Part shown: in pieces, positions 1-64,000 of the stretch | How positions within the stretch are numbered: the first letter of the stretch is position 1 | Layout of the letters: each line of letters opens with the position of its first letter | NCBI RefSeq assembly: GCF_000021965.1 | Contig: NC_011832.1 | Span: 2,273,242-2,337,241, forward strand | Direction: 5' to 3' | Length of the DNA: 64,000 nt | From: Methanosphaerula palustris E1-9c | GTDB taxonomy: Archaea > Halobacteriota > Methanomicrobia > Methanomicrobiales > Methanospirillaceae | The notes under the pieces: generated by a model | Seen by the model: only the letters and a program-made list of their open reading frames with translations | Told to the model about the DNA's origin: nothing | Database searches by the model: none | Program-made: the position numbers and the translations under genes

Positions 1-341
1 AGACCACCAACTGCGTCGGTTCCGCCCTGAACTTTGCGGTCCTCCCCGGGAAGGTAGAGGCCCTCCTCGAGTTTGTCAGGGAGTATGTGCTGGCCCACAC
101 GCACAGTGATGAGGCTGGGATCGCCTGCTACTCAGGCATAATTTTGCCTGATCATGACGATCTTGCAGCCCGCGTGAAGACCGAGATCCTGACGGTCGAT
201 CAGGCGACAGCCGGGGCAGAGGTATGTGGGATCCGATTCCTCATACCCGCCCCAACAAAGGGACGCATCGGGGCCCTCGGCGCAGTTCTCTGGGCAAACA
301 AAGGCGTGGAGGCGGCAGGGCTCTATGGCGAACATCTCTGA
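1..341 (+). CDS. TiaS/marker-11-like protein, C-terminal part (5' truncated by window)
   Basis: Only the last 112 codons are inside the window, and the frame is open from the left edge. The visible part begins with TTNCVGSALNF and ends with GRIGALGAVLWANKGVEAAGLY. Both blocks have counterparts in the same order in the next gene (KNCVGLVCEF and GRGAIGAVAAIPF). The pattern resembles the N-terminal catalytic domain of the tRNA-Ile agmatidine synthetase (TiaS) family, to which methanogenesis marker 11 is related. It overlaps the next gene by 17 bases, so the two are probably co-translated. The function is unknown. A tandem paralogue of marker 11 is the best reading. Confidence 0.6.
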   Translation, partial: TTNCVGSALNFAVLPGKVEALLEFVREYVLAHTHSDEAGIACYSGIILPDHDDLAARVKTEILTVDQATAGAEVCGIRFLIPAPTKGRIGALGAVLWANKGVEAAGLYGEHL

Positions 342-1218
342 CCCGTACACGACGACCTACGCGAAGATCGCGGCGGTCACCGATCCGACCACCAATCAGG
401 TCGAATTGATCGAGTTCTTCGACTGCATCGGTGGGGCAATGTGGTGTGGCCACCATTATACCCAGAGCCCGCTCGTCACCTCGACCAGGGTCGTCGGGTC
501 CACGATGCGATACCTCCTCAAAGAGGGAAAGGTCACGCTCGACCTGGTGGGATCGCGGTTCCCGGCAGGGATCTCAGAGGTCGCGGTCGCCGGCGAGGAG
601 GTCGGGATCACCTATATCGGCATGGGTGGTGGCGGTGTCGGCGCGGCCTGTGCACGATCGAACGCAGCAGGCGTGATCAGGAGCAGGAGCGACCCGGCCG
701 GCGGAGGAAAGGTCGCGAGTGCGACGATCTGGGTGCCGGCCCGACAGCGGGTACTGATCGGTGTCGATGACACCGATACCCCTGAGGCCGGGGCCACCTG
801 GACCCTCGCCCATAACATCGCAAAGGAGGTCGAAGACAGAGAGTCCATATACCTCTCCCATACGATCGTCCAGCTCTTTCCGGTCCCGTTCCGGACCAAG
901 AACTGCGTCGGGCTGGTCTGTGAGTTCGCGACCACCGACCCTGCAGGGCTGACCAGCCGGTTCAAAGCACTGGTCGAAGAGTACACTCTCTCCGACGAGA
1001 CCGGGATGGCCGTCTTCACCGGATTCGATCCCGCCCCACTCAGGCCGTTTGGTGAACAGGTGAAACGCGGCCAGGTCAGTTGGGACGATCTGCAACAGAT
1101 CAAGGATGAACGGTTGAAGATCGTCCTGAACGGACGGGGGGCGATCGGTGCGGTGGCGGCGATCCCATTCTCAACGAGATATGAGGAGGCGCTCGAACTA
1201 TGGAATGGACACGGCTGA
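325..1218 (+). CDS. Methanogenesis marker protein 11 (TiaS-like domain)
   Basis: This 297-residue protein carries the acidic motif GVDDTDT near residue 146, followed by a helix starting TWTLAHNIAKEVE. This is the nucleotide-binding signature shared with TiaS-type enzymes. KNCVG and GRGAIGAVAAIPF follow later. The combination matches the methanogenesis marker 11 family, found in methanogens but without an assigned reaction. I chose ATG 325 because residues coded upstream (from GTG 226) are low-complexity and overlap the preceding gene deeply. The gene overlaps its upstream neighbour by 17 bases and the radical SAM gene by 19. It lies in the aks (coenzyme B) operon, which suggests a link to that cofactor or to methyl-coenzyme M reductase; this is inference. 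Confidence 0.75.
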   Translation: MANISDPYTTTYAKIAAVTDPTTNQVELIEFFDCIGGAMWCGHHYTQSPLVTSTRVVGSTMRYLLKEGKVTLDLVGSRFPAGISEVAVAGEEVGITYIGMGGGGVGAACARSNAAGVIRSRSDPAGGGKVASATIWVPARQRVLIGVDDTDTPEAGATWTLAHNIAKEVEDRESIYLSHTIVQLFPVPFRTKNCVGLVCEFATTDPAGLTSRFKALVEEYTLSDETGMAVFTGFDPAPLRPFGEQVKRGQVSWDDLQQIKDERLKIVLNGRGAIGAVAAIPFSTRYEEALELWNGHG

Positions 1219-2171
1219 AGGCAGAACTCCTCACGGCCGGAGGTGTCAGGGTGGAAGGTGAGCCAATCGACCGGTTCACCTCCTCATCGGCAGCCGGCCC
1301 GGGCGCAGGAGGAAGCGGTTCAGTCTTCTTCTCAGACGGAACCCACCGGGTCAGGCTCGGTCTGAACCAGAAGAGCACGATCACCCTCATTCACCAGGGG
1401 AATGGCGAGGCACGCCTCCATAGGGGAGATGAGATTATCACAGGCAGGATCGAGGAGATCGGACTCCACTGCCCCAGACAGGCTTACATCACCGTGACCG
1501 GTTCCTGCAGTTTTCAGTGCAGGTACTGTCCGGTACCCTCCCTCAAGGGGAGACGAAAGACCGCTGGCGAGGTGGTCGCGATGATCGAAGTGGTCGCTGA
1601 CCGAATCGATGCGATCTCGATCACCAGCGGAGTTCTCTCCACCTGCGAAGAGGAGGAGGATTACATCTGTACAGCAATCCTCCCCCAACTTCAGCGGTTC
1701 AACCTTCCGATAGGCGTCTCGATCTACCCGACCGAGAGAACTCCCGGCCGGCTGCACGCCCTCGGGATCGCAGAAGTGAAGTTCAACATCGAAACCGCTA
1801 CCGACGAACTCTTCTCAGAGAACTGCCCCGGGCTTGAACGGAGTGCAATTAAAAAGGCACTGACCGACTCGGTTCCTCTATTTGGCAGGGGACATGTCTT
1901 CTCCAACCTGATCGTCGGGCTCGGGGAGAGCGACGAGGAGATCTATACCTGTATCGACGAGTTGACCAGAGCCGGTGTGGTTCCGTGCCTTCGCCCACTG
2001 AATCCAGTCGCCGGCCTCACCGAAGAAGGGCGGCCCTCACCCGAGCGGTTGCTCAGACTGGCAAACTACCATACCCTTGCCCTCGAACGTGAACACCTGG
2101 ACCCAGACCAGGCGCTGACGATGTGCACCGCCTGCACGGGCTGCGACCTGGCACCCAGGAGGGATCTATGA
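1200..2171 (+). CDS. Radical SAM protein of the aks operon, unknown reaction
   Basis: This 323-residue protein has a cluster-binding motif C103-x3-C107-x2-C110 (CSFQCRYC), the hallmark of radical SAM enzymes. About 90 residues precede the barrel, an unusually long N-terminal part. The C-terminus carries a second group, CTACTGC, which could bind an auxiliary iron-sulfur cluster. An AGGAGG ribosome binding site precedes ATG 1200. It overlaps marker 11 upstream by 19 bases and the TPP enzyme downstream by 4. I do not recognise a characterised member. It differs from marker 10 (the MCR arginine methylase) as I know that family. Context suggests a step in coenzyme B synthesis or MCR maturation. 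Confidence 0.7.
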   Translation: MEWTRLKAELLTAGGVRVEGEPIDRFTSSSAAGPGAGGSGSVFFSDGTHRVRLGLNQKSTITLIHQGNGEARLHRGDEIITGRIEEIGLHCPRQAYITVTGSCSFQCRYCPVPSLKGRRKTAGEVVAMIEVVADRIDAISITSGVLSTCEEEEDYICTAILPQLQRFNLPIGVSIYPTERTPGRLHALGIAEVKFNIETATDELFSENCPGLERSAIKKALTDSVPLFGRGHVFSNLIVGLGESDEEIYTCIDELTRAGVVPCLRPLNPVAGLTEEGRPSPERLLRLANYHTLALEREHLDPDQALTMCTACTGCDLAPRRDL

Positions 2172-3337
2172 TCGGCACCGGTACCGAAGTACTGGCCGAA
2201 GCAATCAGAGTGGCGGCAGATCGATGCTATGCGGTACCAGGGTACCCAATCACTGACCTGGCCCGCCTTGCCAGGGCTGAACTGGTGATCAATGAGAAGG
2301 TCGGCCTCGAGAAGGCGCTCGGAGACTCGCTCTCCTCCAGGCGGGCCTGCATGATCCTCAAACATATCGGGCTGAACGCCTGCGCCGATCCACTGATCGA
2401 GGCCACCACCCAGGGGCTTAAGGCCGGTGTTGTGGTGATCGTCGGCGACGACCCGACTGCAGTCCAGTCACAAAACGGACAGGACTCCCGCCACTATCGT
2501 GACCTGGCCGGCGTCCCGGTGATCACCCTCGATATGAAGGCTGTCAGCGAAGGGATCGAAGCGGCGTTCAGAGCATCTGCATCTTTTTCTAGAATAGTGC
2601 TGGTCAGGGTCACGCCGGATCAACTTGCCGGCGAGGCATCGACTGGAACGGTTTGCCGGGGGCAGGAGACCGGGAGTCTGGCACCCACAGACCGGACCTA
2701 TTTTGGCCGGATGGTGAGGGCGGCTGAACAGCACCCCCAGATAGTGGCCTGGGCCGACCGGTGCAGAACGGCAGGAACCTTCACCGACGCAGCCCTCCCG
2801 ACAGCACCGATGCTACCGGAGAGGGCGGTAGAGACCCAGCAGAAGCGGGGCTCCTCCACAACCTTCTGCAGCGACTGCCCGTTTCACCTGCTCTTCTCAA
2901 TGCTCCTTGCCGGGGATCGGCAGGTGATCTGTGACACCGGATGTGCACTCCTGGCCCAGAACCCCCCATACTCCCTCGGATGGGGTTCGTACGGTCTTGG
3001 CTCCTCGATCGCCGTCGCCTCGACGAGCACCGGGGTGGCCCTGACCGGCGACTATGCACTCTTCCACAGCGGGATCAACGCCCTTATCGAGGCCTATGAG
3101 AAGCGGTCACCCCTCCTCTGTATCGTGCTCCAGAATCGGTGCATGGGGATGACCGGCCGACAGCAGATCCCGGACCTGCTGAAGTATATTACGTGGGCAG
3201 ATCCGATCATCATCTCAGCCGACGACCAGACCGGGCTCGAAGATGCCCTTGCAGAGACCAGACGCCCATGTACCCTGGTGGTGCAGGGGGCTTGTATAAT
3301 TGGAGAGACCTATGTTTCCAGAACGATGGAATGTTGA
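2168..3337 (+). CDS. IorA-like thiamine-pyrophosphate enzyme; candidate 2-oxosuberate decarboxylase
   Basis: This 389-residue protein matches the two TPP-domain halves of indolepyruvate ferredoxin oxidoreductase alpha subunit (IorA). The pyrimidine domain covers residues 1-150, with VINEKVGLEKALG around Glu48, DDP near 94 and QDSRHYRD near 105. The pyrophosphate domain covers about 232-380, with GDYALFHSG from 294 and N323 followed by GMTGRQ. IorA normally has about 600 residues and ends in a ferredoxin domain. That domain is absent here, and no IorB-like partner is in the window. This points to non-oxidative decarboxylation. In the aks operon the obvious substrate is 2-oxosuberate, whose decarboxylase has been unassigned to my knowledge. 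The start is set by GGAGG before ATG 2168. Confidence 0.65.
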   Translation: MIGTGTEVLAEAIRVAADRCYAVPGYPITDLARLARAELVINEKVGLEKALGDSLSSRRACMILKHIGLNACADPLIEATTQGLKAGVVVIVGDDPTAVQSQNGQDSRHYRDLAGVPVITLDMKAVSEGIEAAFRASASFSRIVLVRVTPDQLAGEASTGTVCRGQETGSLAPTDRTYFGRMVRAAEQHPQIVAWADRCRTAGTFTDAALPTAPMLPERAVETQQKRGSSTTFCSDCPFHLLFSMLLAGDRQVICDTGCALLAQNPPYSLGWGSYGLGSSIAVASTSTGVALTGDYALFHSGINALIEAYEKRSPLLCIVLQNRCMGMTGRQQIPDLLKYITWADPIIISADDQTGLEDALAETRRPCTLVVQGACIIGETYVSRTMEC

Positions 3338-4445
3338 GATCTGTGATGTAACCCTGCGGGATGGCGAACAGACCCCCGGGATATCATTCACCTGTGATGA
3401 GAAGATGAAGATCGCCGGGATGCTCGATCAGGTCGGAGTCGACGTGATTGAGGCAGGGTTCCCCACCGTCTCTCCAGAGGAGAAGCGGTGCGTGACCGCT
3501 ATCAGCAGGATGGACCTGGATGCCCGGATCTGTTGCCTGGCCCGTGCCCGACCGGAGGATGTCGAGGCCGCAGCCGCCGCTGAGGTGGACATGGTCTCCC
3601 TCTTCATCGCAACCTCCGACCTGCACATAAAACATAAGTACAAAAAACCGCGTGAGGTAGTGTTGGCCGGGGCCCTCGATATGATCGACCTGGCCCGCGA
3701 CCACGGTCTGGCGGTCCGATTCGCAGCAGAGGACGCTTCACGGACAGACCCGGCGTTCTTGAAGGAGGTGTACCGGGCAGGGGGAGATCATGGCGCGGAC
3801 CTCGTCTCGTTCGCCGACACCGTCGGTTGCCTGACTCCGCTTGAGATGTACGCCGTGATGAGCGACCTCTGCAGCACCGTCAGTGTCCCGCTCTGCGCCC
3901 ACTGCCATAACGACATGGGGTGTGCGACGGCCAACACGATCACGGCCGCCGCTGCGGGAGCATTCCAACTTCACACCACCGTCAATGGGATTGGGGAGCG
4001 GGCCGGCAATGCCTCCCTCGAGGAGGTGCTGGTGCTACTCAACCTGAAAGGGGGAGTCGTCCGGTACGACCTCTCGCACCTGGGCGAACTCTCGGCACAG
4101 GTCTCGACCTCCTCCGGGCTGCCAGTCCCAAGAAACAAACCCGTGGTCGGGGACCTGGTCTTCTCCCATGAGAGCGGGATCCATATCGCCGCGATGCTCG
4201 AGGACCCTGCAACCTATGAGTATCTGCCTCCGGCCCTGGTCGGCCGGGAGCGGCAGTTCATCCTCGGCAAACATTCAGGCACCAAAGCACTCCGATACAT
4301 CACGGCCTCCCTCGGTCACCCGCTGACCGATCCGCAGATCGCACGGATGCTGACCCTGATCAAGGAGCGGAGCGAACATAAGTGCAGTATCACCCCCACG
4401 GTGCTGAAGGAACTGATTCATCTGGTTGAGGAAGGGAGGGGCTGA
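3312..4445 (+). CDS. aksA: Homocitrate synthase family protein AksA
   Basis: AksA condenses acetyl-CoA with 2-oxoglutarate and then with its longer homologues, starting each elongation round from 2-oxoglutarate to 2-oxosuberate for coenzyme B. The 377-residue protein has the isopropylmalate/homocitrate synthase signature DVTLRDGEQTPG at residues 12-23, the metal-binding AHCHNDMG near 197 and the glycine-rich NGIGERAGNASLEE. ATG 3312 is preceded by GGAGA at a good distance and overlaps the TPP gene by 26 bases. LeuA and citramalate synthase (CimA) are close relatives. The neighbours aksD, aksE and aksF make AksA the best call. Confidence 0.88.
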   Translation: MFPERWNVEICDVTLRDGEQTPGISFTCDEKMKIAGMLDQVGVDVIEAGFPTVSPEEKRCVTAISRMDLDARICCLARARPEDVEAAAAAEVDMVSLFIATSDLHIKHKYKKPREVVLAGALDMIDLARDHGLAVRFAAEDASRTDPAFLKEVYRAGGDHGADLVSFADTVGCLTPLEMYAVMSDLCSTVSVPLCAHCHNDMGCATANTITAAAAGAFQLHTTVNGIGERAGNASLEEVLVLLNLKGGVVRYDLSHLGELSAQVSTSSGLPVPRNKPVVGDLVFSHESGIHIAAMLEDPATYEYLPPALVGRERQFILGKHSGTKALRYITASLGHPLTDPQIARMLTLIKERSEHKCSITPTVLKELIHLVEEGRG

Positions 4446-5665
4446 TGTCGACGCTCGCTGAACGGATTCTGGGCGGAGCGGCCGGCACCTACCTGGACCG
4501 AAAGATCGATACCGCGTATGCCCATGACGGGACCGGAGTCCTGACCCTTCAGGCCTGGGAGGAGATGGGGGGTGGCATACCAGCCCATCCCGAGCGGTTA
4601 CAGATCCTCTTCGACCACATCGTCCCTGCCAACAACAGCACCACCGCCACCCTCCAGCAGAAACTCCGGGCGTTCTCAAAGGGTGCCGGTATCCGCTTCT
4701 CCGACTGCGGGGAAGGGATCTGCCACCAGGTGCTCGCCGAAGGAGGGATCATCCCTGGAAACGTGGTGATCGGGGCCGACTCGCACACCTGCACGCTCGG
4801 GGCGTTCGGCGCCTTTGCCACAGGTGTCGGGGCGACCGACATGGCTGCAATCTGGGCATCGGGGTGCATCTGGCTGAAGGTTCCCGAGACGATCAGGGTC
4901 GACCTTCAGGGGAGGCTGACTGGCGCTGCCGAGCCCAAAGACCTGGCCCTCCGATACGTCTCGCTCCTCGGGATGGGCGGGGCCACCTACAAAGCCCTGG
5001 AGTTCACCGGGGAGGGGGCGGCCACGATCCCGATGGATGGAAGGCTGACGATGGCCAACCTCGCCGTCGAGACCGGTGCCAAGGCCGGCCTCTTCTACGC
5101 GGACCAGGAGACCAGGCGATACCTGGCGGCATCTGGAAAAGATGTCGATGATGCGATCACCCAGGTCCCTGAGGAGGGAAAATACCTGGAGACCCTGGCG
5201 ATCGATCTCGCTGATATCGAGCCGCTGGTCGCCGTCCCCCACCGGGTCGACACAGTCCGACCGGTCGCCGACGTCGCCGGGCTCCATCTGGATCAGGTCT
5301 TCCTCGGCACCTGTACCAACGGTCGGTACCCCGATCTGGCCAGGTTCGCTGCGATCGTGAAGGGGAAGAAGGTCGTCGTCCGGACGGTGATCGTCCCGGC
5401 CTCGCAGAAGGTGCTCATCGAGGCTGCCTCCACCGGCGTGCTCGCAGACCTGATCGGTGCCGGCTGCATGGTCGGTCCGCCAGGATGCGGCCCCTGCCTC
5501 GGGGCTCATCTGGGGGTGATCGGAGAAGGGGAGGTCTGCCTCTCAACGGCCAACAGGAACTTCCTCAACCGGATGGGGGTCGGGGGATCGATCTACCTCT
5601 CCTCGGTCAGCACAGCTGCGGCGAGTGCCCTCACCGGCGAGATCACCAGTCCGGAGGGGATCTGA
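4445..5665 (+). CDS. aksD: Homoaconitase large subunit AksD
   Basis: AksD is the large subunit of the archaeal homoaconitase, which isomerises homocitrate homologues to homoisocitrate homologues. The 406-residue protein keeps the three cysteines for the [4Fe-4S] cluster: one in GTCTNGRYPDL near residue 290, and two in GPPGCGPC near 347-350. It also has the substrate-loop ADSHTCTLGAFGAFATGVGATD. This short, single-domain form without the swivelling domain is typical of the LeuC/AksD group. Its ATG overlaps the stop of aksA by one base (TGATG) and its stop overlaps aksE in the same way, so the subunits are probably translated together. Confidence 0.9.
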   Translation: MSTLAERILGGAAGTYLDRKIDTAYAHDGTGVLTLQAWEEMGGGIPAHPERLQILFDHIVPANNSTTATLQQKLRAFSKGAGIRFSDCGEGICHQVLAEGGIIPGNVVIGADSHTCTLGAFGAFATGVGATDMAAIWASGCIWLKVPETIRVDLQGRLTGAAEPKDLALRYVSLLGMGGATYKALEFTGEGAATIPMDGRLTMANLAVETGAKAGLFYADQETRRYLAASGKDVDDAITQVPEEGKYLETLAIDLADIEPLVAVPHRVDTVRPVADVAGLHLDQVFLGTCTNGRYPDLARFAAIVKGKKVVVRTVIVPASQKVLIEAASTGVLADLIGAGCMVGPPGCGPCLGAHLGVIGEGEVCLSTANRNFLNRMGVGGSIYLSSVSTAAASALTGEITSPEGI

Positions 5666-6135
5666 TGAAGGGTGAAGGCCCGGCGGTCTGCGTCGGACGC
5701 GACATCGATACCGACCTGATCATCGCCGGCCGATACCTCCGGACCACCGAACGATCGATCTGGGCCGCCCACACCTTCGAGGACCTGGACCCGGCCATGG
5801 CCGGCCGGTTGAAAGGGGCTGTGATCGTCGCCGGAGAGAACTTCGGGTGCGGGTCGTCACGGGAGCAGGCCCCGGTGGCCCTGAAAATGGCCGGGGTCGT
5901 TGGCATCGTCGCACCCTCCTTCGCCAGGATCTTCTTCCGGAACGCCATCAACATCGGCCTGCCCCTGATCGAAGCAGACCTCAGGTGCGTCGACGGAGAG
6001 ACGGTCACCTTCGACCTCGCTGAGGGGGTCGTCACCGTAGGAGAACGAACGATCAGCGTCACCCCCCTCTCCTCCCACATGCAGGCGATCCTCGATGCCG
6101 GCGGGCTGGTCGCCTTCTGGAAGGAACGGCGATGA
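5665..6135 (+). CDS. aksE: Homoaconitase small subunit AksE
   Basis: This 156-residue swivelling-domain subunit partners AksD. It carries the LeuD/AksE signatures RDIDTDLIIAGRYL near the start and NFGCGSSREQAP near residue 59, followed by SFARIFFRNAINIGLPL. The family's specificity loop, which separates LeuD from AksE, lies just after the first motif (RYLRTT) and could be compared with characterised Methanocaldococcus proteins. The start at 5665 is set by the TGATG overlap with aksD. The long open frame upstream of this ATG is a shadow of aksD. The stop overlaps the next gene by four bases (ATGA). Confidence 0.9.
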   Translation: MKGEGPAVCVGRDIDTDLIIAGRYLRTTERSIWAAHTFEDLDPAMAGRLKGAVIVAGENFGCGSSREQAPVALKMAGVVGIVAPSFARIFFRNAINIGLPLIEADLRCVDGETVTFDLAEGVVTVGERTISVTPLSSHMQAILDAGGLVAFWKERR

Positions 6136-6935
6136 TCATTCACTGCAAAGGGGTTGGGGTCGCCTCGACCAGACCCTGCGGGGATAAGGTCTACTTTCTG
6201 AGCCAGTACCTGCTCAGGGTGGCCAGCAACCCCCCCGGCTATGACCTGGTGAAGGTGGTGCCGGACCCAAAGGGGACCGGACTGATGCGATCTATCCAGA
6301 GCGAGGAGCTGGTCGTGCCGTCAGAACAGGTCTACTGTTACCCGGAGAAGGTACAGATCCATGACCATGCCCTGCTGGTCAGGCTGGCCGCGGAGGGCGG
6401 ATACCGGTGCACCGTCTTCACCGGCCTCGACGAACACCTGACCTTCGTCCTCGACCCCGACCCGGACGAACTCCTCACCATCCACGTCTATGATATCATC
6501 CCCCCCCGCCCGAGCCTCAGCGCCTGTATCATAGAACTCGAAGCTTGCGGCCTCTTCGGGGATCTATCGGTCCGGTTCGTCCACCACATCGAAGACATCA
6601 GCACCTGGGATGCCGACGTCTTTCCCTGCAGAGCCGCTGGTTTTCATCGAACCCTCGACGCCGACAGGATGGAGGGTGGCGAGAAGGTCGCCGGGTGCAT
6701 AACCGGGGCTGCACTCTATCATGAATGCTGCGATCAGGAGATGACTCAGTTGAACACCTGCCCGGTGGACCAGGTCAGTGAAGAGCCCTTTATCGCCAGA
6801 TGCTGCCGGATCGAACGGACAGGAATCGCCATCCATCACGGGCGGTTTGGAGCGGTGGTCCACTGGGGAGCGTCCCCAGCAGATATTGCATACTCAATCC
6901 AGGCACTCGTGAAGGAGTGGAGGGATCGCGAATGA
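6132..6935 (+). CDS. Cysteine-rich conserved protein of unknown function in the aks operon
   Basis: I recognise no domain in this 267-residue protein with confidence. It starts with MIIHCKGVGVASTRPCGDKVYFL and has no signal peptide or membrane segment. Cysteines are frequent and partly clustered in the second half (HECCDQE, ARCCRIE, NTCPVDQ), which could mean metal or iron-sulfur binding or disulfide chemistry. Its four-base overlaps with both aksE and aksF place it firmly in the operon and imply co-regulation with coenzyme B synthesis. A role in sulfur insertion or a regulatory step would fit, but nothing in the sequence proves it. Confidence 0.7.
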   Translation: MIIHCKGVGVASTRPCGDKVYFLSQYLLRVASNPPGYDLVKVVPDPKGTGLMRSIQSEELVVPSEQVYCYPEKVQIHDHALLVRLAAEGGYRCTVFTGLDEHLTFVLDPDPDELLTIHVYDIIPPRPSLSACIIELEACGLFGDLSVRFVHHIEDISTWDADVFPCRAAGFHRTLDADRMEGGEKVAGCITGAALYHECCDQEMTQLNTCPVDQVSEEPFIARCCRIERTGIAIHHGRFGAVVHWGASPADIAYSIQALVKEWRDRE

Positions 6936-7897
6936 CCACCATCGCCGTCGTTGAAGGGGATGGGATCGGCAGGGAGGTGGTCCCGGCCGCCGTCACCGTC
7001 CTCTCCACGATCAATCCGGACTGGGAGTGGGTGCCGGTCGAGGTCGGATATGCCCGGTGGCAGAGGACCGGCTCATCCCTGACCTCCAGTGACCTCGCCG
7101 TGATGAAGGAGGTCGACGCCGTCCTCTTCGGCGCGATCACCACGCCGCCGGGAGGGGAGTATCCGAGCGTGATCCTGCAGATCAGAAAGGCGCTCGACCT
7201 GTACGCCAACATCCGACCGGTCAGGGCTCCGGGGGTCGACCTGGTGACGGTCCGCGAGAACACCGAGGGGCTCTACTCTGGGATCGAATGGGAGGAGGAG
7301 GACCGGGCCTGCTCGGTCAGGGTCGTCTCAAAGAAGGGGACACGCAGGATCGCGGCCCGTGCAGCCACCCTGGCCAGGGAACGAAACGGGCACCTGACGA
7401 TCGGCCATAAGGCCAATGTGCTCAGGTCGGACCAGCTCTTCCTCTCTCTCTGCACGGCTGTGGCTGATGAGTACCAGATCCCGCACACGACCAGGTTGAT
7501 CGATGCGCTCTGTCTCGACGTCCTCCTCCATCCCGAGGCCTACGATGTGATCGTCACCACCAACCTCTTCGGGGACATCCTCAGCGATGTGACCGGGTAC
7601 CTGGCCGGCGGGCTCGGGATGCTTCCGAGTGCAAATCTCGGGGACCGGCACGCCCTCTTCGAACCGGTTCATGGGAGCGCACCGGATATCGCCGGCACCG
7701 GCAGAGCGAACCCGATCGCTGCGATAGAGAGCGGGGCGATGATGCTGAATCATCTCGGTTACCCGGAGCAGGCCGATCTGATCGAGGCTGCGATTCAGGC
7801 GGTGATGCTGGCCGGCATCAAAACCCCTGATATTGGGGGAAGTGCAGATACCAGGACCGTCACCCGGGCGATCTGTCGTGCGCTACAATCTCCCTGA
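6932..7897 (+). CDS. aksF: Homoisocitrate dehydrogenase AksF
   Basis: AksF oxidatively decarboxylates homoisocitrate and its homologues with NAD(P)+, completing each elongation cycle. The 321-residue protein belongs to the isocitrate/isopropylmalate dehydrogenase family. It has AVVEGDGIGREV at the N-terminus, the substrate motif VRENTEGLYSGIEW near residue 109, and the metal-binding block DVIVTTNLFGDILSD with GSAPDIAGTGRANP towards the end. ATG 6932 follows GGAGTGGAGGG and overlaps the preceding stop by four bases. It closes the operon, and a T-rich bidirectional terminator follows. LeuB is the alternative reading, disfavoured by the aksA/D/E context. Confidence 0.88.
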   Translation: MTTIAVVEGDGIGREVVPAAVTVLSTINPDWEWVPVEVGYARWQRTGSSLTSSDLAVMKEVDAVLFGAITTPPGGEYPSVILQIRKALDLYANIRPVRAPGVDLVTVRENTEGLYSGIEWEEEDRACSVRVVSKKGTRRIAARAATLARERNGHLTIGHKANVLRSDQLFLSLCTAVADEYQIPHTTRLIDALCLDVLLHPEAYDVIVTTNLFGDILSDVTGYLAGGLGMLPSANLGDRHALFEPVHGSAPDIAGTGRANPIAAIESGAMMLNHLGYPEQADLIEAAIQAVMLAGIKTPDIGGSADTRTVTRAICRALQSP

Positions 7898-7916
7898 TCC
7901 TTTTTTGAAAAAAAGT
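7898..7916. terminator. Bidirectional T-run terminator between convergent genes
   Basis: Six T, then GA, then seven A (about 7901-7914) lie between aksF (+) and the surface-protein gene (-). This gives a U-rich 3' end for both convergent transcripts, the usual archaeal termination signal. Confidence 0.55.
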
Positions 7917-7933
7917 GATGATCAGTTCGTTGA

Positions 7934-8749
7934 TTAATGTCTGCGTAGCGCCAGCAGCCCGACCCCAAGGAGGGCGAGCGCCCAGGGAAGCGGAGATTTC
8001 TGAGTGGTCGCCGGGATGGTGGCCGCAACGGTGGACGAATTATTAACCGCGGATGTCACGGTGGTGACAGCGCTGCTGGCAGTCCCATTCACCGAAACAG
8101 TGGTCTGTACCGGTGTTGTTCCATTGGTTGCAGTGATCGCAGTCTGGGAGATCGTACCTGCGTTGTCGGCGAGGACCAGGGTGTAGGCGCCTGCGGCCGG
8201 GATCGGAACCAGCGTCTGGAAGCCGCCCTTCTCATCGGTCAGGATATATTGCGGCCCGTAGATGGTGCTGCCCTGGCTGGTCACGGTGACGATGATGGAG
8301 GCTGTCTTCAGATTCTTCGCCGTTCCGGAGACGATCAGGCTACCGTTGAAAGCCTGCGAGAGCGGTGCGGTCACGGTGGCTTCACCTGAACGATCGACGA
8401 TGGTGACAATCTTCCTGACCACAGCGCTGGAACCGATCGGATAGTCGGTATTCTCAAGCACCTCGACCTTGTAGTTCCCAGTCAGGAGATCGGTGGTCTG
8501 GAAGGTGGTGTTGAACTGTCCGTTCTGCTGGACGATCACGGTGTTCTTCTGGTACTGGTTGCCTGAGTAAGGAGAGAAGAGGGCAACATCGAGCCTTATT
8601 CCGGCCGGGAAGTTACTGGTCGCGTTGGCGGTCAGAACATCGCCCTTGGTCAGCGTGGACGGTGCATCCACATTGACCAGGTATGCTGAGGCGGTCCCGA
8701 TCAGAAGCAGAGAGAACAGGATCACCAGAGGGATCTTTTTCATCATCAT
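7934..8749 (-). CDS. Secreted, membrane-anchored surface protein
   Basis: This 271-residue protein starts with a lysine-positive signal peptide (MMMKKIPLVILFSLLLIGTASA). The exported part has Ig-like beta-rich spacing, with repeated NGT/NTT sites that could be N-glycosylated. A Thr/Val/Ser-rich linker covers about residues 200-245. The C-terminus is a hydrophobic helix ending in basic residues (PWALALLGVGLLALRRH). This layout is like archaeal surface proteins that are anchored or processed at the C-terminus by an archaeosortase-type system, although a clear PGF motif is not visible. The partner ligand and function are unknown. Confidence 0.7.
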   Translation of the reverse strand: MMMKKIPLVILFSLLLIGTASAYLVNVDAPSTLTKGDVLTANATSNFPAGIRLDVALFSPYSGNQYQKNTVIVQQNGQFNTTFQTTDLLTGNYKVEVLENTDYPIGSSAVVRKIVTIVDRSGEATVTAPLSQAFNGSLIVSGTAKNLKTASIIVTVTSQGSTIYGPQYILTDEKGGFQTLVPIPAAGAYTLVLADNAGTISQTAITATNGTTPVQTTVSVNGTASSAVTTVTSAVNNSSTVAATIPATTQKSPLPWALALLGVGLLALRRH

Positions 8750-8770
8750 AGGATCAATTCATAGGTGTTA

Positions 8771-9757
8771 ATGATATCTAAATCAGATGAAAAACCTCTC
8801 GCCTGCTGGAGAGGAAAGGACCGGCTCGGCCCGGAGATCCTCGACAGCCTCACCATCATCTTCAAGACAGGGGGATGCAGTTGGAACAAGTGCAGGATGT
8901 GCTCGTACCGGCATGAACGGTTTGGGGACGGGACCCCGGAATCCCTCGCTGCACTGGTCCGTGACCAGGTGAACTGGGTGCTGGCACACCACCCGCTGGA
9001 GACCTACCAGATGGTGAAGATCTTCACCTCAGGAAGTTTCTTCGATCCGGATGAGGTTCCGCCGGCGATGGTGGATGAAGTGGCGGCCACCTTTCGAGGG
9101 AAGGTGGTTGTCGCAGAGACCAGGGCCGAATACGTCGACGGGGATCGGATCAGCCGTTTTGTTGCCGCGATCGATGACGGCACCTACACGATTCCGCTCT
9201 ACATCGCGATCGGACTTGAGACGACCAGCGACCAGATCTCTGACAAGTCGATCAACAAGGGGTCGACCTTCGCCCGATTCAGGGAAGCTTCAGAGACCGC
9301 ACGAAAGGCCGGGGCAGGAATCAAGGCATACCTGCTGATGAAGCCGCTGTTCCTGACCGAACAGGAGGCGATCGATGATATGGTTCGATCGATCGAGGAG
9401 GTCTCCCCCTATGCAGACCTGATCTCGATGAACCCCTGCACCGTTCAGAGCAGGACCGAGGTGGAGCAGTACTGGAAGCAGGGGGCCTACCGCCCGCCCT
9501 ACCTCTGGTCGGTGCTGAAGGTGCTCAACGCCGTCGATCGGGATGTGCTCTGCGACCCGGTCGGGGGTGGCAGGAGCAGGGGGCCGCATAACTGCGGAGC
9601 CTGTGACCATGATATCATCACCGCGATCAATGAGTACGCCCTGACCGGGGATCGGGAATTGATCCGGGCAGCCGCTGCTACGGACTGTGCATGTAAAGAA
9701 GAGTGGGAGTTCGTCTGCTCGCATGAGCAGTCGCACTGTATGCCGCTCACCCGGTGA
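8771..9757 (+). CDS. Archaeosine biosynthesis radical SAM protein RaSEA
   Basis: RaSEA works with ArcS to turn the lysine adduct of preQ0 at tRNA position 15 into archaeosine. The 328-residue protein has the family's cysteine motif GCSWNKCRMCSY (C36-x4-C41-x2-C44), spaced differently from the common radical SAM C-x3-C-x2-C. The motif IGLETTSDQISDKSINKG follows. Its C-terminus is cysteine-rich (NCGACDHD, DCACKEEWEF), as in the TIGR01210 family. ATG 8771 was chosen over GTG 8765. It is a single gene diverging from the surface protein. Its neighbours do not include arcS. Confidence 0.85.
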   Translation: MISKSDEKPLACWRGKDRLGPEILDSLTIIFKTGGCSWNKCRMCSYRHERFGDGTPESLAALVRDQVNWVLAHHPLETYQMVKIFTSGSFFDPDEVPPAMVDEVAATFRGKVVVAETRAEYVDGDRISRFVAAIDDGTYTIPLYIAIGLETTSDQISDKSINKGSTFARFREASETARKAGAGIKAYLLMKPLFLTEQEAIDDMVRSIEEVSPYADLISMNPCTVQSRTEVEQYWKQGAYRPPYLWSVLKVLNAVDRDVLCDPVGGGRSRGPHNCGACDHDIITAINEYALTGDRELIRAAAATDCACKEEWEFVCSHEQSHCMPLTR

Positions 9758-9765
9758 ACACTTTT

Positions 9766-11084
<1,319 letters not shown>

Positions 11085-11088
<4 letters not shown>

Positions 11089-11714
11089 CTGCGGGCAGAC
11101 TTACCCGGGGGTGATGACGGCGGCCGGGATCTGCAGTCCTGCTCGGCCAGGAGCAGGTCGCCCCGTGTGTTGACATTGCAGACCAGGGCGGGATCAGTAC
11201 AGATCAACTGCAGTTCCTCCTGTTCCTGATCCATCATCGACCCGTCCAGGATGTTCAACCCCGCCGGGGTGACCGGGGTCTGATCGATCAGCATCGAGGA
11301 GTGGACCGAATAGCCCCTGGCCCCCCTGAGCGATACCGGCACCCAGGTGGAGCAGGCAGGCAGGCCCGACTGCTGATGCGCCGAGGCCACCGATCGGATC
11401 ACCGTCCCGGTCAGGCATGGGAGATCTGCCCCACAGGTGAAGAACGGAGTATCCAGGTCGAGAGCACCGGCGGCCTCAGCGATGTCGGCGATGTACCCTG
11501 ACCCCCCAGTCAGAACAGTCTCGATCCCCTGCGCCCGGCACCAGTTGGCCGTATACGGGGTCTTCCGAGTTGTGACGACGAACACCTCCTCACCGGCTTC
11601 AAGAAAGGCCTGGACCACATACCAGAGCATCGGCTGGTCGCGAACCCTGACCAGAGGTTTCTCTCCGAGGCCAAGACGGGTCCCGGACCCGCCGGCCAGA
11701 ATCAGACCAAGCAT
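11085..11714 (-). CDS. cobY: Adenosylcobinamide-phosphate guanylyltransferase CobY
   Basis: CobY is the archaeal, non-kinase counterpart of CobU. It transfers GMP from GTP to adenosylcobinamide phosphate in nucleotide-loop assembly. The 209-residue protein has the nucleotidyltransferase N-terminus LILAGGSGTRLGLGEKPLVRV and FFTCGADLPCLTG for metal binding. It overlaps the CobD-like gene upstream by 13 bases and the cyclodeaminase gene downstream by four. Pairing with a CobD-like protein supports the cobamide role over a generic molybdenum-cofactor transferase (MobA-like). The last 15 residues are basic and low-complexity. Confidence 0.75.
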
Positions 11715-12706
11715 GCGTTCAGCGCTGCGAGGAGCCGTATGTTCTCATCCCGGGTGAGGACGGCGATCCGAACCGAATCAGGCAGATGAAATGAGGTGCA
11801 GTCGCGCACCAGGATGCCATGGGCAAGCAGGGACCGGGTCAGTCCGGGTGCCGGTACCCCAGGGTCGAGCAGCAGGTAGTTGACCGATGAAGGGCAATAA
11901 GCGATCCCGAGATCATCCAAACCGGAACAGAGGAACTCCCGTTCCCGCGCGATCGCCTTCCGTGACACCGCCAGGAGGTCATAGGATCCGAACGCAGCGA
12001 TGGCGAACTGCTCTGCATAGGCATTGATCGACCAGGGTGGGCGGACGGCCTCCATCGCTTCGATCAGTTCGGGGTCCCCAAATCCGTACCCAAACCGGAG
12101 TCCTGGCACCGAGAAGGCCTTGGTCAGGGATCGGAGCAGAAAGAGATCGGGGCTCTGCTGATCGACGAGGCTCTGGTCCGGAGCCGCCAGATCGATGAAG
12201 GCCTCATCGAGGAAGAGCGTCGCCCCCGCACTGCTGCAGTGATCGAGATGATCGAGCATCGTACTCTTTGGGGCCAGCATCCCGGTCGGGTTGTTCGGGT
12301 TGCAGAGGAACCGAACGACAGGGTTTTTGGCGTGTTCGTCGACGATGGCGCCGGCGATTTCGGCAGAGACCGCATACTCTTCGAACGTGGACCGGTCGAT
12401 CCTGACGCAATCCCCCGGACTGAGTGCCACCTGACAGAAGACCCGCATCAGTTCGGCAGAGCCGTTTCCGACGGTCACCTCTGCCGGGTCCCGGTGGAAG
12501 GTCTCTGCAATCACCGCCTTAAGGGCGGAGTACCGGTTATCAGGATACCGGTGAACAGGAACCGATGCTGGATCCCAGGCCACCTCCGGGGGAAACGGAT
12601 TTATACTTGCGCTGAAGTCGATGATCGTCTCTCCCGGAAGGGACTGATCGGGAAGCACACCCCCATGGACTGCTCGCCGGTACTGCCTTCTCTTCCCCAG
12701 TTTCAT
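11702..12706 (-). CDS. cobD: Threonine-phosphate decarboxylase CobD-like PLP enzyme
   Basis: CobD makes (R)-1-amino-2-propanol phosphate, the linker of the cobamide nucleotide loop. The 334-residue protein has the fold-type I pattern of HisC/CobD: FSASINPFPP near residue 31, NPNNPTG at 136-142, DEAFIDL near 167 and the PLP lysine K196 in SLTKAFSVPGLRFGY. HisC (histidinol-phosphate aminotransferase) is the close alternative. Overlap with cobY favours CobD. The start is uncertain. ATG 12706, a GTG six bases earlier and ATG 12751 are in frame. An AAGGAG lies 11 bases before the GTG, and a six-codon reading frame starting after it ends in a stop overlapping ATG 12706. Confidence 0.75.
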   Translation of the reverse strand: MKLGKRRQYRRAVHGGVLPDQSLPGETIIDFSASINPFPPEVAWDPASVPVHRYPDNRYSALKAVIAETFHRDPAEVTVGNGSAELMRVFCQVALSPGDCVRIDRSTFEEYAVSAEIAGAIVDEHAKNPVVRFLCNPNNPTGMLAPKSTMLDHLDHCSSAGATLFLDEAFIDLAAPDQSLVDQQSPDLFLLRSLTKAFSVPGLRFGYGFGDPELIEAMEAVRPPWSINAYAEQFAIAAFGSYDLLAVSRKAIAREREFLCSGLDDLGIAYCPSSVNYLLLDPGVPAPGLTRSLLAHGILVRDCTSFHLPDSVRIAVLTRDENIRLLAALNACLV

Positions 12707-12929
12707 CTCCACCCTGCCATTATCTCCTTGATAGATATGCAGAACCGGCATTCAACATTACCTATTGATGCCGCGCAGTTCCCAGGGACCCGCGAGGGTG
12801 TGCTCATCGCTGATCAGGTCCACCTCCATGCGTGCATCCCAGAATTGCGGGCATAGATCTGTACAAAAATACCCATTTCAACGGTTTGAAACCAGAATAT
12901 TCGATAGTTTTGACATTTTCATTAAAATT

Positions 12930-12950
12930 GAAAAGAAAAGCCATATATAA
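12930..12950 (+). promoter_or_regulatory. Archaeal BRE/TATA promoter of cdrS-ftsZ
   Basis: AAAAGAAAAGCC followed by ATATATAA forms a classic purine-rich BRE plus TATA box. A start site about 25 bases on, near 12970, would place the palindromes at 12979-13032 in the 5' leader or just downstream of initiation. It directs transcription into the CdrS-like regulator and ftsZ. Confidence 0.65.
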
Positions 12951-12978
12951 GACCGGGTGTAATTATGAATCACCTGAC

Positions 12979-13032
12979 TGTCAGACACTAGGACTCCAAG
13001 CGTCTGACAATTAGCAGACAATTGTCTGCTAA
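12979..13032. promoter_or_regulatory. Paired inverted repeats, probable operator for the CdrS-like regulator
   Basis: Two symmetric elements share the core GTCTG/CAGAC. The first is TGTCAGAC (12979-12986) facing GTCTGACA (13002-13009) across 15 bases. The second is a perfect 22-base palindrome at 13011-13032, centred on ATTGTCTGC with its mirror. Further copies of TCAGAC lie just 3' (about 13035-13040). Ribbon-helix-helix proteins bind such short symmetric repeats, and the adjacent gene encodes one. Autoregulation of cdrS-ftsZ is inferred. Confidence 0.6.
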
Positions 13033-13054
13033 GAGTCAGACTCATGTGATACTG

Positions 13055-13234
13055 ATGATGAAACGGATCACGATCAGGTTGCCCCAGCAGCAGGTGGAGA
13101 TGCTCGAGCAGATGGTGGAGGCCGGGGAGTTCCCCACCACCTCGGAAGCAGTGCGCGATGCAGTCCGGGTTCTGATTGAGCGGCGGGGTAACCGGGTCCT
13201 TCGGGATAAAGACCAAGTTTCATTCAAGGTGTAA
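13055..13234 (+). CDS. CdrS-like ribbon-helix-helix regulator of ftsZ
   Basis: This 59-residue protein starts MMKRITIRLP, the beta strand of a ribbon-helix-helix (CopG/MetJ-type) DNA-binding domain. Two helices follow (QQVEMLEQMVEAGEFPTTSEAVRDAVRVLIERR) and a short basic tail. Size, sequence style and position directly before ftsZ match CdrS, the haloarchaeal regulator of cell division. The spacer to ftsZ is 12 bases, so the two are one transcript. ATG 13055 or 13058 is preferred over TTG 13022, which would run translation through the palindrome. Palindromes just upstream suggest self-regulation. Confidence 0.75.
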   Translation: MMKRITIRLPQQQVEMLEQMVEAGEFPTTSEAVRDAVRVLIERRGNRVLRDKDQVSFKV

Positions 13235-13246
13235 GGTGGTTAAAGA

Positions 13247-14404
13247 ATGCAGACCATAATCAACGAAGCTCTGAAGAACTCAGAGATAGAGAGAGAGATG
13301 CTCAAAGAGGTCATCAGCGATGACGACCTGATCGGCCAGCCACGGATCGTCATCGTCGGCTGTGGCGGTGCTGGAAACAATACGATCAACCGCCTCCACC
13401 ACCTGCAGGTGACCGGTGCCGAGACGATCGCCGTGAACACCGACAAGCAGCACCTGGATATGATCCAGGCCGATAAGCGGATCCTGATCGGCAAGTCGCT
13501 GACCAAGGGGCTCGGCGCAGGCGGGTACCCGGACGTCGGCAAGCGGGCCGCCGAAATGGCGCGGTCGACCCTCGAAAGTCAACTTGAGGATGTGGACCTC
13601 TGCTTTGTGACGGCAGGAATGGGCGGCGGTACCGGCACCGGGGCCGCCCCGGTTGTGGCACAGATCGCAAAGGACCAGGGAGCCATCGTCGTCGGGATGG
13701 TCAGTTACCCATTCCAGGTCGAGAAGGCGCGGCTGATCCGTGCTGAAGAGGGGCTTGAGGCACTCTCCCAGGCTGCAGATTCGGTGATCGTGCTGGACAA
13801 CAACCGGCTGAAAAGTTATGTTCCAAACCTGCCACTCGGACAGGCTTTCTCAGTGATGGACCAGTTGATCGCTGAGACGGTCAAGGGGATCAGCGAGACG
13901 ATCACCGAACCGTCGCTGATCAACATCGACTACGCCGATGTTCGGGCAATCATGAGCAAGGGTGGCGTCGCTGTGATGCTGGTTGGGGAGAGCAAGCAGC
14001 AGAACAAGGCAGAGACTGTTGTTCGGGAGTGCCTTTCCAATCCAATGCTCGACATCGACTACCATGGAGCAACCGGGGCCCTGATCCATATCACCGGCGG
14101 CAGCGATCTGACCTTATCTGAAGCTGAGGAGATTGCAAGCCAGTTGACCTATGAACTCGATCCGCATGCAGATGTGATCTGGGGCGCCCGGATCAAGAGC
14201 GAATTCGAAGGCAAGGTTCGTGTCATGGCAATTATGACCGGCGTTAAGAGCGCCCAGATCCTTGGTGGGCAGTACCCACTTCAGAACAGCAACAACATCA
14301 AGACATCAGCATTCGCACCACCAATTGCACAGTCCCTTACATCGCCAAAGATTCGCAGGCCCATGGACAGGCCAAGCGGCGGCGGAATCGATGTAATCCT
14401 CTAA
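13247..14404 (+). CDS. ftsZ: Cell division protein FtsZ
   Basis: FtsZ is the tubulin-like GTPase that forms the division ring. The 385-residue protein has the nucleotide-binding GCGGAGNN at 38-45, the tubulin signature GGGTGTG at 126-132, and the catalytic synergy-loop region [11 protein letters not shown] from 226. It has an N-terminal extension of about 30 residues. The C-terminal tail ends [11 protein letters not shown], resembling the conserved partner-binding peptide of archaeal FtsZ proteins. It is co-transcribed with the CdrS-like regulator. Whether it is the FtsZ1 or FtsZ2 type was not determined. A T-run follows the stop. Confidence 0.93.
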
Positions 14405-14417
14405 ATATTCTTTTTTA
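14405..14417 (+). terminator. T-run terminator after ftsZ
   Basis: An AT-rich stretch with six consecutive T (14411-14416) directly follows the ftsZ stop, as expected for archaeal U-run termination. Confidence 0.45.
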
Positions 14418-14463
14418 ATAATTTCATTCAAAAATTACAATTCCAGGTGATTATTCTTCGGAT

Positions 14464-15315
14464 TCAGCGTTTGAGCAGTGCGACCATCGAACCAACCGGC
14501 ATCCCCACCATCTCCCCGACCGGCACGCACTTCACCGACATCAGGTATGCGACCGGTGGCAGATTCGGATACAACGAGAGAGACTCGAAATTGGCCATCC
14601 CCTTGGAGATGATCAGAGTACAGTCATGGATAGCAGCATAGAGAGCCGGCGGGATCACGTCGAGGTTCACGCCGAGTTCGCCGTCCCCCCCAGTGGTGGT
14701 CAGCACATTCACCCTGCGATCAAGACCGAGAAACAGCGCGTCATTCAGGGTGGCATCATTCAGAACAGGACCATCCCTGACAGCCAGGGTTATCCGGACG
14801 CCCTGGGCAACGAGGTGATCGATCAACAACCGATCAAAGACGATCTCACCACAATTGTCAGTGATATAGACGACCCGGTCGAGGAGCGGAATCATCAGGT
14901 CGATATCGTCGACACCGAGGCCTGCTTGAAATGCCTGATCGAAGAAGATCTGGAACCTGCTGGTCACCTGATGCTCCTGCACCCCATAATCAAAGGTGTT
15001 CCCGATGATCGAGGCAAGGACAAAATCCTTCAGCGTTTTCAGCGTGGGGTGCACCCTTCTACAGACTGCCAGCGCTTCCTCAGTAGACCGCTGCTTCACA
15101 GCCAGGAACGGATCGTCATTCGCAATCAGGGCACGAACCAACCGATGCATAGCACTGGCAATCTGGGTCTGCGGCATGGGATCGAACTGATGTGCTCTGA
15201 TTAAATCCAGGCACGCAGCCTCCACCTGATCGACAGGGACCTGCCCCGGAACTTGATTACAGGCAAACCTAACCCTTGAGAGAAGACAATTTATACATCG
15301 TTCCTGAACAGGCAT
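14464..15315 (-). CDS. DUF89 / damage-control phosphatase family protein
   Basis: This 283-residue protein belongs to the archaeal DUF89 family, metal-dependent phosphatases thought to remove damaged sugar-phosphate metabolites. It has an N-terminal C7-x2-C10 pair (CINCLLSR) typical of the archaeal branch. The metal-site motif is ITDNCGEIVFDRLLIDHL near residue 150, and the block IISKGMANFESL lies near 240. The actual substrate is unknown. It stands alone on the minus strand with tRNA-Pro upstream of it on the same strand and convergent ftsZ downstream. Confidence 0.78.
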   Translation of the reverse strand: MPVQERCINCLLSRVRFACNQVPGQVPVDQVEAACLDLIRAHQFDPMPQTQIASAMHRLVRALIANDDPFLAVKQRSTEEALAVCRRVHPTLKTLKDFVLASIIGNTFDYGVQEHQVTSRFQIFFDQAFQAGLGVDDIDLMIPLLDRVVYITDNCGEIVFDRLLIDHLVAQGVRITLAVRDGPVLNDATLNDALFLGLDRRVNVLTTTGGDGELGVNLDVIPPALYAAIHDCTLIISKGMANFESLSLYPNLPPVAYLMSVKCVPVGEMVGMPVGSMVALLKR

Positions 15316-15365
15316 CAGCCAACACCAAACACAGAGATCACAGAAAAAACAAGATGTAATAATGA

Positions 15366-15439
15366 TGGGGCCACTGCGATTTGAACGCAGGTCAGAAGAC
15401 CCCCAGTCTCCTAGGATGGCCAGGCTACCCTATGGCCCC
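15366..15439 (-). tRNA. tRNA-Pro (anticodon GGG)
   Basis: Read on the minus strand, the acceptor GGGGCCA pairs with TGGCCCC and leaves discriminator A. The D arm has the archaeal AGGGTAGCCTGG box A. The anticodon stem GGAGA/TCTTC encloses the loop CTGGGGG, giving anticodon GGG. The T arm is CTGCG-TTCAAAT-CGCAG. No CCA is encoded and no intron is seen. Confidence 0.9.
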
Positions 15440-15668
15440 GTTTTAGTTACATTTGACCCGATCCCATATCAAATTTGTTGTTTATTCATCACTGGATCTC
15501 TCATTCAAACCAATAAATAGGGATTGATGACCTGAACGACCAGAGAGCCATCTGTTCCGCCCAATCCAACCAGTATCCATCAGGAGAGCATTTATCTCCA
15601 GATACCTGCAGATTCTTCGATGATATGTGATTAATTGGACAGATTATCCATTAGAGATTTAGGAACCA

Positions 15669-15680
15669 TTTTATAATAGG
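15669..15680 (+). promoter_or_regulatory. TATA box upstream of the roadblock/response-regulator genes
   Basis: TTTTATAATAGG lies about 40 bases before the ATG at 15717, in an otherwise gene-free 277-base gap between tRNA-Pro and this operon. Nothing else clear was found in that gap. Confidence 0.45.
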
Positions 15681-15716
15681 CATATACATTGTAAGTAGGA
15701 ACCTACCCAAGCACTG

Positions 15717-16094
15717 ATGATGAAGGCCGATACCATGTTAAAAGAGAAAATATCCGGATTTATAGATGAGATCAGGTCGATCAACGGGGTTGAAGGCTGT
15801 GCGCTGGTCTCTAAAGACGGCATCATGATTGGGAAATATTTCACCAAAGAGATCTCTGATAAGTGGTTCGCTGCGATGAGCGCATCGGTGCTCGCCTCTG
15901 CTGAGTCAGCAGCCAGCATCATCAACATCAGACCCCCGATCCAGGTGGTGATCCATGCCAAAGAAGGAAAGATCATGATCACCGATGCCGGGGAGAGGCT
16001 GCTGATCACCACGATCCTCAACCCCACTATGGACGAATCGATCATCGCCCATGACGTAAACCAGATTGCAGCGCGGATCGAGGGTGAGCTCTGA
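15717..16094 (+). CDS. Roadblock/LC7 domain protein
   Basis: This 125-residue protein is a single roadblock/LC7 domain, the fold of MglB-type regulators of small GTPases. It contains MLKEKISGFIDEIRSINGVEGCALVSKDGIMIGKYF, a helix with AAMSASVLASAESAA, and VVIHAKEGKIMITDAGERLLITTIL. It probably acts as a dimer. No Ras-like GTPase is nearby. Its stop overlaps the response regulator (TGATG), so the two are co-expressed and may act together in a sensory or polarity pathway. Which of the neighbouring ATGs (15717, 15720, 15735) is used is not certain. Confidence 0.8.
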   Translation: MMKADTMLKEKISGFIDEIRSINGVEGCALVSKDGIMIGKYFTKEISDKWFAAMSASVLASAESAASIINIRPPIQVVIHAKEGKIMITDAGERLLITTILNPTMDESIIAHDVNQIAARIEGEL

Positions 16095-16732
16095 TGTATA
16101 CCATCATGGTAGTCGATGACAGTTCATTTATCGTAGACGTCTTTGTTACAATGCTGGAACGGGGCGGTTATCGGACTATCGCGACGTACGGAGGGCAGGA
16201 ATGCCTCGACCTCTTAAAGACCGAGAAGCCGGATCTGATCCTGCTCGATATCATGATGGAACCAATGGACGGCAGGGAGACGCTGGAGCGGATAAAAACC
16301 AATCCCAAAACCAGGGATATTCCGGTGATGATGTTGACCGCCAAACAACTGACCCCGGAAGAGGCCCAGGAGTATGGAATCTATATCGAGGATTATGTTT
16401 TAAAACCGATCACGCACCGCGAGTTGTATGATGTCATCGAGCATATCCTACAACGGCGCACCAGGATCCGGCTGGATGTGGAGACCGCCAAGGCTGCAGG
16501 GTTTGATCAGCGGATCATCGATGAGTATGCCCGTTTAAGTAAGAGCATCGAGGTGAACAACCGCCTTGTGAATATCCTTGAGTCAACCTACAACATCTCA
16601 GACAGCAAGGCCAGGGTCGGGGATGAGATCGCACGGGCCATCAAGAATATGACGATGAACATCTCCTTTCAGGAAGAGCGGCTCGGTCAGATCCGTGAGG
16701 AACTGCAACTCACATCAGATCCAAGCCAGTAA
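16094..16732 (+). CDS. Response regulator with receiver domain and helical C-terminus
   Basis: Residues 1-120 are a CheY-like receiver. The acidic pair is D8/D9, the phosphoacceptor is D52 (LLDIMMEPMDG), a Thr lies in MMLTAKQ, and the lysine is in YVLKPI near 117. The remaining 90 residues are helical and charged (IRLDVETAKAAGFDQRIIDEYARL onward) and contain no DNA-binding motif that I recognise. Output is probably protein-protein. No histidine kinase is in the window, so the partner is unknown. Coupling to the roadblock gene by overlap suggests a common pathway. Confidence 0.85.
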   Translation: MYTIMVVDDSSFIVDVFVTMLERGGYRTIATYGGQECLDLLKTEKPDLILLDIMMEPMDGRETLERIKTNPKTRDIPVMMLTAKQLTPEEAQEYGIYIEDYVLKPITHRELYDVIEHILQRRTRIRLDVETAKAAGFDQRIIDEYARLSKSIEVNNRLVNILESTYNISDSKARVGDEIARAIKNMTMNISFQEERLGQIREELQLTSDPSQ

Positions 16733-16882
16733 TCCCAATACACGCCCTTTTTCCCAAGGATGAAGTCAATTCCACTACCCCGATCAACAGGGGTTTATAT
16801 TTCCATATGCTACAGATTATAAGACAAACATATCGATCCAATCAGAAGAGAGGACGATATCCAGGTGAGGTCTGGCATCGAA

Positions 16883-17305
16883 ATGAAACATACCATAATG
16901 ATCGTGGACGATAACACCTACATTGTTGAAGGATTGATGGCAATCCTGAAACGTCGAGATTACCAGGTGATATCAGCAAAAGAGGGAGCAGAGTGCCTGA
17001 AACTGCTGAAGACGATCACCCCAGATGTGATCCTCCTCGACCTCACCATGGAACCGATGGACGGATGGGAGATCCTTGAACAGATCAAAGGAGACCAGGC
17101 GATCAGACACATCCCAGTGATCATCTTCTCCGGAAGGGAGATCACTGCTGTCGAAAAGCAGGAACACGGCACCCTTGTCGAGGACTTTATGCTCAAACCA
17201 ATCAACCCGAAGAACCTCCTCGATAAGATAGAGCAGGTAGTCAAACGGCAGAGCCCCCTTCCGCTCGATCTCAACAGGCCCAAAGAGGCCGGCATTGGAT
17301 TGTGA
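16883..17305 (+). CDS. Stand-alone receiver-domain response regulator
   Basis: This 140-residue protein is essentially one receiver domain, similar to the preceding regulator. It has IVDD near residue 8, phosphoacceptor D53 in LLDLTMEPMDGWEIL, a Ser where Thr is usual (IIFSGREI) and the lysine in FMLKPI. The last 20 residues (LPLDLNRPKEAGIGL) match the start of the neighbour's C-terminal part (IRLDVETAKAAGFD). That suggests duplication followed by loss of the helical tail. A TATA-like TTTATAT near 16795 gives it its own promoter. GTG 16865 is an alternative start. Confidence 0.8.
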   Translation: MKHTIMIVDDNTYIVEGLMAILKRRDYQVISAKEGAECLKLLKTITPDVILLDLTMEPMDGWEILEQIKGDQAIRHIPVIIFSGREITAVEKQEHGTLVEDFMLKPINPKNLLDKIEQVVKRQSPLPLDLNRPKEAGIGL

Positions 17306-17439
17306 TCGATCGATAGCGGAAGATTGGATGCGCGCCATTCAGCATTTTTATCAAAAGAACAAAACCGATCTCCCATCTGAAGTATGATAAAGCCCTGCAC
17401 CATGCTATGGAGGGGAGGTCAGGCCCCGTCTTTGCCAAA

Positions 17440-17450
17440 ATTTATATAGT
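17440..17450 (+). promoter_or_regulatory. TATA box of tRNA-Lys
   Basis: CCAAAATTTATATAG is a strong BRE/TATA pair about 45 bases before the mature tRNA. This suggests a short 5' leader removed by RNase P. Confidence 0.55.
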
Positions 17451-17489
17451 TTTCTCCCATTGTAATAATGCTGAACAGCGTGAAAAGAT

Positions 17490-17563
17490 GGGTTCGTAGC
17501 TCAGTTAGGTAGAGCGCTTGGCTTTTAACCAGGTGGTCGGGGGTTCAAATCCCTCCGGGCCCG
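17490..17563 (+). tRNA. tRNA-Lys (anticodon UUU)
   Basis: The acceptor GGGTTCG pairs with CGGGCCC using two G-U pairs, and the discriminator is G. The D arm is GCTC-AGTTAGGTA-GAGC. The anticodon stem CTTGG/CCAGG holds the loop CTTTTAA, giving UUU. The T arm is GGGGG-TTCAAAT-CCCTC with one wobble-type pair. CCA is not encoded. The RNA polymerase operon starts 76 bases downstream without an obvious TATA box of its own, so read-through from this tRNA is possible. Confidence 0.92.
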
Positions 17564-17639
17564 CTTCCACCGTGTCAGTCTGTGGTTTTTGAGCGGTGAT
17601 ACATCTGAATGTAAACACATCCGTGTTAAAGGAGTGGGG

Positions 17640-17891
17640 ATGAGCACCAAAATTAATGTATTAGATCATCTGATGGTCCCTGATCATCAGATCATGAGTG
17701 AAGAGGAGGTTAAAGCATTACTCTCCAGATACAAGATCACCTATGACCAGCTGCCTAGGGTGTATCATGACGATCCGGCGGTCAAACAGATCGGCGGAAA
17801 AGTCGGTGAGGTCGTCAAGATCGTGCGTATAAGCCAGACAGCAGGCACAGCTGAATCCTATCGTCTTATCATCAGAAGACCAAAAAAATAA
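17640..17891 (+). CDS. rpoH: RNA polymerase subunit H (RpoH/Rpb5 C-terminal type)
   Basis: This 83-residue protein matches the archaeal subunit H, the C-terminal assembly domain of eukaryotic Rpb5. It contains [27 protein letters not shown], then [26 protein letters not shown] and a closing [10 protein letters not shown]. It heads the polymerase operon as in most archaea. ATG 17640 is preceded by AAGGAGTGGGG. Upstream in-frame residues from GTG 17589 have no counterpart in the family. Confidence 0.93.
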
Positions 17892-17955
17892 ACCGGGGCT
17901 GATATTTCTGTTAGATAGAAGCATCTTATCAAGGGCATATTTTTCCCACGAGCAC

Positions 17956-19467
17956 GTGGCACGCCATCAACTTGACTCTTTTAACAATTTTCTCCAGTAT
18001 AACCTCCAGAAAGTCGTAAATGAGCAGCGGGTGATTGAGACAGACATTGAAAACCGGGGCAAATCCAACGAACCCGTCTGGGTGGAACTCGGTACCATCG
18101 AAGTGAAGAAACCGTTGGTCCGCGAGGCCGACGGGTCTCAGAGCGAACTCTTCCCAACCGAGGCACGACTTCGGAACCTGACCTATGCGGCACCGATGCA
18201 CCTGGATATGACGCTGGTCCAGGGGGATGATCGGCAAGAAGCCGTTCTGACTACGATCGGACACCTGCCGATCATGATCGGATCATCAGCCTGCAATATG
18301 TATGGGATGCCCAACAGCGAGCGGATTCTGCATGGAGAGGATCCCCTCGATCCCGGGGGCTACTTCATCGTCAATGGTACAGAACGGGTGCTGATGACTC
18401 TGGAGGATCTTGCATCCAACAAGATCATGACCGAGTTCACCGAGCGGTACAATGAAAGGATCTATGTGGCGAAGGTCTTTTCCCAGTTCCGTGGCTACCG
18501 TGCGCTGGTCGTCGTCGAGCGGAACAAGAAGAACCTGCTCGAGGTCTCGTTCCCATCGGTCGCCGGACATTTGAAGTTCGTGGACCTGATGCGTGCACTC
18601 GGCATGGACAGCGACCACGCCGTCGTGGAAGCGGTCTCGACCGACGAGGACATTCTGACCTTTATGATGCAGAACCTCGAGGAGAGCTCCTGCGACTCGA
18701 TCGAGAGCGGGATCATGTATGTCGGGAAGAAACTTGCCCCTAACCAGACCAGGGACTACCAGCGCAAGCGTGCAGAGTTTGTACTCGACAACTACCTGCT
18801 CCCTCACCTCAACTACCTGATGCCAGCAAACCTGACCGAGGAAGACCCCGGATACCAGACGGCCGTCGAGGGTGTCCGGCTGGCCAAGGCCCATTTCCTC
18901 GGGCGGATGGCAGAGTCCTGTTTCGACCTGGTGCTGGACAAGCGGCGTATCGATGATAAAGATCATTACTCCAACAAGCGGCTGAAACTGGCCGGCGACC
19001 TGATGGAGGATCTCTTCCGGATCTCGCTGAACCGGTTGACCAGGGATATCAAGTACCAACTCGAGCGGGCAAGCATGCGCCATCGTGACCTCTCCATTGG
19101 AACAGCGGTCCGTGCCGATGTGTTGACCGAACGGTTGCTCCACCCCCTGGCTACAGGAAACTGGGTCGGGGGACGGACCGGGGTCTCGCAACTGCTTGAC
19201 CGGATCGATCACATGGCCGTGCTCTCGCACCTCCGCCGTGTGATCTCTCCACTCTCCCGTTCCCAGCCCCACTTCGAGGCTCGTGATCTGCATCCAACCC
19301 AGTGGGGACGGATCTGCCCGAGTGAGACGCCTGAAGGACCGAATTGTGGTCTTGTGAAGAATTTTGCACAGATGGTTGAGATCAGCAAAGGAGTGCAGGA
19401 CGAGGATGAGATCGTTGGTGTACTCTATAATCTTGGCGTTGAAGCGCTGAAGGGTGAGATGAGATGA
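17956..19467 (+). CDS. rpoB2: RNA polymerase subunit B'' (N-terminal half of split B)
   Basis: This is the N-terminal half of the second-largest subunit, split as in methanogens and halophiles. From GTG 17956 the product is 503 residues. It contains [25 protein letters not shown], the lobe and protrusion regions, and ends in the fork region [24 protein letters not shown]. The GTG is probably not the true start. Codons 17908-17955 read LLDRSILSRAYFSHEH, which aligns with the conserved SRxYFxxExxxxH beginning of B'' proteins, but they contain no ATG, GTG or TTG. A CTG at 17908 behind GGGGCTGAT may be used. The stop overlaps rpoB1 by four bases. Confidence 0.93.
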
Positions 19468-21278
19468 AGAAGTCGAGAGTATTCGTCGACGGCGCGTTGA
19501 TCGGCCTGGCAGATGATCCGGAAGCCCTGATCGCCGATATCAGAAAGATGCGCAGGTCCGGCACAGTCTCGACAGAGGTCAATGCCAGTTACAAGCAGTA
19601 TAATGGCGATGTGATCATTCACACCGACCGGGGGCGGGCTCGCCGGCCTTTGATCGTGTTACAGAACGGCAAGCCCCTCATCTCCAACGAAGATCTGGAA
19701 CGGCTGAAGAAGAAGGAGATCACCTTCCAGGATCTGGTCACCCGTGGCCTGATCGAGATGATCGATGCAGAGGAAGAGGAGGATCTCTATATTGCAATCA
19801 ACGAGGATCAGGTGACCCCTGAACATACCCATCTCGAGGTCGATCCCTCCCTGATCCTCGGTATCGGGGCGGCCCATGTTCCATTCCCGGAGCACAATGC
19901 AAGTCCCCGTGTCACGATGGGTGCAGGGATGGTCAAGCAGGCCCTTGGGTTCTGCTCGGCCAATATGAAACTCCGTCCGGACACCCGTGGCCACCTGCTT
20001 CACTATGTCCAGAAGTCCCTGACCCGCACCCAGACATCTGAACTGATCGGTTCAGACGATCGGCCGGCCGGGCAGAACTTCGTCGTGGCCATCCTCAGTT
20101 ATGAAGGGTTCAACATTGAAGATGCGCTGATCTTCAACCGTGCCTCGATCGACCGCGGTCTCGGACGATCTCACTTCCTCCGGACCTACGAGGGCGAGGA
20201 GCGGCGGTACCCCGGCGGTCAGGTCGACCGGATCGAGATCCCCGACACTGAAGTGACCGGCGCCCATGGGGAAGAATACTACAAGAACCTGGACGATGAC
20301 GGTATCATCAACCCGGAGACGACCGTCTCTGAGAAGGATGTGCTGATCGGAAAGACCTCGCCGCCCCGGTTCCTGGAGGAGCCAAGCAGCGACCTGATCA
20401 CCGTCGAGAAACGGCGTGACACATCAGTCACGATGCGATCCAACGAGCATGGTATCGTCGATACTGTAATCATCACCGAAGGGGAGAACAGTTCCCGCCT
20501 GGTCAAGGTCAGGACCAGAGATCCCAGGATCCCCGAGATCGGAGACAAGTTCGCATCCAGGCACGGGCAGAAGGGAGTCATCGGTCTGATCGCCCCCCAG
20601 GAGGATATGCCCTTCACCGAGAGCGGCATGGTTCCTGATATCGTGATCAACCCGCACGCAATTCCGAGCCGGATGACGATCGGACATATGCTTGAGATGA
20701 TCGGAGGGAAGGTCGGTTCGCTCGAAGGACGCCGAATCAACGGAACCGCCTTCAGCGGAGAACTTGAAGCTGACCTCCGGTCCTCACTGAAGAAGTTCGG
20801 GTTCTCACCGACAGGCCGTGAGGTCATGTACGATGGACTCACCGGCAAGCGGTTCACCGCCGATATCTATGTTGGTGTGATCTACTATCAGAAGCTCTAC
20901 CACATGGTCTCAAGCAAGATGCACGCACGGTCCCGCGGACCGGTGCAGGTGCTGACCCGGCAGCCGACAGAAGGTCGTGCCAGGGAAGGAGGTCTCCGGT
21001 TTGGTGAGATGGAGCGGGATGTGATGATCGGTCACGGTGCCGCGATGGCACTCAAGGAGCGGTTGCTCGATGAATCCGACAAGGTGCAGCAGTATGTCTG
21101 CGCCAAGTGCGGAATGGTCGCGATGCTCGACCGAAAACGGAACACCACCCGCTGTCTGGTCTGCGGAAGCGAGACAGACATCTACTATGTCGAGATGAGT
21201 TATGCGTTCAAACTCCTCCTTGATGAGATGAAGAGCATGGGGATCGCCCCGCGCATGATCCTCGAGGATATGGTATAA
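19464..21278 (+). CDS. rpoB1: RNA polymerase subunit B' (C-terminal half of split B)
   Basis: This 604-residue C-terminal half of B supplies the hybrid-binding and clamp-anchor regions. Visible marks are [21 protein letters not shown], the catalytic-centre block [15 protein letters not shown] near residue 360, the [14 protein letters not shown] stretch, and [31 protein letters not shown]-terminal zinc site (CAKCGM and CLVCGS) lies from about 546. ATG 19464 overlaps the stop of rpoB2 as ATGA, which should couple translation of the two halves in equal amounts. Confidence 0.96.
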
Positions 21279-21291
21279 GAGGTACTACTCC

Positions 21292-23934
21292 ATGCCAAGC
21301 CCAAAACGAATAGGAAAGATAGAGTTCGGTTTACTATCCCCAAAAGAGATCCGCACGATGAGTGTGCGGAAGATCATCTGGGCAGACACCTATGATGATG
21401 ACGGTTTCCCCTACCCCCAGGGGTTGATGGACCTCTCCCTCGGGGTGATCGACCCGGGACTCAGGTGCAAGACCTGTGACCAGAAGGCAGCGGACTGTCC
21501 AGGCCACTTCGGCCATATCGAACTCGCCAAGCCGGTGATTCATGTCGGCTACACCCGACTGATCCGGAAACTGCTGCGGGTCACCTGCAGAGAGTGCGGC
21601 AGACTGCTGCTCAGTTCCAGCGAGATCGAGAAGGTCACGATCACCTCTGAGGAAGACCTCACCGGGGATGTCCTCTCTGAGAAAGACATCAAGAAGGAAC
21701 GAACCTGTCCGCACTGCGATGAGCAGCAGTTGAAGATCAACTTTGAGAAACCAACGACCTTCTCAGAGGTGCTGCTTGAGGACGGGAAGAAGGTCGAGCA
21801 CAAACTGACCCCTGCAGACATCAGGGCCAGGCTCGAAAAGATCCCCGACTCCGACCTGCGGCTGCTCGGGATCAATCCCGATGTGGCCAGACCAGAGTGG
21901 ACGATCCTGACCGTGCTGCCAGTGCCGCCGGTCACGATGCGCCCCTCAATCATCCTCGAAAACGGACAGCGATCAGAGGATGACCTGACCCATAAACTGG
22001 TCGACATCATTAGGATCAACCAGCGGTTCAAAGAGAACCAGGATGCCGGCGCCCCCCAGTTGATCATTGAGGATCTCTGGGAACTGCTCCAGTACCATGT
22101 GACCACCTACCTGGACAACGAGGTGGCCGGATGCCCGCCTGCCCGCCATAGAAGCGGCAGGCCATTAAAGACGCTCTCGCAGCGGTTGAAGGGGAAGGAC
22201 GGACGGTTCAGAGGATCCTTGAGCGGAAAACGTGTGAATTTCTCTGCTCGAACGGTCATCTCGCCAAACCCGAACCTCTCGATCAGCGAGGTTGGGATCC
22301 CGATCGGGATTGCAAACGAGATGTCGGTCCCGGTCCGGGTGACCCCCTATAATATTGAAGAACTCAGGGTCTATGTCAGAAAAGGGCCGAACAGAGAGGG
22401 TTTGAAGGACATCTGTGGAGCCAACTATGTGATCCGACCTGACAATCGCCGGCTCAGACTCGCCGATGGAAACCTGGAGACGATCGCAGAGCAGATCGAA
22501 CCGGGCTGGACCGTCGAACGGCAGCTTCGCGACGGGGATATCGTCCTCTTCAACCGTCAACCATCTCTACACCGCATGAGTATCATGGCTCACCGGATCA
22601 AAGTGATGGAGGGAAGAACCTTCAGGTTGAACCCGGCTGTCTGTCCTCCTTACAACGCCGACTTCGATGGCGACGAGATGAACCTGCACGTGCCGCAGAC
22701 TGAGGAAGCGAGGGCAGAAGCTTCGATCCTCGTCGCAGTCCAGCAGAATATTCTCTCGCCCCGGTTCGGAGGCCCGATCATCGGAGGGATCCATGATCAC
22801 ATCTCTGGGATCTTCATGCTGACGCATGACCTCCGCTGGTTCGCCAAGGATGACTTCCTGTACCTGCTGAAGTATTACGACTTCGATCACATGCCAGAGC
22901 CTGGCAAGATCGAGAATGGAATCCCGTACTGGTCCAACAAGCAGGTCTTCAGCATGATCCTGCCGAACGAACTGAACATGGTCTTCAAGGCCAGTTCCTG
23001 TGCGAACTGTGATGTCTGTGTCAAGGACCAGTGCGAGCGGGACGCCTTCGTCCGGATCCTTGAAGGTCAACTGATCACCGGGACGATCGACAAGAAATCG
23101 ATCGGTGCGTTCGATGGTGAAATCCTGAACAGGATCATCCGGCAGTACGGTATGGAGCGGGCGGCCAAGTTCATCGACGATATGACGAAACTCTCGATCA
23201 AGGGTATCATGATCGACGGATTCTCGTTCGGTATCGACGATGAAGATCTCTCCAAGACCGAGTACGGCCAGATCGATGAGGTGCTCGACAATGCGACCAC
23301 CGATGTGAACAGGCGAATTCGGATCTACGAGGACGGACAGCTCGAACCAATGCCAGGACGGACACCTGAAGAGACGCTTGAGATGCAGATCATGCAGGTG
23401 CTCGGCAAGAGCCGAGACCGGACTGGTGAGATTGCTGGGGCCCACCTCGGGCTCGGGAACAGCGCGGTGCTGATGGCTGTATCAGGAGCCAGAGGGTCGA
23501 TGCTGAACCTGACCCAGATGGCCGGCTGTATCGGCCAGCAGTCCGTTCGTGGTGAGCGGATCGTGAGAGGATACTTCGGAAGGACTCTGCCGCACTTCAA
23601 ACGGGGAGACCGCGGAGCAGATGCCCACGGATTCGTCAAGCACAGTTATAAAAGCGGGCTGAACCCGACCGAATTCTTCTTCCATGCCATCGGTGGCAGG
23701 GAAGGGCTGGTGGACACTGCAGTCAGAACGTCGCAGAGCGGGTATCTGCAGCGGCGGCTGATCAATGCGTTGCAGGATCTGAAGGTCGAGTATGACGGAA
23801 CGGTTCGAACCACAGGGAGACGGATCATCCAGTTCAGATACGGAGAGGACGGAACAGACCCCATGCGGGGATCGTTCGGGGACCCGGTCGATGTGAAAGG
23901 TATCATCGAGAGCGTGCTCAAGGAGGAGGTCTGA
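21292..23934 (+). CDS. rpoA1: RNA polymerase subunit A' (N-terminal part of largest subunit)
   Basis: This 880-residue subunit holds the magnesium-binding NADFDGDEM near residue 454. An N-terminal zinc motif [17 protein letters not shown] starts near 59, and a second CRECGR/CPHCDE site follows. A further cysteine group, [17 protein letters not shown] near 566, is of the type seen in some archaeal A' subunits and may bind zinc or iron-sulfur. The bridge-helix region [23 protein letters not shown] is near the end. Thirteen bases separate it from rpoB1. The stop overlaps rpoA2 by one base. Confidence 0.96.
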
Positions 23935-25121
23935 TGTTACCACCGGAAATGGAATCTGCCATCGATGCAGCGGCGCTCCCTGATCTAACCAAGAAACAGA
24001 TTAGAGACACCCTGGATGGGAAAACAGTCACCGAGGAGGAGTTTGCAAAAATTCTGAGACTCGTCGAAGGTGAGTTCAAGAGCACCAGAATCGAACCGCT
24101 CGAAGCGGTCGGTGTGATCGCTGCCCAGTCGATCGGTGAACCGGGTACGCAGATGACGATGCGTACCTTCCACTACGCAGGGGTGGCTGAGATCAACGTG
24201 ACGCTCGGTCTGCCTCGTCTGATAGAGATCATGGACGCCCGGCGCGAACCCTCAACGCCGACGATGACCGTCCACCTCTCAGACGAATACAACAACGACC
24301 GTGACAAGGCCAGGATGGTCTCCTGGCAGATCGAAGCCGCACCCCTGCATGAGTTCGGGGACATCATCACCGACATGGAGAACATGCAGGTGCTGGTCAA
24401 GCTGAACAAGGCGGTCTGCGAAAAGCGAAAGATCTCAGTCGATGTGGTCAGCGAGACTGCACCCCGGAAGATCCGGGAACGGCGGCATTACCGCGACTTC
24501 GAGGCAGAGGCGAATATCGATGAAGCGATCATCACCTTCACCCCCAAGGATCGTGAGAGTTATCAGAACCTCTTCCAACTCGCAGAACACGTTCGGAACG
24601 TGATCGTGCAGGGGATTGATGATATCGAGCGTGTCGTGGTCAGAAAAGAGAGCGGAGAGTATATACTTTATACTGAAGGCTCCAACCTTAAGGATGTCTT
24701 TGAGGTTGCTGGCGTCGACACCTCCCGGACCCGAACCAACAACATCAGCGAGATCTCGCAGGTGCTTGGCATTGAAGCGGCCAGGAATGCGATCATCGCT
24801 GAAGCTCTCAGCACGCTGGGAGAACAGGGTATCAGGGTCGATGTACGGCATATCATGCTGGTCTCAGATATGATGTGCATGGATGGGGAAGTCAAGCAGA
24901 TCGGCCGTCACGGTATCGCAGGTGAGAAGGAGAGTGTCCTCTCAAGGGCCGCCTTTGAGGTGACCGTGAACCATCTTCTCGACGCAGCAGTCGCAAACGA
25001 AGTTGATGAACTGAACGGTGTTACAGAGAACGTGATTGTGGGCCAGCCGATCCAGCTCGGAACCGGAGATGTCAAATTAATTGCAAGGCCCAGAAACCAG
25101 GAGAATTCTAATGGATTTTAA
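23934..25121 (+). CDS. rpoA2: RNA polymerase subunit A'' (C-terminal part of largest subunit)
   Basis: This 395-residue subunit carries the trigger-loop end and the jaw/clamp base. It contains [42 protein letters not shown] early on and ends with the conserved [37 protein letters not shown]. Together with A' it makes the archaeal equivalent of bacterial beta-prime. Translation starts in TGATG with rpoA1. The 3' end overlaps the L30e gene by 11 bases. Confidence 0.96.
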
Positions 25122-25401
25122 TGCTTCACTCAGAAAGGCCATCAAGACAGGCGATGTCCTGCTCGGCCAGAACTCTACAGCAGAATGTATCAAGGATGGA
25201 AAAGCCCAGATGATCGTCGTCGCAGCAAACTGCCCGTCCACCTATCGGACCATGCTGGACGAACAGAACGATGTCTACGTCCACACCTATGAAGGATCGA
25301 GCATGCAGCTCGGAAAGGCATGCGGAAAGCCGTTCATGGTCAGCGCACTCGCCATCGTCAATGCCGGCGAGTCGGATATCATCAGTCTCAAGAGGGCGTA
25401 A
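25111..25401 (+). CDS. rpl30e: Ribosomal protein L30e
   Basis: This 96-residue member of the L7Ae/L30e RNA-binding family is placed, as usual in archaea, between rpoA2 and nusA. It has [37 protein letters not shown] and the C-terminal [32 protein letters not shown] 25111 is preceded by GGAGAATTCTA and lies inside the last codons of rpoA2. It may bind kink-turns in rRNA, as its relatives do. Confidence 0.92.
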
Positions 25402-25403
25402 CT

Positions 25404-25850
25404 ATGGGAGAAGTTCTGTTAACAGAGGACTGTATGCGCCTGATCTCACAGTTCGAAAGCCTGACCGGTGCAGGCAGCCGTGACTGTGTGATCGATGATC
25501 GGAACGAACGTATCATCTACGTGATCAACCCCGGCGAAATGGGGCTTGCGATCGGCAAGAAAGGGGCCAGCATCAAGAAAGCCTCCGACGTGATGGGCAA
25601 GCGGATTGAGGTTGTCGAATACTCCGACGATCCCGAACAGTTCATCAAGAACTGTTTCCTTCCGGCCCAGGTCGTCTCGGTGGAATTCGAGGAGAGCGAA
25701 GAGGGGCCGGTCGCCCATGTCGAGGTCAGAGAGGAGGACCGTGGGATTGCGATCGGAAAGGAAGGTAAGAACATCTTCAAGGCCAAGCGTCTCTCCCAGC
25801 GGCAGCATGATATCGCTGATGTTCAACTCGAACAGAGCGAGATCAGTTAA
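25404..25850 (+). CDS. nusA: NusA-like transcription factor (two KH domains)
   Basis: This 148-residue archaeal NusA lacks the bacterial S1 and N-terminal domains and consists of two KH RNA-binding domains. GxxG loops are visible as AIGKKGASIKKA near residue 50 and AIGKEGKNIFKAKRL near 118. It starts two bases after the L30e stop and closes the operon. In many archaea rps12, rps7 and elongation factors follow. Here a T-run and an unrelated gene follow instead. Confidence 0.92.
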   Translation: MGEVLLTEDCMRLISQFESLTGAGSRDCVIDDRNERIIYVINPGEMGLAIGKKGASIKKASDVMGKRIEVVEYSDDPEQFIKNCFLPAQVVSVEFEESEEGPVAHVEVREEDRGIAIGKEGKNIFKAKRLSQRQHDIADVQLEQSEIS

Positions 25851-25854
25851 AACC

Positions 25855-25861
25855 TTTTTTT
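25855..25861 (+). terminator. T-run terminator after nusA
   Basis: Seven consecutive T start five bases after the nusA stop. A new TATA-like TTTTATAC near 25900 precedes the next gene, supporting an operon end here. Confidence 0.5.
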
Positions 25862-25945
25862 CATCGATCTTCAGACGATCACCGTCATCGATCGAACTGT
25901 TTTATACAAGAGTACTCGAAGAGGTACATCAGGTGTATATCAACA

Positions 25946-26929
25946 GTGTCCCCAAGATCCTGCAGTAAGCTCCCCTGGCTGGTCGTGTCAGGCTACGGTG
26001 CCCATATCAAGTCTACTCCCCGTTTACTTATCGTTCAGAAGAATGGGACCACCACCGAGTACCCGATCGGAGATGTGCACCACCTGCTGGTGGTCGGTGG
26101 GCATACGATCCATTCGGCAGTGTTGCAGCATATGCAGAACGCAGGAAACTGGGTCTCTTTCTTCGCAGCTGACGGCACCCCCGTCGGGCTTATCCGACCC
26201 CCTGAAGACAGGGTCGATGAACAGGTCCGTGCCATCCAGCGGCATGCCCCTGCCCACAGTTATGCACTCGGGATCACCAGAGCCGCACTTGGGAGAAGAC
26301 TGCAGGTGATCGGAGAGACGACCGTGGTCACCGGGGAGAGCCCGCTCTATCAGGGGGAACTGGAGGTACTGCAGGACGCGCGGCAGGAACTCGAATACCT
26401 GGTCACTCTCGATGAGATACGCAGGCTCCACCGGCTGGCCACCGACATGTACTATGAGATCATGGCCCGCACGATCCCCAAAGGAACCGGGTTTCGGCGG
26501 AGGACAGCCCGGCCGTACATGGATCCCGTAAACACGATGCTCTCGTTCTCATATGGGATTCTCTCCGGAGTCTGCGCCGTTCATCTGGCAGGAGCACACC
26601 TGGATGCCAATATCGGCCTGCTTCACCAGGGGGAACGAGCACTAGTGAGGGATCTTACAGAACTCTTTAAACCGCAGATGGTCGACCAGCCCATCTTCGC
26701 CCTGGTCAGACAGGGGATCACTGCAAGCGATTATGAGATTGGGGAGAGCCGGTGCACCCTCTCGGACGCACTGATCCGGCGAATGCTACTGCACCTACAG
26801 ACATCGATTGAAGTGACAGCGATCGGCAGACAGGTAGAGATGCTCGCCGATGCGCTGATCAGGAATCGCGAATTCCAGATCCTCGACCCTGCAGAGTTCT
26901 TACCCCGCATCCCCCTGAAAAACCATTAA
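25946..26929 (+). CDS. Solo Cas1 homologue with substituted catalytic glutamate
   Basis: This 327-residue Cas1-family protein has the N-terminal beta domain (LVVSGYGAHIKS to ADGTPVGLIRP, residues 12-85). The helical domain has FRRRTARPYMDPVNTMLSFSYGIL from 183, GLLHQGER with H227, and DLTELFKP with D236/E239. In active Cas1 the metal-binding Glu sits seven residues before the Tyr of EGxAAxxY. Here that position is H162 (LHRLATDMYY). No other cas gene or repeat array is in the window. The GTG start follows GGTGTATATC; a TATA box is near 25900. It overlaps the acylphosphatase gene tail-to-tail by four bases. It may be a repurposed integrase fold. Confidence 0.8.
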   Translation: MSPRSCSKLPWLVVSGYGAHIKSTPRLLIVQKNGTTTEYPIGDVHHLLVVGGHTIHSAVLQHMQNAGNWVSFFAADGTPVGLIRPPEDRVDEQVRAIQRHAPAHSYALGITRAALGRRLQVIGETTVVTGESPLYQGELEVLQDARQELEYLVTLDEIRRLHRLATDMYYEIMARTIPKGTGFRRRTARPYMDPVNTMLSFSYGILSGVCAVHLAGAHLDANIGLLHQGERALVRDLTELFKPQMVDQPIFALVRQGITASDYEIGESRCTLSDALIRRMLLHLQTSIEVTAIGRQVEMLADALIRNREFQILDPAEFLPRIPLKNH

Positions 26930-27201
26930 AAAAGACCGCGCCTGATAGAAAAATCCTGAAAATCAGCCCCCTCAATCTCATGCACCCGGATATCCCGGAT
27001 GATCGCACGCGGACAGCTGTACAGCATCGATATAAACTTCTCCAGGATCACCGCCTCCGTCACCGCATAGACCCTGACCCTGCCATCGGTCATGTTCATC
27101 ACCTCGCCGTTGATGATCAGGGACTCGGCTATCCGCTTCACACAGGCACGAAATCCGACGGACTGAACACGGCCAGTGATCAGGATCTCGACACCCATCA
27201 C
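26926..27201 (-). CDS. Acylphosphatase
   Basis: This 91-residue protein has the acylphosphatase signature GRVQSVGFRACVKRIA, including the phosphate-binding Arg, and the Asn of VMNMTDGRVRVYA. It hydrolyses acyl-phosphate bonds such as acetyl phosphate. Its start overlaps the stop of the giant repeat protein by four bases, so the two are one operon. ATG 27198, giving MGVEIL, is an alternative start. It is an ordinary family member of normal length. Confidence 0.85.
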   Translation of the reverse strand: MMGVEILITGRVQSVGFRACVKRIAESLIINGEVMNMTDGRVRVYAVTEAVILEKFISMLYSCPRAIIRDIRVHEIEGADFQDFSIRRGLF

Positions 27202-30200
27202 AGGCGGAGCTCCTGCATCACCCTGATCACCATCGCCAGTTCATCGAAGATCAGATCACGCTGCTTGAACTCCCGGATACTGGTCGCAGCCTCGCCGGCC
27301 ATGTCCATCACATCCCCAGACCGGCCCTCGTCGCCAGCGGCAAAGACCCGTAGAGCGATCTCCCCAAGCACGTAGACCCTGCGTGAGAGGGGACGTATGA
27401 TCCCTGCAGCTGTGATTGCGGCAGTGAGCATCTTCTCAGCCAGATTCTCCTGCCCTGCTTCGCGTGCACTGATATAGAGGTCAGTATAGAGTTTGGCCTG
27501 GAGAGCCCGATCTGAAAGGGTGTGGAGTATCCGCTCAAGGGAGACGATCATCCCCTTCGTAAACTCCCCCGAGAGAATCTTCCGCCGTGCATCCAGCACA
27601 CTGGTGGAGACCAGATCACGGGGGAGGGACTCATATTCAAGGTTCATCCTCCGAAGGGCTTCAGCCCTGATATCATCGTCCTCGATCGAGCGTGCGACCG
27701 CGACGGCCCGTTCGCGATATGCCGGATCAGGCCTCCGTGCCGAGATCATCAGCAGTTTCTGGACCACGGCCTTCTTCACCACCGAGACGATGAACGGGAT
27801 GTTGATCTCCTGCAGCGCTGCCTCCGCCCGTTCCAGAAAGAGATCCGCATAGATATACTCTCCAGAAGACTCAGCGATCGGCACCACGTCCAAGAGAGCG
27901 ATGGCTCGTTCATAGGGGGATGCGATCGTCTGGATCGACACCGCAACTGCCTGGAGGATCTCCCTGCACTTCACCGGATCCTGACGAACCATGTTGGAGA
28001 TCGCGATCAGAGCTTCGATGTAATCCTCAGGTGTTCGGATCTCAGCAACGATCTGCATCGCCCGGGCAATATTCTCAGGGTTTTTATTGGTACTGTTGAG
28101 GGAGACGATCGAGAGAACCAGCTGAACACGCACCAGCGAGTCTTTCTCAGGCTCGACCCCTGGCAACAGGTCCATCGCCTCTGAAAGACAGGCATATGCC
28201 TGCTCCTCATCAGATCGGACTAAGAGTGTCGCCACCTCGGCCAGCAGCAGCACCCGCTGATAGACCGAAGAAAGGGCTTCAGTCAGGGAGCGGACGTCCT
28301 TTAAGATATCACCGGCACGGTCCGCTTTTCCATTCTGCAGATACAGATCCGCCAGCGTGCACATCCCGGAGAGACGGGTGTAGACATCCCGGATCTGCTC
28401 GTTCAGACTGTAGGCGAGGTTCAGAATCAACTCTGAACTACCGGCCTGGTCCAACCGCATCAACAGGTACGAAAGGATCTCATACGAGTCGGTGGAGTCA
28501 AGCAGTTCGGTGATCTCCCGGAGGCCCGAGGCGATACGAGAGATCATCGCATCCCGCTCGCAGGGATTCTCGATCTCCAGCGAGAAGATCGTCAGCGGGA
28601 CGAAGAAGTTCATGTTGGTGGACTTGTCGGCGTACTGCAGGATGATATCGATCGAACTGGCGATCTTCAGGGAGACCAGTTGCTTCTGCTGGGACTGCTT
28701 GAGGAGCGAGAGTGCCTGCCGGAATGGACGAATCTCCTCAATAAAGTCTGAGGTGTCACTGATCGTTCCGGCCTCCTCCAGGGTCAGACAACCGACCCGG
28801 ATATAGTTCTCGATGATCCGCTCCATCAGTTGGTGACGGAGCGACGGGTCATCGATCGTCTCAAGGATCTGGGTCGCCTCGTCCAGGGCATACGGGGCCT
28901 TCTCGATCAGGGCGTACCGGATCATCCCCTGGATGATCTTTCCGATCGCAGAGACCGCATACTCCTTATCCAGCAGCGATGTAGACCAGACCTTCATCCT
29001 CCGAAGCAGGTCAAGGTCGGACTGTTTGACGGCGAGGAGCGAGGCCGCCTCGATCACATTGAAGAGCGCCTCCGAACGGGTGTGTTGCCCCTCAATATTA
29101 CAGGAGAGTCCGATCGCCCGCTGCAGGAAGTCCCGGCTGCTTTGTTCGACTCCGATACTGGTCAAATTCTTGATGATCGTCGAAACAGCCCGTTCTCGCA
29201 GGGTCAGATCAGTGATCCCTTCAGCAAAATCGATCAGAATCCCAGGGTCCTGCGAGGTCAGGAACCCATGCTCGATCAGGATCCTGATACAATCACAGAC
29301 CAGATGATCGCTTCGGGGATGCAGATTGGCCAGGGCCTTGACCGCAGCACTGTGCTCGGTCAGCACTCCGAACGGATGATCCTTGCAGAGTTCAAAGACC
29401 GCCCGATAGATCGCAATCTCAGCATGGGACGACTCCATCTGTGAGAGCACCTTCCCGGAGAGGAGGTCCACCTCATCGCGGATCACCCCTTCCTTGAGCA
29501 GCCGGACCACCGAGTCGTCGATCTGCGAACGGTAGGGATAATCGATCGGAAATATCCTTCCAAAGACCTCAATAGCACTATAGAACTCCCCGATTCGGAG
29601 CAGCGTGTTGGTGAAGTGGAGGTAGGTGTGCAGCCCGGTGGCACGATCGCAGATATCGTCAACCAGTTCGATGATGGCCATCAGGAACTGTGCATCTCCA
29701 GTCTTCTCAGCGATCACGATCCCTGAGTGAATGATCTCCTTGAGCGGGATCTGTGCGGAGTCGACGATCCGACCATTGAACTCAAGCGCCTTGCGGATGT
29801 ACCAGAGGTCAGAGGTCATTTCGGCCTTCTTTAAGAGTCTGATAACCAGGTACCGCCGCGACCCGGGGATCTCCCGTTCCAGTGAGATCAACGTCGAATA
29901 AAGTTGGGATTTGTCCCGAACCCGTTCGAGCAGTTCCTGGATCAGACATTCAAGGATCTCGGTCTGGCGGTTAAGCGGAAGGTCTGCGAACGATCCGACG
30001 AAACTCCTGATGTCAGCGATATTCCGGCCGAGCGGGGATCGCCAGGTGAGATCGATAATACCGAGCGTACAGTTGATCCGACGGATCTTCTGCAGAATCG
30101 TCGAGGCGCTCCTGATCGCATCGATGATGATCGAGAGATCCCGCTGTGCAACCCCGATCATGACCATCGCGGTCACAATCTCACAGTGAAGGTCGGCCCT

Positions 30201-30767
30201 CTCTGAGACATCCCCAATCTCCTCTACCAGGTTGAGCGCAGATTGATGGAACCTGATATTCCGCGTCTCGATCCCCCAGGCGATCAGAGAGGGGACGATA
30301 TCGATCAGCAGGGCCGACCGGTACTTCCGGAAACTGATATGGGCGAGGAGGCCCATCCCCTCCTCGATCAACACCGGGTTCTTCGTCCGCACCCCTTCCT
30401 GCACCAGGGCCCTCGTCACCGAGGAGAGAACCTTGGACTGGTGACTCTTCCGGTCGAGCCGGCTGGAGAGGCTGATGATTGCGCCGATCCACTGCTGGTT
30501 GGCGGTGCTGATGTACTGGTCGACCATCCGTCTGACCAGGGACTCAATCTCCTCACGTGACAGTTCCATCAGGGAGGAGAAGAGTTCGGGCTCGTCCCGC
30601 AAAAATCCGGCCTCTTCAAGGCGGGTGTTCACAGCATGGACCAGTTCAGCCCGCTCCTTTCTCTTTGCGACAGACTCGATCTCTATCAGGGCCTTGTTCA
30701 TCAAGGGATAGTCCCGCTGCTCTATCGCCCCTTCGATCTTTTGCTGAAGAACTGATACTGAAGACAT
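27198..30767 (-). CDS. Giant all-helical repeat protein (alpha-solenoid), unknown function
   Basis: This protein of about 1,189 residues is built almost entirely of amphipathic helices spaced as in TPR or HEAT-like solenoids. Recurring themes are A-[IL]-x-x-[IL] helices with phrases such as SVYQRVLLLAEVATLLV, DYIEALIAISNMV and RADLHCEIVTAMVMIG. No signal peptide, membrane segment or catalytic motif is visible. The repeat count was not determined. It probably serves as a protein-binding scaffold. ATG 30767 (in MSSVSVLQQ) is preferred, with GGTGTC five bases before. It is co-transcribed with the acylphosphatase gene. Confidence 0.7.
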   Translation of the reverse strand: MSSVSVLQQKIEGAIEQRDYPLMNKALIEIESVAKRKERAELVHAVNTRLEEAGFLRDEPELFSSLMELSREEIESLVRRMVDQYISTANQQWIGAIISLSSRLDRKSHQSKVLSSVTRALVQEGVRTKNPVLIEEGMGLLAHISFRKYRSALLIDIVPSLIAWGIETRNIRFHQSALNLVEEIGDVSERADLHCEIVTAMVMIGVAQRDLSIIIDAIRSASTILQKIRRINCTLGIIDLTWRSPLGRNIADIRSFVGSFADLPLNRQTEILECLIQELLERVRDKSQLYSTLISLEREIPGSRRYLVIRLLKKAEMTSDLWYIRKALEFNGRIVDSAQIPLKEIIHSGIVIAEKTGDAQFLMAIIELVDDICDRATGLHTYLHFTNTLLRIGEFYSAIEVFGRIFPIDYPYRSQIDDSVVRLLKEGVIRDEVDLLSGKVLSQMESSHAEIAIYRAVFELCKDHPFGVLTEHSAAVKALANLHPRSDHLVCDCIRILIEHGFLTSQDPGILIDFAEGITDLTLRERAVSTIIKNLTSIGVEQSSRDFLQRAIGLSCNIEGQHTRSEALFNVIEAASLLAVKQSDLDLLRRMKVWSTSLLDKEYAVSAIGKIIQGMIRYALIEKAPYALDEATQILETIDDPSLRHQLMERIIENYIRVGCLTLEEAGTISDTSDFIEEIRPFRQALSLLKQSQQKQLVSLKIASSIDIILQYADKSTNMNFFVPLTIFSLEIENPCERDAMISRIASGLREITELLDSTDSYEILSYLLMRLDQAGSSELILNLAYSLNEQIRDVYTRLSGMCTLADLYLQNGKADRAGDILKDVRSLTEALSSVYQRVLLLAEVATLLVRSDEEQAYACLSEAMDLLPGVEPEKDSLVRVQLVLSIVSLNSTNKNPENIARAMQIVAEIRTPEDYIEALIAISNMVRQDPVKCREILQAVAVSIQTIASPYERAIALLDVVPIAESSGEYIYADLFLERAEAALQEINIPFIVSVVKKAVVQKLLMISARRPDPAYRERAVAVARSIEDDDIRAEALRRMNLEYESLPRDLVSTSVLDARRKILSGEFTKGMIVSLERILHTLSDRALQAKLYTDLYISAREAGQENLAEKMLTAAITAAGIIRPLSRRVYVLGEIALRVFAAGDEGRSGDVMDMAGEAATSIREFKQRDLIFDELAMVIRVMQELRL

Positions 30768-30797
30768 CGACACCAATCAATAGGTTTATACTTCATC

Positions 30798-30810
30798 ATT
30801 ATATATCGTA
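30798..30810 (-). promoter_or_regulatory. TATA box of the helical-repeat gene
   Basis: On the minus strand GATATATAAT lies about 35 bases before ATG 30767. The 245 bases between this gene and the divergent nucleotidyltransferase gene are AT-rich on this side. No other element was recognised in them. Confidence 0.5.
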
Positions 30811-31012
30811 AATAGTATTAAAATTTTATCTTTTTTTATTTACTACATTTCGACTTTAAAACAGATGCAAACTGAAAAATCACCACATATTTTGATTTTA
30901 TCCAATAAATTCTGGGAGCCCACGAGACTGAGCCCACCGCACCTGAACCCCATGGCACTGGAGAAAACTCAGCCAGAACACCATTAAACGTCATGAGCAA
31001 CTACATGTGAAC

Positions 31013-32191
31013 ATGAAGGTCTGTATCATGTGCGGAGGAGAGGGGACCCGCCTCCGTCCACTCACGTTTGAGCGTCCAAAGCCATGTATACCCATCGTCA
31101 ATCGACCCTCGATACAGCACCTCGTCTCGCACCTCTCCAACCTCGGTTTCAACGAGGTGGTGATCACCCTCGGGTACATGGGGTCGTCCATCGAGGAGGC
31201 TCTCGGCGATGGTTCCCTTTATGGCGTGGACATCACCTATGTCCATGAGAAGGTGAAGATGGGAACTGCAGGAAGCGTAAAGAACGCCCAAGAGTACCTG
31301 GACGGGCAACCATTCCTTGTGGTCGGAGGGGATCATGTCACCGATCTAAACGTCCTCGAGTTCTACCGCGAACACCGTCGTGGTAACCATATCGCCACCA
31401 TCGGGCTGATCAGCATCGATGACCCCTCTGAGTACGGGATCGCAGAGATCGATGTCAGTTACGAGATCAAACGATTCAAAGAGAAGCCGGCGCCAGGGGA
31501 GATCTTCAGCAACCTGGCCTCGACCGGGATGTACATCTTCAACCCCGAGGTCTTCGACCACATCCCAGCCGGCACCAAGTACGACTTCGCCCGCGACCTC
31601 TTCCCTGCCCTGATGAATGAAGGGCATGTTCTGAAGGGCTGGCTCGCCCGGGGCAACTGGACCGATGTCGGGAGTCCCAGTTCGTTGCGGGTCGCCGAAC
31701 GGTGGAAATTGCAGGAGATGTCAGCCACCAACATCAGCGGCAATCTGGCGATGAAGGGAGCCCATGTCCTCGGACCGGTCCAGCTCGGGGACTCGATCTC
31801 GCTCGGTTCCAACACCCGGGTGATCGGGCCGGTTGCGATCGGGGCCGGGACGATCATCGAGAAGGATGTGCTGATCGGTCCGTACACCTCGATCGGCGAG
31901 GACTGTCATATCAAGGCCAACGCCAAGATCTTCTCTTCCTCCCTGTACAACCGGATCGTCGTCGGGAAGAACAGCACGGTCAGCGGTTCGATCATCGACA
32001 ATGACACCGTGATTCGGGAGGACTGCAGCATCGAGAACGACACCGTCATCGGTCCGCGGGTGATGATCCAGCGCGGGGTCGTGATCCACTCCAAGACCCG
32101 GCTCTGGCCGGAGACCGTCATCCCCGAGGGGACGATCGTCAAAGAACATGTGCTGAATAAAAAGTTTGATCCCCGGTGCGAAGGATCCTAG
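31013..32191 (+). CDS. Sugar-1-phosphate nucleotidyltransferase with left-handed beta-helix
   Basis: This 392-residue protein makes an NDP-sugar from a sugar-1-phosphate. Residues 1-225 form the Rossmann-like transferase with MCGGEGTRLRPLTFERPKPCIPI and the metal-site VVGGDHVTD. Residues 240-380 are hexapeptide repeats ([LIV]-G-x-x-x-x) of a left-handed beta-helix (for example VIGPVAIGAGTIIEKDVLIGPYTSIG). This layout is shared by mannose-1-phosphate guanylyltransferases and archaeal GlmU-like proteins. The exact sugar cannot be told. ATG 31013 is chosen over GTG 31007. Confidence 0.82.
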   Translation: MKVCIMCGGEGTRLRPLTFERPKPCIPIVNRPSIQHLVSHLSNLGFNEVVITLGYMGSSIEEALGDGSLYGVDITYVHEKVKMGTAGSVKNAQEYLDGQPFLVVGGDHVTDLNVLEFYREHRRGNHIATIGLISIDDPSEYGIAEIDVSYEIKRFKEKPAPGEIFSNLASTGMYIFNPEVFDHIPAGTKYDFARDLFPALMNEGHVLKGWLARGNWTDVGSPSSLRVAERWKLQEMSATNISGNLAMKGAHVLGPVQLGDSISLGSNTRVIGPVAIGAGTIIEKDVLIGPYTSIGEDCHIKANAKIFSSSLYNRIVVGKNSTVSGSIIDNDTVIREDCSIENDTVIGPRVMIQRGVVIHSKTRLWPETVIPEGTIVKEHVLNKKFDPRCEGS

Positions 32192-32234
32192 AGATCCAAA
32201 AACATCCTTAAAAATGAATGGTCCGTTCCGGACC

Positions 32235-33020
32235 TCACACTCTTTTCACAAGCCGATGGGTCAGGGCCACCAGGGGGTGGCGGGCATAGTCGAGCACCTG
32301 AATATCGTCGAGTGTCTCAAGGTGCATCGACCGGGCCGTCCGTTCCATCCCGAGCTCGATATCTTCAGTAAACTCGATGATATAGGCATCCAGCGCCGAC
32401 AAACCGAGCCTCTTCGCCGCGATGGCCCTGTGATGGCCATCGACAAGGATGTTCTTCCCCGGCCGACTGACCACGATCAGCGGTTCTGCGAGCCCTTTCC
32501 TGATCTCGTACATTCGTCCTTCCAGTTCGTCCTCATAGATCTTGGACTGTGTCGGGAGGAGGCCCTCAATGGGAACCGAGCCTCGCCGGAGCGTCGGCTC
32601 GATCCCGTACAGCTTCTTCAGCGTCGTGATGAAGTTGAAGACCTTCTCAGGGGAGACATGCTCGATCTGCGAGCGGATCACATCCGAGTTCGAGACGATC
32701 CCGACCAGGTGGTTCTTCTCATCCACCACCGGGAGCTTCTGGATCCCTGACCTGAAGATGACCCGGGCTGCATCATTGATGCTCATATCCGGGTCAGCAA
32801 CGATCAGGTGACTGGACATCACCTCTCTGACCTGCGTGGACGGATGGGCGAAGAGGAGATCCCTGGCTGCAATGTACCCGACCACCTCACCGTTATCTAC
32901 CACCGGGAACCCGTCGTGGTTGGTCTTCCGGATCTTCTCAAAGACCTCCCGGACGATTCCCTGCGCATCGACGGTGACGACATCATAGGTCATATAGTCC
33001 TTGACCCGCTTCTTATCCAT
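32235..33020 (-). CDS. Protein with paired CBS domains and a ParB-like domain
   Basis: This 261-residue protein starts with two CBS domains (about 5-65 and 68-125; VKDYMTYDVVTVDAQGIVREV and VREVMSSHLIVADPDMSIND). CBS pairs bind adenine nucleotides or SAM. Residues about 150-235 match a ParB N-terminal-like domain, with GLAEPLIVVSRPGKNILVDGHHRAIAAKRLG including the CTP/metal-site DGHHR. No helix-turn-helix partition domain is apparent, so DNA partition is unlikely. A nucleotide-controlled regulator or kinase-like use of the ParB fold (compare serine kinase SbnI and Srx relatives) is conceivable. Confidence 0.8.
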   Translation of the reverse strand: MDKKRVKDYMTYDVVTVDAQGIVREVFEKIRKTNHDGFPVVDNGEVVGYIAARDLLFAHPSTQVREVMSSHLIVADPDMSINDAARVIFRSGIQKLPVVDEKNHLVGIVSNSDVIRSQIEHVSPEKVFNFITTLKKLYGIEPTLRRGSVPIEGLLPTQSKIYEDELEGRMYEIRKGLAEPLIVVSRPGKNILVDGHHRAIAAKRLGLSALDAYIIEFTEDIELGMERTARSMHLETLDDIQVLDYARHPLVALTHRLVKRV

Positions 33021-33099
33021 TACAGTATAATTATGGTCTCATTACTTGAATTGATCGATGTCAAAACCGATCGCTTCCAGTTCTCACCGATCCTCCAGT

Positions 33100-33993
33100 T
33101 CATGACCGGATCCTGACCAGTTCGCCCTCGATCTCAAGGAACCCCTCCGTCTGAAGGGCCAGAAGCAGCCGATCCACGCGAACAGGATCCTCGCCAAGTT
33201 CACCGATCAGGTCTCTGCTGCTGGCCGGCCCGATCCCGAGCAGGCGGAGGAGCCGGCCCCGCACTTGCCGGTCTGATCCCTCAAACCGGGACTGTTTCGA
33301 ATAATGGGCGCTCTTCCGGTTGGGGTTCGGATGGTTCGCGGCGATGAAGGTGCCAAAGTCCATCAGGGCATAGTACCACTCACGAGGGTTCTCTCGATCG
33401 AGTGTCCGCTCAACCAGCGGAAGGATCTCTCCGTCGGTGACTCCATCCCGGTCTGCACAGAAGTAGTGGATGAAGACCCGCCGGATGTTCGTCTCGATGA
33501 AGACGGTCGGACGGTTGAAGGCGAAGGCGACGATAGATGCAGCCGTCGCCTTTCCGATCCCAGGCAGGGTTACGAGGTCGGCGGGATCCTCTTTGAGATG
33601 CCCGCCCCAGTCAGCAACGACGATGCCGGCCGCCCGGTGGAGGGCAACAGCACGCCGGTTATAACCTAGTCCCTGCCACCGGTCGAGCACCGACGAGAGC
33701 GGTGCTGCCGCGAGGGTCTTGAAGGTAGGAAACGCCCCGATGAACAGGGGGTACTTCTCCTTCACCCTGTTCACCTGTGTCTGCTGAAGCATCACCTCCG
33801 AGATCAGGATCCTGTACGGGTCCCTCGTCTCACGCCAGGCCATCGGGCGTCCATGAGCATGGTAGAACGCCCAAACCATCTCGACAAAGAGGGATAGGGT
33901 ATCTGAAGTCGGCCCTGACGCCGCCAGAGCCTGGTAAAACAATCGGTCGACCTCAATATCAGCCCCGGTCAGCAACGCGGTCTGTATCTCCAC
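33100..33993 (-). CDS. MutY-like HhH-GPD DNA glycosylase lacking the iron-sulfur motif
   Basis: This 297-residue protein has the MutY hallmarks: catalytic E66 in ISEVMLQQTQV, the QGLGYNRRA loop, and helix-hairpin-helix LPGIGKATAASIVAFAF from 143. Two departures stand out. The catalytic Asp of LDGNVKRV is Glu167 (FIETNIRRV), and the C-terminal C-x6-C-x2-C-x5-C cluster is absent: only one cysteine follows, and it is elsewhere. Residues 235-297 look like a winged helix, not a MutT-like domain. The GTG start follows GGGGAGG. Substrate may be adenine opposite 8-oxoguanine or another lesion. Confidence 0.8.
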   Translation of the reverse strand: MEIQTALLTGADIEVDRLFYQALAASGPTSDTLSLFVEMVWAFYHAHGRPMAWRETRDPYRILISEVMLQQTQVNRVKEKYPLFIGAFPTFKTLAAAPLSSVLDRWQGLGYNRRAVALHRAAGIVVADWGGHLKEDPADLVTLPGIGKATAASIVAFAFNRPTVFIETNIRRVFIHYFCADRDGVTDGEILPLVERTLDRENPREWYYALMDFGTFIAANHPNPNRKSAHYSKQSRFEGSDRQVRGRLLRLLGIGPASSRDLIGELGEDPVRVDRLLLALQTEGFLEIEGELVRIRS

Positions 33994-34206
33994 ACAGAGA
34001 GATTACCTCCCCGGGGCTATATCAATGGCCATCGCTGCAATTCACCAGTGGTCAAAAAAAGAGATCATCCCATAATCCTTAGGAGGAGGATACACACAAC
34101 CATGAGAGATCCTCAAAAATTTGACTCTTGCGACCGGGGACGCACATCGCGCCCAGCGATCTTCACAACCATCAAGCCGAATCTTCTTGATCAGCAGGGC
34201 TTCTCT

Positions 34207-35052
34207 TCAGGTCCCGGTCGAGGGACCAAGGAAGTCCAGCAGAGCACGGTTCAACTGTTCGGCGTGAGTCCAGTTCAACCCATGCGGCCCGTCCTCGACG
34301 ACCACAAGTTTACTCTCCTTTACCGCCTCATGGGTGCGTTCTCCTGTGACGGGAAGCGGGCAGATCCGGTCGCTGTCGCCGTGAACGATCAAGGTAGGCA
34401 CATCGATGTGGGCGAGATCTTTTCGGAAATCAGTCAGCCAAGCCGAGATACAGTCCAGCGTGCCCTTGGGAGAGGCAAGAGACGCAACATCCCAACTGAG
34501 TTGAATGGCCTGGTCGCTGATCAACTTTCCACCAAGGACGTCAACATTATAGAAATTCGAGAGGAACTGGGAGAGGAATGCCGGCCGGTCAGCGATTACC
34601 CCCTGCCTCAGCCCTTCGAAGACACTGCTGTCCACCCCATCAGGATTGTCCGCAGTCTTTAACAGGAATGGCGGGATTGCAGAGATAAAGACCGCCTTTT
34701 TGACACGCTCGGATCCATACATACCGATATATCGGGCCACCTCGCCGCCACCCATGGAGAAACCAACCAGAACCATATCCTGAAGACCAAGTCTATTCAC
34801 GAGAGAGTGCAGATCCTCAACGAAGGTAGTGTAATCATAGCCAAATAGCGGCTTGTCAGAGTTTCCAAATCCCCTGCGGTCGTACGTTATCACTCGGTAC
34901 CCCGCATCGATCAGAATCTGTATCTGTTTCTCCCATGAGGCACCTGACAGAGGCCATCCATGAATCAGTACAATCGGATCCCCTGTTCCATGGTCCTCAT
35001 AGTAGAGATCAATATCTCCTGAGTTTTCCTTACCTACAGTAATATAAGGCAT
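34207..35052 (-). CDS. Alpha/beta hydrolase (chloroperoxidase/esterase type)
   Basis: This 281-residue cytoplasmic hydrolase resembles cofactor-free haloperoxidases and aryl esterases. The oxyanion motif is LIHGWPLSG, the nucleophile is in VGFSMGGGE near residue 97, the acid is in VHGDSDRICP, and the histidine is in GPHGLNWTH near the C-terminus. ATG 35052 (MPYITVG) is preferred over the longer start at 35067. The physiological substrate is unknown. This type of gene moves easily between bacteria and archaea. The 213 bases downstream, to the MutY-like gene, hold no other recognisable gene. Confidence 0.82.
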   Translation of the reverse strand: MPYITVGKENSGDIDLYYEDHGTGDPIVLIHGWPLSGASWEKQIQILIDAGYRVITYDRRGFGNSDKPLFGYDYTTFVEDLHSLVNRLGLQDMVLVGFSMGGGEVARYIGMYGSERVKKAVFISAIPPFLLKTADNPDGVDSSVFEGLRQGVIADRPAFLSQFLSNFYNVDVLGGKLISDQAIQLSWDVASLASPKGTLDCISAWLTDFRKDLAHIDVPTLIVHGDSDRICPLPVTGERTHEAVKESKLVVVEDGPHGLNWTHAEQLNRALLDFLGPSTGT

Positions 35053-35120
35053 AGATTCTACCACCATACAATTTTATGGACCGAATCATGTGCTGATTAA
35101 ATAAAAATCTTTGGATAGAG

Positions 35121-35132
35121 CAATATATATAA
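35121..35132 (+). promoter_or_regulatory. TATA box of the YyaL-type gene
   Basis: GCAATATATATAATC is a strong TATA box in the divergent gap between the hydrolase and this gene. Initiation would fall near 35155. Confidence 0.5.
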
Positions 35133-35187
35133 TCGAAAAATATCCAGAGGGCCGCCCAATCATCATGCTGCAGGATATGATGGATTG

Positions 35188-37332
35188 ATGCATACAACAA
35201 ACTCATATTCCCCCTCTGCCAATCAAGGGGATATGACCACACCCCCAGAACATCAGGCAGCACCTCCGAACCGGCTGATCGATCAGAAGAGTCCGTACCT
35301 GCTGGCCCACGCCCACCAGCCGGTGGCCTGGTTCCCCTGGGGGGAGGAAGCGTTCGCCAGGGCGGCAGCCGAGCAGAAACCTGTCTTCCTCTCGATCGGG
35401 TACGCGACCTGCCACTGGTGCCATGTGATGGCCGAGGAGTCGTTTATGGACCTGAAGGTCGCGGCCCTGCTCAACGACTATTACATCGCCATCAAGGTGG
35501 ACCGGGAGGAGCGGCCCGACATCGATCAGGTCTACATGGCCGTCTGCCAGATGATGACCGGTTCAGGCGGCTGGCCGCTGACGATCATCATGACTCCCGA
35601 CCGGCGGCCATTCTTCGCGGCCACCTACATCCCGAAGATGAGTCGGTTCAGGGGGACCGGGATGCTCGACCTGTTACCAATGGTCGCACAGGTCTGGAGG
35701 GAGAAGCCCGGCGACCTGATCGAGGTCGCCACCCAGGTTGTTGAGGCACTTCACCAGCCCGCCCGTGCCGGCGCCGGCCCTGAACCGACGATCGACCTGC
35801 TCATTGCCGGCTACCGCGGGCTGGCTGCCACCTTCGATCCAGTCAGAGGCGGGTTCGGGGACGCCCCCAAGTTCCCGGCCCCCCACAACCTCCTCTTCCT
35901 CCTGCGGTACTGGAGGCGGTCGGGGGAGCCAGTTGCCCTGGCGATGGTGGAGCAGACCCTGCAGGCGATGCGGCATGGCGGGATCTACGATCACCTGGCC
36001 GGCGGGTTCCACCGCTACTCGACGGATGGCGGCTGGAAGGTGCCGCACTTTGAGAAGATGCTCTACGATCAGGCGATGCTCGTGATGGCTTATACCGAGG
36101 CTTTTCTGGCGACCGGTAACCGGGAGTACCGGAAGACCGCGGAGGCGACGATCCAGTATGTCTTACGTGACCTGGTAACCAGGGAGGGGGGGTTTGCCGC
36201 AGCGCAGGACGCGGACAGCGAGGGGGAGGAGGGGCGGTATTACCTCTGGACGCTCGCGGAGGTCAGGGGCCTCCTGACCCAGGATGAGGCCGCTACGTTC
36301 ACCACCGCCTACCAAATGACAGAGCGAGGGAATTTTACCGACCCATCCAACCCAAAACTGACTGGCAGGAACGTGCTCTACCGATCTCCTGATGCCCCCC
36401 TGCAGGACCCTGACCTCCATCTCGTCGCCGCCGATGCGAAGCTGGCGGCGGCCAGGCGAGAACGGGTGCCCCCCCTGACCGACGACAAGGTGCTGACCGG
36501 CTGGAACGGGCTGATGATCGCAGCGCTGGCCAGGGCCGGGCGGGCCTTCGGGGTGGCAGATTATATTGACGTAGCCGGCAGGGCCGCCGACTTTCTGCTC
36601 GGTACGATGCGGGATCAGGGCGGCCGGCTCCTCCACCGCTACCGGGACGGCGAGGTTGCGATCAGTGGACAGGCAGAGGACTACGCCGCCCTGATCTGGG
36701 GGCTGCTCGATCTCTACCAGGCAACGTTCACGGTCCGTTACCTCGCCGATGCGGTCGAGGTGATGAAAGAGTTCACCGCCCGGTGCTGGGATCCGGCAGG
36801 GGGCGGATTCTTCTCGGCGGCCGAGGACGCGACCGATCTGATCGTCCGGCAGAAGGAGCAGTACGACGGGGCGATGCCGTCGGCGAACTCGGTCGCCTTC
36901 ATGGATCTGCTGCTGCTCGCCCGGCTGACTGGTGAGCCGGCATACGAGGAACAGGCCGAAGAACTCGGCCGGTTCATGACCGGGGTGGTCGAACAGTCGC
37001 CCCTGATCGCTACTTTCTTCCTCGCCGGCCTCGACTTCGCCCTCGGCCCTGCCCAGGAGGTGGTCATCGTAGGCGATGAGGGGGCAGTTGATACCACGGC
37101 GATGGTCAGGGCGCTTGCAGAGCGGTTCCTACCGTCGACGACGGTGCAGTTCAAACCGGCGGCCGCCGGCGCGGAGGACCTGACGACTGTGGCACCGTTC
37201 ACGGCCTCAATGGAGAGAAAGGACGGGAGGGCCACCGTGTATGTCTGTTCTGGGCAGTCCTGCGCTCCGCCGGCTGTGGGAGTGGAGGCGATGCTCGAGG
37301 TGATCGAGGGGGGCGGAAGGATCATCTTCTGA
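35188..37332 (+). CDS. YyaL/DUF255 protein: thioredoxin-like plus six-hairpin domain
   Basis: This 714-residue COG1331 protein is related to human SPATA20. The N-terminal 170 residues are a thioredoxin-like domain with [17 protein letters not shown] (C-x2-C) and [15 protein letters not shown]. The rest is an (alpha/alpha)6 barrel like glycosidases and epimerases, with [33 protein letters not shown] and [13 protein letters not shown]-like acidic stretches. The reaction is unproven; a role in cellobiose-type sugar or redox metabolism has been suggested for relatives. ATG 35188 is used here; ATG 35233 (MTTPPEHQ) is a likely alternative. The gene is GC-rich and looks native. Confidence 0.85.
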
Positions 37333-37400
37333 CCAGCGACCGGATCCGTTCTCCCTGCAGATTTATCAGATCCTACACCCAACTTTAGTCCACGTTATCC

Positions 37401-38246
37401 ATGACCAGCACCGCCCATCACGAAGAACAGGTCCCGACCCTGATCATCCGCCCGCCGCGGAAGTGGGTACCGATCGACTTTCAGGAGATCTGGGCGTACC
37501 GGGAACTGCTCTACTTCTTCACCTGGCGGGATGTAAAGATCCGGTACAAGCAGACCGGCCTCGGGTTCGCATGGGCGATCATCCAACCGCTCTTCACGAT
37601 GCTTATCTTCACGCTGATCTTCGGAGGGTTCGCACATATCCCGTCCGACGGGATCCCGTACCCACTCTTCAGTTATGCGGCGTTGTTGCCATGGACCCTC
37701 TTCGCCGAGGGAATGACCAGGTCGACGAACAGTATGGTTGTGAATGCCCCCATCATGACCAAGGTCTACTTCCCGCGGCTGCTGATGCCGATCTCAGGGA
37801 TCATGTCGCCGCTGGTGGACTTCTGCATCGCGTTCCTGATCATGATTGCGATGATGTTCTACTACGGGTTCATGCCGACACTGAACGTGGTCTTCCTGCC
37901 GCTCTTCCTGCTGCTCGCGATCGGAACCTCGCTCGGGGTCGGTCTCTGGCTCTCGGCGCTGAACGTGCAGTACCGGGACTTTCAGTACACGGTACCGTTC
38001 CTGATCCAGATCTGGATGTACGCCTCGCCGGTGGTCTACCCGGCCTCGATGCTGCCGGAGAGCCTCCGGGTGCTATATGGACTGAATCCAATGGCCGGCG
38101 TGATCGAGGGGTTCCGGTGGGCCCTGCTCGGATCTACGCCGCCGAGTGCAATGATCCTGGTCTCAGTCGGTGTGGTCGTGGTGCTGTTGGTGTCGGGACT
38201 GTTCTACTTCAAGAAGATGGAGCAGTACTTCGCGGATCTGGTGTGA
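37401..38246 (+). CDS. Polysaccharide ABC exporter, membrane subunit (Wzm type)
   Basis: This 281-residue ABC-2 type permease has six predicted membrane segments. The amphipathic interface is IWAYRELLYFFTWRDVKIRYKQTGLGFAWAIIQPLFTMLIF. The conserved LNPMAGVIEGFRWALLG lies near 230. It exports lipid-linked glycan with the ATPase encoded 13 bases downstream. It heads the polysaccharide island. A TATA-like TTTATCAG is near 37361. Confidence 0.88.
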   Translation: MTSTAHHEEQVPTLIIRPPRKWVPIDFQEIWAYRELLYFFTWRDVKIRYKQTGLGFAWAIIQPLFTMLIFTLIFGGFAHIPSDGIPYPLFSYAALLPWTLFAEGMTRSTNSMVVNAPIMTKVYFPRLLMPISGIMSPLVDFCIAFLIMIAMMFYYGFMPTLNVVFLPLFLLLAIGTSLGVGLWLSALNVQYRDFQYTVPFLIQIWMYASPVVYPASMLPESLRVLYGLNPMAGVIEGFRWALLGSTPPSAMILVSVGVVVVLLVSGLFYFKKMEQYFADLV

Positions 38247-38259
38247 ACGGAGGAAATGA

Positions 38260-39522
38260 ATGTCAGATGATGTCGCGATCAGGGTAAAGAACCTCGGCAA
38301 ACGGTATAAGTTGGGGCAGCAGACTGGGGGGTACAAAACCATGGGTGAGACGATCACACGGCTGGTAAAGTCCCCGTTCCGACGATTTCAGCATCAGGAC
38401 TCAAAGAAGATAGACGGGGCCGACGCCTTTTGGGCTCTGAAGAATATCTCGTTTGAGGTGAAGAAGGGAGAGGTGATCGGATTCATCGGGAGGAACGGAG
38501 CCGGCAAGTCGACACTGCTGAAGATCCTCTCCCGGATCACGGCACCGACCGAGGGGACGGTCGAGGTGCACGGCAGGATCGGATCGTTACTTGAGGTGGG
38601 AACCGGATTTCACCCTGAGTTGACCGGTCGGGAGAACATCTTTCTGAGCGGTTCCATCATGGGGATGAAGAAGGCGGAAATCGATGAGAAGTTCGATGAG
38701 ATCGTGGAGTTTTCCGAGATCGAGAAGTTCCTCGACACCCCGGTGAAACGCTACTCAAGCGGGATGTATGTCAGGCTTGCGTTCGCAGTGGCAGCACACC
38801 TGGACCCAGAGATTCTGATCGTGGACGAGGTCCTCGCCGTCGGAGATATGAAGTTTCAGAAAAAATGCCTGGGAAAAATGAGTGATGTCGCAAAAGGTGG
38901 ACGCACCGTCCTTTTTGTGAGCCACAACATGGGTGCGATGACCACGCTCTGCAAGACGGGATTCCTCCTCAGCAACGGCTCGATTATCAAGGAGGGGGAG
39001 ATCAAAGAGGTCGTTGCCCATTACCTGGACCAGATGAAGGATCGGACCGGGCAGTACATCAGGGATGCTTCAGAACCGATCAAAAAACTGGCGATCTCAC
39101 GGGTGACGCTTCAGAGGGATAACGAGGTCGTAACCCGGTATTACAATAAGGATGTTCTGAACGTCACTATCGATATCATCGTTAAAACTGTGGTGTTTGG
39201 AGCACAACTCGCAGTCGGACTGTACACCGGGAGTGATGACTGCATCTTCTCGACAACCAATCAGGACTGGAGTGAAGAGAAAGAGATCCTCGAACCCGGG
39301 ATATACCGCCTCATCTGTCCCATTCAGTTGAATACATTGAGAAAGGGAAGTTATTATATCACCATCTCCTCCTCAGTGCCGGCAGTCGAAGTGCTGGATA
39401 CGGTAGAAGACCAGTTGCTCTTTGAGATACTCGATGAGCCGGCATGCCTCTTACAGTTAGGCCAGGGCCGAAGCGGCATGATATTGCCCATCATCCACTG
39501 GTCGATCGATAAGACCGCATGA
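38260..39522 (+). CDS. Polysaccharide ABC exporter, ATPase with glycan-binding tail (Wzt type)
   Basis: Residues 1-260 of this 420-residue protein are the ATPase. Walker A is GRNGAGKST near 78. The signature region is YSSGMYVRLAFAVAAHLDPEILIVDEVLAVGD with Walker B, and the H-loop is in FVSHNMGAM. Residues 280-420 are a beta-rich Wzt C-terminal domain, which in bacteria recognises the capped end of the O-antigen. Together with Wzm this implies export of a finished glycan whose terminal sugar is read by this domain. The nearby CDP-sugar genes could supply that cap. Confidence 0.88.
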   Translation: MSDDVAIRVKNLGKRYKLGQQTGGYKTMGETITRLVKSPFRRFQHQDSKKIDGADAFWALKNISFEVKKGEVIGFIGRNGAGKSTLLKILSRITAPTEGTVEVHGRIGSLLEVGTGFHPELTGRENIFLSGSIMGMKKAEIDEKFDEIVEFSEIEKFLDTPVKRYSSGMYVRLAFAVAAHLDPEILIVDEVLAVGDMKFQKKCLGKMSDVAKGGRTVLFVSHNMGAMTTLCKTGFLLSNGSIIKEGEIKEVVAHYLDQMKDRTGQYIRDASEPIKKLAISRVTLQRDNEVVTRYYNKDVLNVTIDIIVKTVVFGAQLAVGLYTGSDDCIFSTTNQDWSEEKEILEPGIYRLICPIQLNTLRKGSYYITISSSVPAVEVLDTVEDQLLFEILDEPACLLQLGQGRSGMILPIIHWSIDKTA

Positions 39523-39633
39523 TGTCACATCCAGAGGTCATGTGAGCGGATCGGGAAAATAGTATCGATTGGTTTGTGTTGAGCGAGTTTCTGTAGACTC
39601 AACAATTCCCCCTCGGTTTCTGATAAGGAAAAC

Positions 39634-40299
39634 TCATTTTTTGATAAAGGGTACCAGTGCCATCGTATTGTTTTGTACTTTCTTTGATATCGTAAAAGGT
39701 CCATCCCAACAACCATTGATAAAATTCCATTCGACCTGATATCGGGAGAGTATAAAGGCCAGTTCGTCGAACGACCACTCTCTCAGATGCCAGTAATTCT
39801 TGGGAGTTCCGTCCGGATTCGTATTTTCAGGAAGTTTATTAGGGGTGCTTATAAAAACACCTTTCTTAGAAACCCGCACCATCTCCTCGATCAGTGCAGA
39901 ATAATCCACTACATGCTCAATAACATCAACACAGGTGACGATATTAAAAAAATTATCGGGATAGTTTAGATGATATCCATCGTACAGGTTCAACTCAACC
40001 AAGCGCGGGTTTCTTCCAACGAGGGTCTGTTGACAATATTCATATGTCTTTTTATCGACATCTACCCCGTATGCTTCACGTGCTTTTATAGAGAGGATGT
40101 TCAATCCGTAACCCAGTCCAAATCCAACATCAAGCACCTTTGCCGACTCATCGAGATAGTTATTCAATGCAAAAAAATACGCCTCAATCTGGACAGGTAC
40201 GACTGAGCCAATCCCCACTGTTGTTGTATACTCCTTCGGGTCAGGTTTTTCAGGCGTGGGCTTTTTGAAAATTTTTGACATCAAATAGTTCCATTTCAT
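39634..40299 (-). CDS. SAM-dependent methyltransferase (class I)
   Basis: This 221-residue protein has motif I VLDVGFGLGYGLNIL near residue 55, the acidic strand AYGVDVDKKTYEY, and VTCVDVIEHVVDYSALIEEMVRV near 118. This is the pattern of the Methyltransf_11/UbiE-like group. It is opposite in strand to its neighbours and is AT-richer. Its place next to the ABC exporter suggests that it methylates a sugar or lipid of the surface glycan. Another methyltransferase lies at 45484. Confidence 0.8.
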   Translation of the reverse strand: MKWNYLMSKIFKKPTPEKPDPKEYTTTVGIGSVVPVQIEAYFFALNNYLDESAKVLDVGFGLGYGLNILSIKAREAYGVDVDKKTYEYCQQTLVGRNPRLVELNLYDGYHLNYPDNFFNIVTCVDVIEHVVDYSALIEEMVRVSKKGVFISTPNKLPENTNPDGTPKNYWHLREWSFDELAFILSRYQVEWNFINGCWDGPFTISKKVQNNTMALVPFIKK

Positions 40300-40769
40300 A
40301 TTTTTCTCTCCATTTTCAGCCGAGGAGGTTCTTTCCCGGATTTATTAAAATATACGTTAGTTTTTTAATTATTTCAATCATCAGCCCTATTTATCGGCTC
40401 AAGATCTCGCCGCTCTGAATACTCAGTTAAAATACTCAGTGAAAAAATTGTCCTTAATTTATCCATTCACCCGTTTTTCGTTCTCTTTGGCAATCCCTAG
40501 TTTTAAGTGAAAATAGTCCACACGACGTTAAAGGTCAATCGGACAGCCTCACAGATAACAACTGAATATTAGTGAATCTGAACGCGCAGTTCACGATTTT
40601 TTTTGACCCGATTTCTCAGGTGAAGCCTGTGTCAGAAACACCGTCATCTAGTAGTTTTATGAAGAAACGAGAAGGTATAAGAGAGTAAAAGAACCCGGGG
40701 ATCCTGAATAAGATTATAGTGATTTCAACAAAGCCTATTTTAGTTTTTATTAACATTTACTAAACGGTT
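40300..40769. other. 470-base AT-rich gap, no gene seen
   Basis: Between the divergent methyltransferase and YfhO-like genes there is no convincing reading frame. It holds a short direct repeat (AATACTCAGT twice near 40417-40440) and scattered T-runs. TATA-like stretches lie near 40650 and 40740. It marks the left edge of an AT-rich insert in the polysaccharide island. Confidence 0.4.
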
Positions 40770-42956
40770 ATGTTCCATCCAAAAAAATTTCCAATTGTTA
40801 GAATTATTCTCCAATATAAAGAATTTATATTCCTATTAGGGCTATCTCTTGTTTTCTTTTATAAAATTTTTCTTCATTCCGATCAGATTATTTTCCCTGC
40901 AAAAGATGTAATAGCACAATATTCTTTCTGGAGATCTTTCTTTGCAACGAATATTCTAAATGGATCCGGTCTCCCTCTCTGGAACCCGTACGTTTTTTCT
41001 GGAACACCCTTCATAGGAAATCCTTTATCCAGCATGTTCTATCCCATTTCATGGTTTTTTGTCTGCTTCAATCCTGATACCCTCTTTGGATACCTCTTTC
41101 TTCTGGATATTTTTTTAATTGGAGCATTCACATACATTTATGGTCGAACAATCAATCTAGACAAATATTCGGCACTGATATCTGCAGTTATTTTTATGTT
41201 CTGCGGAGCGATTACCCCCAGAATTTTTGCCGGCCATCTTGCAAATCTCGATGCAATCGTATGGTTCCCATTGGCTCTGATATTCATTGAACAGACATTT
41301 AAAAGAAGCAGGATTGTATATAGTTTTCTCGCTGGTATTGCATTAGGACTGATGTTCCTCACTGGAAATATCCAGTTTGCATTGTATGGAGCATTTACGG
41401 CACTACTCTATCTCGTAATCCGAACTATTGTAATAGATGATTTGCCCACGACAAGACAAAAAATAACTCATATCGTGGTTGTTGTTTTTTTATCAATTTG
41501 TATTTGTGGTCTGATATCAGCCGTTCAACTTCTTCCAACATGGGAATTTTCACATCTCTCCAGTAGAGGAGAGGGAGTAAGTTACGATTTTTCTACAGAG
41601 ATATCTCTACCGGTACAAAACATCTTCACCTTGTTTGTCCCAGATTTATATGGACCTCCAACGACCACTCAAAATTATTGGGAATTTTCATTTTATATAG
41701 GAATTTTGCCGTTAATCTTAATTATAATTGGTCTCATGTCTCATCGGACAAAATACACCGGAATTTTCTCATTTTTTGCTATATTTTCACTCCTATTTTC
41801 TGCTGGTAGATTTTTTCCAATATATAGTTTATTTTTCCAATTTATTCCTGGGTTTTCCATGTTTCAGATTCCATCAACATTGTTATTCGTATTTTCTTTT
41901 TCATTATCGATCCTCGCAGGGTTGGGATGTGACTTTATAATCAACAAAAGCCACGGTTTTCATTCCAGGTATTATGATCTAACAAAAAATATTCTGATGA
42001 ATACTGCCTTGTTTTCCATGATGATAGGCATTTTTGTGATGATCATAATTTCAACATTTTATATACTATACAAAAAAGTCGGCGGCATATTATATGTCTG
42101 GAATATGCTTCACATTACAGATATCGGGACTATTTACCTAATAGTAGATTTTCTTGTGTTTATCTTCTTTTTTTATGTCAGCGTTCTTGTGATTTATAAT
42201 AAGGATGCCTTCAAAGATCCAAGATTGTTTAAAATTATATTGACTACAATAATCGTTGCAGATCTATTCCTATTTGGTGCGAGATTTATTGACACGAAGG
42301 ACCCAAATGAAGTATTCAAAAACCCTGATTTTATTTCAATTTTTAAAAGCGAAGGAGACAGTTATTTTCGAATTTACGATGAAACCGGAATAATTGACCA
42401 GAACATAGCTCTCCGCAATAAACTGTATCTCGTAAACGGTTACGATCCAACGTATTTAAAGAGATATCAACAATACTATCTCAGATCACAATCAGGGGAT
42501 ATCAATACAACATATAGCTGGAAACAGGAAAACGGAATTGAAGATCTCGATATTTTAAGATCTCTCAATGTGAGGTACATAATTACCTCACAACCTCTAA
42601 ATCTAACAGGAATTGAGATTATTCAAAATAAATCTCCTTTTATCTACCGGTTAAATTACACTTATCCTAGGGCATTTCTCGTCCCAGTTTCCGAGTTCAA
42701 TTCAACAAAACCGGATAGGCTCATCCCTGCTCATATTATTGATTACTCCCCCAATAGGATCACAATACATACCAACAGTTCTGAAGATGTGTATCTCGTT
42801 ACGAGTGAAATCTACTATCCTGGATGGAGTGCCGAAGATGAAGCCTCGAAAATAGAAATAGAAAAATATCAGGGCATTTTCAGATCAGTTCGACTCAGTC
42901 CCGGAGAACATAATATCTCGTTTTCCTATTTCCCAAAGATTCTCACATTCGCCTGA
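40770..42956 (+). CDS. YfhO-like multi-pass membrane protein (GT-C type)
   Basis: This 728-residue protein has about a dozen hydrophobic segments. It opens with FLLGLSLVFFYKIFLHSDQ and the early acidic loop FPAKDVIAQYSFWRSFFATN, followed by GSGLPLWNPYVFSGTPFIGNPLSSMFYP. These are the marks of YfhO-type and related GT-C fold proteins, which transfer sugars from polyprenyl-phosphate donors on the outer face of the membrane. The C-terminal 200 residues are soluble. It is visibly AT-rich and uses codons unlike the core genes, so it was probably acquired. Confidence 0.75.
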   Translation: MFHPKKFPIVRIILQYKEFIFLLGLSLVFFYKIFLHSDQIIFPAKDVIAQYSFWRSFFATNILNGSGLPLWNPYVFSGTPFIGNPLSSMFYPISWFFVCFNPDTLFGYLFLLDIFLIGAFTYIYGRTINLDKYSALISAVIFMFCGAITPRIFAGHLANLDAIVWFPLALIFIEQTFKRSRIVYSFLAGIALGLMFLTGNIQFALYGAFTALLYLVIRTIVIDDLPTTRQKITHIVVVVFLSICICGLISAVQLLPTWEFSHLSSRGEGVSYDFSTEISLPVQNIFTLFVPDLYGPPTTTQNYWEFSFYIGILPLILIIIGLMSHRTKYTGIFSFFAIFSLLFSAGRFFPIYSLFFQFIPGFSMFQIPSTLLFVFSFSLSILAGLGCDFIINKSHGFHSRYYDLTKNILMNTALFSMMIGIFVMIIISTFYILYKKVGGILYVWNMLHITDIGTIYLIVDFLVFIFFFYVSVLVIYNKDAFKDPRLFKIILTTIIVADLFLFGARFIDTKDPNEVFKNPDFISIFKSEGDSYFRIYDETGIIDQNIALRNKLYLVNGYDPTYLKRYQQYYLRSQSGDINTTYSWKQENGIEDLDILRSLNVRYIITSQPLNLTGIEIIQNKSPFIYRLNYTYPRAFLVPVSEFNSTKPDRLIPAHIIDYSPNRITIHTNSSEDVYLVTSEIYYPGWSAEDEASKIEIEKYQGIFRSVRLSPGEHNISFSYFPKILTFA

Positions 42957-43303
42957 ATTTTATATCCTCAGTACTTCGCTAATTTTGTATGTGCTGATAA
43001 GATGCGTAGATTAAAGATGCGTAGATTATTGAACTGAGGAGGAAATCACAAATATAAATGGAGTGCAAGATACCCCCGGTATGGTCCCACCCAACCAAAG
43101 CAGACCTTGCACTCAAGGAAACTACGTCTATCCAAAAGAATGCTGTGGTCTTGCCGTTATTGCCCTGAACTCCCATGTGAGTAATCCTATTCAAGGACCC
43201 CTGAACCAGACAACCATCTTTCAGATATTCATTGAGCCCAAACTCCGCAGTGATTAGGGCATAGTTTCCTGTCTTCGTTCTCTTTTCTTGATCCACGAGA
43301 TTT
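42957..43303. other. Gap before the insertion sequences; tandem repeat, no supported gene
   Basis: It holds a perfect 15-base tandem repeat (42999-43028). The minus strand is open over 42979-43326 (115 codons), but the product has no recognisable domain, part of it is created by the tandem repeat, and it runs into the transposase remnant. I see this as decayed sequence flanking the insertion element. Confidence 0.4.
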
Positions 43304-44422
43304 ATGGGAAGATCTTTAAATTTCATATTCCCTACTATTCAAACAAGTGAAAGAATAGAATCCCGAGTGGTTTATGGAATAAAACGCCAAAAGAGAAGTC
43401 GGAATGGGGGATATTCCCTAATGATTGAAGTGTTTGGGATTGAAATGGCCAGAATGCAGCAGTCCATCCATTCGATCAGTACGATGCTGAAAAAGAGTTC
43501 GTGTGAAACATCACTTCGGTATCGTCTTGCCAAACTCCACATGGATGACCTCGAAGCCGTGAATACCATAATTCTGACGCACCAGGTCTCCTCCATCCTG
43601 ACGTCCGGAGAGGCAGACACCTTTGCCATCGATTACACCAACGACCCGTATTATGGCGAAGTTTCATCAGAGAACGAGGGATACATCATCCTAAGTCAAC
43701 TTAAGAAATCAACCAACGACTTTATTCATACATCACGATCTCTGTGATCACCCGGAACCACCAGGTGACCCTGGCGGCCTATCCCATGACAAAGGGCACT
43801 TCCAAGATCACATATATCACTGTCTGGACGGGATCACGACAAAGAACTTGAGGATCCAAACACATTATCTAGACAGGGGGTTCTACACACGAAAAGTGAT
43901 TGACTTCATGACGACCGTTCAGGTTCCGTTCATCATTCCGGTTAAAAAACACAATCGAGCGATGAAACAACTCCTGATTGGAACGAAATCACGGTTTGGA
44001 GAATATATCATGCGTGGAAAAACGCAGTTCCACCTGAAGATTGCAATCGCCGTAACCTATGCAAGGAAAACGGGGAAAGCATGGGGTCGAAAACCTCAGA
44101 TATGTGGTTGGCATTCCCGGGAAAACTCAGCGGATTCACGAGAACTATAGATCTGGATTTGCAATCAAGTCATATGCAGGATCCGAAACTTGGTCAAACC
44201 CGTACATCAACTCGAAACCCTGTGATCCGATACCTCTTCGCACTTATTGCGTTTCTTCTTAAGAATCTCTGGATGACAGTGCTCTGGACACGATTCTCAC
44301 CCGTGAAACAAGGTCTGCGGACTATCGAGATGGGTGAGTTCAGGTTTGATCAGTCCATGTTGTATATTGGGGAGGCTGTGCAAGTGACTTTAAAGATTGT
44401 CAGGAAAATTCCTGCACTTTGA
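43304..44422 (+). pseudogene. ISH3-like DDE transposase, decayed by frameshifts
   Basis: The transposase is broken over three or more frames. The first part (to 43747) has a helical N-terminus and the catalytic block TFAIDYTNDPYYGE. After a frameshift VITRNHQVTLAAYPMTKG continues. Then another frame (from about 43848) gives HYLDRGFYTRKVIDFM and the last frame gives RTSTRNPVIRYLFALIAFLLKNLWM, the usual C-terminus of these proteins. The order matches ISH3/IS4-type archaeal transposases with DDE chemistry. No intact product is possible. Inverted ends were not identified. Confidence 0.7.
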
Positions 44423-44437
44423 AAACCGGGATAACCA

Positions 44438-45236
44438 ATCGAAATTGATGATGATCTCTGGGATCTTATTAGCCCCTTACTTCCCCCACAAAAGCCTCCA
44501 ACGGGTCGCCCACGCGCTGATGAGCGTGGTTTGATCAATGGCATTCTTTACGTACTTTCCACTGGTTGCTTCTGGACTGACGTTCCCCGACAATATGGCA
44601 CTAAATCTACAACACACCGGTTTCACTTGTTACTCAGTACTCAGGGGAGATAGGACCAGATCTTTGCCCTAATCCGAAACCAAGGCTATGATCTCTCACA
44701 GCTCGATCTCTCCTGTTGTTCGATCGATACTACCACGATCCCCGGAAAAAAGGGGATTGTTAAGATTTGAAGGACTGGATCGAATTCAAGGCAGCAAAAT
44801 GAGTGTTCTCGTAGAACGGCACGGTAGACTGCTCGCCTGCATCATTGCTCCAGCGAACGTGCATGATGCAATGACGTATCATCCGACGTTGACGGTGTTT
44901 AAAATTCAAAGGCCGATAGGAAGGCCGATCATACGACCACAGGAGATTCTCGTAGATGCAGCGTATTATACCCTCGCAATAAGAACAATCAATCGCAGAA
45001 GGGGAATTAAGACAATGATCCCAGTCAATCGGAGAAATCATAGGCGACCAAAAAGGGGACGATCGTATCAATTCGATCCCATAATCTACCGTTCTCGAAG
45101 AGCAGTTGAACGATTCTTTAGCTGGGTCAAGGCATTCAGAAAAATCTCACCCAGATATGAGCGGCTCGAAGAATCATTTCGAGGACTGGTCATCATCGCC
45201 TGCATACTGATACTATGGAGACTTTTGGGATGAGTG
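44438..45236 (+). pseudogene. IS5-family (IS427-like) transposase, broken
   Basis: The N-terminal frame (44438-44653) reads IEIDDDLWDLISPLLPPQKP and GRPRADERGLINGILYVLSTGCFWTDVP, typical of IS5-group transposases, and then meets an in-frame TAG. The same frame resumes as GYDLSQLDLSCCSIDTTTIPGKKG, containing the first catalytic Asp. A frame change leads to the C-terminal part (44688-45233), with GSKMSVLVERHGRL, LVDAAYY and AVERFFSWVKAFRKI carrying the Glu. Two-frame organisation is normal in IS427, but the TAG and lack of a start mark it as dead. It abuts the ISH3-like remnant. Confidence 0.75.
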
Positions 45237-45483
45237 CAGTTAAGTACTGAAACCATAAGTGGTTTGATTTCAATCTCATTTTTTTAGAGAATTGAAAATC
45301 TTCCCGAAGGAGTCTTTTTTTCGGTAAGTTAGAAGAACCTCAGCAAATGTCAAATTCTTACTTGATTTCAGGCGAAAAAATCACTCTCTGCGGGGTATGA
45401 TATTTTCTTCAAGTAGTTTATTCTTTCAGTGGCAAAGTCAGGTTACAAAGCCTTTTTGACTGGCGCAAATAAATACAACTACG

Positions 45484-46242
45484 ATGCCTGAAGAGAGAGC
45501 AACAATCATAGATATTTCTCAGGAGAGGTGGAAAACAGCCCAAAAATTTGAGTTGGAATTTGCCCAAAATACCATTGGATCCGACGACGATTGGAATCTT
45601 TGGTGGATGGAAAAATATTCAAACTATTCATTTTTAGAAGGAAAAGAGTTCCAGAACGTTCTGGAGGTGGGATGTGGACCCCACACAAACGTTCGATATA
45701 TTCTCCCAAAGATCACGGTCGGGAAGATCTGGCTGGAAGATCCTCTGATTCAGTATTATATCACCCATTATCTGAATCAGTGCCCATCGACAACCGATAT
45801 GATAAAATCATTGATCAAAAAACCGTCTAAGAGAGTGAACTTCTGCCTGGAACTGTTTTCAAACCTATCCTATTCCGTCGACCTGAGTTCTGCCAAGCTG
45901 GAAGATCTCCCCTACAAAGATAGTCAGATGGATCTCGTCATATGCATAAACGTCTTGGACCATGTCAATAATTATGACTCATGCATGTCTGAGATGAGTA
46001 GGGTTCTCAAGAGCGGTGGTATCCTCATCCTGGGACAGGATCTGACAAATGCAGAAGATCTCGTGAATTGCCCCGAAGTTGTCTCCGATATCGGCCACCC
46101 CATTAAGGTTGATCACACAATTCTTGACGACACACTCTCCAGATCATTTGAGACACTCACCCGAAAGGTCCTTCCACGGGAGGAAGGGAGGAATCCAGAG
46201 GCTCATTACAGCACATATCTGGGCGTTTTCCAGAAAAAATAA
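45484..46242 (+). CDS. SAM-dependent methyltransferase
   Basis: In this 252-residue protein motif I is VLEVGCGPHTNVRYILP near residue 60. LPYKDSQMDLVICINVLDHVNNYDSCMSEMSRVLKSGGILILGQDL follows, the class I methyltransferase post-motifs. Its substrate is probably a glycan or lipid of this island. A TATA-like AAATAAAT sits only about 12 bases before the ATG, so the true promoter was not identified. The 240 bases upstream hold T-runs and no gene. Confidence 0.78.
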   Translation: MPEERATIIDISQERWKTAQKFELEFAQNTIGSDDDWNLWWMEKYSNYSFLEGKEFQNVLEVGCGPHTNVRYILPKITVGKIWLEDPLIQYYITHYLNQCPSTTDMIKSLIKKPSKRVNFCLELFSNLSYSVDLSSAKLEDLPYKDSQMDLVICINVLDHVNNYDSCMSEMSRVLKSGGILILGQDLTNAEDLVNCPEVVSDIGHPIKVDHTILDDTLSRSFETLTRKVLPREEGRNPEAHYSTYLGVFQKK

Positions 46243-46245
46243 AAT

Positions 46246-47439
46246 TCAGGTCTTTGAAATAGAATCAATCCCCCTGTTTTTTCCGGATATCAACCCAACT
46301 AAAAATTTTTCGTATTCGTTTGAGAAGTTCTCCCGAGTATGATATTTATTGGCATACTCCCAGGATCGCTTCGCCATCTCCTGCAACCGCTCAACAGGGA
46401 GTGAAGAGAGCGAGGAGACCGCCTCTCTGATCTCATCAATAGAACACTGGTTCAAGATGATGCCAAATCCATCCACCGTTACCCCAGATTGATAACTAAT
46501 AACCGGAATGAGACCGGCATGAAGAGACTGGACCACGCTACCGGACTGGCCCTCAGAGCAGGAAGGGTAGATCAACCCGATACAGGTCCTGATGATGCTG
46601 AGAAACTCCAGACTGCTGACGTCCAGCCACCCGAGCGTATGAATATTCGCAGTATGATACAGTTCCTTTTGGTACTCCCCACAGAAGTCGGATTCTGTAT
46701 CTACCTGACCACACACATAGAGATGATGGTCAGGCATTGAACTGAACGCCTCAAGGACGAGATCCAGTCCCTTATGAACCATCCCAGAATTCCCCAACCA
46801 CAAATAATTGTTGCGACACTGTGCGTAGTCCTTCTCAGGGATCTCTGGAAACGTCATAGTCGCTGTGATTGGGATCTGACAAAGTGATTTTCCTGCGTAC
46901 TGAAACGTACTGATCGTAGCCTCATTCCCCAAAATAGTGGCACAATCTGCGAACTCTATACCAAAACTTGGAGGTACAGTCCGTCTGGGGATCAGGGTGG
47001 CCTTCCTTCTCCCCTGAATATCCAACAACCGATGATATTCCGCCGAATTTTGAAAAAGCCAGTGTGATCCCGTGATATGTAAGATCATGTAACAGTCGCG
47101 ATTCAGGAGAGGAACGAGCCGCTCCATATTGCAGTGAATATCGATAAAGAAGGAATAGTGCTTTTCTGGAGTGAACGTTGAGTTATCCCAGTCTATGATA
47201 TCAATAGCATATCCATGTTTACTCCAGAGATGTGCCATCTGATAGCATTCCCACCCATTCGTATGAGTGGTTGGAATTTCATCCGAAGAAGAGTACCCGA
47301 ACGGATCGGTGATGTATGAGAGTAATACGTTTCCTTTGAATTCACCTTCATTTTTCAGGTGAATCATATCTCTTTGATTGGACCTCAGAAGTCCCGAAAC
47401 GATAGCAAACAGAGTTGAGAAAATTTTCATTTGTTTCAT
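46246..47439 (-). CDS. Glycosyltransferase, GT4-like (GT-B fold)
   Basis: This 397-residue protein has a GT-B C-terminal half with NNYLWLGNSGMVHKGLDLVLEAFSSMPDHHLYVCGQV and a donor-site region IRTCIGLIYPSCSEGQSGSVVQSLHAGLIPVIS, in which SCSEGQSG stands in for the usual E-x7-E site. The N-terminus includes a short hydrophobic helix (IFSTLFAIVSGLL). The gene is convergent with the methyltransferase (three bases between stops). Donor and acceptor are unknown. Confidence 0.75.
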   Translation of the reverse strand: MKQMKIFSTLFAIVSGLLRSNQRDMIHLKNEGEFKGNVLLSYITDPFGYSSSDEIPTTHTNGWECYQMAHLWSKHGYAIDIIDWDNSTFTPEKHYSFFIDIHCNMERLVPLLNRDCYMILHITGSHWLFQNSAEYHRLLDIQGRRKATLIPRRTVPPSFGIEFADCATILGNEATISTFQYAGKSLCQIPITATMTFPEIPEKDYAQCRNNYLWLGNSGMVHKGLDLVLEAFSSMPDHHLYVCGQVDTESDFCGEYQKELYHTANIHTLGWLDVSSLEFLSIIRTCIGLIYPSCSEGQSGSVVQSLHAGLIPVISYQSGVTVDGFGIILNQCSIDEIREAVSSLSSLPVERLQEMAKRSWEYANKYHTRENFSNEYEKFLVGLISGKNRGIDSISKT

Positions 47440-47779
47440 ATCTCAATTGACATTCATGAAATATGGAGATTCCCCCAAGATGTCGACAGATATTCCGGTC
47501 ATAGGATTCACAGAGAGAGAGATCGCAGCAAAGGGGGAGAGCGGCGGATAAAATGAGATGGTGGATCCATATTCCTATAATTTCAATTTTTTAAGGAAGC
47601 CTGATTGAATCGGTGATATTATTTTATCCACACAGACCACCCCAGTTGAAATAAGAAAATATCGACACAAAGTATCTCATGATAAGCGACGAAAGATATG
47701 AGAGAGACTGGATTCACTCCGGATCACCTGGAGTGTTTTTTTACTCTGTTCATCCCAGTTTACCGATGAGGGATATGAA
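47440..47779. other. 340-base divergent intergenic region
   Basis: This gap separates two divergent glycosyltransferase genes. TATA-like runs (TATTATTTTATCC near 47617 and TATAATTTC near 47575) could serve either strand. It also contains the stem-loop with T-run listed separately. No gene is supported. Confidence 0.4.
47715..47742 (+). terminator. GC stem-loop followed by seven T, upstream of a glycosyltransferase gene
   Basis: CACTCC-GG (47715-47722) pairs with CC-GGAGTG (47727-47735, one bulged T) around ATCA, followed by T7. It looks like an intrinsic terminator yet stands about 40 bases before the start codon at 47780 on the same strand. It may end upstream transcription or act as an attenuator-like leader element. 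Confidence 0.4.
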
Positions 47780-48892
47780 ATGAAGGCGCTCTACGATCAT
47801 CAGATATTTGAAAGACAGACATTCGGGGGTATTAGCCGGTATTTTTTCGAACTGATGAACAGATATTACCAGAATAATACAGTAAATATTAAACTCTCAC
47901 TCATCTACTCTGATAATCACTATCTGAAAGGTGCTCCATTCTCTCATCACCTCTCATCTCACCAGGTCCCGTCACTTCCCGGAGAGAGGGGAAGAAATCT
48001 CCGGAGAAATCTCCTTTTTACTGCGAACTTTCACTGGAGCAGACGCCAGATCGCAAAAGGAGACTATGATCTTTTTCATCCTACCTATTACGATCCATAC
48101 TTTCTGAATTACTTAAAGGGGCGACCGTATGTTCTGACCGTGTATGATATGATCCATGAATTGTATCCTGAGATGTTTGGAAAAGATTTCACCACTGTTC
48201 AAAAAAGGATCGTTGCAGAAAGGGCGGAGGCAATTCTCGCCATATCCGAGAGCACTAGAACTGATATCATCAGATTATTTGATATCGACCCAGCACTTGT
48301 AAAGGTGGTCCATCTCGCCACATCGTTGGGAGATGTGAAACCAGATACGACACTGACACTTCCTCAGCGATATATCCTCTTTGTCGGAAACAGGACAGTC
48401 TATAAAAACTTCAACTTCTTCATCACCTCCATCTCACCCCTTCTGAAGAAAGATCGATTTCTGCATGTGATCTGCGCAGGAGGAGGGATGTTCTCCGAAG
48501 CCGAAAAAAACCTGCTGAAAGAACTCAATATCAGTAAACAGGTGCTCTACTATACATTCAATGACAGCATGCTCTCACAGTTGTATGCCAGGGCAGAACT
48601 CTTCATCTTTCCATCCCTCTACGAAGGCTTTGGGATCCCCATCCTTGAAGCGTTCAGCTGCGGCTGCCCGGTTGCGGCGAGCAATACCAGTTCTCTCCCC
48701 GAAGTCGGGGGAGATGCTGCACGATACTTTGATCCGATGAGCGCCACATCGCTGGTTGATATAGTAGAAGAGATTGTATACGACAAACCACTTCAGGAGT
48801 CACTCAGAAGGAGAGGATATCTACGGTTGAAGAACTTCTCCTGGGAGAAGACTGCAGAAGAAACAAGAAAGATCTATGAGATGATTGTATGA
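47780..48892 (+). CDS. Glycosyltransferase family 4
   Basis: This 370-residue GT4 enzyme has the N-terminal ALYDHQIFERQTFGGISRYFFEL. The GT-B C-domain shows RYILFVGNRTVYKNFNFF, ARAELFIFPSLYEGFGIPILEAFSCGCPVAASNTSSLPEVGGDAARYFDP and the E-x7-E donor site (EGFGIPILE). It resembles mannosyl- or rhamnosyltransferases that use GDP-sugars. It overlaps gmd by four bases (ATGA), so GDP-linked donors made by that enzyme are plausible. RBS GAGGGATATGAA precedes the ATG. Confidence 0.88.
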   Translation: MKALYDHQIFERQTFGGISRYFFELMNRYYQNNTVNIKLSLIYSDNHYLKGAPFSHHLSSHQVPSLPGERGRNLRRNLLFTANFHWSRRQIAKGDYDLFHPTYYDPYFLNYLKGRPYVLTVYDMIHELYPEMFGKDFTTVQKRIVAERAEAILAISESTRTDIIRLFDIDPALVKVVHLATSLGDVKPDTTLTLPQRYILFVGNRTVYKNFNFFITSISPLLKKDRFLHVICAGGGMFSEAEKNLLKELNISKQVLYYTFNDSMLSQLYARAELFIFPSLYEGFGIPILEAFSCGCPVAASNTSSLPEVGGDAARYFDPMSATSLVDIVEEIVYDKPLQESLRRRGYLRLKNFSWEKTAEETRKIYEMIV

Positions 48893-49851
48893 AAACAGCG
48901 ATTATCACCGGGATAACTGGACAGGACGGTGCGTATCTCAGTCAATTATTACTGAAGAAGGGATACCGGGTTATCGGGTTTGTGCGTAACAGCAAGGGTT
49001 CCTCTCTGACTAAACTCTCCTACCTCAGAATCACAGATCAGATCATCTTCGAGGAATGCAATCTGCTGGATCTCGTAAACATTGTCGGATTGCTGAAGCG
49101 ATATAAACCGGATGAGATCTACAATCTGGCAGCCCAGAGTTCGGTCAAGGCGTCATTTGACCAGCCGATCGCCACCATCGAATTTAATATAATCTCAGTG
49201 ATTAACCTGCTTGAGGCGATTCGGCTCGTCGACCAAAAGATAAAATACTACCAGGCATCGAGCAGCGAGATGTTTGGCAAGGTCGACGATCTTCCGATCA
49301 CGGAAAATACCCCCATGCATCCCCTCAGCCCATATGCAATATCGAAGGCTGCAGCCCATTGGATTGCCATCAATTACCGGGAGAGTTATGGAATATTCAC
49401 CTGCTGTGGCATTCTCTTCAATCACGAATCAATTCTGAGAGATAAGAATTTTTTCACAAAAAAAGTGATCAACGATTCAATCGAGATCTCACGATCCCAG
49501 AGGGGTGTATTACGAGTTGGAAACATTGATATCCGGAGAGATTTCGGGTACGCCCCCCGATATGTTGAAGCGATGTGGTTGATGCTCCAGCATCCAACCC
49601 CTGACGATTATATCATCTGCTCCGGTAAATCCATCCAACTCCGACAGATCCTCCATCATATCTTTAAAAGACTGGGAATTGATCAGAACAAAATAATAAT
49701 CGATGAATCCCTCTACAGGCCCACAGAGATCGAGAATATCTACGGGGATAATTCGAAAGTAAAAAAAGTTCTAGGCTGGGAATATACCACTGATTTCTTC
49801 GAAGTGATCGATATTCTCATCGATGAACAGTTAAAATATAAGACTGAGTAG
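48889..49851 (+). CDS. gmd: GDP-mannose 4,6-dehydratase
   Basis: This 320-residue short-chain dehydrogenase makes GDP-4-keto-6-deoxymannose from GDP-mannose. Visible are TGITGQDGAYLSQLLLKKGY (NAD-binding), NLAAQSSVKASF, YQASSSEMFGKVDDLPITENTPMHPLSPYAISKAAAHW (catalytic S and Y-x3-K), the loop RRDFGYAPRYVEAMWLMLQ and a C-terminal VKKVLGWEY. The RxD-type pattern fits Gmd. No GDP-fucose synthase (Fcl) or Rmd reductase is adjacent, so the final sugar could be fucose, rhamnose or talose made with an enzyme encoded elsewhere. Confidence 0.85.
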   Translation: MKTAIITGITGQDGAYLSQLLLKKGYRVIGFVRNSKGSSLTKLSYLRITDQIIFEECNLLDLVNIVGLLKRYKPDEIYNLAAQSSVKASFDQPIATIEFNIISVINLLEAIRLVDQKIKYYQASSSEMFGKVDDLPITENTPMHPLSPYAISKAAAHWIAINYRESYGIFTCCGILFNHESILRDKNFFTKKVINDSIEISRSQRGVLRVGNIDIRRDFGYAPRYVEAMWLMLQHPTPDDYIICSGKSIQLRQILHHIFKRLGIDQNKIIIDESLYRPTEIENIYGDNSKVKKVLGWEYTTDFFEVIDILIDEQLKYKTE

Positions 49852-50124
49852 ACAAGAGATGACATATCTCTTAATCGAGTAAAAATGTCCGGAAAAGAAG
49901 AAATGAACCCATCATGTGGATGCTCCATAAGTACTCTTTTTTAGATCATTTTACCCACCATCCAAAGAATATCCTGGGAGGAGCCGTATCTCTTCTCACA
50001 GGATTGGAGACGGGTAATTCTGGCAGGTCTCTGGATTTGCATTCTAATCGACATCTTATGCAGAATAAATAAATCGGACTCACTCCAATTTGATAAGAGG
50101 AACGATGCAGGATTTTTAGAGAAT

Positions 50125-51024
50125 ATGGTACCATCCTCAATGACAAATACACAGTTGATCGAAGAGCAGGGAATCTCGATACTTCTGGGAACATATAACC
50201 GCAAATCCTTCCTGGAATCTACCATCCATTCCATCAGAGAAGAGATGGAGCCTGGAAAAATCCCCTATGAGATCATCGTGGTCGATGGCGGGTCGACGGA
50301 CGGCACCCTCCCCTGGCTAATGAAACAACGCGACATCATCACCATTGTTCAACACAATCACGGCCAGTGGAGAGGTAAAACCATCGAACGACAATCATGG
50401 GGATATTTCATGAACCTTGGATTCAAGGCCGCTCTCGGGAAGTATATCTGCATGGTCAGCGACGATTGTCTGATCATACCCGGGGCGATAACCAGGGGAT
50501 ATGCTCAGTTTGAAGAATGTGTCAAACGGGAAGAGAAGGTGGGAGCTCTTGCATTCTTCTGGAGAAACTGGCCGGAAGAGAAGAGGTACTTCGTTCAAAA
50601 TTTTTTCGGAAAGGTCAACGTGAACCATGGTATGTATCTTCATAAAGCCCTGAAAGAGGTTGGATATGCAGATCAGGATACCTACCGATTTTATGCCGGG
50701 GATGTCGATCTGATCTTCAAACTGGACCAGAGAGGGTATATATCAATTGCATCCAGCAACTCATTTATTGAGCATTTCAGCCATGCAAATCCATTTTTAC
50801 GAACTGTCAATATGAAAACGATGGACGATGACATCAAGAGTTTCATCAATAAATGGAGACAGGTGCTTCCAGAGTATAATTTCACCGAGCAGAATCGATG
50901 CCACCTGCTTGAGAGTTCATTCATTGATCCCGACAATACAGTCCAGAAATGGAAGGCACGAATGAATGTAAAGATATACCTGTTAAAAAGAACGGTCAGT
51001 GCGCATCTGTTCAATTTAAGATGA
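50125..51024 (+). CDS. Glycosyltransferase family 2
   Basis: This 299-residue GT-A enzyme has the nucleotide-binding start ISILLGTYNRKSFLESTIHSIRE, VVDGGSTDGT near residue 55, and the metal motif VSDDC near 112 (in place of DXD). No membrane segment is present. ATG 50140 (MTNTQ) is an alternative start. It probably adds one sugar of the exported glycan. The 273 bases upstream contain no supported gene. Confidence 0.82.
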   Translation: MVPSSMTNTQLIEEQGISILLGTYNRKSFLESTIHSIREEMEPGKIPYEIIVVDGGSTDGTLPWLMKQRDIITIVQHNHGQWRGKTIERQSWGYFMNLGFKAALGKYICMVSDDCLIIPGAITRGYAQFEECVKREEKVGALAFFWRNWPEEKRYFVQNFFGKVNVNHGMYLHKALKEVGYADQDTYRFYAGDVDLIFKLDQRGYISIASSNSFIEHFSHANPFLRTVNMKTMDDDIKSFINKWRQVLPEYNFTEQNRCHLLESSFIDPDNTVQKWKARMNVKIYLLKRTVSAHLFNLR

Positions 51025-51080
51025 TTATTGAAGGACAACTGAAGGAAATAGGATTATCATAACATTATTATCTGGAGAAC

Positions 51081-52214
51081 ATGAACCATAAAGTCGGCAT
51101 TTATCCCAATCCATTCTCTGGGGGAGAATGGAATACCTCCTCACATCCTCTCTTCCGAAGAATTTCACGCTCGCTTGAGGATAATAGTTGGAGTGTGGCG
51201 GGGATTGAACTCGAAGACCTGTTAAACCCAAAATCTCTCACTGAATCAGAAATTCAAATTCTTCACATGAATTGGACGGAGTCCCTCACGGAATATTTCA
51301 TCACCAACGGGAAGAAGAACCTGTATTACCGGTTGTTATACTCACAATACTATAGATTCCTGCCAGAGAATCTGATACTCTCCAGAATAAAGCGAAGAAT
51401 CGATCGGTGGTTCGCACAGTTGTCCAGCGAACAGATCCCGATCATCTTCGAAATCCACGAATTGTATTCCTATGGTTTATCATCTTTCCCAATCCTCTAC
51501 TCGGTCGACCTCTATCTGAAAGAGCAGATGTATAAGAATGCGAAAGGAATCATTATCCACGAACAGTCATGTCTCCCCTTTATTCTCAAACAGTACTCCC
51601 GTGAGAAGCCCTATGTCGTTGCACCTCTGGGAGATTATGCCGAATTTCATGGACCTATCCGCGAAAAAACAGAAGCACGGCAATCACTGGGGTTGAACCA
51701 ATCTGGAAGGGTTCTGGGATATGTAGGAACAGTCCGCCCCAATCGCAATCCGGCAAACGTTATCCGATCGTTTTTAAAATATGGAAAAGCAAATGACCGG
51801 TTGATCATTGCCGGCCAGGGCATGGACATCTATGCCAATCAAAGTAAGGATCCAAGGATCGTCACCTATTCGGGTTTACTCTCCAATGAAAAAATCAGAG
51901 ACATTATCTGTGCCTCCGACTTCATTGTGAACGATGCACAGAAATATATGACCTCTGCAATTATCCGGACAGCACTGAGTTACCATACCCCGGTGATCGT
52001 CAATCCCTATGGTGCTGCAGAGGATATGGCACAGGGGGCCGCAATCTATATTCAAGACGATGATGAGCCGGTAGATGATGCCATCGAACGGGCACTCACG
52101 ATGAACATAGAAGAGTACACGACCCTTGTCCAGTCGGCGAAGGAGAGGAACGCAGAGAGAACGTGGGATAGAACTGGGAAAAACCTGGTGAATTTTTTTG
52201 AAAAGATGTCTTAA
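51081..52214 (+). CDS. Glycosyltransferase, GT4-like
   Basis: The N-terminal half of this 377-residue protein (ILHMNWTESLTEYF, IIFEIHELYSYG) is like hexosyltransferases that use nucleotide-sugar donors. The C-terminal half has VLGYVGTVRPNRNPANVIRSFLKYG, RLIIAGQGMDIYAN and ASDFIVNDAQKYMTSAIIRTALSYHTPVIVN. The classical E-x7-E is not clear, which makes the donor uncertain. Fifty-six bases separate it from the GT2 gene on the same strand. Confidence 0.78.
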   Translation: MNHKVGIYPNPFSGGEWNTSSHPLFRRISRSLEDNSWSVAGIELEDLLNPKSLTESEIQILHMNWTESLTEYFITNGKKNLYYRLLYSQYYRFLPENLILSRIKRRIDRWFAQLSSEQIPIIFEIHELYSYGLSSFPILYSVDLYLKEQMYKNAKGIIIHEQSCLPFILKQYSREKPYVVAPLGDYAEFHGPIREKTEARQSLGLNQSGRVLGYVGTVRPNRNPANVIRSFLKYGKANDRLIIAGQGMDIYANQSKDPRIVTYSGLLSNEKIRDIICASDFIVNDAQKYMTSAIIRTALSYHTPVIVNPYGAAEDMAQGAAIYIQDDDEPVDDAIERALTMNIEEYTTLVQSAKERNAERTWDRTGKNLVNFFEKMS

Positions 52215-52262
52215 AAATCATTGGGATATTAGCGTTCATGTGAGATATCCCTTCATTCGACA

Positions 52263-52380
52263 TTCCGCAGTAAGCATATTTTCGTCAAATTGTTAACCCA
52301 ATTAGGTGAATAATTTTTCAGTTGGGAGAAAAATAACCCAAAATGATCAACGATTCTCCAAAAATAGCCTTACTGCGGAA
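52263..52380. repeat. 118-base element with terminal inverted repeats (MITE-like)
   Basis: TTCCGCAGTAAG at 52263-52274 is matched by its exact reverse complement at 52369-52380. Similarity continues imperfectly inwards (CATATTTTCG against GCTATTTTTGG). The inside is AT-rich and non-coding. It lies between two convergent glycosyltransferase genes. A short non-autonomous transposable element is likely; a large bidirectional terminator structure is the alternative. Confidence 0.5.
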
Positions 52381-52407
52381 CGTGGGGTCCATAATATTCA
52401 CTGATTG

Positions 52408-53439
52408 TCATGTTAAGGTATCTTCGCGAAAATAGCAGAGATTATACCACCACAATCTGCTCCGGTTGATTGATGAGGGATACATCTTTTTCGACCATTG
52501 TGCATGATGAGATGCGAGAAGATATTTTCTGTGTTTGAGTAAGTATTTCATCTGAGTATTTGCACTAATGGCAAATGATCTCATAAAATGTTTAGCAGTG
52601 GCTCTCCTGAGAGGGGGGGGCAGATAGTCCTGATAGGTATTGATAATATAACAGATATCTTCGTATTTTTTATCGATCAACTCAACCGTGTTATTCTGAC
52701 TGTAGGATCCTGATTTAGAATGGATGCGATATGCCAGCAGAGGTTGTTGAACATATCCGATCGGACCCTCCAGGGATATGCGAAGCCACATATCCCAGTC
52801 GACGGTGTGCATGACAGAGGGATGAAAGCCACCAATTTTTTCATATATCTCTCTTGGCACGACGACCGATGTCGAATAGATAAAATTCTCCTGCACTAAC
52901 AAAGGGAGCGCCATATCGATCACACCGTTCGGGAAGTCAGGGATCGCAGGCTTATAGAGAGAGGTCTGCTGATCCCGATCATCAATATGTATTGCCTGGG
53001 AAAAGACCAATTTTACCTCTGGATGCTGGTCGATAAATTGCTGGTACACTTTATAAAACCCCGGCAAAACCCTGTCATCGTCATGAAGAATATGCACGTA
53101 TCTTCCGACTGATCTCCTGATACATGTCGACCAGTTCTCCTGAAAGTCGACCAGATGGGGTTGTCTATAGTATAAAACCCGAGAATCCCCAATTTCTCGG
53201 ACGAGTTCAGCAACATTCAACTCAGGTGAAGAAAAATTATCGATCACCTCTATCTGCATGCAGTCTTGACCGGGATCCTGGTCAAGAACACTTTTAATCG
53301 TTTTCTCCAGATAATTGACGCGATTATGTGTTGGAATCATTACACTCCAGAAAGGCCTACGTACAGTATCGGGGAGTGGATCGATCGTCGGGTAGCGCAT
53401 TGTATTCAATATATCACCTGGGAGGTTGGTTGTCGACAT
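52408..53439 (-). CDS. Glycosyltransferase family 2
   Basis: This 343-residue GT-A protein has WSVMIPTHNRVNYLEKTIKSVLDQD near residue 31, EVIDNFSSPE, and the metal motif HILHDDDRVLPGFY near 115. HPSVMHTVDWDMWLRISLEGPIGYVQQPLLAYRIH follows, typical of enzymes resembling WcaA. ATG 53400 (MRYPTID) is an alternative start. It closes the CDP-sugar operon on the minus strand but is separated from rfbH by 68 bases. Confidence 0.84.
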   Translation of the reverse strand: MSTTNLPGDILNTMRYPTIDPLPDTVRRPFWSVMIPTHNRVNYLEKTIKSVLDQDPGQDCMQIEVIDNFSSPELNVAELVREIGDSRVLYYRQPHLVDFQENWSTCIRRSVGRYVHILHDDDRVLPGFYKVYQQFIDQHPEVKLVFSQAIHIDDRDQQTSLYKPAIPDFPNGVIDMALPLLVQENFIYSTSVVVPREIYEKIGGFHPSVMHTVDWDMWLRISLEGPIGYVQQPLLAYRIHSKSGSYSQNNTVELIDKKYEDICYIINTYQDYLPPPLRRATAKHFMRSFAISANTQMKYLLKHRKYLLASHHAQWSKKMYPSSINRSRLWWYNLCYFREDTLT

Positions 53440-53507
53440 GACCAGTCTCTCCTTCTGATTAAAAAAAGGAGATCCGGATCTGTTTGACTCTTCAGCAAAT
53501 ATCTCCT

Positions 53508-54818
53508 CTATCTCGTTTTCATGAACTGTTCTACCACGGTTTCAAGATATGCCAGTTTCTGGCTGTTGATTCCCGGATAAACCCCGATCCAGAACAGATT
53601 GTCCATCACCAGATCGGTAGTGGGCAGAGGTCCTGCAGAACGATACTTCATATCTGCATACGCCGGCTGCTTGAGAAGATTCCCCCCAAAGAGCATCCGT
53701 GTAGCGATCTTATGATCCTCCAGATACCGTACGATATCATCACGACAGAATGGTGCTTCTTCCCGAACAATAATGGGGAAACCAAACCAGCTTGGATCCG
53801 AGTTCGGCGTCGCCTGAGGAAGGATCAGAACGTCCTCGTATTTCTTCAGCACTGCATGGAGCACAGCAAAATTTTCTTTTCGTCTCTCAATAAATCCCGG
53901 TAATTTCTTGATCTGCTCGACCCCAATAGCCGCCTGCATATCGGTAACCTTGAGATTGTACCCAATATGAGAGTAGATGTATTTGTGATCATATCCCTGA
54001 GGAAGACCTCCCAGCTGCCAGTCAAACCGTCGTCCGCAGGAGTTGTCACAACCTGGATCACACCAGCAGTCCCGCCCCCAGTCGCGGAAAGAGGCTATGA
54101 TCTTTTTGAGCAGCGGATCGCTGGTGAGGACCGCACCTCCCTCGCCCATTGTGATGTGGTGTGCCGGATAAAAACTGCAGGTAGAAATATGACCAAATGT
54201 TCCAGTGAATTCTCCCATGTACCTGGAACCGAGGGCATCACAGTTATCTTCGATGAACCAGAGATCATATTTTTCCACCATCTTCATAATGGTGTCCAGA
54301 TCTACGGGATTCCCCAGCGTATGCGGAACCATAATTGCCTTAGTCTTGTCAGAGATCGCATCTTCGATCCGATTTGCCTGAATATTATAGGTTCCCAGTT
54401 CCACATCCAAAAATACCGGGACCAGATTATTCTGGAGGATCGGGTTGAGTGTCGTGGGAAAACCACAGGCGGTGGTGATGACCTCATCACCGGAATTTAA
54501 TCTCTTCTCCCCGAGTTTAGGTGAAGTGAGTGCAGAGACAGCGAGAAGATTAGCTGAAGAACCCGAGTTCGTCAGGAGACAGTAGTTCACGCCCAGAAAT
54601 GCGGCCAGATCATGTTCAAACTGATCTGCATAGCGCCCGGTGGTGAGCCAGAAATCAAGCGATGCGTCAACAAGGCTGACGAGTTCTTTTTCATCATAGA
54701 CCCGGCCGGCGTAGGGAATGTATGAGGTACCCGGGACGAACACATCCTGTTTCTTCAGATCATATAATTGTTTTACCCGGTCAAAGATTTCAGAGCGGAT
54801 CTCTTCTTCGGTCATCAT
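53508..54818 (-). CDS. rfbH: CDP-6-deoxy-D-xylo-4-hexulose-3-dehydrase RfbH (E1)
   Basis: E1 removes the C3 hydroxyl of CDP-4-keto-6-deoxyglucose using PMP and a [2Fe-2S] cluster. The 436-residue protein has the aminotransferase fold with His in place of the PLP lysine (SFYPAHHITMGEGG, H220/H221). Its cysteines are spaced exactly C193-x57-C251-x1-C253-x7-C261, the known cluster ligand pattern of E1. This separates it from ordinary DegT aminotransferases. E1 normally needs the reductase E3 (AscD/RfbI), which is not in the window. It overlaps the TPP enzyme by four bases. Confidence 0.92.
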   Translation of the reverse strand: MMTEEEIRSEIFDRVKQLYDLKKQDVFVPGTSYIPYAGRVYDEKELVSLVDASLDFWLTTGRYADQFEHDLAAFLGVNYCLLTNSGSSANLLAVSALTSPKLGEKRLNSGDEVITTACGFPTTLNPILQNNLVPVFLDVELGTYNIQANRIEDAISDKTKAIMVPHTLGNPVDLDTIMKMVEKYDLWFIEDNCDALGSRYMGEFTGTFGHISTCSFYPAHHITMGEGGAVLTSDPLLKKIIASFRDWGRDCWCDPGCDNSCGRRFDWQLGGLPQGYDHKYIYSHIGYNLKVTDMQAAIGVEQIKKLPGFIERRKENFAVLHAVLKKYEDVLILPQATPNSDPSWFGFPIIVREEAPFCRDDIVRYLEDHKIATRMLFGGNLLKQPAYADMKYRSAGPLPTTDLVMDNLFWIGVYPGINSQKLAYLETVVEQFMKTR

Positions 54819-56572
54819 AATTTTTCTGGCTCCGGCAGTATTTCAATGAGCATCTTCGATCTCAGTTCCTCTCTTGATAGCAGGGGCTCCTGATCTTCAA
54901 CAGGCCGATTGACAGCCAGTTTTGGAAGGGCACGGGACCTCTCATCGATACGTACCTCCAGAAAACCGGGGTGCATATCAGATAAGGAATTGCGCAGTGC
55001 ATGATCAATCTCATCATTGGATGAGATCTGCATCGATGGAATCTTATACGCACGTACCACATCCAAAAAATCAGGGTTGCTATACCCAATACCTGATGAT
55101 TGGAACTTGCTGTCGAGATATTGTTCCTGGAATTGTTTGATCATCCCGTACCCGTTGTTATTCAACAGAATGATCTTGATGGGAAGGTGGTGATGATAGA
55201 CGGTCTGGAGCTCCTGAATGTTCAGTTGGAATCCCCCGTCACCAGTGATGACGATGATCTGCCGCTTCGGTCCTGCAAAGGCAGCACCAATCGCCATCGG
55301 CAAAGCAGAACCGATCGAGGCCATGCCCCCCTCAGTTAAAAACCGTTGCGCTCCTCTGATCACAAGACTCTGGGCGGCCCACATCTGAATCTGCCCGACA
55401 TCCACACAGACTATGGCATCGTCCATCAGGTCTTCTGACAGCAGATGCAAGAAATAATTCGGGTCAATCGCAGAGGTTGCGGGTTCTTTGAAATCCGGAT
55501 AACTCCGCTTATACTGATTGATCTTCTCCAGCCACGGGATATAGGGTGTCGGAATCTTTGAAATATCAGGATGAACGGTGATCAGTTCCAAAAATTGCCT
55601 GACATCAGCTTGGACCGAGAAGTGTTCCCTGATCTTGCTATTCAATTCCAACGGGTCGATATCGACATGAACAATTGTTGCCTTCCGTGCAAAGGTTTCC
55701 GGCCGGGTTCCGGTCTGGCGAGTATCGAATCTGGTTCCGAGAGCAATGACCAGATCTGCATTTGCAATTGCCAGATTTGCATAACGATTTCCATATGTCC
55801 CGATCATCCCGATAAACAGAGAATCCTCATGAGGGAAGGCATCCAGTCCCATAAGAGATGTAACCACTGGAATTCCGGTGACATGGGCAAACCGTATGAG
55901 ATCCTCAGTTGCATGCGAGGACCGCACACCACCCCCCGCAAGAATGACGGGTCTTGTTGAAGCTTTGATGCTACTGCAGATCTGATCGAGAGTATCCTCT
56001 GAGGGGTTCCCTTTCGGAGATCCCCTCGAATACCCCTTGAGAGAAGGTGGATCGATAGCAGCCCGCTGGATATTCAAGGGGATATCCAGAAGGACCGGCC
56101 CAGGACGGCCATCTACCATGAGTGAATATAACTCTTCCAGTGTAGAGCGAATACCATCTGCATCCTGCACCAGCACTCCCTTTTTCACAATGGGTTTTAC
56201 AATGGATACTATGTCGGTCTCCTGAAATCCGATCTGTCGTACCGGTCTGTCAAATTTATATTCATAGGTGTTCACCTGCCCGGTAATATATAGACAGGGA
56301 ATTGAATCAAAGAAGCAGCTTCCAATGCCGGTGATGAGATTCGTTGCACCGGGACCGCTGGTTGCCATCGCAACCCCGAATTTTCCGCTCACCCGGGCAT
56401 ATCCTTCAGCTGCGATGGCCGCAGCCATCTCATGATGCATGGAGACTGTGGTAATATCCGTTCGCCCATATAATGAATCGAGCAGATGCGCTAACGCTCC
56501 CCCACAAACTTCGAAGATATGGGTGATCCCCTGTTCTGCAAGAGAATCTATAACATAATCGGATAATTTCAT
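54815..56572 (-). CDS. Acetolactate-synthase-like TPP enzyme of a CDP-sugar operon (YerE-like)
   Basis: This 585-residue protein is built like acetolactate synthase. The TPP glutamate is E48 in MHHEMAAAIAAEGYAR, SGPGATNLITGI lies near 75, and the central FAD-type domain includes ALGTRFDTRQTG. The TPP motif is GDGGFQLNIQELQTV to NNNGYG (about 440-470). Its place between rfbH and a sugar reductase argues against amino-acid synthesis. The closest functional model is YerE, which transfers the two-carbon unit of pyruvate to the keto carbon of a CDP-3,6-dideoxyhexose, giving a branched octose. That assignment is inference. Confidence 0.75.
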   Translation of the reverse strand: MKLSDYVIDSLAEQGITHIFEVCGGALAHLLDSLYGRTDITTVSMHHEMAAAIAAEGYARVSGKFGVAMATSGPGATNLITGIGSCFFDSIPCLYITGQVNTYEYKFDRPVRQIGFQETDIVSIVKPIVKKGVLVQDADGIRSTLEELYSLMVDGRPGPVLLDIPLNIQRAAIDPPSLKGYSRGSPKGNPSEDTLDQICSSIKASTRPVILAGGGVRSSHATEDLIRFAHVTGIPVVTSLMGLDAFPHEDSLFIGMIGTYGNRYANLAIANADLVIALGTRFDTRQTGTRPETFARKATIVHVDIDPLELNSKIREHFSVQADVRQFLELITVHPDISKIPTPYIPWLEKINQYKRSYPDFKEPATSAIDPNYFLHLLSEDLMDDAIVCVDVGQIQMWAAQSLVIRGAQRFLTEGGMASIGSALPMAIGAAFAGPKRQIIVITGDGGFQLNIQELQTVYHHHLPIKIILLNNNGYGMIKQFQEQYLDSKFQSSGIGYSNPDFLDVVRAYKIPSMQISSNDEIDHALRNSLSDMHPGFLEVRIDERSRALPKLAVNRPVEDQEPLLSREELRSKMLIEILPEPEKL

Positions 56573-56587
56573 ACAAACTCCTATTCA

Positions 56588-57538
56588 TCAGGTGTACAAT
56601 TTCATATTCTCTTTAAACCAGTTAATTGTTCTTTCCAGCCCCTGATCCAGCGCAAATTTCGGCCTCCAGTTCAATTCAGATGCCGCGCGCTGGATATCTG
56701 CCTGCCAGAAATCAGGTTCGTGCTTCCAAGATTGGGGCAGTCCAGGTGCACAGGTCAGATCTTCTCCGAGGAGACGAAGGATTGCATCCGTCACGGCACC
56801 GACGGTGTTCTGCATACCCGAACCAACATTGTAGATCTGTCCATGCGGATGCTTGAGCGTCAGGGCAGACTCATACGCCGCGATCACATCGTCAATAAAT
56901 ATAAAATCCCGGACAAAGTCCCTGGATGCAATATGTGGAGTCTGTTTCTGCAACGCTGCGAGTATTATCGAAGGAACTAGACGCGACTTCTGTTCATAGG
57001 GTCCATACGGGGAGAAAAGGCGAAGTGTTACAACCGGAAGATCCTCAGTGAACGCAGTTTTCTGGCAGAACAATGTCGCAGCTGCCTTTGACACTCCATA
57101 ATCAGTAACCGGCTCGAGGATATCCGATTCCTTCATGGGTATATTCTTTATCCCATATTCAGAAGAGGATCCGGTATTGACAAAGAGATCACAATGGGCA
57201 GGGTTGCAGCACCGCAACAGATTGATCGTTCCGGAGATATTCGATTCGATTATCTTTTTCGTATCCTTTTGAGCGGCATTTCCCCCATAAACAGCAGTAT
57301 GGAAGATGATATTTGGACGAATCTTCTTAAGAGATTCATCCAATTTTCCGTATTCACCGAGATCAGCATGAATCACCGAGACATCGTTGAGAATATCCCA
57401 AATTCGCCACGTATCGGAGGTGTTGCGGATATTTATGTAGACATCCGCCCCCTCCTGAAGCGACCGCCGCACCAGATTTGAACCAACAAATCCTGTAGCA
57501 CCGGTTATGAATATTTTTTCATCACATAATGATCTCAT
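56588..57538 (-). CDS. NAD-dependent epimerase/dehydratase (SDR) of the CDP-sugar operon
   Basis: This 316-residue extended short-chain dehydrogenase has FITGATGFVGSNLVRRSLQ at the start. The Ser is in VNTGSSSEYG, and YGVSKAAAT provides Y-x3-K near residue 137. PYGPYEQKSRLVP and DFVRDFIFIDDVIAAYE follow. It may reduce or epimerise a 4-keto-CDP-sugar, as YerF or the final reductases of abequose, tyvelose or paratose synthesis do. ATG 57538 is favoured by GGAGAAAA just before it; a TTG 24 bases earlier is also open. Confidence 0.82.
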   Translation of the reverse strand: MRSLCDEKIFITGATGFVGSNLVRRSLQEGADVYINIRNTSDTWRIWDILNDVSVIHADLGEYGKLDESLKKIRPNIIFHTAVYGGNAAQKDTKKIIESNISGTINLLRCCNPAHCDLFVNTGSSSEYGIKNIPMKESDILEPVTDYGVSKAAATLFCQKTAFTEDLPVVTLRLFSPYGPYEQKSRLVPSIILAALQKQTPHIASRDFVRDFIFIDDVIAAYESALTLKHPHGQIYNVGSGMQNTVGAVTDAILRLLGEDLTCAPGLPQSWKHEPDFWQADIQRAASELNWRPKFALDQGLERTINWFKENMKLYT

Positions 57539-57588
57539 TTTTTCTCCACAGATCAAATTCAAGATTGGAATGAATTAAAAAGGATATC

Positions 57589-58686
57589 CTACTCCACATT
57601 ATCTGCGTCGTGCATGTACATTGCAATCTGGTCAAGAGAAAAGTTGTACATCTCTTCAGCCCGAGAGAAATCGGCCATATACCACTCTATAGTTTTATGG
57701 ATCGCATCGTCTATGGAATAAACAGGCTTCCACCCCAATCTTGTCATCGACTTGGCGATATCCAGTTTGAGGAAACACGCCTCATGCAGATTATTCTGTT
57801 GAGGCATATTCTCCCATCTCCCGATACCCCACTCCCGGAAGATCTTTCCAGTGAGCGTCTGGACATCCACGTTGTTGGAATAATATGGACCAAAATTCCA
57901 TGCACCAGAATATTCCCCAGGATACTCCTTCATTCTCTGCGCAAGGAGGAGATAGCCGAACAGGGGATCCAGCACGAATTGCCAGGGACGTACTGCAGTG
58001 GGGTTACGAAGCAGCATCGTCTCCCCGTTCACAAGCGATCGCACACAGTCCGGGACGATCCGATCATCTGCCCAGTCCCCACCACCGATGATATTTCCGG
58101 CTCGTGCTGACGAGAGAGCACACAGTGGCTGTGATCCATCCGGTTCGAAGAAACTCTTCCGGTACGAAGCGATTACAATCTCGGCAGCACCTTTGCTCGC
58201 GCTGTAGGGGTCATGGCCGCCAATCGGATCGTTCTCCCGGTAGGCGTAATCCCATTCCTTGTTCTCATAACATTTGTCGCTGGTGATACAGACACAGACC
58301 GTCGGATGTTGAGAGACACGGATGGATTCAAGAACATTAACCGTCCCCATGACGTTTACATTGAACGTTTCACGTGGACTTTGATAGGATGCACGAACTA
58401 GGGGCTGGGCAGCGAGATGGAACACAAAATCCGGGCGGTATTCATTGATTACCCGATCCAGTTTTGTTTGATCCAGGATATCACCTCGAATATCAGTAAT
58501 ACGGCGGGATAATTCTGTCTCTTGAAAAAATGAAGGATCTGTTGGCGGGTCGAGGCTGTATCCGATCACGTGTGCCCCCAGGGATTCAAGCCACAAAGCA
58601 AGCCAGCCACCTTTGAATCCGGTATGACCGGTTATGAGAACCGTACGTCCACGGTATGTTTCCGCCAGTTTATCTGAGATGCTCAT
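57589..58686 (-). CDS. rfbG: CDP-glucose 4,6-dehydratase RfbG
   Basis: RfbG makes CDP-4-keto-6-deoxyglucose, the entry compound of all CDP-3,6-dideoxyhexoses. The 365-residue SDR enzyme has VLITGHTGFKGGWLALWLESLGAHVIGYSL near the start, VFHLAAQPLVRASY, CITSDKCYENKEW and YRENDPIGGHDPYSASKGAAE, which carries the catalytic Tyr and Lys. GDWADDRIVPDC follows. ATG 58686 overlaps the stop of rfbF (TGATG) and is preferred over the longer start at 58704. Confidence 0.92.
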   Translation of the reverse strand: MSISDKLAETYRGRTVLITGHTGFKGGWLALWLESLGAHVIGYSLDPPTDPSFFQETELSRRITDIRGDILDQTKLDRVINEYRPDFVFHLAAQPLVRASYQSPRETFNVNVMGTVNVLESIRVSQHPTVCVCITSDKCYENKEWDYAYRENDPIGGHDPYSASKGAAEIVIASYRKSFFEPDGSQPLCALSSARAGNIIGGGDWADDRIVPDCVRSLVNGETMLLRNPTAVRPWQFVLDPLFGYLLLAQRMKEYPGEYSGAWNFGPYYSNNVDVQTLTGKIFREWGIGRWENMPQQNNLHEACFLKLDIAKSMTRLGWKPVYSIDDAIHKTIEWYMADFSRAEEMYNFSLDQIAMYMHDADNVE

Positions 58687-59456
58687 CAATCCCATACCTT
58701 CCACGGTGCTTCACCGGTTGCCCAGGTCTCTTCAAGATATGTCATATCGCGCAGGGTATCCATCGGGTACCAGAAACCGTCATGTCTGAATGCAGAGAGC
58801 TGCCCCTCTTTTGCCAGGGTTTCAAGGGGGACCCGCTCCAGGATGGTCGCATCGTTCTCCAGATAATCAAATATCTTCGGCTCGAAGACAAAGAATCCAC
58901 CATTAATATATCCCCCTTCACCCTGCGGTTTCTCTAAAAAGGATGTCACACGGTTTTTTTCTATCTCAAGGACACCAAACCGCCTCGCCGGCCTGACCGC
59001 GGTAAGCGTTCCGATGGTCCCGGCAGTCTCATGATAGTGGATTAACTTCTGGATATCCACGTTGGACACACCATCGCCGTATGTCAACATGAACCGTTCG
59101 TTCCCGACATATCGCTGGATCCGTTTCACCCGTCCGCCAGTCATCGAACTGTCGCCAGTATCGATGAGCGATATCTTCCAGGGTTCAGAGGAGTTCTGAT
59201 GGGTTTCAATCGAATTATTTTTTATATCGATTGTGACATCGGATCGATGAAGACAATAATTGGCAAAATACTCCTTTATCATATAGCCTTTGTATCCCAG
59301 GCAGACAATAAACTCGTTAAAACCATAATGAGAATAAATCTTCATGATATGCCATAAAATGGGCATTCCTCCGATCTCTATCATGGGCTTGGGTCTCACA
59401 TTGGTCTCTTCACTCAACCGCGTGCCCAGTCCCCCGGCAAGGATTACCACTTTCAT
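58686..59456 (-). CDS. rfbF: Glucose-1-phosphate cytidylyltransferase RfbF
   Basis: RfbF forms CDP-glucose from CTP and glucose-1-phosphate. The 256-residue protein starts MKVVILAGGLGTRLSEETNVRPKPMIEIGGMPILWHIMK, the cytidylyltransferase signature. It continues with FIVCLGYKGYMIKEYFANY, FMLTYGDGVSNVDI (metal site) and GYINGGFFVFEPKIFDYL. It is the first gene of the minus-strand operon rfbF-rfbG-SDR-TPP-rfbH. A GGTGAT ribosome binding site and a TATA box (AGTATATGAA, 59491-59500) lie directly upstream. Confidence 0.93.
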   Translation of the reverse strand: MKVVILAGGLGTRLSEETNVRPKPMIEIGGMPILWHIMKIYSHYGFNEFIVCLGYKGYMIKEYFANYCLHRSDVTIDIKNNSIETHQNSSEPWKISLIDTGDSSMTGGRVKRIQRYVGNERFMLTYGDGVSNVDIQKLIHYHETAGTIGTLTAVRPARRFGVLEIEKNRVTSFLEKPQGEGGYINGGFFVFEPKIFDYLENDATILERVPLETLAKEGQLSAFRHDGFWYPMDTLRDMTYLEETWATGEAPWKVWD

Positions 59457-59948
59457 TTTTGTATCACCGTTATCATGAAGTCATCAGAGATTCATATACT
59501 GAATAGAATAAAAACCGATCTTCAGCAGTTAATATATCGACTAGCGATTTTAAAAAATTAAGGTTTTCTTACTCTTTTGTTGGTGTTTATGAGATAATTA
59601 ATATCCTAGGTCACCTGCTGTATTCATATTTGACGGGGTTTTCATGAGACCTACCCCGGGAGATCGTATTCTACCTAGAATAGGGAGGTCGTGCAACTAC
59701 CAGTTACGGTCCACAAAAAACAAAATCGGTAGATCTGATTGTTTTACACACTCTCCCCACCTACAGATCTTCGGATCGTCTATGAGATGGTGGTGGAGAT
59801 CGATGACCCACCATTTTTAAAGGAGGTACTAAATTGTTGTCCATTCATTTGAGTGAATTGGGAAATACTGACCCATATTTATGCCATAAATCCCTAATTT
59901 TATCAGTAATCCCCCAGATACTCCTCTCCAGCGGGAGATGAGATATTC
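59457..59948. promoter_or_regulatory. 492-base divergent promoter region between the rfb operon and a glycosyltransferase
   Basis: On the minus strand a TATA box (59491-59500) and GGTGAT (59463-59468) serve rfbF. On the plus strand CATATTTATG near 59873 and GGGAGATGAG near 59934 serve the gene at 59949. The middle is AT-rich and contains imperfect repeats (AAACAAAATC against GATTGTTTT around 59735). The minus-strand frame at 59829-60110 is a shadow of the glycosyltransferase start. No gene is supported. Confidence 0.5.
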
Positions 59949-61121
59949 ATGAAGATTCTCCATACCGTAGAATGGTATTATCCAAGCCTCGGTGGTGCTC
60001 AGGAAGTGGTCAGGCAGCTCTCCGAGCGGATGGTGAAACGCGGCCACGACGTGACGGTGGCCACCACAAAGATGGCCGAACGGACGAGCAACACCATCAA
60101 CGGAGTCCACATCGAGGAGTTCGACATAGCCGGCAATACCGCCAGGGGGATCACAGGGGAGGTGGAACGGTACCAGCAGTTCCTGATCGAGAGCGACTAC
60201 GACATCATCCTCACCTATGCAGCCCAGCAGTGGACAGCCGATCTCTTCTTCCCGCTCATCCGAGAGAGCAGAGGGAAGAAGGTCTTCGTACCCTGCGGCT
60301 TCTCAGGGCTGTTCACCCCAGAGTACGCCGGTTACTTTGAATCGATGAAGACCTGGATCCAAAAGTACGATGCCACGGTCTTCCTCTCGAATGATTACCA
60401 GGACATCACCTTCTTCAGAGAGCATGGAGGAGAGAACGCTCTGATCATCCCTAACGGAGCCGACGAGGAGGAGTTCAAAAAACCCTCTTCTGTCGATATC
60501 AGGGCGGTGCTCCATATCCCGGCCGATCATCTCCTGGTGCTCCATGTCGGCTCCCATACCGGCCAGAAAGGGCATCGGGAAGCGCTGGAGATCTTCCGGA
60601 GAGCGAAGATCAGGAATGCGACCTTCCTGATGGTGGCCAACCCGATCGGTATCGGATGTACACTCAGGTGCCGGGCGACCGGACTCCTCTTCCGGCTGAA
60701 CCCGCTCGAAAGACTCCGTCACCGGCAGATGATCATAACCCCTCTCCCCCGGGAGATGACCGTCGCTGCATACAAGACAGCAGACCTCTTTCTCTTTCCA
60801 TCGAACATCGAATGCTCTCCGATCGTCCTCTTCGAATGTATGGCTTCAAAGACCCCGTTCCTGGTGACTGACGTGGGGAACTCGAAGGAGATCATCCAGT
60901 GGTCCGGCGGCAGCGGGGTGCTGCTCCCCACCACAAAAGACCAGAACAGATTCAGCACCGCTGACATCCCCGGATCGATGGAGATGCTGGAATCTCTGGC
61001 TACAAACCGAGAAGAGAGGGCGCGGATGCAGGATGCCGGCTACCAGGCATGGTCGGAACGGTTCACCTGGGAGAAAATCACCGACGCATATGAAAAACTC
61101 TACTCCTCATTATTGGATTGA
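59949..61121 (+). CDS. Glycosyltransferase family 4
   Basis: This 390-residue GT-B enzyme has MKILHTVEWYYPSLGGAQEVVRQLSERMVKRGHDVTVAT at the start, LVLHVGSHTGQKGHREALEIFRR, and TADLFLFPSNIECSPIVLFECMASKTPFLVTDVGNSKEI. The donor site is E-x7-E in ECSPIVLFE. GC content returns to that of the core genome here, in contrast to the middle of the island. It is the first of three plus-strand transferase genes. Confidence 0.88.
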   Translation: MKILHTVEWYYPSLGGAQEVVRQLSERMVKRGHDVTVATTKMAERTSNTINGVHIEEFDIAGNTARGITGEVERYQQFLIESDYDIILTYAAQQWTADLFFPLIRESRGKKVFVPCGFSGLFTPEYAGYFESMKTWIQKYDATVFLSNDYQDITFFREHGGENALIIPNGADEEEFKKPSSVDIRAVLHIPADHLLVLHVGSHTGQKGHREALEIFRRAKIRNATFLMVANPIGIGCTLRCRATGLLFRLNPLERLRHRQMIITPLPREMTVAAYKTADLFLFPSNIECSPIVLFECMASKTPFLVTDVGNSKEIIQWSGGSGVLLPTTKDQNRFSTADIPGSMEMLESLATNREERARMQDAGYQAWSERFTWEKITDAYEKLYSSLLD

Positions 61122-61151
61122 TATAAAAACCACCAGATAGATACTTTACAG

Positions 61152-62039
61152 ATGATTATTGTCAGGCTGAAAGGGGGACTCGGAAATCAACTTTCTCAAT
61201 ACGCCCTCGGAAGGAAAATCGCCCACCTGCACAATACCGAATTGAAACTGGATACAACCTGGTTCACAACCATATCTTCTGATACACCGAGAACCTATCG
61301 TCTCAATAATTACAATATCATAGGAACCATTGCGTCAGCAAAAGAGATTCAGCTGATCGAACGGGGGCGTGCACAAGGAAGGGGATACCTACTGTCGAAG
61401 ATCTCAGATTTGCTGACCCCTATGTATCGACGAACATATGTCCGGGAACGAATGCACACCTTTGATAAAGCAATTCTGACAGTGCCGGACAATGTCTATC
61501 TAGACGGATACTGGCAGACTGAGAAATATTTCAAGGATATCGAGGAGATCCTCCGCAGGGAGGTCACACTCAAAGATGAACCGGATAGCATCAACCTGGA
61601 GATGGCAGAGCGGATCCAGGCCTGTCACTCGGTCTCTCTCCACGTGAGACGGGGAGATTACGTCTCAAATCCCACAACCCAGCAGTTCCACGGCTGTTGC
61701 TCCATCGATTACTATAACAGGGCGATCTCCCTCATTGAAGAGAAGGTCGACGATCCCTCCTTCTTCATCTTCTCCGATGATCTCCCATGGGCTAAAGAGA
61801 ATCTGGATATCCCCGGAGAGAAGACATTCGTCGCACACAATGGTCCTGAAAAGGAGTACTGCGATCTCTGGCTGATGAGCCTCTGCCAGCACCATATCAT
61901 CGCCAACAGCAGTTTCAGCTGGTGGGGGGCCTGGTTAGGCCAGGATGCAGAGAAGATGGTGATAGCTCCCAGGCGATGGGCACTGTCAGAGAGTTTCGAT
62001 ACCAGTGATATCATTCCGGACTCATGGATAACAATATGA
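61152..62039 (+). CDS. Glycosyltransferase family 11 (alpha-1,2-fucosyltransferase type)
   Basis: This 295-residue protein has the GT11 hallmarks: VRLKGGLGNQLSQYALGRKIA at the N-terminus, LHVRRGDYVSN (the GDP-fucose-binding HxRRxD motif) near residue 160, and NSSFSWWGAWLG towards the end. GT11 enzymes transfer fucose from GDP-fucose, or a related 6-deoxy sugar, in alpha-1,2 linkage. The gmd gene in this window could make the donor's precursor. The gene is 30 bases after the GT4 gene and in the same transcription unit. Confidence 0.9.
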   Translation: MIIVRLKGGLGNQLSQYALGRKIAHLHNTELKLDTTWFTTISSDTPRTYRLNNYNIIGTIASAKEIQLIERGRAQGRGYLLSKISDLLTPMYRRTYVRERMHTFDKAILTVPDNVYLDGYWQTEKYFKDIEEILRREVTLKDEPDSINLEMAERIQACHSVSLHVRRGDYVSNPTTQQFHGCCSIDYYNRAISLIEEKVDDPSFFIFSDDLPWAKENLDIPGEKTFVAHNGPEKEYCDLWLMSLCQHHIIANSSFSWWGAWLGQDAEKMVIAPRRWALSESFDTSDIIPDSWITI

Positions 62040-62081
62040 GGAGTCCGGGGATCAGGAACACCAGAGGAGACAGTCATATCC

Positions 62082-63137
62082 ATGGAAATAATGCCCAAGA
62101 TCAGCGTGGTAATGCCGGTATTCAGAGGGGAACAATACCTCAACGAGGCACTGGAGAGTATACTCCTCCAGTCCTTCACCGACTTTGAGTGTATCATCGT
62201 ATGCGATGAGCCGACCCCTTCAACCAGGCAACTGCTGTCACGGTGCCAGAGCGAGGATACCCGGGTGAATGTGATCTATCACGATGAGAGGATCGGGCTG
62301 ATCGCATCGCTGAACCTCGGGTGTCGGAAGAGCAGAGGGGAGTACATCGCCCGGATGGATGCAGATGATATCGCTGAACCGGAACGGTTTGCCAGACAGG
62401 TCCAGTACCTTGACCAGCACCCCAAGGTCGGCGTCGTGGGTAACCAGGCCCTGTTGATCGATGAAGAAGGGACGGTCATCAGAAGCGTCACCCTGCCCAC
62501 CGAACCGGTGGTGATACGCTGGCATATGCTCTTTGAGAACTGCCTGTATCATCCCTCGGTGATGATCAGAAAAGAGGTGCTCGACGAGGCCGGCTCGTAT
62601 AATGAAGAGGCAACCGCCATCGAGGACTTTGATCTCTGGTCCAGGATCCAGAGGATCGCAGACCTTGCCAACCTTTCAGAACCGTTACTGCGGTACAGAG
62701 TCAATCCCGGTAGCATCACCTTCAACAATCTCCAAACCCAGAAGACGACTACAGCAGAGATCCAGTTCGCTGAGATCGAACGGTATCTCCAGAGAGACCT
62801 GACCGAACAGGAGAGAACGCTGCTCCTTGACCTCATACTGATCAGGCCTCTGGAGTCCAACAAAGATCTGGATGAACTCATCACCCTGCTGGACCGTATT
62901 CAGCACAGTTTCCTGGAGAAAGAGAGACCCTCAAAGGATGAGAGGCGTGCGATCCAGAGGGATCTCAGCCAGCAGATGCTGATCATCACCTATCTTGCAA
63001 AAGGGGCCTCACCATTGAAAAGGGTGAGAACAGTCCTGAAATGCTGGTACCTGAACCCCTGGTTGCCGGCGACGCTCGTTCATCTCGTCAAACGATACCT
63101 GGTGAAGGATCGTGTGGTGAAGAGCGCGACTGCATGA
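62082..63137 (+). CDS. Glycosyltransferase family 2
   Basis: This 351-residue GT-A protein has ISVVMPVFRGEQYLNEALESILLQSFTDFECIIVCDEP, the metal motif RMDADDIAEPERF near residue 90, and NYL-free central region ending in EDFDLWSRI. About 120 helical residues follow as a C-terminal tail. ATG 62091 (MPKIS) is an alternative start. It is the last gene of the polysaccharide island and is convergent with topoisomerase VI. Confidence 0.88.
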   Translation: MEIMPKISVVMPVFRGEQYLNEALESILLQSFTDFECIIVCDEPTPSTRQLLSRCQSEDTRVNVIYHDERIGLIASLNLGCRKSRGEYIARMDADDIAEPERFARQVQYLDQHPKVGVVGNQALLIDEEGTVIRSVTLPTEPVVIRWHMLFENCLYHPSVMIRKEVLDEAGSYNEEATAIEDFDLWSRIQRIADLANLSEPLLRYRVNPGSITFNNLQTQKTTTAEIQFAEIERYLQRDLTEQERTLLLDLILIRPLESNKDLDELITLLDRIQHSFLEKERPSKDERRAIQRDLSQQMLIITYLAKGASPLKRVRTVLKCWYLNPWLPATLVHLVKRYLVKDRVVKSATA

Positions 63138-63146
63138 TCTCACCCA

Positions 63147-64000
63147 TCACAACACCCCCATCTCGCTCAACCGTGCCGGCAGGTACTCCTTCGTCACGTA
63201 GTCGAGCCCGCGGGCCGCGAAGGCCTGCTGTTCTGACTTGATCCCTATCTCCAACTGCCGGCCGATCTGGTACCGCCAGTACTCGGTGTCGAACCGGGGA
63301 TCGCTCAGCTCCGACTTCAGGGCCAGCACGTCCCGCTCGGAGAGCGTGTCGGATGGGAGATCGTAATCGCTGATATCGCTCGGCTGAACCCCGATGAACT
63401 GCGCCTGGGGGGTTGCCAGCAACTCAGACATGTGCGCACTCTTGATCGAACCGTAGGCCACCGAGGCGTAGATCCGGTACGACCAGGGGTCGCCGTCGGT
63501 GAAGACAGTGATCGGGAGCTTGAACTTCTCATGGATCATGTGCAGCACCCGCCGGGTCGACCGGGCCGGCTGCCCCTTCAGATGGACCAGCACCGCCCCG
63601 TACTCCTCGTCGAACCCGTTCTCCTGCAGCCGGGCATACATACCACCGGTCTCGATGGCGATGACGAACTTCGCGTCATGGTCGACGAACTCCAGATTCT
63701 CGACATTGTTCGGGATCGCGTACCCGGCTTCGCCGACATCCTCCTGGCAGTGGATCTCCTTGACCCCCCGCCGGGTCATCTCTTTGAGGCGGATCGGCCC
63801 GAAGACCGTCGCCCCGTCCTCCTCAGGCCGGAGATGGAACGCCTCCCGCTGCAGCATCGTCAGGATCTCGAGATCCTCGATCAGCAGGTTGCTCTCGTCC
63901 TGCGCATGGAATTTCGCCTTTTTCCACCCCTCGGAGATGTAATACATCTCTCTCAAGGTCGACGACCGGTTCTCGATCAGTTGCTGCTTGAGAAATCCGA
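63147..64000 (-). CDS. top6A: DNA topoisomerase VI subunit A (N-terminus beyond window)
   Basis: This is the Spo11-like catalytic subunit of the type IIB topoisomerase. The frame is open to the right edge, giving about 283 residues of the C-terminal part. It includes the catalytic tyrosine motif [21 protein letters not shown], which places the TTG at 63956 inside the gene and not at its start. The Toprim domain has [38 protein letters not shown] and the acidic pair in [28 protein letters not shown]. The N-terminal winged-helix part and the partner top6B lie outside the window. Confidence 0.95.

Follow-up and report, generated by a model that had tools for sequence, protein, structure and literature searches.

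In the genome of Methanosphaerula palustris, a Cas1 protein (cas1-solo) is encoded away from any CRISPR locus and has a histidine at the position of the metal-binding glutamate. We think it rather likely that its Cas1 fold has been retired from integration and is kept under selection as a non-catalytic core binding protein, probably a dimeric one. The family and its inactive site have already been published (Makarova 2013, Krupovic 2014). Cas1-solo group 1 was described as found in Methanomicrobiales only, with no sign of horizontal transfer and no member with a full active site (PMC4046053, PMC9939771); in their passages on this group, PMC4046053 (Krupovic 2014) and PMC9939771 (a 2023 review) cite Makarova 2013. 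The protein studied here shares with group 1 the non-CRISPR locus, the restriction to Methanomicrobiales, the incomplete catalytic residues and a clade of its own, and shows no difference from the published description. Our additions are the near-universality of the family, its independence of CRISPR, the pattern of constraint, an ortholog with a complete set of catalytic residues (L159), the synteny with an acylphosphatase gene and a conserved upstream box, which is new as far as the searched literature shows.

The window, that is, the whole 64,000-nucleotide stretch of DNA analysed, covers positions 2,273,242-2,337,241 of the single 2,922,917-bp contig. The gene and its neighbours are as follows.

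25320..25850, plus strand: NusA-like KH protein, encoded at the end of the RNA polymerase operon that lies upstream (KH matches, synteny).
25900..25909, plus strand: candidate own promoter of cas1-solo, TATA-like TTTTATACAA, some 45 nt ahead of the GTG, proposed from the sequence.
25946..26929, plus strand: cas1-solo (Cas1-solo group 1), GTG start, 327 aa.
26926..27201, minus strand: acylphosphatase gene (PF00708, E 7.8e-17), convergent with cas1-solo and overlapping its stop codon by 4 nt.
27198..30776, minus strand: 1192-aa repeat protein with no Pfam match over cut-off, adjoining the acylphosphatase gene; its family occurs in 12 compared loci.

The Cas1-solo protein matched PF01867 (E 1.5e-53, profile positions 1-282 of 283), TIGR00287 (137.7 bits, cut-off 71.7) and PADLOC Cas1 (2e-46). 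The matches run along the whole protein, in agreement with the Cas1 fold signatures described in an earlier note on this DNA, and judged by these profiles it is a full-length Cas1 fold. A structure prediction based on a three-row alignment reached a pLDDT of 51 (below 50 in the C-domain) and was set aside as too poor for metal-site geometry.

In about 100 of 111 loci the acylphosphatase gene neighbours the solo gene, and the stop codons of the two often overlap; a tail-to-tail arrangement, usually with an overlap or a gap of no more than 25 nt, was counted in 48 of 56 loci. The convergent orientation speaks against an operon, and we therefore treat the acylphosphatase gene as a marker of synteny and not as a functional link. 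Upstream of the solo gene, most relatives carry divergent PaaK/ACT genes, while in M. palustris and one related genus the solo gene follows the KH/NusA-like gene that belongs to the RNA polymerase operon. PolB and HNH/HTH genes were not recognised near the solo gene, either in the window or in the roughly 20 relatives compared. Farther along the window, the region 40000-60000 has a low GC content (36-49%), contains glycosyltransferase, sugar-nucleotide and methyltransferase genes and a transposase-like ORF (44688-45233), and looks like an acquired surface-polysaccharide island.

Orthologs of cas1-solo were found in 194 of the 199 Methanomicrobiales genomes, and in 131 of 132 when the good-quality ones were taken. 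Based on a 41-sequence family profile, all 55 sampled members reached 371 bits or more, and the phylum yielded no other score above 158; this search across the phylum detected no ortholog outside Methanomicrobiales. Five genomes miss the ortholog. In one of them (G151) the acylphosphatase gene lies at a contig end, and in another (G057) the acylphosphatase of the region was also not found; true gene loss is unsupported in these two genomes, both cases being consistent with assembly gaps. One genome (G161) has two solo copies, on contigs C67 and C101, each with its own acylphosphatase gene, which points to mixed strains or a duplication.

In the Cas1 tree, the solos form one clade with a support of 100/100 and a long stem, and their parent group is not resolved by this tree. 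The near-universal presence and the kept acylphosphatase synteny may reflect vertical inheritance. Two scans of viral contigs found no relatives, so no mobile copies were seen. The highest-scoring non-solos (137-158 bits) are type III-associated CRISPR Cas1 proteins encoded in other genomes of the phylum (L113, L115, L119), which have the same fold and length as the solos but possess an intact EG..H..D..E, lie adjacent to cas2 and type III genes and are separated from the solos by the long stem. Casposases (Cas1-solo group 2, M. mazei 6opm) have in common with the window protein the Cas1 fold and the stand-alone position relative to CRISPR, but keep E162/H232/E247, a C-terminal HTH and a polB neighbour. 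An identification of the window protein as casposase-like is not supported, given its separate clade, the lack of PolB or HNH nearby, the missing HTH extension and the His at 162. A casposase of almost equal length to 6opm and highly similar to it (L061, E 1e-181) is present in a Methanomicrobiales genome (G135) that also has a solo, and it branches apart from the solos.

The active-site positions of the window protein, assigned from alignments, are the following.

26429..26431, plus strand: codon 162, CAC, His at the metal-binding Glu position (casposase E162).
26624..26626, plus strand: codon 227, His (casposase H232), kept in the window protein and variable in the family.
26651..26653, plus strand: codon 236, Asp, kept in 130 of 131 orthologs.
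26660..26662, plus strand: codon 239, Glu (casposase E247), E or D in 120 of 131 orthologs.

In the alignment with 7cr6, H162 falls in the column of the invariant Cas1 Glu, where Glu is also found in every one of the 12 Methanomicrobiales Cas1 proteins from CRISPR or casposons that were aligned. Through L061, the casposase of a relative, H162 maps to E162, H227 to H232 and E239 to E247 of 6opm, the M. mazei casposase, whose active site is given in PMC6977970. These three alignments bear out the earlier claim of a His at the catalytic Glu position, and H227, D236 and E239 are all present, as had been stated. Comparison with the other solo proteins showed that His is not the fixed replacement in the family. 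Among 131 distinct orthologs, column 162 contains H (75), S (23), F (9), E (7), Q (5), Y (5), D (3), A (2) and, in the rest, N. Column 227 contains H (73), R (15), N (12), S (11), Y (10) and others, and column 239 contains E (68), D (52), N (7), A (3) and G (1). The E/H/D/E set is incomplete in 130 of the 131 orthologs. Judging from these residues, the window protein is very probably not a functional integrase.

It should be noted that cas1-solo is under purifying selection. The pairwise dN/dS between close relatives ranges from 0.04 to 0.39 with a median of about 0.13, and the pairs include members from genomes without another Cas1 (G005, G041, G081). Residues W11, G51, Q98, E138, R160, Y169, Y170, E171, R175, D247 and C270 are invariant in 131/131. 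On a tree of 56 sequences, columns 162, 227 and 239 need a minimum of 12, 16 and 12 changes, respectively; in entropy they rank at the 46th, 62nd and 39th percentiles. Hence, the strand-transfer metal ligands (Glu, His, Glu/Asp) drift like average positions, with other residues fixed. A conserved stretch specific to the solos was located in the former catalytic helix.

26444..26470, plus strand: DMYYEIMAR, codons 167-175, with YYE (169-171) and R175 in 131/131 orthologs.

The conserved face of this helix lies 180 degrees from residue 162 in the solos versus about 39 degrees in other Cas1 proteins, a shift that is suggestive only, with a shuffle P of 0.024 and helix limits of our own choice. 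Position 242, which corresponds to the phosphate-contact residue R250 of the casposase, is K or R in 120 of 131 solos. Other casposase DNA contacts (W77, Y206, R280) are replaced in the solos, and Y243 persists in just 18 of 56. The median pI is 6.1 for the solos versus 8.3 for the other Cas1 proteins of Methanomicrobiales. Based on the acidic pI and the lost casposase contacts, DNA binding by the solo protein is possible but not supported. The proposal that the integrase is altered or non-catalytic and has a housekeeping role agrees with the near-universal presence, the selection, the loss of the triad in 130 of 131 orthologs and the independence of CRISPR in 30 genomes, whereas the "structural DNA role" attached to it finds no support in an acidic protein that has lost most casposase ssDNA contacts.

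The acidic pI and the loss of the ssDNA-channel contacts, together with the shift of constraint to a charged face on the other side from the catalytic residue, would also suit a protein-protein scaffold or adaptor that keeps only the Cas1 fold and the dimer. We are doubtful of this explanation, since K/R242 and the conserved R118, R160, R175, R185, R186 and R269 are compatible with nucleic-acid binding, no co-transcribed partner gene was found and the acylphosphatase gene is convergent.

Upstream of the solo gene, on its own strand, an 18-bp box (AWCGATGNATTAATCA) was found in 79 of 111 orthologs, compared with 0.7% in shuffles and 0.9% on the reverse strand; the matrix was trained on the same 111 regions, 60 of which are already matched by a fixed seed. 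The box is mostly situated 62-93 nt before residue ~10 of the solo (for example, L004:7914-7934, L065:8992-9012 and L081:8961-8981), and its core positions reach about 2 bits in 50 non-redundant regions. It has GAT/ATC-like arms, sits where BRE/TATA would be and is followed 26-34 nt downstream by a weaker AT-rich patch, which corresponds to a BRE/TATA-to-initiator spacing. Zero-mismatch copies occur only at the solo gene in the genomes searched, virtually one per genome, and a search for a box regulon in 15 genomes found other near-matches at chance level. The box is absent upstream of cas1-solo in M. palustris, and its presence needs about 10 state changes on the tree. We regard it as a candidate conserved core promoter or operator. 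Assignment to PaaK was rejected, as the box remains at the solo gene in genomes that have PaaK elsewhere, and so was a start-stop mini-ORF (ATG-NNN-TAA/TGA), several variants having no ATG or no stop. No known RNA family matched the loci of four relatives at gathering scores.

The position of the box with its paired arms, its frequency far from that of shuffles, its fidelity to the solo gene and the absence of other exact copies would be expected if the solo were a sequence-specific DNA-binding protein controlling its own promoter through a dedicated element. This is unlikely in our opinion. The solo as the binder of the box is conjecture, and the box may be an unusually conserved core promoter; its repeated gain or loss, including its absence in M. 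palustris, where the protein persists, the acidic pI of the solos and the lack of a significant change in protein rate at box loss all speak against such control. Faster evolution of the protein after box loss was seen in 8 of 11 cases, which is not significant (P 0.23). It also seems improbable to us that Cas1 was domesticated at the base of Methanomicrobiales as a core, non-immune, non-catalytic DNA-binding protein recognising one site per genome, its own promoter box, and serving as a regulator or chromosomal protein.

Another explanation is that the solo keeps metal-dependent nuclease or integrase chemistry, either in an altered site (His162/His227/Asp236/Glu239), with a different metal, or with a substitute carboxylate such as E138. 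In the window protein, H162 could coordinate another metal jointly with H227 and D236/E239, and the combination H162-H227-D236-D/E239 is present in 42 of 131 orthologs, this protein included. D236 and E138 are invariant or nearly so, and one ortholog (L159 from G117) has the classical set. We nevertheless judge continued chemistry of this kind to be quite improbable. In many solos these columns are occupied by F, S, A, R or K, and in E. coli Cas1 a substitution with Ala at any one of the four positions abolishes the nuclease activity, as cited in PMC4046053. Moreover, H162 and H227 are not linked: H227 accompanies H162 in 42 of 75 proteins and occurs in 31 of 56 without it, and a coupled new metal pair was thus rejected. 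The full E/H/D/E set was seen in a group 1 solo in L159 (also L241:7969-8895), while the sisters of L159 (L168 and L221) have lost the His. Taken at the level of residues, L159 qualifies the published "none" for complete active sites in Cas1-solo group 1, and activity may persist in a minority of solos.

As for the CRISPR context, no CRISPR-like repeat was detected within the 64-kb window, and neither cas2 nor PolB was found near cas1-solo. The earlier statement that cas2, effector and array are absent therefore holds for the window but not for the rest of the genome, where type I-E and type I-D modules are present. The type I-E locus (L063, C1:1642500-1655000, up to ~1.66 Mb) includes an intact Cas1e (E, H, D), an overlapping Cas2e and an array of about 100 repeats with 61-nt spacing. 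Its Cas1e/Cas2e genes are about 650 kb from cas1-solo, and the genome encodes no Cas1 other than Cas1e and the solo. The type I-D module (C1:148000-154000, L245:4765-10790) is an orphan and consists of Cas10d, Csc2 and Csc1 with an array of only two repeats; Csc2 was called by profile and Cas10d and Csc1 by sequence and gene order, and no cas1, cas2 or cas3 was recognised beside the module.

All 106 genomes that are at least 95% complete have a PF01867 match, and in 30 of them the solo is the only one, as counted by hand with the exclusion of G057, which has one match only, a weak one to a protein other than the solo. PF09827, the main Cas2 family, was found in 59 genomes and in none of these 30. 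Given the solo-only genomes without PF09827 Cas2 and the separate Cas1e of the type I-E system, cas1-solo is not part of a CRISPR adaptation module. Help to adaptation in trans, as a non-catalytic Cas1 subunit of the kind that exists in Cas1 dimers (PMC6977970) or in the service of the type I-D module, which lacks a cas1 and a cas2, is very improbable, since no PF09827 Cas2 accompanies the solo where it is the only Cas1, the type I-D locus has only two repeats and the type I-E system has intact Cas1e and Cas2e.

Returning to a non-catalytic core binding protein as the favoured role, we suggest the following course of events. Cas1 would have been present at the base of Methanomicrobiales, become separated from CRISPR adaptation and been inherited as a single-copy core gene. 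The solo protein would then have stopped cutting and integrating DNA while keeping the Cas1 fold, and it probably acts as a dimer in binding. The helix that was once catalytic would contribute its back face to the surface under constraint, to which several invariant Arg and Glu residues would also belong. The ligand may be a protein partner or a nucleic acid that is branched or contains ends. Nucleic acid as the main ligand has somewhat less than an even chance in our estimate, and it is put slightly ahead of protein only because the Cas1 fold and K/R242 are kept.

The recruitment of CRISPR genes to other cellular work has rarely been documented, and here an inactivated Cas1 is found in practically every Methanomicrobiales genome, even where no other Cas1 remains. 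TIGR00287, the NCBI Cas1 equivalog model, matched 41 of 41 family members scanned, so surveys using Cas1 as a CRISPR marker will overcount in Methanomicrobiales. Since the solo is kept throughout the order, even as the sole Cas1, its role should be findable in any culturable member.
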